From: Tubiluchus corallicola
Taxonomy: Eukaryota > Priapulida > Priapulimorpha > Priapulimorphida > Tubiluchidae
DNA: 64,000 nt
Direction: 5' to 3'
NCBI GenBank assembly: GCA_030141605.1
Contig: JAQGDQ010000360.1
Location: 125,001-189,000 of the forward strand
In this document: positions 1 through 64,000 of the stretch, one piece after another
Position numbering within the stretch: the stretch's first letter is position 1
Layout: each line of letters begins with the position of its first letter
Program-made: the position numbers and the translations under genes
The notes under the pieces: model-generated
The model's database searches: none
Told to the model about the DNA's origin: nothing
What the model saw: only the letters and a program-made list of their open reading frames with translations

Positions 1-309
1 TGGCACAATTTGATTTAAGCTTAAAAAAATTAAAAATTGTTTAGAGTTTTAGCTACCATTGAATGTTTTGATTGAAATGGCTGCTTTCACAACTTAGAAT
101 TTAAAGTGAAAATTTTTGAAAGGGTAAAGTTAATCTTATTTTGTGTGAGAGAAACTTAAATTCTTCATGTAGAGGATGAAAGTACCAGCCATAATTTTCT
201 TTAGCATCTTCAGCAAGATTTTATTACACAGGACAGTATCATAAATTATCAGATGTTATTTATTCCTACCAACGAGCTTACTACATTTTCGTACTCTTCC
301 ATTTTTCTA

Positions 310-900
310 ATACAATAAAAATATACATTTCAATACAATTAATACTGCAAAACCCACTTCTGATAATTAAATAATAGATTAAATACTTAATTAATAGGGA
401 CGAGCTCAACTATTGATGATATCAAAAACTAACATAATTTTCAGCAGCAAAAATATTCCGTGAGTGTGCTTGCACGTGTTTGCGAAAACAAAAATTGAAG
501 TACAGTGCTACTGTAAGATATTCAGTGTGTTGTACTGAAAATAGGCAAGTTTTAAGATAAAAATTCAAATCAGATTTACCGCTGTGCTCACACACTAACT
601 GTCGTTCATGTGTATTTCTTCGCTAACTAATACATCTGAACTGAGATGTACACCACCTGTTGTACAACACTTTCTAAAACGCAGACGTTAGTGCCTGTCT
701 AACTAGCAAATAGCGAAATGCATTTAACAGCAAAGAACTAGTGGCGCGAGCGTGAAATTGTGTTTGTGTGGTAATAATTCTTTCACGCAAGTCATTTTTG
801 AAAAAAATGGTATGTTTCCTTTCAATATTTTAAAGAGTAGATTGTTTTGACTTACAGTTTAAGATTGGGTCCGATTTTGCTTCAAGAATTATAAAATTAG
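310..900 (+). repeat. Dispersed repeat upstream of exon 1 (copy 1)
   Basis: A roughly 570-base unit recurs downstream at about 1960-2335 plus 4689-4880, where it is split by an inserted block. Shared landmarks are the stretch around 410-550 matching about 2068-2200, and the stretch around 765-890 matching about 4765-4880. The same pair also flanks exon 1 of the inverted copy (about 61560-61100 and 59890-59520), so it predates the duplication. Class unknown; no coding capacity seen. The rest of 1-1577 shows nothing else recognisable. Confidence 0.5.
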
Positions 901-1577
901 TTTCAATAAAAAGAGGGCTTTAATTACAACAACAACAACAACTAGTCTCTCAGTGTGTTGGGTTTATTTTACTTTATCACTTAAACTTAGAATAATATTG
1001 TAACGGATCCGGGTTCCAGCGCGAATCCGTCTCAAGATGTATAGAGCGGCATACAAGTTATGAAATACTTTACAGCAGACGAGAAAAGTAAAAAGAATAC
1101 GAATGTAAAATAAACCTTAATGCACAACCAGTAGCTCCATGCCATGTGAACAGACTTTTGTATAAAAATCAGCAAACCTACAGCATTCACCTTTACAGAC
1201 AGAAAGGCCAGGTTGGAATCGTCAAATTACGGCATGCATTCTGTTTTATACAGGTACATTTGCTTTACTGGGCTTCTCAACCATACCCATTACTAACATT
1301 AGGGGGTTGGTCATAATCTGCCTTCGTAACAATATAACAAAGAAATTAGTTACAGATTAGAAATTAGCCTACTGTTAATTAATTTTAATCTATTATTTAA
1401 TTGTCAAAAACGCTTTTGCAGTATTAATTGTGTTATAATGTATACTTTTTATTTATGGTACTTGAAAAGGGGTACTATATGAAAAATCAGCCTGGCTTCT
1501 TTTAACCTCATTCTCTAAGCATCTGTTTAGAACTAATTCACTTTTCATGAAGTTCACTAATGTTTCCTACTTTTCAG

Positions 1578-4500
1578 AATACGATGGTAGAGTTTGGACT
1601 GACGTACCAGGTCCTGGTAGAACTATGGCTGCGCTCTGGAATGACTCACTGACTGACCAATGTCCTCGGATAATACCTGCACTCATTCCCAGCCTCTTCA
1701 CCAACGTTGCACCTGTAATCAACTTTGGTGTAATTGGGCAGATAGGTATGAAACAAACGACACTTTGTTTCTTAGATTTTGATTACGCCATTCACTTCGA
1801 ATTGATACTAGAAGATGACGCCATTTTAGGCTGCAGACAATCCTGTGCACCTTTAATTTCTTATTTACAAAGCCTATTCAGAAAATAATGGTTACTTTTA
1901 CTTTGCGGCAGCTAAAAGGAAGACTGGATGATTTTTCATATACTATTCCATTTTCAAGTACGCAAAAAGTGTACATTTTAACACCAATAATACTGCAAAG
2001 CAAAAGCGTTTTTAATAGTTAAATGATAGATTAAAAAACGTAATTTACGGCGGGCGAGCCCAACTATTGATGACATCACAAACTAACATAATTTTCAACT
2101 GCAAAAATATTCCAGGAGCGTGTTACACGTGTTTGTGAAAGCGAAAATTGAAGTACAGTGCTACTGTAAGATTTTCGGTGTGTTGTATTAAAGCTAGACA
2201 AGTTTTGAGATAAAAATTCCAATTTCAAATTTACTGCTGCTCACACATGAGCTGTCGAACGTATGTAGTTCGTCACAAACTAACACATATGAACTGAGAG
2301 ATACAACCAGCGCCTGTTTTTTGTTCAGTGAGTTGATGACATCACAAACTACTTGAATGACCTAGCTTTTTTTGTTTGTTTGTTTTTAAACCACACGCTC
2401 TGGAATTACCCTGTGGAATTGTAAAAGGTTTCTCTGTATTTAATCTGCTGGGATTAAAATTTGTTAAGCGATACATGTACAGTCTGTTAACTTGAGTACT
2501 CAATTTGTTAAACCATACACGTACAGTCTGTTAACTTGAGTACTCAATTTGTTAAGCGATACACGTACAGCCTGTTAACTTGAGTACTCAATTTGCTAAG
2601 CGATACACGTACAGTCTGTTAACTTGAGTACTCAATTAGTTAAGCGATAGACGTACAGTCTGTTAACTTGAGTACTCAATTTTGTTAAACCATACACGTA
2701 CAGTCTGTTCACTTGAGTACTCAATTTGTTAAGCCATACACGTACCGTCTGTTAACTTGAGTACTCCATTTGTTAAGCAATACACGTACAGTCTGTTAAC
2801 TTGAGTACTCAATTTAGTTTTCAAGGAAATTTGGTCTGTTTCAACCAAATTTTTAAAGTCTAAATTTTCGTTAAATGCGTGGTTCAGTTATTACACCTAC
2901 CGTCGAGCTCCTATTTAATAAAGTACGTCTGTAATTTTTCTTTTTTTGTCACTGATCGGTCGATAACCATTTAAATTCACACAAATTTTTCTCCTTGCTG
3001 TTGTTGTTGTTGGCATCCTTCTGTTTCGGGAGACAATGGAGTGTGCGCCAAGAGAGTCAGTTATTGATCACATTGATGGAGCTGCAGCGGCGACTGTGGC
3101 TGAGCAGTGCGATCCTTGAACCTCTCCAGGGCGCACGCCTGGGCAAGGTGTATGGAGATCCTGAGTTGCCCAGACAACAGGAACCCCCTCTCTTCCTCCC
3201 TGGTGTAGTCCAAAGGAAAGTGGAGCGATACGTTTGGTACCAGGTTGGCTGCAGGAGCTGCCGGAGTCAGTGAACATGCTGCACTGGTCCGCCTGCGGGG
3301 CTCCACTCCTGATTTGGAAGGTTTACTCCTCTACACATGGCTGTTGGGTCACTTGACGTCCTCCGCCCTCTAGCCGTTGGCTGCTTGTGCAGCTCCTCCG
3401 CCTAGTGTCGAGATACAGTGTTGCCATCCCGCAAGCCTACAGCACCTGGTATTCCAAGTACTAACCAGGCTCTACGTTGCTTAACTTCGGTGATCAGACG
3501 AGAACCGGTGTTTTCAACGTGATTTGGCCGTAGTGCATTCCTTGTTGTAATATAATACTATTAGCTAGACGTGTGTGTTTGAGGCACTTATTGTTAATTT
3601 ACATTTTTGAGTCACCACTTAAAGGTTAATTTAAGTTTTTTAGTCCAATCTTCTGCAACACATGCAACATTATTATCCCTTAAATGGGTATTTCGTTATT
3701 CTACTGTAATATTGGATAACCCAGTAGTGATCTCATTTTGTACTTGATATAATATAAGGTAGGCTTATTAGGTGTATATATACTTTCTTACTGCTACTGG
3801 AATTTAGGACTATGTCCACGCGATTTAGGACTGGCAGCAATTAGTTTTGATAATTATGCCTATCCTTCTAATTGGTGTAAATTTCGCAAGCCAATCGCAT
3901 TTTTAATTTAATCCACTTCTTCTTGTTATATACTAATACACGTGTTTTGTCACATTCATCCTTTAGATATTCCGCATAATAATATGCGCCTTCTTACATA
4001 ATCATATTATTTTCATATTTTCTCTTGTATTTTCGTTTTGCTATTCATACAGTATGGACCTTTACTTTTGTCCGATTGACAAACAATCTGTAATTGAATG
4101 GGTTTGCGCGGTTGTAATGCCATCACATTTTATTTCTGTTTATAGTTTCGTATACCTATGATTCTGCAGTTTCTCGGGCGTAATAGTTTAACATTATATT
4201 CCATATTTTCTTTAACTTAAGCATATTACCCCGTCATGCGTCTATAGTATAGCATATTTTATTTTTATGCTAATTCCGATTCACATTTTATAATTTATGG
4301 ATTAAGCACTGAACATTTAAATACATGTAACAGTAATGTTACTATTTTGCTATACTTAGTTAGTACACACTGAATATTACTGTACAATTATTGTGTGTTT
4401 CAATGTCATGTTAACTCTGATTCTAACGGGAAAGACCCTTGATCCGCGAAGGTTTCATTAAATCAGTAACTGTGTGTGTTTTGATTAGTGAGATTATATG

Positions 4501-5706
4501 TCCTTGTATCCAAGTGTATGCGTGCATGTTTCTAGTGATTCCCTGAACAATTGAATTCGCTAAGAAATTGTGTGAGTGTAAAAATCTTAGTGAATGCCTT
4601 CACATTTGAATGTATAAAATACTATTACCGGTTTTGTAGTTCGTTATGCAGTATACACTTTCGTAAAAGATTAATACATTGAAAAAAGTGCCCGTATAGC
4701 TAGCGAATGGCTAAATGCATGTAACAGCGAAGAACCAGTGGCAGGAACGCGAAATTGTGTTGGGGCGGTAACAATTCTTTCGCGTAAGCCATTCCGGAAA
4801 AACTATTACGTTTCCTTTCAATATTTTAGAGAGTAGATTGTTTTGACTTACAGTTTAAGACTGGGTCAGGTTTTTCTTTAAGTCCCAGTTATTGAAATGT
4901 GTTGCTTTGAATACATTTGAGCAGTTGAGTAGCTCTTTCTGGAATCAGGTACCTTAAATATATTACCTGAAATGTTGAATCTATCCTAGGCTTTTCTTCT
5001 GTCATTTGCAGTTGGCCAGTTGCCAAGTTTCGTGAGGAAAAAACTGAGGTGGAGGTTCAGTGACGGTACTAAGACTGCAGACAATACCTTCGTACAGAAA
5101 ATGCTACTGAATTCAAATTTTCATTTAACAAGTAAGCCTCAAAACAGCTGCATTCTTTTTCATTTATAATTGGTCGAAATTATAGATTTTAGTTTCGGAT
5201 TTATTTCTCACAAATGCACATTCAATGATACGGAACAATAATTACAAAATGATATCCCCAAAAAATTAATTGCTTGCAATAAAATGCTTCAATGTGTGTT
5301 GAAACAAAATCTTGTAAGCACAACATTGATAGTGAGAGAAGGCAAGGCAAGGCAAGCCAAGGTTTAAAATAAGGGTGTGTATAGAGAAGAATGTGATTAG
5401 AGGGGCAGGTTAGTCACGGGAGGTTAAGTAGCATAATATATACATTATATACAAGAAACAGCAAGAGAAATTACATTATTCGGATATACATAATACATAT
5501 ATTATACATTATACACTGCTCATTAAAATAAACATAAGTGTTCGGCAGATTTCTCTCTGCTTGCCCTTTAATCTAATGTTGTACTTATTTAGGATTGCCT
5601 GTAAAATTTGGCTTCGTTATATGCATTTTATAGGTCAGCCAATCAGAATTGAGCACGTTTTTAGTCTACACATTGAAAGCGAAGAATATGTGCATGTGTG
5701 TAAGTC

Positions 5707-5773
<67 letters not shown>

Positions 5774-8700
5774 CTATGTGCGTGTGCGTGTGTGACTATG
5801 TGCGTGTGCGTGTGTTTATTTATTTATAACATATATACATATGATACAATGTATCATGCATAATTAACTTGCTAATGCGTCTCAACATTCTTACTGGAGA
5901 TAAAAAATGTATATGGCTTTACCAGTAACTCCACTCCACTCCAGTCCACTCCGATCCACTCTATGCTTTCATTATACCCATGCCATATAATTTGTTTATA
6001 TTTTCCAGCTGCCGGAGAAAGTTGGCTGGTTTATTCTTGTGCCAATAGCCACAAACCACATTGGCCAGACTTACAGCAAAAGTACAAGAAAGTAAGTAAA
6101 TCACCGAGTTCATGTGTTCAACAGATGAACTGATGAACATTTTTTCAAATGTGTGCACAGGTATTTAAAAGATAATTTCGTCATTTCCATTGCAAATAAA
6201 CAAGAAGCTGAAAAATAAACCAAACTTCCAAACAGGTAGGCATGCAAAAGACTAGCAGCGAAGCACACGGACAAACTAAACAACAAGTGATGCATGAATG
6301 GACAGATGAACAATAAGCGTAATATCTCATCACAGAGTTCATGGTGCAGCATTGGTGCTGATGCAAGTGGATAAATAAGAGATACTTCGTACCGGAGTCA
6401 TCAAAATAAAAACGTTTTATAGTCTGATGACCTGTTTCTTTTTCATTTCAGTTTAATCAGCTTCCCGGATCTCAACAAGAAGCCACGCGCAAAGACAGTT
6501 TCTGGAAGATCATGAAAAACATGATGCTAAAACATAGAAAAGATTCATTTAACTTCGTTCCACAAACGTTTCTCCTTCCTCACGAGTTGTTGGAGCTTTA
6601 TAAAGCCTGGAATGACAGTTCACCTGACAACTTATGGATTTACAAACCGGTAAGATTATTATAATTTTATTCATTGTTTATTTATTTATTAAAAGTTTAT
6701 TTCTGCACATAAAAATGCAATATAAAAGTTAAAATTGACACTAAAATCTAATAGCTGGTAAAGTTAATATTAGTTAATTAGTCATAGTCGCTGCCTCATT
6801 TTGTGTCCTCAGTGCTCACAAACTTTTATTTATATTTTATTTATTTATTTTAATTAAATATTCGTCTGGTGTTGGTACATAATGTGTTCTTCGGTTATGT
6901 GGATGGACATTTATTTGTCCATAAATTTTAAAAATTGAGTGTCAATAAATTTAATTAAAATAAATTACATAAATTCTAGATCCAGTTTTGAACCGACAGA
7001 AACTTGACAACTGCTTGTTCCTTTACTACGTAATCTATTTAATTTAATCATAATGTTAATGTTAAAATGATTTTTAATGATGGTATAAAACCCACAATGA
7101 ATTTAATTTTAATATCAAGCATGAAATGCAGGAAATGTGAAAAGGTTGGAATACAGCCTAGATTTGAACCAGTGGTATCTGCTTACAGAGCAGACGCCTT
7201 GGAAACCAGGCAAACATATTCCATACTGCTCAAAGCAGTCCAAAGTTTACCCCTTGCATAGCTAGCCAAATTAGAGCATTTCCGATGTTATACTGTTCAC
7301 ACTAGAGACCATCCTAACTAATTAGAATAATTATATTTTCCCTATTTTTAAGCTGAAATTCTGCTGGTGATAATTAATTTTAATAATCTTAATGTCAATA
7401 TTATTATTAATAATGGTACAAAATTTTGATACCGAACTAGTGTTTTGCCGATTCAAATTTGTGCATCTGTGTAAGTACAAATTTGGATTATTTTTCAGTA
7501 TAAGATCCTTTCTGTTGTCATTTCTATTCCTTTGTAGGTTGCTTCTGGCTGGGGGAAGGGAGTCAAAGTCATCAACAGCTTAAATAGGCTGCCAAATAGT
7601 GAACTTGTCATACAAAGGTTTGCAAGAAATAAAATAAGAACAAATATTGTATTTTTCTTCCCATTTCTTTTCATTACTATTATACGATTTGGTTATCTTA
7701 AAATTATTCATTTTTTGTTATTTATAAAATCTGAAATTTGTCTTTAAATCGCAGTTGTACACTAAATTTTATGTTTTTAATCAGGTGACATCAGTATGCA
7801 TATACATATATATCATATATATACATAAGAAAAAATCATTTAAGAAACCAAATAAAATTACTGCTGCATTTATTAGTTATATATATATAATAAAACATAT
7901 TAAATTTAACAAACAAAAATCCTTGACACCACTAAATGCTTTATTGTAACAAAATCAGCAAGTAAAAGTTCTAAATGTCCCATAAAGTAGCTTAACCTGA
8001 CTGTTTAGAGCACAGGTGAGTAAATAGACAGGTGACTAGTAGGTAACAACTGAAAGCTGGCCAAAACTAAAAGCTTTACATTACCGCCACAGGTGACGCC
8101 TCGTACACGAACTTGAAAGAGGATTAACAAAAAATAGCTGCGTCTGCTACAGATTTGATTAGATGTATAAATTATTAACACGAAGTTCACTGTTTTGTTA
8201 TATCATCGGATATTCCTTTAAGTGAAATTATAGTAAAGGCAGTACTAACGATGCTCCATAGTAAGAAGATCAGTGTAATGTGATTCTATGTGCTTAATTA
8301 CAATGTTTCAGGTACGTGCCCAACCCGTATCTCATCGATGGTTACAAGGTTCACCTAAGAATATATGCTTACGTTGCGTCTCTTGAGCCGTTGAGAATAT
8401 ACACAAATCCTCTCGCAGGACGAGCCACATTTGGCATGAAAAAGTAAAATTATTACATGCACTTACCGTGTACAATGTGTATAAAAGAAAGGTGTACACA
8501 TTTGTTTTTTTACTTTTTCATACAACCTCTTCATGCTTTTTGTACTCTTTATTTTACTAACACCTTTATTTTATGTGTAGCTTCATCTGTAATTTTTGTT
8601 ATTGTATCTTTCTGTGCAGCTGATGAAATCCAAAAAGATGAAAGCTTCTGAAAAAAATGAAGATTGTTTTGTTTGATGAGCAGTAATATGATTTTATGTA

Positions 8701-11700
8701 GTATAACTGATACAGACATTTGTTACAAGTCATTGTACTTCAAATATTGAAACTCTTTTCTAACCTCTTAATTTATTATTTAAACAAACCTGTGCTCCTC
8801 TTGTACAGTTTTGTGCTACATCTGGCGTATATAGTTTCATTATATACAGTATTACTTTATGTAGTACTTTATATATTAATTTAAATCTAAATTAATTACA
8901 TACATATTTATTTAAATAAATATGTAAATATTCTTATTTACATATTATTATCTACATATTACAAAAATTTTATTGACATATTAATTTAAGTCCAAAATAA
9001 AAATTAAATTAAATAAATAAGTAAACAAATAAAATCTTTATCAAAGAGCCTGTTGAAATTGTAGTTTAAATGGTCTTAATTCTCAACTTGTGTTTTTTTG
9101 TATTGGACACAGATACTCAGTTGCAAATTCTAATGACGTAGAAGATATTTTCATGCATGTAACAAATGCAGATTTGAATAAACTCAGCCCTGATTATCAT
9201 CAACGCAGAGCAGCTGGAATGAATCTTTGGTGAGTTTTGAAAAGTCGTATAAAAGGAAGTCACTATCGCCGCAACTTTTTAACACATATTTTTATGATCC
9301 ACGTGTACAACTAATTAATTCTAAACTTGGTTGCGCTGTTCGTGAAAGGCATGCTGATGATATCTGATGATGTTTGTGCTTTTTACTTCAACACGCCCTG
9401 TTCTTCAACAGTTAATCAAGATTTATAATGAGTTTGCTAAGAATAACGCCATCTGTGTCATTGGGGAAAAACTATTTTGACGTTATTTTACGGAAATATA
9501 TTATAATTTAATGATGCGTCATTTTAATAGTCCTAACAGTTTGAAAATGAAAATTTTCAACAATGATTGTATCTTTTTATCTAAAACACATCGATATTGG
9601 AAATCAGCTATATACAGAAAAAAAATCTTAATTTTTAATCTTTAAAATTGTACGCATATTTTGCCAATCTTTTTAACTGTAAATAATTTTATGGTATACT
9701 CTATGTGTGCGTCTGACGTGGCAGCTGTTGTACATATGTAGTAGTTTTCATTGAATAGAGTGCATCTCATCTTATTTTTTGAACTGAACTCCTACATTTT
9801 TCCTTCTCAGAGATTGTTTAGGCTTCACTAGTTTGCCTTCAATTTTAATGACGTACGCATGTATTTTCATTTTAATGGAATCACTTCTTGCCTCAAGCTC
9901 TGTCTGGGCGAGAGGCCTAGCAAGGTGGTTGCGGCAGTGGGCAATCACCCCCCCCCCAGGAAGCAAGGGTGAGGGGGCGCAAAATTCTTCTAGAGTTAAA
10001 TGACTATTAATTATTAAATACTAATCCGGAATTAACAAAACAGTTAACAAAAGTTTTCAAACTACAACGAAATTGTCTAGTCACAGCCCATCGTAGCTGA
10101 CCTAGTTAATTACTATATACAGCCTGTAAATGCATTCTGTTAATGCCAATTGTACTATTTTGAAAACCTGTTGTGTTCTGTATCTTTCATAATCTTTGCA
10201 TGTTTTAATGATGGAGCTGAATGTTTAATGAATGTCGTGTTACAAGGAACTTTCCTAGGCCAATGCATAGAAAAGAATTCACCTACAAACAAATGATAAA
10301 AACATTAAAAGAGTAGCCCAACTTGCTATATGGGCCACTAGACTGGGCACTTACTACATTGCCACTAGTCTGGGCATTATTTCAAAGTTCATATTAGGTA
10401 TTTAATTTATGTAACAAAAACAGTTTTTGTATAGCTAATTTTTCGATTCAAACTTTTTCATAGGGCTTTACCAAAGTTTCAACACTACCTTGAGAAGAAA
10501 GGTATTAATTTCACTGCCATCTGGGAAGAGATTCAGGCAATAATCATTAAACACCTGATAAGGTATCTAGAGAACTTGCTGGTTGTGAGTGGAAAATGGC
10601 TTTCATTTCTTTCAGAAAAACGCCAAAGTGGAATTTGATTAGACAAAAGTGTGCTTGCAAACCAAAACCATCCATAAGTCGGCATAATTAAAACTACGTT
10701 ATAATGCTTCAAAGTAGAAAGCACCAAAAATTTGGTCAAATGTCGATTTTTTATTTTTTATGAAAACAAATGCTAAATATGTTGGAATTTTAAATTCTAG
10801 CATCAAATTATCAGGAAAATGTCCGAAAAATACTAAAAATTTAATTTTACAACTTCTTGCCCACTTTTCTGTCTAGAAACTAGGACTGCATTTGTAAAAA
10901 AACTTGTATTTTCAAACTCCGATTGTAGCTCGTGGAAGCAGCCATTTAGCTTCTGGTTTTTCTGTTGACAGGACCAGATCATTGCCAGGAAGAGCAATTG
11001 CATTTGCTAAGTGTTTTTTATAGACGCTACAAGAAACAATGGCTGACTTTAACATTGATTTTGTCAATGATATGTTTTTCAGTGCATAGCCTGCATCTCA
11101 AATTTAACGTGGATTATCTTAACTTAGATATACTTGGTATCAAAGTGATCCTCATGAAATGGAGATTCAGGATAATTGAATAACTAGTAAAGCTTAGTTG
11201 CTGATTTATGAACGTTTTTGCTATGCAAGTACCCAAATTATACCAGTTGTTCTTCACATAAATTATGTTGTCTTGATCACATTTATGTTATCATTATGCC
11301 ATTTCATCAATTATGTTTCTTATTTAAATTGTATAAATCAAGGCTGGCTCTAGGTAACTTGATGCCTTTGGTAAAGGTGTTTTAGCGGTCAACTTTTCAA
11401 CGGTCTCCAATTCCCTACATACTCTCGTGTGACCAAATGCAAAATACATTTTTGTATGCAATGAAGTTTATTGGTACCTGTGTGTTAGACCTATAGACGT
11501 ATTATAGTGTGCTAATTAGCTGAAGCTAAGTACCTGGCCTGCAGCCCCAGTTTAAACACTAGTATTAAATACTTACAGGCATATTATGTTTCGATAGGAT
11601 CTTTGTACTGCGGTATTCGAATTTGACATTGATTAAAACGAATTTGAGGCTCTAATTAGCAATTATGAATGTCTTTTTCAAAATAAACAATTTCAAATTC

Positions 11701-13899
11701 GATTAGACAAACTCAATTTCGGAATAAGCAACATCATTTTCGGAATAAACAAGTTCAAATTCGCTATATATTATTGATTCATTAGTATTAACTCAGTCAC
11801 AAGAATATGATGTTTCGATGATGTTTCGATAGGATCTTTGTACTGCAGTAATCTAAAACGCAACAATCAACATCAAATTCGTTTTAACTAATGTCAGATT
11901 CATATGCTGCAGTACAAAGATCCTATCGAAACATAACATGCCTGTGATTGAATCAATAGCAATGAATCATTAATATACAGCGAATTTGAAATTGTTTGTT
12001 CTGAAAATAATGTTGGTTATTTCGAAAGTGAGTTTGTTTAATCGAATTTGAAATAGTTTTATTCTCAAAATGACATCATAATTACGAATTAGTTTGATAG
12101 TTCCGAGTCTGACGTTATAATGTTGTAAAGGTACAGTTTATTTTATTAATTCCAGTAGTGAAGCAGTGCTGTACAATATGATGACGTCAAATGCAAAATC
12201 TTCTTATTGTTGCCACGAGCTGTACGGTTATGACATCTTAATGGACGACAACCTGAAATTATGGCTTCTGGAAGTTAATGAGCTTCCTGGGTAAGGACAT
12301 GCCATGTTCGTTAAACTGGATGAAGATGTAGCATGATACCACGAGATTTTGAGTTCGAATGCTGCTCGTTATTAACGAAGCTTATAATTCTTAGCACTTT
12401 CGTCCTTTCATTAATTAACTGTTAGGTTATTTGCTGACTACATAATTACAAAGCATACACTTATCAAGCCTGCTTTACAGTAAAATTTATATATAAAACG
12501 TCACAATTACATAATAAATGATAATGTTGCTGGTGTTTTTTCAGTATAGCATATGATGACAGTTATGTAATGCTGCAAGATTATCTTAATTTAGCTGGAT
12601 ATCGTATTCCAAAAAAGTCGATTCTATTGCAGTCATCATCATCATTTCCAGTGACAAATAAAAGGTAGATGTCTTTTTCTTTTCTTTCTTTTGTTTTTTC
12701 TTTCTATTACATACAGTTACTAATGCTGTTTTTGATATGCTGTTTTAGTACTTTAAGATGAAAACAATTGACTCTCATAATAACTGATTTCAATTATTAT
12801 GAGAATAGATAATATAATGCCCTAAAACAGCATATCAAAAACAGCATTAGCAACTGTTTTGTAACACAAATGTTTTATATATTTGTTTGTACATACATAC
12901 ATACATACACATATACATACATACATGTATGTATATCATCTTTATTTGCTCATGAATTCAGGAATTACATGGTACACATAAAAATAAAAAAGAACACTGT
13001 AAAATATTTAAAATAAAAATATATTATCTAATTTTGTATCTAATTTTTAGAGCAACATTGAAATATTCTGAAGATTTAGTTGGACCTCACATAGCACAGT
13101 TTCTAGGTGAATCAGACCTGTTGCCATTCGAGAAAGAAAAACGAACATATTTCACCACTAATGCAACAGAAGAGGCAAGATGATATGAAATCTTGATTCT
13201 AATTGAATAACAATTTATGGCTTCCATAGTAAAAAGACTTTTATTATTTTTCTTTTACCACTGATATTGTTACTAAAATGATAAAGAAACAATCAATGAC
13301 AACTGTACATTAAAATTTGGTGCACACGTCTTGTGTAACAACTCTCCAATTCTCTTTCAATGAGAATTTTATTCCTAGCGTCTCTAGATATAATAATATG
13401 TTTAATTAGCTGAAATGTGTATTATTATTTGTGCAGGAAATTTTAGCTCATATTCTTGATGATTTAACACCAGCTGATGTACGTGAACTAGTAGAAGCAG
13501 AAGACGAGCATCATCGACGTGGAAGCTTCCAGAGAATCTTTCCTAGTCCAACATCCCATAAATATTTTAAATATTTTGAGAAAAGACGTTATAGTAACTT
13601 GTTACTAGATGCTTGGACGAGGAGATACCATAATGATCCGGAGAAAGGTAACATTTGTGTTAAACATTCATTCAATTTTAATGTTGTTGTTGTCGTTGTT
13701 ATTATTATTATTATTATCATTGTTATTATTATAATTATTATTATTATTATTGTTGTTGTTGTTGTTGTGATTGTTGTTGTTATTATCACTATCGTTATTA
13801 TTATTATTATGACATCTTTTAATTTTTGTTTTTTTAGGCTGGCTTGTGCTGGAAGAACTTTGTAAACAAAAATTGCATTTACAAACAAATACAGCGTAA
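1578..13899 (+). CDS. TTLL-family (tubulin tyrosine ligase-like) protein, copy A, exons 2-14
   Basis: Thirteen exons: 1578-1745, 5012-5131, 6009-6091, 6452-6649, 7538-7617, 8312-8443, 9113-9229, 10464-10562, 12156-12290, 12545-12664, 13051-13174, 13437-13647, 13838-13899 (stop TAA 13897). All junctions keep frame and no stop occurs. The first coding exon would lie left of the window, because exon 1578 starts in phase 1; the complete copy C predicts 571 residues. The order of blocks matches glutamylase-type TTLLs (TTLL4-like): [49 protein letters not shown], and the C-terminal [15 protein letters not shown]-type block. TTLLs ligate glutamate or other amino acids with an ATP-grasp fold. Odd points: the usual KFDLR motif reads KVHLR, and the conserved Arg of the RGxG loop is Trp (TGG at 7550; copy C has AGG). 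The intron after 13174 starts with GC. Catalytic activity is doubtful; family assignment is firm. Confidence 0.85.
2463..2815 (+). repeat. Minisatellite, 44-bp unit, about 8 copies
   Basis: Tandem units of about 44 bases, each containing TACACGTACAGTCTGTTAAC followed by TTGAGTACTCAATTTGTTAA with small substitutions (AGCGATA/AACCATA variants). 353 bases equals eight units. Found only in this arm. Confidence 0.9.
2995..3535 (-). mobile_element. 5S rRNA-derived SINE-like element
   Basis: Read on the minus strand, about 3533-3434 is a degenerate 5S rRNA: it keeps the GGTTAGTACTTGGA-type internal-promoter region and the GTCTGATCACCG-type segment, and lacks a short internal stretch. It is followed by a GC-rich body of about 400 bases and ends in a (CAA)n tract near 2995-3012. 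A 5S head, a unique body and a simple-repeat tail is the layout of SINE3-class elements. Base composition contrasts sharply with the AT-rich surroundings. Short frames inside it do not look like real genes. Confidence 0.6.
5706..5772 (+). repeat. (TG)n microsatellite
   Basis: Nearly pure TG dinucleotide tract in intron 2 of copy A. The matching place in copy C (about 58687-58711) has a much shorter tract. Confidence 0.95.
7902..7928 (-). mobile_element. 27-bp remnant of a BEL-family LTR
   Basis: The minus strand from 7928 reads TGTCAAGGATTTTTGTTTGT and then TAAATTT, essentially the first bases of the LTR at 28736 and 35900. It directly follows GTGG, the same insertion point as the solo LTR at 54770 in copy C. 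The rest of the LTR and adjoining intron are deleted here. Confidence 0.75.
11580..12120. repeat. Foldback element in intron 8 (copy A)
   Basis: Two arms of about 230 bases each are inverted relative to one another around about 11840-11900. The motif GATCTTTGTACTGCAGTA occurs forward near 11602 and 11834 and inverted near 11907. Long segments such as TTCAAATTCGATTAGACAAA recur inverted in the other arm. The same structure sits at about 49505-50040 in copy C, so it predates the duplication. No transposase seen. Confidence 0.65.
12714..12856. repeat. Palindromic MITE in intron 10 (copy A)
   Basis: A 143-base palindrome with terminal inverted repeats of about 36 bases beginning CAGTTACTAATGCTGTTTTT and ending with their complement. 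A second inner hairpin around TCTCATAATAACTGATT is nested inside. Copy C carries it at 48773-48915. Confidence 0.7.
13682..13811 (+). repeat. (GTT)n/(ATT)n microsatellite in the last intron
   Basis: Mixed GTT and ATT triplets fill most of the last intron of copy A. The matching intron of copy C is a much longer pure (TAA)n tract on the plus strand. Confidence 0.9.
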
Positions 13900-15409
13900 C
13901 AATAATAGAATTATAAAAACATTCTGTTTTTATTTTAATAAAATTGAATAAAATTAATTAAAGAAAGCAAAAAGAAAAATTGACCTACCTGTATAGCATG
14001 TGCTTGTAACTTCTTCTGCAGTCAATTATAGTCTTTCTTTAACTTATTGTATTTCAAACCAGTGATGTTTAGCTACAATTTTGTTTCTTTGATGTTCTTA
14101 CTTTGGTACATGCTGTTATTTTATCTACTACATTCGGCTGATGAGGTCTGCTAAGGCAAAAGCTACTGAATAAATATTATAATCTTTGAGGCTATAATGG
14201 GCATTACGTTTTTTTCTGTCAAATATAACTTGTATATCTTTAATAACCTGAAACCTGGGTACTACAGAGCTAGTAAATGACTGTATTTTTATGGTTTGAA
14301 ACATGTAACGTCTACAAGCCGAAGTAAATAATAAAACAAAATTAAATTAATTTGTAAAATTTGAAAATGAAATTTGACTTTACATGAGCTTTTGTAATAT
14401 TCAAAGTGTTGTGATTAGTGTTGTTCAAAACAATTTACTGTAATTTCATTTATTTTGTAAGCAAGTTTGAAAAGACGAATTTTTTAAGTTTTTTATGAGG
14501 AGTACTTCTTGCACTTTAATGATGGACGCCTGTAAAACACATACGTTTTAAACTGACACTAAGACCTTTAACCCCAGATGATGACATTTTACCGTTTTTA
14601 CAAGTTTGAACGACGGAGCATTATTTGAAGAAATGACCTTAAAATTTCCTACATTAGTGTTTTCTTTTGTTTAATTCCATTGATTGCTCTGTTTTTGTTT
14701 GCAATTAGGTGACTTTGAAATAATTTATTTTTCAACTTTATTCACGAGTTTGTTGTTAATTACACAGTGTTTGATTCGCTGTAACGTTTGTTTAAACCAG
14801 CTAATCAAATCTTTCTTTTATCGAGTAGACGCCATATACATTTGGTGTAAGCCTCCTCGTTGTTACAAGTTTTGAACCAATTTATTTGAGTAGGTAAGTT
14901 TATAGAATAATAGTGACAAATATTACAAAATATTTGAGATTATCCAGGTTGTGTTATGTAGCCGGGTTGTGATATTGGAACAGAATATGTGTTACCAGTC
15001 AAACGTGTAAATACTGCATAATATTGTTGTAACGAAGGGAGCGGGAAAACTGAAAAAATACATTTTTGTTTTTTTTAATTATAATTCTGTAGCATGTTTA
15101 ATGTATAGCATATAGTAGTTTGTTCCACCCATCTCAAGCAATACGCATGACAAAGTGATAACAAAAAATACAACAAATATCATTGCTTGGGATGCATAGT
15201 AGTCAGAAGACGAAGCTCGTAAGCCTACACTGATAGTGGAATTATGTTTGGGGTGATGTTTGGATGAAGGATTAGAAGAATGAAAGATGGGTGAAGTGGT
15301 GAAGGATTGGTGGCGGATGACATGATAACAACAATGCCATGCTACAATTATCACTAAGCTTGTAAATTTAAGAAGACTTACACTAGAGTAAAATTCGGCC
15401 TGCATGTAC
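13900..15409. other. 3' flank of TTLL copy A
   Basis: Possible polyadenylation signals AATAAA lie at about 13937-13950. Homology to the other arm continues to about 15030. A hammerhead-like CTGATGA string is at 14138-14144, but the following GAAA is degenerate here. Nothing else recognised to 15409. Confidence 0.5.
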
Positions 15410-15839
15410 TAGGGGTGAGCATCGAACGTTCGAGTTCGAACGTTCGAATCGAATTCAATTCGATTCGAACGAGTTTTTTAGTTCGAACTCGATTCGAATC
15501 CAAATCTATAGATTCGAATAATTCAGCACTTCAATCACATATGTTCTTTATCACTAAAACGATTGAAACATCATGCAATTAGCGTGATTTAGCTGTAATT
15601 TCTGTGCACAATTTTATACCAATTACTAGTCGTTTTATTGTAGAACAAAATCTAGTAACATGCATGATTTTTGTAAGACTAATTTTTACTGGTGGTTCGA
15701 AAACTAGTTCGAAAATCTTTCAATCTGAATTCGAATTCGCTTCGAATTCGAAACACTGAAGTTCGGTTCGATTCGAATTCGAAAGTCATAAATTCGGTTT
15801 GATTCGAATTCGCTTTCTGGTAGAGAATGCTCACCCCTA
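15410..15839. mobile_element. hAT-like MITE with 8-bp target duplication (copy 1)
   Basis: 430 bases with terminal inverted repeats TAGGGGTGAGCAT / ATGCTCACCCCTA. It is flanked by a perfect 8-base duplication GCATGTAC (15402-15409 and 15840-15847). Subterminal regions are packed with TTCGAA-type motifs in both orientations. 8-base duplications are characteristic of hAT transposons. No transposase is present, so it is non-autonomous. A second copy lies at 52999-53404. Confidence 0.85.
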
Positions 15840-15847
15840 GCATGTAC

Positions 15848-16784
15848 TGTAAGTGACAACTGCAGAAGAAAGAATGCTGGGCGCAAATGTGTACTTAGTC
15901 AAGGTATGTATTATATAAATCATTCTTTATTTGCGTTTTAAGTTTTCCAGTAAGGTTGGGAGAGCAAGCTTGGTTCAAAACTCACTTTCGCCATCATTAT
16001 CTGAGTTGGCTAGTTATTGGTTCTTCTTTGTGCTTAGCCATGAAAAAATTGGGTTAAAATATGTCGAGAAAAGGTCAAAGGTTAAAGGACAAGAAATGGG
16101 GTACCTGAAATAGGTTTAAGAAAAATCGCCGTTAAAAATTATATTACTTTATAGCATTTTTATGCGTATATCTTACTCGCGCTGAAAGGAATTTTAGTTT
16201 GTTTTCCTTTTAAATCTCCCGCAATGCTGTTCCGAAGTCGCCATTACATGACATCATGTACCAAACGTAAGTCAAGGGAAGAAAAGGAAATGTTAAATTA
16301 TGTTTCAAAAGACTTTCCGTGCAAATCTATATTTCCTAGATTTTCGCTTACCTGCTAGAAAGACTTATGTAACTAGAAAAGAAAATTATTAATTATTTAA
16401 AATGTTTTCACCAATTTGTAAAATGTCGCAGACTCACCCTCCAGGGTGCACCACTCACTAACCAAAAAACATATTTTTAATCTTATTGACAAGATACAGC
16501 AATTTTAAATTTTAATTAGTTAGTGACTTGTGCGCTACGAATGCTCTGATTATTTTTCCAAACTTTACAAAATGTTATCTAAACTTGTTTCAAATGACCT
16601 GTCGTGAAAATGGCTGCGTCTAACGGTCTAATGTTTATGTTTTATACAGCGTCTAATGTTTTAAACAGCGTGACTACGGATTGAAGTCCTGCATGCAAAA
16701 ATGCAGTATACAAGCGATAAAAAAATTTCGAAACGAATTTTTCAAGCTTTATGTTTATGAAGGGTTTTCTTGTGCTTTAAATGT
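15848..16784. other. Intergenic AT-rich sequence
   Basis: I see no gene, RNA or repeat unit that I can name in this stretch. Confidence 0.4.
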
Positions 16785-17125
16785 ACCAGGTAACGCATTT
16801 ATGTACACTTGACAACGCCTCGCAGCCCATGTTACTGTAATAGCAACCGCTTTAACAGCTTGCTAGAACCTTAACTAGTTCATTTTTTCTTGTTCCCAAG
16901 CAAGATCCTGCTAGTAAATCACTCTGTGCACAGACTAATGTATAGTTAAGTAAAGTCCAAGCAAAAAACAACTAACGCTACTGAACAGAAATGGTACTGA
17001 ACATCATCTTTGCTTTACACACATGTCACGTGACGGTTGCAGTAAATCATTGCTATGGTACACTTAACCTTTGACCTACAACAACTACAAATACTCAACG
17101 AAACTGTGAAAAGGCTTACCATGCA
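16785..17125 (+). repeat. Dispersed repeat R1, copy 1
   Basis: Matches 57225-57545 in the same orientation with many small differences. Shared landmarks are the stretch ending GTACACTTGACAACGCCT, the stretch TAGTTAAGTAAAGTCCAAGC, and the end GAAACTGTGAAAAGGCTTA. Class unknown; no coding capacity seen. 17126-17580 holds nothing recognised. Confidence 0.6.
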
Positions 17126-17589
17126 TTTATTTAAGCAAAAAGTAGTAGCTTTACAAATATCAACATATTGCTAAGATCAGAGTCTGCTGACTTATGAAGA
17201 CAATTAAAAACGAATCTTAAAATCACAGACCTTACATGCAAAATAAGCGACTTAAGCAGCTTAAAAACAAGTTAGTGCTACCAAGATGAATCAATGCAGA
17301 AATAATGACAAATCATAACTAGACACTACCGAAAACTGTCAACAACAAAATAACAGAGCCTAACTGCAAATCAGACAACTATGTGGGACAAGAAGCCAAT
17401 AGCAACGACAACTAAAATCAGAAAGATGGACAATTCTCAGACTAGTCCGTGTGTAGTGTCCCCTGGAAATCGTAACTTCAGAAGCTCCGTATCTAGGACA
17501 AGCAGGTGACACCACAAATCCGGTGCGAATACAACGCCCTCAAAGTGGCAAAATATCCAGTAAGGCATCTAAAACTATTCGAAACGAAT

Positions 17590-17995
17590 TTTAATCCCAG
17601 CAATCACCCATCCATTTATTAGACAGGCTTGGTGTTGCTTAACTTTTGGTTACTAAGTACACCCAGTTTTTCTTCAAGGTCTTATTCCATTTAATATATA
17701 CACTGAAGCATCAACATTTATTAGAGTATTCCTAGCCCACTCCTAGCTGCAGCTAATAGCGTATTTTCTTCTCCTAAAGATAGATTTGATTGAAGTTGTT
17801 GTGCATCTTTACTTATCTTAGCTATCCTCGTTATTTTTTGTTTGCCAGGCGGTTTTTTGCAAGATCTTAAGGCTTCTTTTAAGGCGATTCATACGGTTAT
17901 TTCACTTGGTAATCTTAGAAGGTGCCCTAGCCATTTTAATCTTCAGTTTTGACTTTTGTACTCCAAGGAATTTCTTTCATTCTAAGCAAACAAAC
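17590..17995 (-). mobile_element. LINE reverse-transcriptase C-terminal relic with 5S-like tail
   Basis: The minus strand of about 17995-17700 is a diverged copy of the LINE fragment at 27735-28180 (shared segments around the CTAAAGATAGATTTGATTGA string). The adjoining about 17590-17680 resembles a degraded 5S rRNA segment (minus strand), like the SINE at 2995-3535. Heavily decayed. Confidence 0.4.
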
Positions 17996-18064
17996 ACTGA
18001 CTATAAAATAGAATTTAAAAATGGACGTTTCCTGTTGTAGATCTGACAAAAGCACTGACTCAAG

Positions 18065-20088
18065 ATGAACAAGAAGCTATTTTTGTTGATAGTTGTTCTC
18101 ACCACAATTTCAATTGTCCGATGCTGCATCAATTTCTGCGATGACCCCATGTTTGAGTATACATCAGCGTGTCCTAAGGGCCGGCAGAGGAAACGTCGGG
18201 ATGGTAAGTAGATCTACAGTTAATATGAAAAACTATCACGTAGAATCGCCTGCCAAAGTTTACAATTCCGCACAAACGATAAATTACTTTGCGAAGCAGA
18301 TTAGGGTTAGAGTTAGGGTTAGATTAGTGTTAGAGATAAAGTTGGATTAGGGATAAGAGATAGGGTTGGATTAAGCTTAGGATTGGAGTTAGTGTTAGGG
18401 TCAGGATTAGGATTAGGGTTAGGGTTGGGGTCAGGGTTATGGTTAGGGTTGTATTAGGGTTACGGTTAGGTTTGGGTTAGGATGAGGCTGGATTAAGTTT
18501 AGGGTTAGGCTTACAGTTGGATTATGCCTAGGGTTAGGGATTGTGGTTAGGGTGAATGTTGGATTATGATAAGGGTAGGTTAGAATTATGGTATTTAAAT
18601 TATGTTGGGAATTGTAAACTCATCCCGAATTACCTCTCCACAGTGATATTAGCGGCAAGATAATGAGAAATAATGGAGCGTTCAGCATCCAGAAAATGCA
18701 GCCAAGTTTGTGTCACACTGTCACCTCATTCATTACTCGAATTTCGAATTGTAATTAATGATAAACATAACTGGTGTTGCAGAAGCAGCCAGACTAAAAA
18801 TTTAATGACCGTCTCTTGAAGACTGTTTCAAATTTAGTCGACGTTTGAATAAACATAGACACATATTCATGTAAATAATACTTATCATTTGTATCAGTTT
18901 CAACAATGCTAAAATCATTTTGTTTCAAGTAATACTACTAAATGATAACCAGGAGATTATGCACAAAATTTTTATAACACTTTTATAATAGTGATACTTT
19001 TTCTTTTCTGCATTTCACTGAACATTCATTATCTCATTGAACAAGTTCTGTACCAATTCATTCATGGTTGACTAGTTTGATATATAGTACAATATAATTA
19101 ACTTAAATTTTCAGCCTTTATGTAATACATTATTAATTTTTTATATAAGAACATTATTCCTGTAAAAATGCTGGAGTAATTTCTTATTTTTAAATAAAAG
19201 TTATTCCACATTTCATGTGAGCAATAAATTTTTTTAAATACTTTCTTACAGCACCAGTAACTGTACAATTTGATTTTGTAAAACTAGAGAAACCAGACAA
19301 CGCTAGTAAGAAATGTTCAAGTAAGTCGTACATAATCATGCATTTTAATTTTTTTGTTCATTTTAAATAATGTTTAAGTTGCTGTTGGTAACATTTTATT
19401 ACAAACCATATCACCGTAAAAACCGCATTACACAAACTTACACCATCGAAGAAAATCTTTTGTCAGTTCTTATACTCCAAAAAAATAAAAAACTGCTGAA
19501 CGATATTAATATTTTTGTCTGTAAAATAGTTCTGGAAATGCCTGAGACTCTGTTAGCAATGCTGAAGTATAAAAAAGACCTGCCTAAAGTATATAAAGTT
19601 GAAAAAGCTTGTCAAATAAGGTCTTTTCAAGGCTTGTTTTATAATAAGGCCTGTCCAATCCTCAAAGCAACTTATTATACAATTACTATGCGCCATTAAT
19701 TCCACTCCTACAAGTACAACAGTAATGGTCCCTTCCAAAAGGTGCCCGTACGAATGATTTCTAAGCAATTTTTAAAATGCAGACTGATTAACATCCAGCG
19801 ACAGTGAAAAGAATGGGTGATTTTCGACAAAACGACGGATGTCATTCGTTAATTGGCCGGCTAGAAACAATGCGCGCGTCACTGGCGCGCATACTCGCGA
19901 AGATTTCCTACAAAAATCATTTGTTGCTATTCTTTGAACAAACCTACCTTTTATTAACCTAAATTAATCTATGGACCTTTTTTGTAGCTGTGGACGACAG
20001 CCCAATTTGTCACAAGTTGTGCACAGAAGATGGTTATTCTACTGGATTCTGCGATTGCAAACTTAACTGCTATTGCAAACGATGTTAG
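18065..20088 (+). CDS. Secreted cysteine-rich defensin-like peptide precursor (3 exons)
   Basis: Exons 18065-18203, 19252-19320 and 19988-20088 join in phase 1 at GTAAGT donors and encode 102 residues. The start ATG has an in-frame TGA three codons upstream. Residues 1-19/20 are a strong signal peptide (MNKKLFLLIVVLTTISIVRC). Residues 20-45 have four cysteines and end in a furin-like RKRR (42-45). The C-terminal part has eight cysteines at 68, 77, 81, 91, 93, 97, 99 and 102. CxxxC (77-81), GxC (89-91) and CxC (97-99) fit the CS-alpha-beta defensin signature, and the ending CYCKRC resembles eight-cysteine mollusc-type defensins. A secreted antimicrobial role is inference; other CS-alpha-beta peptides remain possible. 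A polyadenylation signal follows at 20147. Confidence 0.65.
18299..18560 (+). repeat. Interstitial telomere-like (TTAGGG)n tract
   Basis: About 260 bases of degenerate TTAGGG, TTAGGGTTGGG and TTAGGAT variants, all in the same orientation, within intron 1 of the defensin-like gene. Confidence 0.85.
18690..19110 (+). pseudogene. Decayed duplicate of the defensin-like last exon and 3' UTR
   Basis: From about 18770 the sequence parallels 20065 onward: AACTGGTGTTGCAGAAGC against AACTGCTATTGCAAACGA, then the shared 3' UTR including AATAAA (18848-18853 against 20147-20152) and a further 200 bases. The offset is about 1.3 kb. The upstream coding part is barely recognisable and lacks the cysteine pattern. 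It lies between exons 1 and 2, so it could also once have been an alternative last exon. Confidence 0.5.
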
Positions 20089-20146
20089 ACCAAAAATTCA
20101 AAGACCGTCTTTCCAAGACAGTTTCAAATTCAACTCGAATCTTTGA

Positions 20147-20152
20147 ATAAAC
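20147..20152 (+). terminator. Polyadenylation signal of the defensin-like gene
   Basis: AATAAA 59 bases after the TAG stop (20086-20088). Confidence 0.6.
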
Positions 20153-20584
20153 GTAGACACATATTCATGTAAAGCAAACTGGTCATTTGTTTGAGTTTCA
20201 ATAATTCTAAAATTATTCTTCTTTTAGGTGATACTACTAAATGATAGTTAGCAAAATATGCTCACAATTTTGATGATATTTTTTGATAGTTATTCTTTTG
20301 CATTTCACTTAAGAATTTTTATCTTATTGAACAAGTTTTGAACCAATTTGTTCGGGGCTTGCGTAGTTTGATCTATAGCATAAATATAGATTATAGATCA
20401 AAGAATAATTAGATCAAACAATATAATTAGTTAATTTTTCAGGCTCTAAAATTCGTTACTCTCGTTCTACTGCACTGTGTTGGCAAAATGTCAATCACTT
20501 TGTTGAAATTTGTTCATGAATAACCGACGTAGTTTAATCTTGGATAATAAACAGAGGTAGAATGACTGCTAAGGTAAGAATATC

Positions 20585-21015
20585 CTCATATCTCAGTTTG
20601 CCGGACCTCACTTTTACGGATATCAGAAAAATCGGATAAAATCTGGACTGTTAAAAAAAGTTCCGCATACTACGGGCACAGTCTGTTGTTTCGCAAGCTG
20701 ACCGCTAGTTGGCAGGAGTCACTTTGTTTACATCATTACATCGGTGTAACCAAGCAGCGTGTAAGATGATAGTGCACAACAGCGAAGTAAGACGACATAA
20801 AAATAGTAAAATCTCAATTATGCGGAATTATTCGAGTCAATTGTGGACAGTTTTTATATATACCTTTTCATAGGAGCGGCCCGTACTAGGTGATTGATTC
20901 TGCATTACCGTGAGTCTAATACACGGCGCCACGGCGCATACCGTATTAGCTTAGTATCAACAAATTCGGACCGAAGTCTCCCCACTTTTGTCCGGCAAAC
21001 CAAGATATGAGTGTA
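20585..21015. mobile_element. MITE with about 23-bp inverted termini
   Basis: The left end CTCATATCTCAGTTTGCCGGAC matches the complement of the right end GTCCGGCAAACCAAGATATGAG with two mismatches. The interior is about 390 bases with no frame. Flanking duplication is not clear; a TA duplication (Tc1/mariner or pogo type) is possible. Confidence 0.6.
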
Positions 21016-22043
21016 GTTCAAATTCCTCAATATGCAGAATACAAGGTCAGTAAAACTAGACCCACATATTGTAACTTAAAGTGGATCTGAACTGGTGTTT
21101 GGGGATATACGAGAACAAAAAGGAACAATAAACAAGGTTCAGCTTTTGTTAATGTTGCTGTTTTAGTTTCGCAAACTTAAATAAACGAATATTACTTGCT
21201 ATACTGCACACGCTTCAGAAAAATTGCACGCCCGGGATAGTATTTGATAGTATAGTATCAAATAGATAGATTAGATTAGTTATACTAATTACATTAATTA
21301 TAACACTCAAATTACTTACTGCACAGAATTGCAGAAAAAAAACATTTTTCTCTTCTTATCTAAAGTTCTTATATATATTTATTTATATTTGCATAATATA
21401 AAATTGTGTAAAAGATAATTTAATATTTTAGTAAACAAAGGATATATATGTGTGCGTGTGTGTGTGTGTGTTGTGTGCATGCGTGCGTGCGTGCATATTC
21501 AAGTAAACAAAGCTCACTAGATCAAAAATAGAATTGTTGTAAAGGTTTTTATACTTCAGGCCAAAGATACCAATAAGCAATACATTTACACACTAATCAC
21601 GTTACTCAAAGTTCAGGTAGTAAGTTAGGGATAATTGACAGTAAGAACTCTTTCATGTATTAACGATTTTACGACAACAAGCAGAAAACTGGATGCAAAT
21701 TTCCGAACAAACAAAGCAAATGAGTCACGTGATTACTGGAAAAACCTGAGACTTTCACAAGCAAAACATTTTCACGGACGTCCTAGTATTGCATTACTCA
21801 CGCTTTCACAATAAAATACACACAATTAAAGCTGCAATTGGTTGTAACTTTGGTTTTGACAGCTTGACTTACATTGTGCTTTTAACATTTGCCTCTTGTC
21901 AATAAAGGGATCTGGACACCAAGCCTAAATTTATACAACCTAAATACAAACGGAAGTAGAGCTGTTTTACAATAAAATGAGTTTAAACTGAAAGTCGTGT
22001 TAATGAAATGCTAACTTCGTTGTTGGAGTTCTGAGTAGTTAAA
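21016..22043. other. Upstream region of the HHAT-type gene
   Basis: Contains a short GTGTGT/GCGTGC tract at about 21450-21495. Otherwise I see nothing definite. No upstream exon of the HHAT-type gene is apparent; an in-frame TGA lies four codons before its ATG. Confidence 0.4.
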
Positions 22044-23576
22044 ATGGCCAAAACAACACGTCCAGTGTTGCCAGCTATTGAAACTTATGTGTATTTTATT
22101 GGTTACATTGGAGCTGTTTTATACTCCTGCTACGAATGTTACATGGTAGCATATGAGCACAGAAATGAATTTCTGGAAACCGACTTCAGACCTGGCTGGG
22201 CGATTCTAGGTCATCGTAAGAAAGACATCTCAGATCGTGAATGGAGATTCTGGAGTGAGTGGTTTTGGCCAGTGTTACCATGGTACTGTAGTCACATTGT
22301 TGTTGGTCAAATTGTGAACATTTACCTTTTTGATCAAAGACACTATTTTTATTTAGTTCATTCACTTGCTGCTATGTGTTGGGTGTTTCCTATAATGGGT
22401 GTTTTGAATGTGCTTACTCATTGTTGCATCATGTATTTCGTGTCATTATCCAGAAAGCCAATCCTCTGCTGGGCTTGTAGTTTAACTTTGTTGACAACCA
22501 TAAACGTGCCAAAGTTCTACAAACTGCATGTACTTGTTTCTCATCTCAACCATAGACATCAGCTGCTCTCATTTACCACATCAACGTTTATGTTGAATCT
22601 CAGGTACACGAGTGCAGCTTTAGAGTTTTCGAAGAAGTCGGAGAGATCATCAAAAGTAGAGGATCTGGTTAAATTTTTGGCTTATTGCTTCTACCTGCCT
22701 CTTTATTTCACTGGACCACTTCTTACCTATGAATTATTTGAATCACAGGTGAACAAGTCATATATTTGGACGCCAGGGAGAGTGAAGTACGTGTTTTTGG
22801 AGTTTGTTCGAATCTTTTCTTGGATACTTGTGATAGAGTTTGTCCTTCACTTTTATTATTTTCATGCTTTGTCACAGGAGGTCACTTTAGTGAGAACTAT
22901 GGGACGATGGGCTCTTGTAGGGCTCGGATATACCCAAGGACAATTTTTCCACTTGAAATATATGGCATACTATGGTTTTCCAGCGTCTATTGCTTTAATA
23001 GATGGATTGGAAGCCCCACAACAACCAAAATGTATATCCCGCATACACCTGTATTCTAATATGTGGAAATACTTCGATCGTGGTTTGTACCATTATCTGA
23101 GACGATACATATATGTTCCTACCTGTGGCTCCCCTTGTGATGTTGCGCGGAAGTTTTTTGCATCAGCAGTATGTTTTTTGTACGTATTTTACTGGCACGG
23201 GATGCACAATCATCTGATCATGTGGTGCATCTTGAATTTTATGGGTGTGTCTTTAGAGAATACAGCTGCTACTGTCGTTTCGAAACAGCCCATGGAAAAA
23301 TGGATGGTTCAATACTTGACTCCTGTTCAGTATCGAAGACTGCTGGCAGCTGTATCTGCGTTACTTTTACCGGTGACTATTATGTCGAATTTTTACTTCT
23401 TCATGGGTGTTGCTATTGGAGACGTTTATATGGATAAGATGATACTACATGGTACGCCGCAATCCTATGCTCTTGTGTGGTTTGTAATGTATTGTAGTTG
23501 TCAGGTATCAATGGACATAGAAAGATGGGAAGAGAAGGTTGGCTGGTGGGATCGTGACAAGAAATTTGAGAATTAA
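22044..23576 (+). CDS. HHAT: Hedgehog acyltransferase-type MBOAT protein (intronless)
   Basis: A 510-residue multi-pass membrane protein of the MBOAT family, close in length and block order to animal HHAT (Drosophila rasp). HHAT transfers palmitate from palmitoyl-CoA to the N-terminal cysteine of Hedgehog in the ER lumen. Recognisable blocks are LETDF near the N-terminus, the SDREWRFWSEW region, MWKYFDRGL with Asp345 (the conserved Asp of the family), YWHG with His385 (the conserved MBOAT His), and GVSLEN. About ten hydrophobic segments are spread over the chain. The start is supported by an in-frame TGA at 22032-22034. The whole frame is uninterrupted although HHAT genes usually have many introns, so this may be a retrocopy or an intron-poor lineage gene. 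It converges with the rolling-stone-type gene; the stops are 200 bases apart. Hhat-like (HHATL) is the alternative, but the retained His favours an enzyme. Confidence 0.88.
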   Translation: MAKTTRPVLPAIETYVYFIGYIGAVLYSCYECYMVAYEHRNEFLETDFRPGWAILGHRKKDISDREWRFWSEWFWPVLPWYCSHIVVGQIVNIYLFDQRHYFYLVHSLAAMCWVFPIMGVLNVLTHCCIMYFVSLSRKPILCWACSLTLLTTINVPKFYKLHVLVSHLNHRHQLLSFTTSTFMLNLRYTSAALEFSKKSERSSKVEDLVKFLAYCFYLPLYFTGPLLTYELFESQVNKSYIWTPGRVKYVFLEFVRIFSWILVIEFVLHFYYFHALSQEVTLVRTMGRWALVGLGYTQGQFFHLKYMAYYGFPASIALIDGLEAPQQPKCISRIHLYSNMWKYFDRGLYHYLRRYIYVPTCGSPCDVARKFFASAVCFLYVFYWHGMHNHLIMWCILNFMGVSLENTAATVVSKQPMEKWMVQYLTPVQYRRLLAAVSALLLPVTIMSNFYFFMGVAIGDVYMDKMILHGTPQSYALVWFVMYCSCQVSMDIERWEEKVGWWDRDKKFEN

Positions 23577-23773
23577 GCAGGCAATTTAAAGGAAAAAACA
23601 ACTCACTTAACATTTTAGGTTTATTTTGCTGTTATCACTGAATATACAGAAAAATTGTGTTAAAAAACAAGACGGGTTTACATTTAAAATTTTAACAATA
23701 TTACAGCAGAAAACAATAGATTATTTTTCTCTTATCTAGAGTTATTGTTTTAATTATTTGTAATTTTCGTCTT

Positions 23774-24550
23774 TTAACTAGCGTGGCATTGGCAATGGTA
23801 GTTATTTTTCCCTCCAAACATTTTCTCTATGGCTTTGTCGCGCTGCTGTACTGTCTTCTGCATAATGAAAGACACGGCCAATGGAACAATTAACATGTAT
23901 GAAATGTGGCGAAACGCAGGATTCAAGTCTTTTGTTCCACCGAACATCCAATACACCGTTATTGCAATAATGTACAGTATAATGTACAGGTAAGAATTCC
24001 ACACGTGTCGAAACTTGCAGGGCAGTCCAGCCACTAACAGTTCTACACCAACACCCAGGAAACCAACGCTACTTAGACCGTAATATTCTGAAAAACAAAA
24101 CGACGCTAACATGGCGACGTTTAACAGAATAAATTGAGCTTTGTGATACCATTTGGAGCGCTCGTCTTTGGGGTACCCATAGTACCATTCTAATACGGAT
24201 GTTATTAGTGCCACGCTTATGCAAGAGAGACCATAAGTATACTCGGAAATACTGAACGATACACTCGTGGTGACGTTAAACAGAGCCCATTGGAGTTTGT
24301 GGTAGCCATTAGCTGGTTCATCTTTGGGGTTCTTGTTGCACCATTCTTTTATGGACGTTACTAACGCCACGTACATGTAAACGACCAGTAGAACTTCATG
24401 GTGTCGATCTGGTTCGTAAATAAGCCATAGAGGTGGCCAGCCATGGTCTTTGTCACCGAGCTTTTTAGCAAAAATGTAGATAATCAACCCTGCAAAGCTT
24501 AGAAACCGGACAAGACGAAATGTCACGTACAGGCATGGACGAACTGGCCA
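23774..24550 (-). CDS. Rolling-stone-like multi-pass membrane protein, last exon
   Basis: The minus-strand reading frame is open from a good acceptor (TTTTTTTCAG ending at 24551) to TAA at 23776-23774, about 258 residues. It has six to seven hydrophobic segments. The block LPCKFRHVWNSYLYIILYII followed by YWMFGGTKDLNP fits the signature of the rolling stone family (YW..GGT), whose Drosophila member acts in myoblast fusion. The internal repeat EWCNKNPKDEPANGYHKLQ / EWYYGYPKDERSKWYHKAQ shows a duplicated loop of about 58 residues. A Met codon lies upstream of the acceptor, but the frame probably enters by splicing, and the upstream exon at higher coordinates was not identified. Function in this organism is unknown. 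Confidence 0.6.
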   Translation of the reverse strand, partial: WPVRPCLYVTFRLVRFLSFAGLIIYIFAKKLGDKDHGWPPLWLIYEPDRHHEVLLVVYMYVALVTSIKEWCNKNPKDEPANGYHKLQWALFNVTTSVSFSISEYTYGLSCISVALITSVLEWYYGYPKDERSKWYHKAQFILLNVAMLASFCFSEYYGLSSVGFLGVGVELLVAGLPCKFRHVWNSYLYIILYIIAITVYWMFGGTKDLNPAFRHISYMLIVPLAVSFIMQKTVQQRDKAIEKMFGGKNNYHCQCHAS

Positions 24551-24565
24551 CTGAAAAAAAATCAA

Positions 24566-25526
24566 TAATATAATTCTGTATCATTTTGAATACGTGGATT
24601 GTTTAAGACGTTTTGAAAAACTTAATAATTCATTATAACAAAGTAGATGAACATTTAAGGTTTAAATTTAAGGCAAATAAAATTTATTCTTTTCCAGAAC
24701 TTTTTAAATTAGATTTCTCATTTTTAACATTAATATTAGTGACCTTTTATCTGCTTTAAGTAGTTCATATTTTAAAATAATTATAAATTAAAATTGTGCC
24801 TTACTATAACTTAAGCGTCCGAAAGTTTAATTAATTTAACATATAAACACCCTAAGATTCATCTATGCTTTTATAATTTGTGTATTTTAGTGTTTTTGCT
24901 TAATTCTGTTTCGTTTTTCGTTGTAAAGACGTTCCTTTAAACAGCCTAATTTAGTAGTTTTGCATAATTTTGTTAAACTTATACTTTCTAATTTAAGTTT
25001 CTAATTTTACCAAGTGCTTTACGATTTGTATGACTCAGTGCTTTTGTCTATTTTTTAGTTTTGCTTAATATTAATGTAGTGTGTTCTGTTTTACATTTTA
25101 ACTGCAATTGACATGCCATGGATCATTATAGAAATATTGTGTGTACAATTTAAAGTGCTGCACGTAAAAAATAAAATACTATTCCGTTCTATTATATTTT
25201 GCCCGAAAAGAGAACAGTTTAGTAGAAACATATTAAAGAACGGGTTTTGTTTAAACTGTTCAAGATCGCCAAGATTACTACATCTAGGAAGTTTCCCATT
25301 ACATGTTAATCTAACGTAATGATTGGAAACTGGATGAATTTTATATAAACTCTTCTAATCATCAATCTTTAGAGAGAAAAATTGGAAACGTGAAACTTGA
25401 TAATGATAATTTATTTGTAAACTGCATTAATCGACAATTATTGCCATCAGATGGCGCTATGAAGCAGGCTTACGATAAAAATAACTGCAATAAAATATAA
25501 GCATTCAATAAGAATTCACAAGGTAA
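24566..25526. other. AT-rich region upstream of the rolling-stone-like exon
   Basis: Should contain the upstream intron and perhaps the first exon of the rolling-stone-like gene. I could not identify an exon. Confidence 0.3.
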
Positions 25527-25530
25527 TTAA

Positions 25531-25989
25531 CCCTTTCAGTCCCAAATTATTTTTTTAATAAGAAAAAAAATTTTAGGTTGGTACTTTTGTTCAGTATGTC
25601 CATCTTGTTTACACATAATAATTATTTTTTATACCTGTGCCCGCGTGCTAAATATAGCCTGTATCCCACGGCATACATTGGGATTCAATGGAAGCATCAG
25701 ATTTGCTTCATTTTGCAACTGCTGATAATTTTTTAAAGTATTTAAGACATTTAGTATGCATGTAATGCTGATCTGTGCAAAGTCATCTCTAAAGTACTGT
25801 ACCTTTCGCAGTTTTTTATGCTATGTAGATTTTTTAGTTTGCCATTTTATCACCATTTTTAGTCTAATGTTATTGGCTTAAATTAAAATAACTATTAACA
25901 GATCAAATAACTGTCAGTTTTAAAATTTTATTAATTTTAAAGGCAGAAAATATTCTCGTATCCCATGGGATACAACGGGTATGAAAGGG
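25531..25989. mobile_element. piggyBac-like MITE
   Basis: The element begins CCCTTTCAGTCCC directly after TTAA (25527-25530) and ends GGGTATGAAAGGG followed by TTGA. Inverted termini starting CCCTTT at TTAA sites are typical of piggyBac elements. The right target copy has one change. Internal TATCCCA/TGGGATA motifs occur in both orientations. No transposase. Confidence 0.5.
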
Positions 25990-26824
25990 TTGATGAAACG
26001 ATATAGTAAGAAACAGGTTTTAAGACTCATTTTAAAACGGTTAAAATAAGTAACAGAACGGCATGTTAAACGCAAGTTTGTTCACGTGGAGCTGCACTGG
26101 CAAAAGCACCTTCACCGTACCGAATGCTAATTCCTCTACGATCAGTGACAGCTAGTGTAAAACTGGCCTAGAAGCCCAAGGAACGTCTAGGACAGTGGCG
26201 GGTTGTGTATTGGCATTGTGGAACTGCAGCACTCCCTATTTTCACTCAATATTATCGATAATATCCAATATAATAAGTCTTTTTGCTTTAGTTCTTTCTT
26301 TATACTTGTACGGAACAAGGCTACATGAGGGAGGGTAGTACTGTTTGATTCACAGCCCAGCACAGTGCGCTCGCAGCTCAAGAAAAGTGGTGTTTGGTTA
26401 TTGTGCGCATGCGCCCATGTGCATATGTCTGAAATAAGATGCTGCACTTTAGGTAGAAAAAGTACTGTCACTCACACAGTGTGTGCTGACAGTTGTCACA
26501 TGCTTAAAAACCGTGTACCGGCAGATTCTTGAACTGCGACAATTTAGACTCTTCGTAAGCAAATAATTTTTTGTTTAGGATTTTGTCATGTTTATGTATA
26601 AATTTTCGAATTTTTGTTTGTTTAAAATTACAATTACAAATTACAAGATTAAAATTACATATGTTTGTTTTGTTTTATACAGTATTAAAACAATGGGTAA
26701 AAATTTGCTAAGGCAGCACCCCCACTAATTTTATCTACGAGCCGCCACTGACCTAGGAAGATAAAAATTGACTAATAAAAATCAGCCAGATAAGATAGAC
26801 CCAGGCCGTACAAAGATTTAAAAT

Positions 26825-26965
26825 TATCCAGCAATCATTTAAAACTAATACGTTGTTTGGAAGGCAGCCAGTGCAGCTCCATTAGGATTGGATCTACATG
26901 ATCAAAACATCTGCTTTTAGTAACAACTCTACCAACAGTATCTTGAATACGTTGTTTTCTTACCG
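26825..26965 (-). mobile_element. LINE reverse-transcriptase fragment
   Basis: The minus strand encodes a run matching the thumb-region block of CR1/jockey-type LINEs: FDHVDPILMELHWLPSKQR, preceded by QDTVGRVVTKSR. It stops just after QRISFK. 25990-26820 and 26966-27730 otherwise hold only short uncertain frames. Confidence 0.6.
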
Positions 26966-27734
26966 CACTTTGTCCGAATGCTATCTGACTCGGATAATTT
27001 AAATCGGAGGGGCCACACTTGCACTTCTCACAACATCCGTGATGGTGAGGTCTAGGACCCTTTCTCGCATAACCCATTGCCGAATTTCTACAGAAGACTT
27101 TACAGCAGTGCAACTGTCTCGTTCATTTGTCTTTAGAAGTTCACACATTTGAAGATGAATGTTGGTTAGATCGTGAGGTCTTCTGAAGAATCGTTCAAAA
27201 GTAATTATTGATCGCCATACTGCATTCAAAACGAAATTTCGCTTTTGCTTCTAACAAGTTAGTTTGCACTAACCTGATGTAGTTAGAAAATCCATGACAC
27301 GTGCTGTTTGACATCGGTTTGTAATTTGTGCAGCCAAAAACAGTGCATTTTGGAGGGGAACGAACATTTACTTTTCCCCTTACTGCACGGCCACGAAGCA
27401 AAGACCACAAGGCGTTGTCAACGGAATCACAAATGATGACGTCAGTTGCTTCAGGCGCCAAGGAGATTCATGTTTTGCGTAGAAACAGGTGATGTGGCCA
27501 TTTTTTAAAAGACAAGCAAAAGAAGAACTTATTATTGCAAGAGATGTTAATCGGTTTTGAAAAAAGTGCAAGTACATGGGCACTTTTCAAAACACAGAAG
27601 ATGATATTAAAAGTAGAAAGCAACAAGTAATGCGTTGCTTTTCTTCAACAAGAAAAAGTATTAATTAGCTACACATTGAGTCTTAACACGGGATTTTGTT
27701 TATTTAATGCTTACGTTACCAGCGTATTTATGTA

Positions 27735-28180
27735 AAACAGTGAAACTTGGGGTTTAGCGATTACTCAAGAAAAGCGGATTGACACATTTCATAGAAGTCT
27801 TTTAAAGAAAGTTTTTAAGATAAGATGGCCATACATAATCAAAAATGAAGATTTATACAGTATAGTGGATGAAATTTATTGGAGTTCAAAAGTCAAGATC
27901 CGAAGATTAAGATGCTAGGATAACCTAAGATTAACACGTAAAGCACCAGTAAGAATCGCCTTAAAATCTTGCAAAAATCACCTGACTAACCAAAAACAAC
28001 TTCGATAGCTAAGATAAATAAAGATGTTCAACAACTTCAATCAAATCTATCTTTAGGAGACTAGGAGTAGAAGAACTTACACTGTAGATAGAAGTGGGTG
28101 GAATACTTTAATAAATGTTGATACCTCAATGCCTACAAAAGGTAGAATGAGACCTTGCAGAAGAAAAAGAAGAAGAAGAA
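27735..28180 (+). mobile_element. LINE reverse-transcriptase C-terminal fragment
   Basis: The plus strand carries the typical LINE C-terminal block: RIDTFHRSLLKKVFKIRWP, then KNEDLYSIVDEIYWSSK and KIRRLRC, interrupted by stops and at least one frameshift. It ends in a GAA-rich tail at about 28165-28180. A decayed relative is at 17700-17995. 28181-28554 shows nothing recognised. Confidence 0.65.
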
Positions 28181-28554
28181 TTGAGTAAATTCAAGCAAAC
28201 AAATCCCAATAATATTTTAATTTGATTGCTTTTGTGACAACTATTTTATATAGTATTATACTTTATGCATTTTTAACCTTTTTAACGTTTAGCAGTTTTG
28301 ACGTTCTTTTAACGTGGTGCACTAATGCGATCTTTGACTACATTGACAGCAACAATGACGACAATAATAAACAACAATTATGGTAGTAGCCATTTTTAAC
28401 AGTTTACACAGAACGTGGAGAAAGCGTAACAGCACAACTTGCTTCTTTTACAAAAAAAGTAAAAAGTCAAAATTTAATTTACAAATAATCATAAATTCAC
28501 AAATAACATCACATAATCAAATAACACAAACATGAACGTCTTCGCTTTTTCCTG

Positions 28555-28616
28555 CTAGGAAACATTCGTTTGGAGGTGAAATCCTTCTTTACAAAGTTCT
28601 TCCAGCACTTTACAGC
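28555..28616 (-). pseudogene. Isolated TTLL last exon (relic of copy B or a fourth copy)
   Basis: The minus strand has acceptor TTCTAG and then a 62-base frame ending in TAG (28557-28555), exactly the length and phase of the last exon in copies A and C. It encodes GCKVLEELCKEGFHLQTNVS, against [20 protein letters not shown] in A. Its LCKEGFH is closer to the canonical TTLL end (CYKGFH). Exons 7-13 of the B gene are missing between here and 36816, so it is an orphan exon, now separated from copy B by the BEL element. Confidence 0.7.
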
Positions 28617-28735
28617 CTAGAAACAATAATGCATTAAATCTTGCATTAAATTTTAATCAGTGTTTCCACATAAGTGTTTACTATAAGTCTAAAAAGTGGC
28701 GTAGTTAAAAGGGGAGCAAGGCGGGGCAACCGCCC

Positions 28736-29058
28736 TGTCAAGGATTTTTGTTTGTCAAATTTGTACATGTGGTGACGTGTCTGTGTGAGCTCATGATTTG
28801 ATGCCAACGATGTACGTAAATTTTATTTAGTTATTTATTCTATTTACTGTAAGCTTCTCATTAATTTAATCATATTCGATGTTTTGGTAGAAATGAATCA
28901 GTTTATTCAAGAAATTTATATCTTATTTCAGATAAAATGTAATATTTTGGGATGAAGCAAATGACTACGGGGCATGTGCCATGAAAATGGTACAAACAAT
29001 AAACAGTTATACTGAGCAAATGATGACTTTGTTTGTTTGTCTCCGTAAAGCCCAAACA
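28736..29058 (+). repeat. 5' LTR of the BEL/Pao element (323 bp, internally deleted)
   Basis: Begins TGTCAAGGATTTTTGTTTGT and ends AAAGCCCAAACA. Relative to the 3' LTR it lacks about 83 bases at 28762/28763. The following leader (29059-29206) should contain the primer-binding site, but I could not match it to a particular tRNA. Confidence 0.92.
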
Positions 29059-29206
29059 ATTTTATATCGGCATTCGACAATCCAGAGTGGACATTTTTAT
29101 ACAGTCAACATATGACCCAGATTGTGACCTACTGTTTCGCGTACATAGATTGACTTTTGTAGACAGGAGAAGTTATTTGGTCATGTTTAAAGTTGAACAC
29201 ACCTAA

Positions 29207-32200
29207 ATGATGTCGGACCAAACAACAAGGGAGAAATTAAAAAATACGACCCGTGATCAGCTGCGAGAAATGCTGCGGGCCAAACAACTGTCAGTTTCTG
29301 GTAGTAAAGAAGAGCTAATTCACAGACTCTTAGCAAGTCAGCAGAAACCAGATCATTCATATAATGTGACGTCATGTGAAGCGTCTGGTACGTCGTCGTA
29401 TGCTGACGCAGCTACAGCGACAGCGCAGCATCAAGTTGGTGAGCGCAGCCCTTCCAAAGCATCTTCAGGTGCTAGTTATTCGAAATCTACGAGACGTTCG
29501 AAGAAAAGTGCCAGGGAATTAAAGTTGCATGAGATTAAGATTCAGGAACAGGGGCTGAAATTAAAAGCAATGAAGTTAAAACAGTTAAGACTTGAGAGTG
29601 AAGTTACTTCACATAGCAGTGCAACCAGTCAGAAGTCGCGTACAACCATCACCTCGCCTGAAATCAAGGACGAGACTTTAGCTAGGAAACCCATGTCAAC
29701 CAAGGACAAGGTTACCGATTGGCTTCAAGGAGTGCGTGACGTCACCAAAGCCCAGTCATCAGACACCAAGCCTGCAGTTCTCACCATGGCAACGAACGAC
29801 AGTTATGCTAAGGGAGCTCTTGTCTTGGCACACAGTTTGCGTCGAACTGGTACAATTCGACATCTAGCAATTTTGGTCACCCATACTGTTTCTAGCAGAG
29901 TTATGGCAGAGCTTAGTATTGTTTTTGATTATGTACAAATGATTGATTTATTAAAGAGTAGTGATTTTGATAACTTGCATTTGCTAGGTAGGCCAGAGCT
30001 AAATGTAACATTCTCGAAATTGCACTGCTGGGCTATGACACAGTTTACTAAATGCGTTTACTTAGATGCTGATACTTTAGTATTAGAAAATATTGATGAG
30101 TTATTCAATTATAATGAGCTTGCAGCTGCCCCAGATGTGGGGTGGCCTGATTGTTTCAATTCTGGAATGTTTGTATTTCAGCCAAGTTTGGAAACTTACA
30201 GTAGATTGTTGTCACTGTCACAAACTGAAGCCTGTTCATTCGATGGAGGTGATCAGGGTTTATTAAATTTAACCTTTCCGAACTGGAGTTTACAGTTTGA
30301 CAAGCGCCTACCTTTTGTGTATAATGCTGCCGTCCAAGGTCGTTACGGTTACCTTCCTGCAATGAAGCAGTTCAGTAGCAAGATTAAAGTTGCGCACTTT
30401 TTAGGCCGAAAGAAGCCCTGGGATTATAATGAATATGAAAACGGGGAGATCTCCGTCAATTTCTCGGATGACTATGAAGCAGGTTTTCTTCGTAGATGGT
30501 GGGATATCTATTTGTCTGATGTACAGCCCTTCTTCGAAAATTTTCCCAGTGAAGGTTTAGAACCTAGCGTTAAACAAACTACGCCGTTCTTCCATGCCCC
30601 TCAGGTAGAACAAACTTTAAATATTTCTGCACGTGACTTCGTCCCAGGGAATACGCAACTTCCGCTTCCGGCTACATCGCCTCAGGCTTCTTATGGTAAC
30701 GGGATACAAAATAATTCTAGGAATTTCTCCGGTAGGGCTAGTCAGAATGACATGAACGTTTTTATGGACCTCATGTTAGAAGGCCAAAGACAACACTTAA
30801 ATATGTACAATGCTATGCAGCTTCCACACGTGCAGCTTGAAACGTTTGATGGTGACGTAATGAAGTTCTGGAGCTTTATCAAGCGTTTCGAAGCCAGCGT
30901 GGAGAACTATACCCAAGATGATGCAGCGAGGTACACTAGGTTAGCCCAACTCTGCATTGGTAAAGCTAAAAGAGTTGTTGACAGTTGTAATTACATGGAC
31001 CCCCGTTTTGCATATGGGCATGCTAAACAGCTTTTAACCGAAAGATTCGGCTCGCCATGTGTTGTCACGCAGGCCTGGCTTTCCAGAATTGCTGAATTTG
31101 AGCCCAGAAAAACAAATGAGCCGGGAAAGTTACAGGAATTTTCTGATTTGATTGTGGCTTGTGTGGAAACTTTGAAAATAATGAACAACGTTTGCGAAAT
31201 TAGTACTCAATGCAGTTTGCTACAAATAATTAAAAAACTCCCATTCAAGTTCCAGGATAGGTGGAAGGATGTTGAAGCCAGGCTTCTGAAATATGAGCTC
31301 AGGAATCCGACGATATTTGATGTAGTCGAATTCATTAAGGACGCAGCTGACAAAATGAATCATCCTGTTTTTGGCGACATTAACGTTAGCCTGCCTACCA
31401 GGAGCCCAAAAGGTAAACGCGACACCAAAGCCAGGAATTTCGCCAGCTCAGCGCAGGAAACTGCGTCAATTACGAAATGCAACAGTGAACGACAACCCGG
31501 AAATACAACCGGAAGTGGTAGCAAAATGGCTTCTCAACGCCTAAAGATGCCTTGTTTTCTATGTGACTCTACGGAGCACCGTTCACTCAAGCTATGCAAT
31601 AAATTTAAGTCAATGAATGATACTGATAGATTGAAAATCGCCAGAAGAGAAGGTCTTTGCTTCAATTGTTTGATTAAAGGAAAGCACAGGGCTTCTCGGT
31701 GCTTCAAAGCAGGATGCGACGTAGAAGGTTGCAGTCATAAGCATTCAAATTTACTGCATGCTGCCTTGGAGAAAATGTCACCTTCTAAAAACAATGATGG
31801 AAGCAAGGAGAAAAAAGCGCCAACACATTGCAAACCAGAGGCTTCTAGCAGTTGTGCTAGTATTAAGGAAGGCGGCAAAGCGGCTCTCCCTGTTGTCTCA
31901 GTTTTGGTTGAAGTTGATGGGAAGATGCCCGTGCGTACTTTAGCCCTACTTGACCCTGGTTCGACTAATACTTTTTGTACAAAGGCATTGTTCGACAAAC
32001 TTGGGGCTACTGGACAAGAACGAACGCTCTCTTTAACCACTATAGAAGAGAAATATTCCAAGATAAACACTTTAATCACGAAGATGTCTGTTACTGGGGT
32101 AAACACTGGCAATAAAATAGCTTTGCCTCATGTCTTCGTTAGGCCTGCATTGTTACTGGAAAAGGACTGCTTGGCCTTTAGCAAGGATGTAGAACAATGG

Positions 32201-35200
32201 CCGCATTTGCAAGGACTTCCCCTATCGTTCACAGATACAGAAGACCTAACTGAACTGGGACTTTTGATCGGCCAGGATGTTCCTGATGCGCTGATTCCTC
32301 TTGAGGTACGAACAGGTCCTAGACTAACGCCATATGCTGTGAAGACAAAGCTAGGCTGGACCCTTAATGGACCCATAGGAGGCGGCGTTCCTAATTTAGG
32401 GCGCATTTGTAGTAATTTGACCCAAGCCAATGCATTGTCATATGGAGAAACCAATTCCTTGCAGCAGCAAATAGAACAATTCTGGAAAATTGAAACTAGC
32501 GAGTCTGACAGACACTTCTCTAGAGACGATATGCGTGCTCTCGATATATGGGAGGCTTCAATCACAAAAACACATGGGCATTACCAGTTGGACACCCCAT
32601 TTAAATCTGAGAATGATGTGTTACCATATACGCTACAAATGGCTTCATCTAGATTGGAAAGCCTACGTAAACGGCTGCAGAGGAACCCAGAATTGCACAA
32701 CCGATACACTACAGCTATAAATGACCTATTCAAGAAAGGATATGCAGAAGAGGTCGATGAAGATGATGACCCTACTTCCAGGAAATGGTTTCTTCCCCAT
32801 TTTCCGGTGTTTAATGCCAATAAACCGGAGAAAACTCGCATCGTCTTCGATGCAGCAGCGGAAACAAGTGAAATATCTCTAAATAAATTAGCATTGCAAG
32901 GGCCAGATCTCACAAACACGTGCATTGGAGTTTTGCTTCGGTTTCGAGAGAATCCTATTGCAGTAATGGCGGATATCCGGGAGATGTTCCACCAGGTGAT
33001 CGTGTCTCCTAAACACAGAAATATGTCGCGTTTCCTTTGGTGGAAAGATGGAAAACTTAACAGTCAACCATGCACTTTTAGAATGTGTGTTCACTTGTTC
33101 GGCGGGGTGTGGTCCCCGAGCGTTGCATCATTTGCTTTGCAAAGGACTGCAAAAGACAATGCGGATTTGTTTCCCGCAAATGTTGTCGCTACCATTTTGA
33201 GAAACTTCTATGTGGACGACCTTTTAAAATCGCTAAACACCGTGAATGAAGCCATACAGCTAGTTTCTCAACTGACTGCCGTATTGTCTCTTGGTGGATT
33301 CCACATAACTAAGTGGATGAGCAACAGACGTGAGGTCTTGGCATCTGTGCCTGCTGAAGAACTTGGAAGTGAAGTCAAGAATCTTGACTTAGCTCAGAGC
33401 CCTCTGCCAACTGATCGCGTACTGGGAGTTAAATGGCTAGTTGAGGAAGATTGCCTTGGAATTTTGGTTTCACTCAAAGACAAGCCCAGTACAAAACGAG
33501 GAATGTTAAGCTGCATTTCGTCAGTCTATGACCCATTAGGAATGATCTGTCCATTCGTTCTGCAGGCCAAAAAACTCTTCCAAGATGAATGTAGAATTCA
33601 GAAAAAGGATTGGGATGACGCTCTAGAACGAGATACAGAAGCCAAGTGGGCAAAGTGGAAAGGAGATTGTTTCGCACTAGAAAACTTCAAGTTGGAGAGA
33701 TGCATGAAGCCTCGTGATTTTGGCCTGATTTTCCATTTACAGTTGCATCATTTCTGCGATGCTTCGAGCTATGCCTATGGTACTGTCAGTTATGTACGTA
33801 TGAAGAGTGCTCAAGGTGAAATTCACACAGCATTCCTCATGGCTAAATCAAGACTTGCCCCACTTAAAGGTCTTACAATACCACGTCTTGAACTCTGCGC
33901 TGCAGTTTTAGCCTCAAAAGTTGATCAAATGCTAAGGGAAGAGCTATCCTTTTGTGTTGGTACAGATCAGTCAGTCTTCTGGACTGATAGTCAGATAGTT
34001 ATTCATTACATTCGGAACACAGCAAAGCGGTTTCATACATTCGTCCAAAACCGTGTCAACTCAATCTTGCAAGTCTCTTCACCAACTCAATGGCGGTTTG
34101 TTAGCTCAACAGACAACTGTGCTGATGATGCGTCCCGAGGCATGAGCGCTGAAGAATTGCTACTTTCCAATAGATGGAAGTTTGGTCCATCTTTCTTAAG
34201 AAAAGATGAAGCTTCGTGGCCGCAGACTACTTTAGATTCGGATGATGTACTAGCTAATGACAAAGAAGTAAAGCGGTCCGCCACTGTGAACGTCGTAGAA
34301 TGCAAAGCAACTTCAAATAATGTCATAGATCAATTGTTGCAGTATTACTCATCCTTTTACAGGCTAAAAAGAGGTTTAGCCTGGTTATTTCGAGCCAAAA
34401 CAATATTGCACAGGAAAGCTTCTGGCGGAAGTGATATGGATTGTTCCACAAATCTAACTCTGACTGAATTAACTGAGGCCCAGAATGAGCTGATCAGGCA
34501 CACACAGAAGCAAAGTTTCAACAAAGAATATAAGACGATGTGTTCCCGTACCAAATCTACATGCCGAGAACGCTCTGTAACCAAATCATCCTGCCTGTAT
34601 AAGCTGGATCCCTTTATTGACAAAGAGGGATATTTGCGTGTCGGCAGTCGCCTGCAAGATGCTCTAGTAGATCATGAAGCTCGTCATCCTATTATTCTTC
34701 CCAAAAATCATAGACTCTCTTGGCTTGTCATACAGCACTTCCACGAGACAAATGGACATACAGGAAGAGAACATGTCATGGCTTCAGTCCGTAGAGCGTT
34801 CTGGATAATTGGTATGCGAGTCATGGTGCGGAAAGTAATCCATGAATGCAGACAATGTAGGCTGCGTTACTCTCAACCATTGCAACAAAAAATGGCCAAC
34901 TTGCCTCCTGAGAGAGTTCAACAAGGCTCCTTCTCTGCGGTTGGCGTGGACTGCTTTGGACCAATTTTGGTCAAACGCGGTAGAATCGAGGTGAAGCGTT
35001 ATAGGGCACTCTTTACTTGTTTAGCCACACGAAGCATCCACTTGGAGGTACTCTTCTCGATGTCTACAGATTCCTTCATTAAAGCACTCCATAGATTTTG
35101 TAGCAGAAGAGGCAAACCTAACAGAATTAGGTCCGACTGCGGCACTAATTTTATAGGTGCCAACAAGGAACTTTCCAAGGCTATGAAAGAGTGGAATCAC

Positions 35201-35293
35201 AACACTATTCAGAAAGACTTGCTCCAGGAGAACATCGAGTGGGAGTATAATCCGCCCCGAGCAAGATTGTCAAGAAGCATTTGCTTTCGGTGA
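29207..35293 (+). CDS. BEL/Pao gag-pol polyprotein with embedded glycogenin (2028 aa)
   Basis: Domains in order: SAP DNA-binding motif (about 8-44); basic coiled segment (95-135); glycogenin-type GT8 domain (about 188-448); BEL gag (from about 545, LPHVQLETFDGD); CCHC knuckles near 783 and 818 (CFLC..., CFNC...H...C); protease with LLDPGS (Asp916); RT with YVDD (1335-1338); RNase H; integrase HHCC zinc region, then the first two catalytic Asp (1915, 1977). The frame runs open for 6 kb, then terminates after WEYNPPRAR. The conserved segment that should follow, containing the catalytic Glu (GGVWE-type), is deleted, and the downstream integrase part continues in another frame. I describe the break only. 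The long open frame and intact GT8 contrast with the damaged end. Confidence 0.92.
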   Translation: MMSDQTTREKLKNTTRDQLREMLRAKQLSVSGSKEELIHRLLASQQKPDHSYNVTSCEASGTSSYADAATATAQHQVGERSPSKASSGASYSKSTRRSKKSARELKLHEIKIQEQGLKLKAMKLKQLRLESEVTSHSSATSQKSRTTITSPEIKDETLARKPMSTKDKVTDWLQGVRDVTKAQSSDTKPAVLTMATNDSYAKGALVLAHSLRRTGTIRHLAILVTHTVSSRVMAELSIVFDYVQMIDLLKSSDFDNLHLLGRPELNVTFSKLHCWAMTQFTKCVYLDADTLVLENIDELFNYNELAAAPDVGWPDCFNSGMFVFQPSLETYSRLLSLSQTEACSFDGGDQGLLNLTFPNWSLQFDKRLPFVYNAAVQGRYGYLPAMKQFSSKIKVAHFLGRKKPWDYNEYENGEISVNFSDDYEAGFLRRWWDIYLSDVQPFFENFPSEGLEPSVKQTTPFFHAPQVEQTLNISARDFVPGNTQLPLPATSPQASYGNGIQNNSRNFSGRASQNDMNVFMDLMLEGQRQHLNMYNAMQLPHVQLETFDGDVMKFWSFIKRFEASVENYTQDDAARYTRLAQLCIGKAKRVVDSCNYMDPRFAYGHAKQLLTERFGSPCVVTQAWLSRIAEFEPRKTNEPGKLQEFSDLIVACVETLKIMNNVCEISTQCSLLQIIKKLPFKFQDRWKDVEARLLKYELRNPTIFDVVEFIKDAADKMNHPVFGDINVSLPTRSPKGKRDTKARNFASSAQETASITKCNSERQPGNTTGSGSKMASQRLKMPCFLCDSTEHRSLKLCNKFKSMNDTDRLKIARREGLCFNCLIKGKHRASRCFKAGCDVEGCSHKHSNLLHAALEKMSPSKNNDGSKEKKAPTHCKPEASSSCASIKEGGKAALPVVSVLVEVDGKMPVRTLALLDPGSTNTFCTKALFDKLGATGQERTLSLTTIEEKYSKINTLITKMSVTGVNTGNKIALPHVFVRPALLLEKDCLAFSKDVEQWPHLQGLPLSFTDTEDLTELGLLIGQDVPDALIPLEVRTGPRLTPYAVKTKLGWTLNGPIGGGVPNLGRICSNLTQANALSYGETNSLQQQIEQFWKIETSESDRHFSRDDMRALDIWEASITKTHGHYQLDTPFKSENDVLPYTLQMASSRLESLRKRLQRNPELHNRYTTAINDLFKKGYAEEVDEDDDPTSRKWFLPHFPVFNANKPEKTRIVFDAAAETSEISLNKLALQGPDLTNTCIGVLLRFRENPIAVMADIREMFHQVIVSPKHRNMSRFLWWKDGKLNSQPCTFRMCVHLFGGVWSPSVASFALQRTAKDNADLFPANVVATILRNFYVDDLLKSLNTVNEAIQLVSQLTAVLSLGGFHITKWMSNRREVLASVPAEELGSEVKNLDLAQSPLPTDRVLGVKWLVEEDCLGILVSLKDKPSTKRGMLSCISSVYDPLGMICPFVLQAKKLFQDECRIQKKDWDDALERDTEAKWAKWKGDCFALENFKLERCMKPRDFGLIFHLQLHHFCDASSYAYGTVSYVRMKSAQGEIHTAFLMAKSRLAPLKGLTIPRLELCAAVLASKVDQMLREELSFCVGTDQSVFWTDSQIVIHYIRNTAKRFHTFVQNRVNSILQVSSPTQWRFVSSTDNCADDASRGMSAEELLLSNRWKFGPSFLRKDEASWPQTTLDSDDVLANDKEVKRSATVNVVECKATSNNVIDQLLQYYSSFYRLKRGLAWLFRAKTILHRKASGGSDMDCSTNLTLTELTEAQNELIRHTQKQSFNKEYKTMCSRTKSTCRERSVTKSSCLYKLDPFIDKEGYLRVGSRLQDALVDHEARHPIILPKNHRLSWLVIQHFHETNGHTGREHVMASVRRAFWIIGMRVMVRKVIHECRQCRLRYSQPLQQKMANLPPERVQQGSFSAVGVDCFGPILVKRGRIEVKRYRALFTCLATRSIHLEVLFSMSTDSFIKALHRFCSRRGKPNRIRSDCGTNFIGANKELSKAMKEWNHNTIQKDLLQENIEWEYNPPRARLSRSICFR
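29768..30550 (+). other. Captured glycogenin (GT8) domain inside gag-pol
   Basis: Residues about 188-448 align end to end with the catalytic domain of animal glycogenin, the self-glucosylating primer of glycogen synthesis. Seen directly: TNDSYAKGALVL near the N-terminus, RPEL and KLHCWAMTQ, the DAD Mn/UDP-glucose motif (287-289), GWPDCFNSG, FDGGDQG (345-351), PFVYN, Tyr380 in GRYGYLP at the position of the autoglucosylated Tyr195 of human glycogenin-1, and HFLGRKKPW (397-405). The C-terminal glycogen-synthase-binding tail of glycogenin is absent. No introns interrupt it and it is in frame on both sides, which points to capture of a spliced host transcript. Whether it is released or active as an enzyme is unknown. 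Confidence 0.93.
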
Positions 35294-35810
35294 CAAATGA
35301 ACAAGCTCTTGATGATGAAGCTCTATACACACTATTCTGCATTGTTGAAAACGTTGTCAATAGTAGGCCTTTAATGGCAACCTTGGACGACCCAAAAGAC
35401 TGTAGTCCTCTGACGCCCAATCACCTGCTGTTGGCGAAGTGTAACTTAACAAACCTGCCTTCTGGAAAGTTTACATCAGCAGACATCTATCGCCGCAAAT
35501 GGCGCCAGATCCAATACCTAGCTGATGTCTTTTGGCGACGTTGGCAGACGGAGTACTTGCCGCTTCTCCAGATCCGCTCAAAATGGAATCGTCAGAAGAA
35601 GGATTTCGAAATAGGCGACGTTGTACTGATAATGGATGAAACCCCCAGAAGTTGTTGGCTTCTTGCTCGAATAACGGAAAAACATGTTGGAAGAGACGGC
35701 CTAGTGAGAAGCGTAACACTAAAAACAAAGGATGGGCAGCTGCAGCGCCCATTCACAGATTATGCTTGATTGAAAGCGCACTTGATGAGTTTAAAGGAGA
35801 AGCACTGTAA
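35294..35810 (+). pseudogene. Frameshifted integrase C-terminal part of the BEL/Pao element
   Basis: After the break near 35270 the integrase C-terminal region continues in the +1-shifted frame (DDEALYTLFCIVENVVNSRP, then PNHLLL and WRQIQYLADVFWRRW, all typical of BEL integrases). A second single-base shift near 35752 moves the end into another frame that reaches TAA at 35808. Thus two lesions plus the Glu-region deletion inactivate integrase. Confidence 0.8.
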
Positions 35811-35887
35811 AAATTAGATTGCACAGTTCATAAAGATTTTTGCTCAGTTAAACTCTTTGTAGTAAATAGTAAATGTCTAACATACAT

Positions 35888-35899
35888 TTAAGGAGGCGG
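35888..35899 (+). promoter_or_regulatory. Polypurine tract of the BEL/Pao element
   Basis: AAGGAGGCGG immediately precedes the 3' LTR TG, the expected primer site for plus-strand DNA synthesis. Confidence 0.75.
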
Positions 35900-36304
35900 T
35901 GTCAAGGATTTTGTTTGTCAAATTTAGTATAGCTATAAGTTACAAGTGGCGACACCTGGCCTCAATAGTCGCTTCCTACAGAATTTCCGGTCATTTAGGT
36001 TTCAAGGTGTACATGTGGTGACGTGTCTGTGTGAGCTCATGATTTGATGCCAACGATGTACGTAAATTTTATTTAGTTATTTATTCTATTTACTGTAAGC
36101 TTCTCATTAATTTAATCATATTCGATGTTTTGGTAGAAATGAATCAGTTTATTCAAGAAATTTATATCTTATTTCAGATAAAATGTAATATTTTGGGATG
36201 AAGCAAATGATTACGGGGCATGTGCCATGAAAATGGTACAAACAATAAACAGTTATACTGAGCAAATGATGACTTTGTTTGTTTGTCTCCGTAAAGCCCA
36301 AACA
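35900..36304 (+). repeat. 3' LTR of the BEL/Pao element (405 bp)
   Basis: Begins TGTCAAGGATTTTGTTTGTC and ends AAAGCCCAAACA. Full length; the related solo LTR at 54770-55178 is 409 bases. Confidence 0.93.
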
Positions 36305-36815
36305 CGCCCCCCCCCTGAACACATTTTTCAAAATTAAAAACTTTTGGAGGCCAATATTGTAAGAAGCGCAAAATTTTGCTGGACTGCTGCGTTAATCATG
36401 CACTAATTATGTATTTACAAAACCCAAATAGGTAATAATTAAGCAGACCAGTAGAAGAGAAATTGTTATAGTATCAAATAGCTAAGTGTTTGAGAATAAA
36501 GTTAAAGGAATTGAACTGCTTTGTACATTAAGAGAAGGCTTATTAGGGCACATAAATAAACTTTCTTTTATTAATAAATTCCAGTTATTTGTAGCTCTGG
36601 TCACAATGCTGAAATTATGAACATCATTGTTTATTTTCTACTGGTCTGCTTATTCATTAAATAATTGATACAGCAAATTGGTTGTATGTTGGTAACTTTA
36701 CAACTGATGATGACAGCAGTAATCTGTCGAAACGTTTGGCATGACTTAACTATGTAAAATAGAAGTTTTAATAAAATTGTGATGGTTTAACTATAAGTGC
36801 CTGTAATAATTTTAC
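36305..36815. other. Sequence between the BEL element and TTLL copy B
   Basis: No gene. It includes a short inverted pair AAGCAGACCAGTAGAA (about 36440) and its complement (about 36637), suggesting a small mobile element, and a hammerhead-like motif at 36704-36733. Homology of copy B to the other TTLL copies ends near 36795. Confidence 0.4.
36704..36733 (+). ncRNA. Hammerhead ribozyme-like core
   Basis: CTGATGA (36704-36710), a five-pair stem GACAG/CTGTC (36712-36716 with 36724-36728), then GAAAC (36729-36733) reproduce the conserved core order of a hammerhead. One unpaired base lies between CTGATGA and the stem, and I could not define convincing stems I and III or the cleavage site. Such motifs occur in retroelements, including Penelope-like elements. 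Confidence 0.3.
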
Positions 36816-39284
36816 TTTTTAACGGCAAATCTGGGTCCTCCTGCGAGAGGGTTTGTGTATATTCTCAATGGCTCAAGAGACGCAACGTAAGCATATATTC
36901 TTAGGTGAAACTTGTAACCATTGATGAGATACGGGTTGGGCACGTACCTGAAACATTTTAATTAAGCACATAGAATCACATTACACTAATCTTCTTACTA
37001 TGGAGTGTCGTTTGTACTTTACTATAATTTCACTTAAAGGAATATCCGCTGATATAACAAAACAGTGAACTTCGTGTTAATAATTAATAAATCTAATCAA
37101 ATCTGTAGCAGACTCAGCTATTTTTTGTTAATCCTCTTTCAAGTTCGTGTACGAGGCGTCACCTGTGGCGGTAATATAAATCTTTTAGTTTTGGCCAGCT
37201 TTCAGTTGTTACCTGCTAGTCACCTGTCTGTTTACTCACCTGTGCTCTGAACAGTCGGGTTAAACCACTTTATGGGACATTTGGAACATTTACTTGCTGA
37301 TTTTGTTACAATAAAGCATTCAGTGGTATTAACCTCTGTCAAAATGTTTCTGTCATTTTACAAAATCAATTTAATTCACCTCAGGAATAGTTATAAAAAA
37401 GAAATTCAGGGAACTACGCATAAATAGTCGTTAGTTACAATGTATTTTATTTTTAACACAAATCTTATCTTAAGAAATCTTATCTAATCTTGTTAATGTA
37501 AATATATATATATACAATTGGAATGGAATTAAATATATACACATTCCATATATTATTTTGAATACATAATTTAAAACACACACTGTGGTCGTTTCATTTC
37601 CTCCCTTCTTCCCAACTCTAGTGTTGCTTTTTTGAGCCTACCTATTCACTAACCACAACCATTCTTTATTCACTTATTCATGACTCTTTAACAAGTGATG
37701 CAGCAATAATTTTATTTGGTTTCTTAAATGATTTTTTTCTTACACCGTTTAGTATGTATATATATATATATATATATGTTTGTATGTATTTATGTATGTA
37801 TACTGATGTCATGTGATTAAAAACATAAAGAATAGCGTACAACTGCCATTTAAAGCAAATTACAGATCTGGTAAATCGACATACAAGAAGAAAAATGCAA
37901 AAACACAAGACATGCAAATCAAGAATGTCCACCCAATTATGTAAAAATGTAGAAGTTGAATAACATATTACTAAAATAGAGAAATGTTTTCACCCCGTGA
38001 AATCCGCTTGGTGCATAAGTATAACAAAAAATGAATAATTTTAAGATAACCAAATCGTATAATAGTAATGAAAAGAAACAGAAATAAGAGCAATATTTGT
38101 TCTTATTTTATTTCTGGCAAACCTTTGTATGACAAGTTGACTATTTGGCAGCCTATTTAAGCTGTTGATGACTTTGACTCCCTTCCCCCTGCTACAAGCA
38201 ACCTAGAAAGGAATAGAAATGACAACAGAAAGGGATCTTATGCTGAAAAACAATCCAAATTTGTATTTACACAGATGCACAAATTTGAATCGGCAAAACA
38301 CTAGTTTGGTATCAAAATTTTGTACCATTATTAATAATAATATTGACATTAAGATTATTAAAATTAATTATCACCAGCAGAATTTCAGGTTCAAAACTAG
38401 GGAAAATATAATTATTCTAATTAGTTAGGATTGTCTCTAGTGTGAACAGTATAACATCGGAAACGCTCTAATTTGGCTAGCTATACAAGGGGTAAACTTT
38501 GGACTGCTTTGAGCAGTATGGAATATGATTGCCTGGTTTCCAAGGCGTCTGCTCTGTAAGTAGATACCACTGGTTCAAATCTAGGCTGTATTCCAACCTT
38601 TTCACATTTCCTGCATTTCATGCTTGATATCAAAATTAAATTCATTGCGGGTTTTGTACCATCATTAAAAATCATTTTGACATTAAGATTACGATTAAAT
38701 TAAATAGATTACGTAGTAAAGCAACAAGCAGTTGTCAAGTTTCTGTCGGTTCCAAACTGGATCTAGAATTTATTTAATTTATTTTAATTCTATTTATTGA
38801 TACTCAATTTTTAAAATTTATGGACAAATAAATATCCATCCACATAACCGAAGAACATATTATATAGCAACACCATACGAATATTTAATCAAAAAAAAAT
38901 ATATATAAATTAATATAAATAAAAGTTTGTGACAAAATGAGGCAGCGACTATGACTAATTAACTAATAATAACTTTACCAGCTATTAGATTTTAGTGTCA
39001 ATTTTAACTTTTATATTGCATTTTTATGTGCAGAAATAAGCTTTTAATAAATAAATAAACAATAAATAAAATTATAATAATCTTACCGGTTTGTAAATCC
39101 ATAAGTTGTCAGGTGAACTGTCATTCCAGGTTTTATAAAGCACCAACAACTCGTGAGGAAGGAGAAACGTTTGTGGTACGAAGTCGAATGAGTCTTTTCC
39201 ATGTTTTAGCATCATGTTTTTCATGATTTTCCAGAAACTGTCTTTGTGCATGGCTTCTTGATGAGATCCGGGAAGCTGATTAAA
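36816..39284 (-). pseudogene. TTLL copy B, partial (exons 4-6 only)
   Basis: Minus-strand exons 39284-39087, 38202-38123 and 36947-36816 have exactly the lengths (198, 80, 132) and splice sites of exons 4-6 of copies A and C, counting exon 1 as 1578-1745. All three are open. It keeps SRGKGV (Arg of the RGxG loop) and GGPRFAVKK, nearer to canonical TTLL than A and C, and shares KFHLR (His for Asp). Upstream exons are cut at about 39298, where gypsy sequence begins; downstream exons are absent. It lacks the BEL-family LTR found at one intron site in A and C (empty site near 37310). Confidence 0.8.
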
Positions 39285-39453
39285 CTAAAATGAAAAAGAT
39301 TATAGACCTCTTCCCGAAGCCACGCGTGCACACCAGAGCAAAAAAGCACCTGCGAACTTTCGCGAAATGACCCTGATGTTTCCACATCTAGGTTCAATTC
39401 TCACTTGTCCAGTGGCACAGCAATGGAACAAACTAATTCGTTTTTACCTTTGC

Positions 39454-42400
39454 AAGCAGTGCCGGAGTTCACACCGATCCGGCTAAGACGGAAGCCGTTG
39501 CAAAGTGGCCACAGCCCACTAACATTTCCGAGCTTCGCAGTTTTTTAGGTCTTTGTACTTATTACCGACGCTTTATTCAAAATTTTGCTAATGTTGCTAG
39601 TCCTCTTTATCAACTTACTCGGAAAAATCAATCTTTTGTTTGGCAAACTAGCCAGCAACGTTCATTTGAGCGTTTAAAAAACTTGTTGACAAGCGCACCA
39701 ATTCTAGCATACCCCCAGTTTGATAAACAATTCATTCTGGACACTGACGCCAGCAGTGTCGCTGTCGGAGCTGTCTTGTCACAATTACAAGGAGAGGAGG
39801 AGCATGTAATTGCGTACTATATCCAGGTTCTTTCGCCAGCAGAGCAAAATTACTGTGCTACGCGGCGCGAGCTATTAGCAGTAATAAAGGCAGTGAATCA
39901 CTTCCATCACTACCTGTACGAGCGCCAGTTTTTAATACGGACTGTTCATGCTGCCTTGCGCTGGCTTCGATCTTTGAAGAAGCCAGAAGGTCAGCTTGCC
40001 CGCTGGTTGGGAAAGCTGGACCAGTATGATTATTCCATAGAGCACAGGTCTGGCAAAAACCACAACAATGCATATGCTCTCTCTCGCAGGCCTTGTGAGG
40101 CTGAATGTAAATTTTGTTCAAGTAAATGTACAGAATCCTCAAAAGAGCTACACGAGCATTGTTTAGCAAGCGCGGAAACTTCCGTGGATCCTAAACATGC
40201 GAAAATCGCGAGGGCAGGAACTACGCTTCGCGATATAAACTTAGATTTTGCTCACGAACAAGCTGAAGATAGGGACATAGCCCCTATTCTTGGCTTTTTG
40301 CAAACTACTGAGCAAAAGCCACCTTGGGAACAAATTTCTGCACTGAGTCCAGAAACCAAGGCGCTCTGGCAACAATGGGGAGCCAACGCCAAAAATGGCA
40401 TTGTTCAGCGCCGCTGGGAGTCTCCTCAGGGAAACATTGTACGTTATCAGTGGATTGTTCCCCGCAATTTTCGGGAAAGCCTACTAACTGGTTTTCACAG
40501 TGACGCATCTGCTGGTCATTTTGGCCAAAATAAGACCTTCGCAAAACTTCGTGAACGTTATTTTTGGCCAGGAATGCGAAAAGATGTTAAGTTGTGGATC
40601 CGTTCTTGCCATGAATGTTGTGGTAAAAAAGGACCACAAAGGAAGCCAAGAGCACCTCTGCAAATGTATCGCGTGGGCGCTCCAATGGAGCGAATTGCAA
40701 TTGACATTGCAGGTCCTTTTGTACGTTCAGACTTAGGCAACAAGTACATTCTAATTGTAATTGATTACTTCACAAAGTGGCCTGAGGTTTTTGCTATACC
40801 GAACCAAGAGGCCGAAACTGTTGCCTCAGTTCTAGTGAACGAGTTTTTCTGTAGGTTTGGTCTTCCAGGGGAGATACATAGTGATCAAGGTCGCAATTTT
40901 GAGTCGCGTATTTTCCAGCAATGCTGTGAGTTACTGGACATAGTGAAAACACGAACTACCCCTTTAAATCCAAAAAGTGATGGTCTCGCAGAACGGTATG
41001 TACGCGTCATTTCTCGGCAATTAGCGCAGTTTTGCAGCACCCATCAGCGTGACTGGGACGTTAAATTACCTCTGTTTGTTTTTGCGTACAGGTCCGCAGA
41101 GCATGAGTCGACAGGTTTCACTCCTGCAAAAGCAATGCTAGGTGGTGAGCTTCGTCTTCCTTTGGACTTGCTTACAGGTCGTCCTCCCCCGGACACCCCT
41201 TCTTGCAACACAGTAGAACATGTCAAACAACTTGAAAACAACTTGTATGATGTTCATCATTCCATCCTTAACAACTTAACGATTTTCTGGTGAAACAATG
41301 CACAGACGTTATGACGTCAAAGCCAAGACCCCACGTTTTAAACCTGGTGACTTAGTGTGGTTTTTCAATCCACAGCGCAAAGTTGGACGGTCGCCAAAGT
41401 TGCAATTAGATTGGCAAGGACCATACGAAATCGTTAAGCAATTGTCAGAGGTAGTTTTTCGCATACGCCTTCCAGAAGCAAAACGCTGCAAAGTCGTTCA
41501 CGCAGACAGATTATGGCGGTATACACCTGCGCAAGGTTTTTCTTGGGGTACTCCAGAAGTTCAGAGTACTTGCACGCAAGTAGATAGCCAAGCAACTATT
41601 AATTACGAGTTTTCCGGGGACAGCAATGAGACTTCTTTAGTTGAAGCTCCAGTTTCTTTCGGATTACCACCACCCCCATACTCTCCGCATAGAAGCAGCA
41701 TCTCAGAATCGGAAGTAGAAACTGCATCGAGTTCACCTGCCTTTGTGCCTGGTAGTGACAGCATTTCTGCGCCTGCCCTGTCGCCCCAGCAAAGCCCTAC
41801 TAGTGATTATTTCCCCAGCGACCGCATGGAAGCTCCGTCTCCACCTCCTTTATCACCCGTTCACCCAAGAACTTCTACTCCTAGAAAGCCAGCTTCGCCT
41901 GGTCCATTAAGTCTGTTGTCGAGTAATGACACAGGGACTGAAGTCTCAGAAAGTGAGACTAGCTCTGCGTTGAAGTCTTCTCAGAGAAGCCATAAAAATA
42001 CACAGAGCGGAGTAGATAGTGGAGAAACCACTATTCTTTACGAACTTATGGAATTCGATACGCAAAGTGAAGACGAAAATGACCCCTCATTAGCCCACGT
42101 TACATCCTCTCCCCCTCTTATCGCGGACCAGGGCGATTCTATTCGTACCCCACCTTGCCTCACTCCCACTACCTTTTACGGAGCGGCAGCAACTGCTGAT
42201 GACCCAGAGCCTTCTTCTAACGTTAGATCCTACCCTCGTAGAAATCGCCTCCCTCCCACCAATCTAGGAAACTACATCTTTTATGATCCAACAGCTATTG
42301 GGACACGGACTCGAGATGCTCGATTTGCTCGTCTACTCCGTGAAACTGATGTACCACTAGAACCATGTATTTTGACAAACTGCCCCTGTCAGAAATTGTT

Positions 42401-42503
42401 TTCTGGTTCACCAAGCAATGACGTAAGCGATGCTGCAAGCACTTTGTTGGAACGAGCACCACCTCCACGCAGCTTGTTTTACCTAAAAACTTACAACGAT
42501 TAA
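39454..42503 (+). pseudogene. Ty3/gypsy pol fragment (RT end, RNase H, integrase, 3' extension)
   Basis: Starts in the RT connection (SSAGVHTDPAKTEAV, then LRSFLGLCTYYRRFI). RNase H has LDTDAS and TRRELLA, but the last catalytic Asp of the usual NADALSR is Tyr (TAT, 40073-40075). Integrase has the H-H-C-C zinc region, Asp in IAIDIAGPF, Asp in HSDQGRNF and Glu in GLAERY. Near 41283-41286 one extra T in a T-run shifts frame; the GPY/F block (WQGPYEIV) and a Ser/Pro-rich tail rich in TSSPP-like motifs continue in the other frame to 42503. The breaks are noted only. 42504-43930 has no convincing frame. Confidence 0.85.
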
Positions 42504-43941
42504 AGTTTGGTACGCAACAAAATGCTTACACTCTATGCTAATTATTCTTACGTCTTTACTTCACAGGTATTTGGGAATTGCCAACAAACTACTATTCAGC
42601 TGGAAAAGATGATGCCGAAGTTACTAGTTGCTAAAATTGACAAGAATGGAAGTGTCTAGTAAGCTACATGACTGTAAACTGTCTTATTTGTGTTTTATGA
42701 CACTGGAAAATACAATGGTGTTAATGTACTTAGTTTGATTATCTTTGAAACTTGAATCGCATTCGCTAATTTTAGCTTCCCCGGAGCACCTAGCCCATCG
42801 TACCCTCGGTGGACGTGACAGACAGGGTAAAGTATTCGTTGATTAAAGGTAAAGTCAAATCTCACTCTTGACGACATTCAGTAGTTGATCGTGAGACTGG
42901 GCTGTTATTCGTTTTTTTTGTAGTTGTTAATTTTATGCTATTTTGTTCCCTAGTGAATTGTTCTATTGACATTTAACAAGAAATTTGTATGAGAGAAATT
43001 ACTGTTATTCTAATGGTTGGTTAAAAAAGGAAAAGAAATCCTGTTTATGTTGAGAAGAGTGCGCTTGCTTTTAAAACGTAATCTCGGCAATTGATGTTTC
43101 TCAAACATTCTTGTTTCAGTGCTGAATACAGCGCAAATCTGACTGCATTGAGTGAAATCGTCATTTCTGTAGAATCGACGTTCTTAAGTACATGTTCTCA
43201 TGGAGAAACTTTATACATTTTTTTAGCGTTGTGTTTAACGTTTATTCGTTTAATTTTGCTTCTGCAAGAGTTTAACTGCAGTTTGTTTCAGGATCTTGAC
43301 CTTGAAGCAGTGCAGTGGAAACATTGAGTAATACCTCGTTTTAATTTGCCCGTTGTTGATTTCTTGTAGCCATAGCCGTACCTACTTTGCACTGTTGCTG
43401 TCGTTATTGGGTATCTTAGCCAGATTGGTCTGCTTTCGTCTGATTACTAGATTGTTAGAAGGACCAATGGATAATTTCATTTATTCATTTTTTTGTATAA
43501 TTTGTTAGTTTTTGTTTGACTTAGTGCAAACTCATTTGCGTCTATTTAACTTTCTATTTGCTACATTAAAGGAGAAGTAAACGTTAGTTGGTAATCTTTT
43601 TTTCTCACACTTGTAACAGCTATTAATTCGGTTGTTATCTGATTTACGAACAAATGTGACTTATTCTTATGTACGTTATGATTTATAAACGAATTGTAAT
43701 TATCAGTTGGGTTGTATCTAACATTTCAGATGACTTGTGTAATGAAGATTACTTTGAACATTCAGAATTTTTGTAACGTACGTGATTAGGTGTGAAATAA
43801 AGAAATGCCTGTACCAATTTTTGTACTTCCTTAGGTAATGAAAGGAGCTAGATGCACGGTGGACTAATTCGTCATTCTGCTAGCCCCTTTGAGCGAGAGG
43901 ATAGTCCATTTGAGGACAAATGGAGGCTAAGAAGGGGGTAG

Positions 43942-44246
43942 TGTTGTCGACACGCTTAATCAAGGTCGACTTTGCGCATGCGCAAAGTCACTTGCTATAA
44001 AAGCGGTGAGCGTCGTGCTCTCTGTCGTGCTCTCACGTCCACCATGCGTGCTGCTCTTTTCAGTGCTTAACCGGATTGTCGTTTTGGGAAGGTACGGCGT
44101 AGTTTGAACCTGATTATTTATCTTTTGTCTTTCTTATTCTGCACTCCCTCCTAGTAGAATGCAAAGCGCGCCAACGAAAGCTGACTGCTCAGCCGTCTTC
44201 GCGTCCCTCGACCCCCTGGCAGCCCCCAGGGGAGGGCTCCGCAACA
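43942..44246 (+). repeat. 3' LTR of the Ty3/gypsy element (305 bp)
   Basis: TGTTGTCGACACG...CAACA with TATAAAAG at 43996-44003, preceded by a polypurine tract. The far end lies 17 bases before the assembly gap, so a target duplication cannot be tested. Confidence 0.75.
43996..44003 (+). promoter_or_regulatory. TATA box in the gypsy LTR
   Basis: TATAAAAG inside the LTR, followed by a G/C- and CTCT-rich stretch where transcription would start. Confidence 0.6.
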
Positions 44247-44263
44247 ATATCATAATTTATAGC

Positions 44264-44363
44264 NNNNNNNNNNNNNNNNNNNNNNNNNNNNNNNNNNNNN
44301 NNNNNNNNNNNNNNNNNNNNNNNNNNNNNNNNNNNNNNNNNNNNNNNNNNNNNNNNNNNNNNN
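44264..44363. other. Assembly gap (100 N)
   Basis: Exactly 100 N, so a gap of unknown true size. It lies between the gypsy LTR and the left end of the right duplication arm. Confidence 0.99.
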
Positions 44364-44472
44364 CGTGATTTTTTAACCACACATGTATTACTGTACAAGT
44401 GATATTATAAGTATAAAAAGGTGATAATGATAATCATAGTAGAAACAGTAATAGTATAGTAATACCAGTAGA

Positions 44473-44690
<218 letters not shown>

Positions 44691-45887
44691 CAGTATTTAC
44701 ATGTTTGACTGGTATTTACGTGTTTGTACGTCAAAACAGTGAGGAGACTTACACCAAATGTATATGGCGTCTATTCGATAAAAGAAAGATTTGATTAGCT
44801 GGTTTAAAAAAACGTTACTGCGAATCAAACACTGCATAATTAATAACAATCTCGTGAATAAAGATGACAAATAAATTATTTCAAAGTCACCTAATTACAA
44901 AAAAAAACAGAGCGATCAATTGACTTAAACAAGAGGAAACATTAATCTAGGATATTGCAAGGTCATTTTCTTATTAAATGTCCGTCATTAAAGTGTAAGA
45001 AGCACTCCTCATTAACAATTTAAAAAATTCGTCTTTTCAAACTTGCTTACAAAATAAATGAAATTACAGTAAATTGTTTTGAACAACACTAATCACAACA
45101 CTTTGAATATTACGAAAGTTGATGTAAAGTCAAATTTTATTTTCAAATTTTACAAGTTAATTTAATTTTGTTTTATTATTTACTTCAGCTCGTAGATGCT
45201 ACATGTTTTAAGCCATAGAAATACAGTCATTTACGAAGACAAACCATTTACGAAGATTAGAAAAAGAAACTGAGTACAAATATTTACCTGACTTGACACA
45301 AAATCAAGAGAACTCCGATGGACAAAGATTCTAGAGCATACAAAAACATCAGTGTGGTAGATTAAATATTTTGAAAAACCATTACCAGTATTTAAAACAT
45401 GGCAACTAAGAACATATGTACATTTACCCAAAATGGCTTTCGAAAGGCTAATATCATTTTCTACGCAGATTGCAGAACATCGCGTACCATATCTATAGTT
45501 GAAGAATTTTACCATAGCTCTGTAGTGCCCAGATTTCAGATTATTAAAGATATACAAGTTACATTTGACAGAAAAAAACGTAATGCCCATTATAGCCCCA
45601 AACATTTACAATATTTATTCAGTAGCTTTCACCTTAGCAGACCTCATCAGCCGAATGTAGTAGATAAATAACAGTATGTACCAAAGTTAGAACATCAAAG
45701 AAACAAAATTGTAGCTAAACATCACCGGTTTGAAATACAATAAGTTAAAGAAAGAGTATAAATGACTGCAGAAGTAGTTACCTGCACATGCTATTCAGGT
45801 ACGTCAATTTTTCTTTTTTCTTTCTTTAATTAATTTTAGTCAATTTCGTTAAAATAAAAACAGAATGTTTTTATAATGCTATTATTG

Positions 45888-45949
45888 CTATGCTGTATTT
45901 GTTTGTAAATGCAATTTTTGTTTACAAAGTTCTTCCAGCACAAGCCAGC
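45888..45949 (-). pseudogene. Second copy of the TTLL copy C last exon
   Basis: Identical in layout to 47321-47382 (62 bases, acceptor TTTTTAG, stop TAG), inside the upstream tandem unit. It could serve only if spliced past the first copy. Confidence 0.7.
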
Positions 45950-46008
45950 CTAAAAAAAGAAAAATTAAAAGATGCCATAATAATAATAACGATAGTGATA
46001 ATAATAAC

Positions 46009-46084
<76 letters not shown>

Positions 46085-46093
46085 TTAATAATA

Positions 46094-46124
<31 letters not shown>

Positions 46125-47320
46125 TTACGCAGTATTTACATGTTTGACTGGTATTTACATGTTTGTACGTCAAAACAGTGAGGAGACTTACACCAAATGT
46201 ATATGGCGTCTATTCGATAAAAGAAAGATTTGATTAGCTGGTTTAAAAAAACGTTACTGCGAATCAAACACTGCATAATTAACAACAATCTCGTGAATAA
46301 AGATGACAAATAAATTATTTCAAAGTCACCTAATTACAAAAAAAAACAGAGCGATCAATTGACTTAAACAAGAGGAAACATTAATCTAGGATATTGCAAG
46401 GTCATTTTCTTATTAAATGTCCGTCATTAAAGTGTAAGAAGCACTCCTCATTAACAATTTAAAAAATTCGTCTTTTCAAACTTGCTTACAAAATAAATGA
46501 AATTACAGTAAATTGTTTTGAACAACACTAATCACAACACTTTGAATATTACGAAAGTTGATGTAAAGTCAAATTTTATTTTCAAATTTTACAACTTAAT
46601 TTAATTTTGTTTTATTATTTACTTCAGCTCGTAGATGCTACATGTTTTAAGCCATAGAAATACAGTCATTTACGAAGACAAACCATTTACGAAGATTAGA
46701 AACTGAGTACAAATATTTACCTGACTTGACACAAAATCAAGAGAACTCCGATGGACAAAGATTCTAGAGCATACAAAAACATCAGTGTGGTAGATTAAAC
46801 ATTTTGAAAAACCATTACCAGTATTTAAAACATGGCAACTAAGAACATATGTACATTTACCCAAAATGGCTTTCGAAAGGCTAATATCATTTTCTACGCA
46901 GATTGCAGAACATCGCGTACCATATCTATAGTTGAAGAATTTTACCATAGCTCTGTAGTGCCCAGATTTCAGATTATTAAAGATATACAAGTTACATTTG
47001 ACAGAAAAAAACGTAATGCCCATTATAGCCCCAAACATTTACAATATTTATTCAGTAGCTTTCACCTTAGCAGACCTCATCAGCCGAATGTAGTAGATAA
47101 ATAACAGTATGTACCAAAGTTAGAACATCAAAGAAACAAAATTGTAGCTAAACATCACCGGTTTGAAATACAATAAGTTAAAGAAAGAGTATAAATGACT
47201 GCAGAAGTAGTTACCTGCACATGCTATTCAGGTACGTCAATTTTTCTTTTTTCTTTCTTTAATTAATTTTAGTCAATTTCATTAAAATAAAAACAGAATG
47301 TTTTTATAATGCTATTATTG

Positions 47321-62436
<15,116 letters not shown>

Positions 62437-63020
62437 ATCTACAGTAGTTTAGCTTTGATACAGTGTAAAACTTTGATATGTGAAGTTGAAGACATACTAC
62501 GTGTCTGAAATACCGACAATAAACAGTGAAAACTAATGTGGTTGCTGTACAGGCTACATGCTGGCATTTTGTCATGTAAATCACGTGGGGTAAACGAAAA
62601 CATGATTGTATTTTCAAAGGGTTGCTACTCAGGTTTTACATGCTTTCCTTTTGTCACTTTTGTACATGTGGTAAGCGAACTCGGGTGCGATGACACATTT
62701 TGCCTGGAGGTCTTATAACGGGTTATGTCTTCTAAGTTGCTACTGGTCTTGTTTTCTGTCCCATTGTAAGTAGCGTAGGTAGACTGTATATGTAACACGC
62801 GTTTTGTTAACTACAGAATTAACTACTACGTAAATAAGTACTACGTACTAATAAACTACTACGTATAAGTGATATTATATGTACAAAAAGGTGATAATGA
62901 TAATGATAGTAGAAATAGTAATAGTATACTAATAGTAAGAGAAATAGTAAAGTAATGGTATAATATTGATAATAGTGATGATGATGATGATGTGATGATG
63001 ATGATGACGATGATGATGAA

Positions 63021-63053
<33 letters not shown>

Positions 63054-64000
63054 AATAACAATAATAATAAAAATAATGTCAATAATCATAATAATAGTAA
63101 TAACAATAATAATAATAATGACTAGCCAAACCCCACAAAAAGAATTTTGTGCACAAATCAACCCACAACCCACACCACACCACTCCACCTCATCACACCA
63201 CACTGCACCACACCATACCACTCCACCTCATCGCACCACACTGCACCACACAATACCACCACACCACACTGCACCACACCATACCACCTACACACCACAC
63301 CACCCACACCATACCACTCCACCACATCACACCACACCGCACCACACCATACCACTGCAGCACACTGCACCACCCACACACCACACCACCCACACCATAC
63401 GACTCCACCACATTACACCACACTGCACCACACCATACCACCCACACCATAATACTCCACCACATCACACCGCACTGCACCACAACACCCACCCACCCAC
63501 ACGCCACGCCACCCACTCCATACCACACTACCCACACCACACCCCACACACCCTATCATCCCACCACACCATCCATAGCACAACACACAAAGCACACCAC
63601 CACCACACCACATCAAATCCACCACCTCACGTGGTGATCATGATGTTGATGATGATGATGATGGTGGTGGCAACGATGACGACACCTATAGCACAAGCAC
63701 CAACAGCACAGCATTACAACAAAACCATTACAAACATTTTTCACAAAGTTGAAACTATGTGCTATAATATAATAAATAGCAAAGGCCCCGCAAAAAGAAT
63801 TTTGTGCACAAATCAACACACAACCCACACCACACCACTCCACCTCATCACACCACACTGCACCATACCACTCCACCTCATCGCACCACACAATACCACC
63901 ACACCACACCACCACACCATACCACCTACACACCACACCACCCACACCATACCACTCCACCACATCACACCGCACTGCACCACACCATACCACTGCACAA
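62437..64000. repeat. Upstream region of copy C: microsatellites and CACCA-rich minisatellite
   Basis: 62437-62870 should hold the promoter and 5' UTR of copy C; no TATA box is evident. 62869-62960 resembles 44399-44490. 62975-63060 is (GAT)n. 63160-63637 and 63829-64000 are degenerate CACCACACCATAC-type arrays. The stretch around 63125-63250 recurs almost unchanged at 63785-63900. Frames in the arrays are artefacts. Confidence 0.8.

What the first reader, a model, noticed from the sequence alone, without database searches (positions are those of the whole stretch)
29768..30550. A retrotransposon that carries a glycogenin gene
A full glycogenin catalytic domain (DAD, GGDQG, autoglucosylation-site Tyr, HFLGRKKPW) lies in frame inside the gag-pol of a BEL/Pao element, downstream of a SAP domain. 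It is intronless and free of stops. Host-gene capture by LTR elements is known, but I know of no glycogenin in a BEL/Pao polyprotein. It raises the idea of a self-glucosylating capsid protein, or of an element that uses glycosylation in its particle or in its host.
Basis: partly seen in the sequence, partly recalled or inferred. Interest (0 to 1): 0.95.

Follow-up and report, generated by a model that had tools for sequence, protein, structure and literature searches.

The report
Glycogenin enzyme built into retrotransposon Gag
A lineage of jumping genes (BEL/Pao retrotransposons) in one unnamed animal genome carries, inside its particle protein, a version of the enzyme that starts glycogen; nearly all its active-site residues are kept across element families that share only about half their sequence, so the element likely adds glucose to its own particle protein.

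Summary
A complete glycogenin-type GT8 catalytic domain (29768-30562) lies in frame between a SAP/coiled region and the DUF1759 gag of a BEL/Pao element with LTRs, PPT and a 5-bp target-site duplication. It is not a one-off: the same assembly holds 95 GT8 matches (a few are exons of the cellular gene); 26 cover at least 250 of 265 residues and 21 of those have no stop. The 30 best loci, the window's included, all have the same gag beside GT8. Six family representatives are only 48-61% identical in GT8. The host's own glycogenin, with introns, is separate. Element GT8s form one side of a branch against the 48 and 27 cellular rows sampled (94/96, 99/95). The acceptor tyrosine is kept in 24 of 24 copies checked. 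GT8 is about as constrained as gag in two families, not detectably in a third. The glycogen-synthase-binding motif is absent (0 of 14). Likely mechanism: self-glucosylation of Gag; activity is untested. The window copy's integrase is broken.

The parts
28731..28735 (.). 5' target-site duplication CGCCC
28736..29058 (+). 5' LTR (323 nt, TG..CA); lacks an 83-nt inner stretch present in the 3' LTR
   Evidence: 321 matches, 1 mismatch, one 1-nt and one 83-nt gap against the 3' LTR
29207..35293 (+). open gag-pol frame, 2028 aa, ending inside the integrase core
29249..29332 (+). SAP domain of the Gag N-terminus
   Evidence: E 5.9e-5, just below cut-off; related families (5.4e-9 to 9.3e-7, above it)
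29768..30562 (+). glycogenin-type GT8 catalytic domain inside Gag
30065..30073 (+). DxD motif (Asp102/Ala103/Asp104 in glycogenin-1 numbering)
30242..30256 (+). DGGDQ motif (Asp160, Asp163, Gln164)
30344..30352 (+). YGY: acceptor tyrosine (Tyr195) and Tyr197
   Evidence: kept in 24 of 24 copies checked
30845..31270 (+). DUF1759 gag (capsid-like) domain
   Evidence: E 9.1e-7
31553..31702 (+). two CCHC knuckles (nucleocapsid), 31553-31597 and 31658-31702
   Evidence: pattern only
31946..31963 (+). protease motif LLDPGS
   Evidence: pattern; Asp_protease_2 E 0.0037, under cut-off
32945..33307 (+). reverse transcriptase match (under cut-off), with YVDD at 33209
33491..33991 (+). Peptidase_A17 (Pao) region
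   Evidence: 1.1e-30 for the part after 33602
34709..35170 (+). integrase zinc-binding domain and truncated rve core
   Evidence: rve under cut-off
35251..35769 (+). rest of the integrase region (DUF5641) in a different frame: the gene is broken here
35890..35899 (+). polypurine tract AAGGAGGCGG
   Evidence: same tract in L034 and L032
35900..36304 (+). 3' LTR (405 nt, TG..CA)
36305..36309 (.). 3' target-site duplication CGCCC
54770..55178 (+). solo LTR of a related element (about 84% identical at aligned sites), flanks TGTGG/AGTGG, homologous empty site near 37320

Best explanation
This is a diverse lineage of BEL/Pao retrotransposons whose Gag protein contains a glycogenin catalytic domain, and that domain likely uses host UDP-glucose to add glucose to its own tyrosine on Gag. 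Shown here: GT8 next to the same gag in all 30 loci fetched, with SAP before it in representatives of several families; a single grouping of the sampled element GT8s apart from cellular glycogenins; near-complete retention of catalytic and acceptor residues; constraint like that of gag in two families; two young insertions (LTR pairs with 0 and 1 substitutions); absence of the glycogen-synthase-binding motif. Inferred: a glycogenin messenger, or its first part, was captured once into an ancestral element at the junction before the capsid domain; GT8 would dimerise as in glycogenin, so that Gag subunits glucosylate each other while particles form; the product would be a short glucan tag on Gag rather than a glycogen particle, because nothing is seen that would recruit glycogen synthase. 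What the tag does (assembly, stability, or tethering to the host's glycogen) is open; a role in assembly is my first guess, as the domain sits inside Gag at one fixed position.
For: GT8 identity to glycogenin-1. True LTRs, PPT and TSD; an LTR pair identical over 407 nt with TSD ATATT in a second copy, L006. GT8 beside BEL gag in 30 of 30 loci fetched (best 30 of 95 matches, the window's own included) and the protease piece in 25 of 30; SAP in 4 of 4 and DUF1759 in 4 of 4 representatives; RT beside it in 4 of 5 copies of other families sampled. Catalytic set over 24 copies (21 distinct DNA sequences; 24 of the 26 near-full-length ones): Lys86, Asp104, Asp163, Gln164, Tyr195, Tyr197, His212, Gly215, Lys218 and Trp128 24 of 24, Asp102 22 of 24 (Glu in family 4), Asp160 23 of 24. 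Of columns at least 99% conserved in 332 cellular proteins, the 24 copies keep 57 to 64 of 66, but 22 to 36 of 123 in columns under 80%. GT8 omega-like ratio 0.38 (F1, 4 copies) and 0.42 (F2, 5 copies) against gag 0.40 and 0.35. GT8 and gag identities rise and fall together among six family representatives (15 pairs, Spearman 0.83, pairs not independent). One grouping.
Against: No enzyme activity, expression or particle was tested. Family 3 shows no detectable constraint (11 synonymous, 29 nonsynonymous, two stops; pairwise dN/dS 0.47-1.07); the N-terminus is not significant in either family, and family 4 has Glu for the first Asp of DxD, L019 has Val for Asp160. Five of 26 near-full-length GT8 copies carry stops, and two of 14 stretches read have a stop in gag (L004, L014). 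The 3' LTR was found in only 2 of 6 stretches fetched where it was expected. The grouping of element GT8s could be helped by long-branch attraction, the bootstrap had not settled, and element+host as a clade was not rejected (p-AU 0.20), so the donor is unknown. BEL elements without GT8 in this genome could not be searched (gag search did not complete), so the point of capture in the BEL tree is unknown. No relative outside this genome was found; related genomes are not held.
Confidence: 0.6

Rival explanations
1. GT8 is kept for its effect on the host: it would glucosylate host glycogenin or draw on UDP-glucose, altering glycogen or innate sensing in cells where the element is active.
For: Nearly all catalytic residues kept; the fold is that of glycogenin, which works as a dimer and might mix with the host's protein.
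Against: In the loci fetched the domain sits next to gag, in the same place relative to it, rather than as its own ORF; no glycogen-synthase-binding motif in 14 of 14 stretches read.
Confidence: 0.15
2. GT8 serves only as a structural dimerisation or spacer module in Gag and its chemistry is irrelevant.
For: The activity of captured enzyme ORFs in bdelloid LTR elements is likewise undemonstrated (PMC5408684, passages); family 4 has a changed DxD and family 3 shows no detectable constraint.
Against: Acceptor Tyr195/Tyr197 and the other key residues are kept almost without exception while the rest diverges to about 50% identity.
Confidence: 0.17
3. The domain has no use: it was captured once and is carried along by copying.
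For: Family 3 is not distinguishable from neutral.
Against: Open GT8 in 21 of 26 near-full-length copies, excess synonymous change in F1 and F2, conserved catalytic set across families with long branches (0.36 to 1.44 changes per column).
Confidence: 0.06
4. The fusion is a misassembly or a single chimeric insertion.
For: Reads could not be inspected.
Against: Same neighbourhood in 30 of 30 loci on many contigs, two TSD-flanked insertions, and a GT8 that is not the host's glycogenin.
Confidence: 0.01

Closest known systems
Belpaoviridae (BEL/Pao LTR retrotransposons; ICTV profile PMC8742986, whole text read)
   Same: LTRs of 0.2-1.2 kb, about 10-nt PPT, one continuous gag-pol, nucleocapsid knuckles, gag-PR-RT-IN order, A17/Pao peptidase family
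   Different: The profile names no sugar-transfer domain; here a GT8 glycogenin domain sits between the Gag N-terminus and the capsid-like domain
Animal glycogenin-1 (GYG1)
   Different: No C-terminal glycogen-synthase-binding motif (0 of 14 by pattern), fused to Gag, intronless, the window's GT8 at most 55.9% identical to the 333 listed proteins
Bdelloid rotifer LTR elements with captured ORF3 enzymes (GDSL esterase, DEDDy exonuclease; PMC5408684, passages read)
   Same: LTR retrotransposons that captured an enzyme and keep most of its catalytic residues
   Different: Those are separate ORF3s in other LTR lineages, without significant departure from neutrality according to that paper; here the enzyme is inside Gag and about as constrained as gag in two families
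Viral GT8 proteins, among them p13-like proteins of baculoviruses and mimiviruses (50 rows listed)
   Same: GT8-like fold in viruses (TM up to 0.76, identity up to 30% in the listed rows)
   Different: Genes of large DNA viruses and phages, far more distant from glycogenin than the element domain

Membership tests
BEL/Pao LTR retrotransposon (Belpaoviridae) | Pao-type A17 peptidase/RT-RH region | tested here: met
   Peptidase_A17 E 1.1e-30; RVT_1 0.0013, below cut-off, but YVDD present
BEL/Pao LTR retrotransposon (Belpaoviridae) | LTRs, PPT and target-site duplication | tested here: met
   LTRs 323 and 405 nt, PPT AAGGAGGCGG, TSD CGCCC
BEL/Pao LTR retrotransposon (Belpaoviridae) | Order gag-PR-RT-RH-IN | tested here: met
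   RH not scored as a separate domain; integrase broken in this copy
BEL/Pao LTR retrotransposon (Belpaoviridae) | tRNA primer-binding site (Arg or Gly) | not tested
   the stretch after the 5' LTR was read but not compared with tRNAs
BEL/Pao LTR retrotransposon (Belpaoviridae) | Place in an RT tree with BEL | not tested
   no reference BEL RTs were fetched
Glycogenin | GT8 catalytic domain with DxD, DGGDQ and Lys86 | tested here: met
   (family 4 has Glu for the first Asp)
Glycogenin | Acceptor tyrosine (Tyr195) and Tyr197 | tested here: met
   24 of 24 copies checked
Glycogenin | C-terminal glycogen-synthase-binding motif | tested here: not met
   0 of 14 SAP-GT8-gag stretches and none in the window frame, by a recalled pattern; hence a glycogenin-type domain, not a glycogenin
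Glycogenin | Autoglucosylation from UDP-glucose | not testable with these tools
   needs enzyme assay

The most novel reading that the evidence does not exclude
An animal virus-like retroelement lineage in which Gag is itself a self-glucosylating enzyme, so that its particles assemble from, or are coated with, Gag carrying tyrosine-linked glucan: a sugar-coated capsid made by its own building block.
Probability: 0.45. Interest if true: 0.95.

Novelty: new variant of a known kind. Interest (0 to 1): 0.86.

Why it matters
By title and start of abstract, no paper listed in my ten searches of an open-licence library describes a glycosyltransferase inside a Gag protein. In the best-known parallel that I read, captured enzymes are separate ORFs of unproved use (PMC5408684, passages); here one sits in the structural protein, in several families of one genome, with its self-modification site kept. 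If active, it would be a particle protein that glycosylates itself with host UDP-glucose, presumably in the cytosol and without the secretory pathway, and a natural experiment on how a metabolic enzyme becomes part of a capsid. It also gives a simple in vitro test.

Tried and rejected
Rejected: one-off chimera or misassembly; recent capture of the host's glycogenin (the host gene has at least five exons and is 46-56% identical to element GT8s); first LTR bounds (too short; no TSD there, which led).

Tried without result: GT8 and RT in viral contigs, GT8 family alignment A2 there: no relatives. Three protein searches (best 120 listed of 974, 265 and 1890 hits; 333 different proteins in all): those listed look like cellular glycogenins and none shows a retroelement domain in the Pfam column. 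This absence is weak: only candidates sharing most words were scored, and a relative from another GT8 family could score below cellular glycogenins and go unlisted. 3' LTRs were sought in six stretches and found in two (L032, L034); some fetched stretches read N. Gag structure model: mean pLDDT 38.7, unusable. The host's phylum was not identified: its glycogenin is about equally far from all phyla sampled. PMC6338049 and PMC12440569 (passages) gave background only.

Not done: search for BEL copies without GT8. The gag search of the own genome did not complete. No omega by maximum likelihood: searches count variable sites once with an assumed transition weight of 2. In one search, F1 used 7 of the family's loci (identical L008 and L009 and the broken L010 and L028 left out), F2 six, F3 four; one search used 4 (F1) and 5 (F2; the stop-bearing L015 left out). 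Tree rows were chosen: 14 of 24 element copies, 10. Of the 26 near-full-length GT8 matches, two (L030 and one on C1982, both stop-ridden) were left out.

Full report

THE ELEMENT. A 297-nt repeat had no target-site duplication. A stretch just before the 5' repeat recurs inside the element before the 3' repeat and at the start of a remnant at 54770. That gave the true LTRs, 28736-29058 and 35900-36304, both TG..CA, a polypurine tract AAGGAGGCGG before the 3' LTR, and a duplication CGCCC on both sides. The LTRs differ by 1 substitution in 322, one 1-nt gap and one 83-nt gap. A related solo LTR at 54770-55178 has flanks TGTGG/AGTGG, and a duplicated copy of that place near 37320 is empty. The window copy is broken in the integrase: the frame ends inside the rve core and the DUF5641 part is in another frame.

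NOT A ONE-OFF. The GT8 peptide has 95 matches in the assembly; some are exons of the cellular gene or stop-ridden remnants. By my count of that table 26 cover at least 250 of 265 residues and 21 of the 26 have no stop; identical copies (L007-L009; L024-L025) may be assembly duplicates. The best 30 were fetched, the window's own among them: in 30 of 30 the same gag lies next to GT8 in the same direction, the protease piece in 25 of 30 and the N-terminal piece, by tblastn, in 18 of 30 (each locus reaches 1.5 kb at most beyond GT8). Pfam finds SAP in 4 of 4 further N-termini (two of them without a tblastn hit), DUF1759 in 4 of 4 gags, GT8 in 2 of 2. RT was found in 4 of 5 stretches taken downstream of GT8 in other families; in the fifth (the L012 copy) protease is followed directly by the A17 region, which suggests a deletion. 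Not all copies are intact: among 14 stretches read, L004 and L014 have a stop in gag. Family 1 is young: the LTRs of L006 are identical over 407 nt, with TSD ATATT; a 3' LTR was found in 2 of 6 stretches fetched for it.

FAMILIES AND ORIGIN. Six representatives (L001, L011, L012, L014, L020, L024) are 48-61% identical to each other in GT8 and 34-57% in gag; the two measures track each other (Spearman 0.83 over 15 non-independent pairs), as expected if GT8 is inherited with gag. The cellular glycogenin of the host (C2137, at least five exons) is 46-56% identical to element GT8s and 55-63% to the other animal and metagenomic rows. In a tree of 62 rows, 14 element GT8s stand on one side of a branch against 48 cellular rows including the host's (94/96; 96% of 200 bootstrap trees); in a 37-row tree 99/95, with a bootstrap that had not settled. 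Element branches are long, so attraction between them cannot be excluded, and a clade of elements plus host gene is not rejected (p-AU 0.20). A single capture of an animal glycogenin, long before the youngest insertions, is the simplest reading; the donor is not resolved.

CONSTRAINT. Over 24 copies (21 distinct), Lys86, Asp104, Asp163, Gln164, Tyr195, Tyr197, His212, Gly215, Lys218 and Trp128 are kept in all, Asp160 in 23, Asp102 in 22 (Glu in family 4); Thr83 is Ser in families 2 and 3. The copies keep 57-64 of the 66 columns that are at least 99% conserved among 332 cellular proteins, but 22-36 of 123 columns under 80%; for the window copy 61 of 66 against 143 of 259 overall. As the only element row in a tree of 115, it had an end branch of 1.69 against a median of 0.17. 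Pairwise dN/dS is 0.13-0.79 in F1, 0.11-0.43 in F2 and 0.47-1.07 in F3, where defined. Counted per variable site there are 25 synonymous to 33 nonsynonymous (F1, p 0.0027), 15 to 15 plus one stop (F2, p 0.0026) and 11 to 29 plus two stops (F3, p 0.42). In four F1 and five F2 copies the omega-like ratio of GT8 (0.38, 0.42) is like that of gag (0.40, 0.35); the N-terminus gives 0.37 and 0.72, neither significant.

HOW IT LIKELY WORKS. Glycogenin adds glucose from UDP-glucose to its own Tyr195, and Y195 contacts Y197, which contacts D160 and W128 of the neighbouring molecule (PMC12267440, passages). These four positions are kept in the elements (D160 in 23 of 24). The C-terminal part that binds glycogen synthase (PMC8203840, passages; PMC12267440) is missing: 0 of 14 stretches hold its motif. 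I therefore infer a Gag that makes a short glucan on itself or on a neighbouring Gag, not a primer of glycogen particles. The role of the tag is a guess. Rivals are action on the host's glycogen, and a purely structural module.

NOVELTY. BEL/Pao elements as described have gag, pol and sometimes env (PMC8742986, whole text). A word search of the BEL/Pao survey PMC3118150 for 'SAP domain', 'glyco' and 'additional domain' found none; its one 'captur' concerns env. Captured enzymes in bdelloid LTR elements are ORF3s (PMC5408684, passages). Two papers that hold some of the words, PMC7764229 and PMC12014239, were seen only in listings. Subscription papers and bioRxiv were not searched. Filed as a new variant of a known kind: LTR retrotransposons with a captured host enzyme, here inside Gag.

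Noticed in passing
window 1-15839 and 44538-62075: The window is largely an imperfect inverted duplication (inverted pieces mostly 80-95% identical), with a third related block at 36794-39299.
   Followed up: partly
window 22035-23576: An MBOAT-family gene (looks like hedgehog acyltransferase; that name is recalled) is a single open frame of 513 aa, possibly a retrocopy.
   Followed up: no
window 39437-42503: A Ty3/gypsy-like pol (RNase H, integrase; the group name is recalled) lies near the element.
   Followed up: no
window 3434-3535: A 5S rRNA gene copy (Rfam 83.9 bits) on the minus strand.
   Followed up: no
window 13410-13865 and 47355-47957: A repeated exon-like stretch (ILAHILDDLTPADVREL...) beside long ATT/ATA microsatellites in both arms; it resembles a tubulin-ligase-like protein from recall only.
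   Followed up: no
L024/L025 (G000:C461 and C485): Family 4 GT8 has Glu in place of the first Asp of DxD and is the most divergent element GT8 sampled: possibly a changed or weakened enzyme.
   Followed up: partly
proteins P0007 and P0008: Two metagenomic glycogenin-like proteins carry PF00412 (LIM, name recalled) besides GT8.
   Followed up: no
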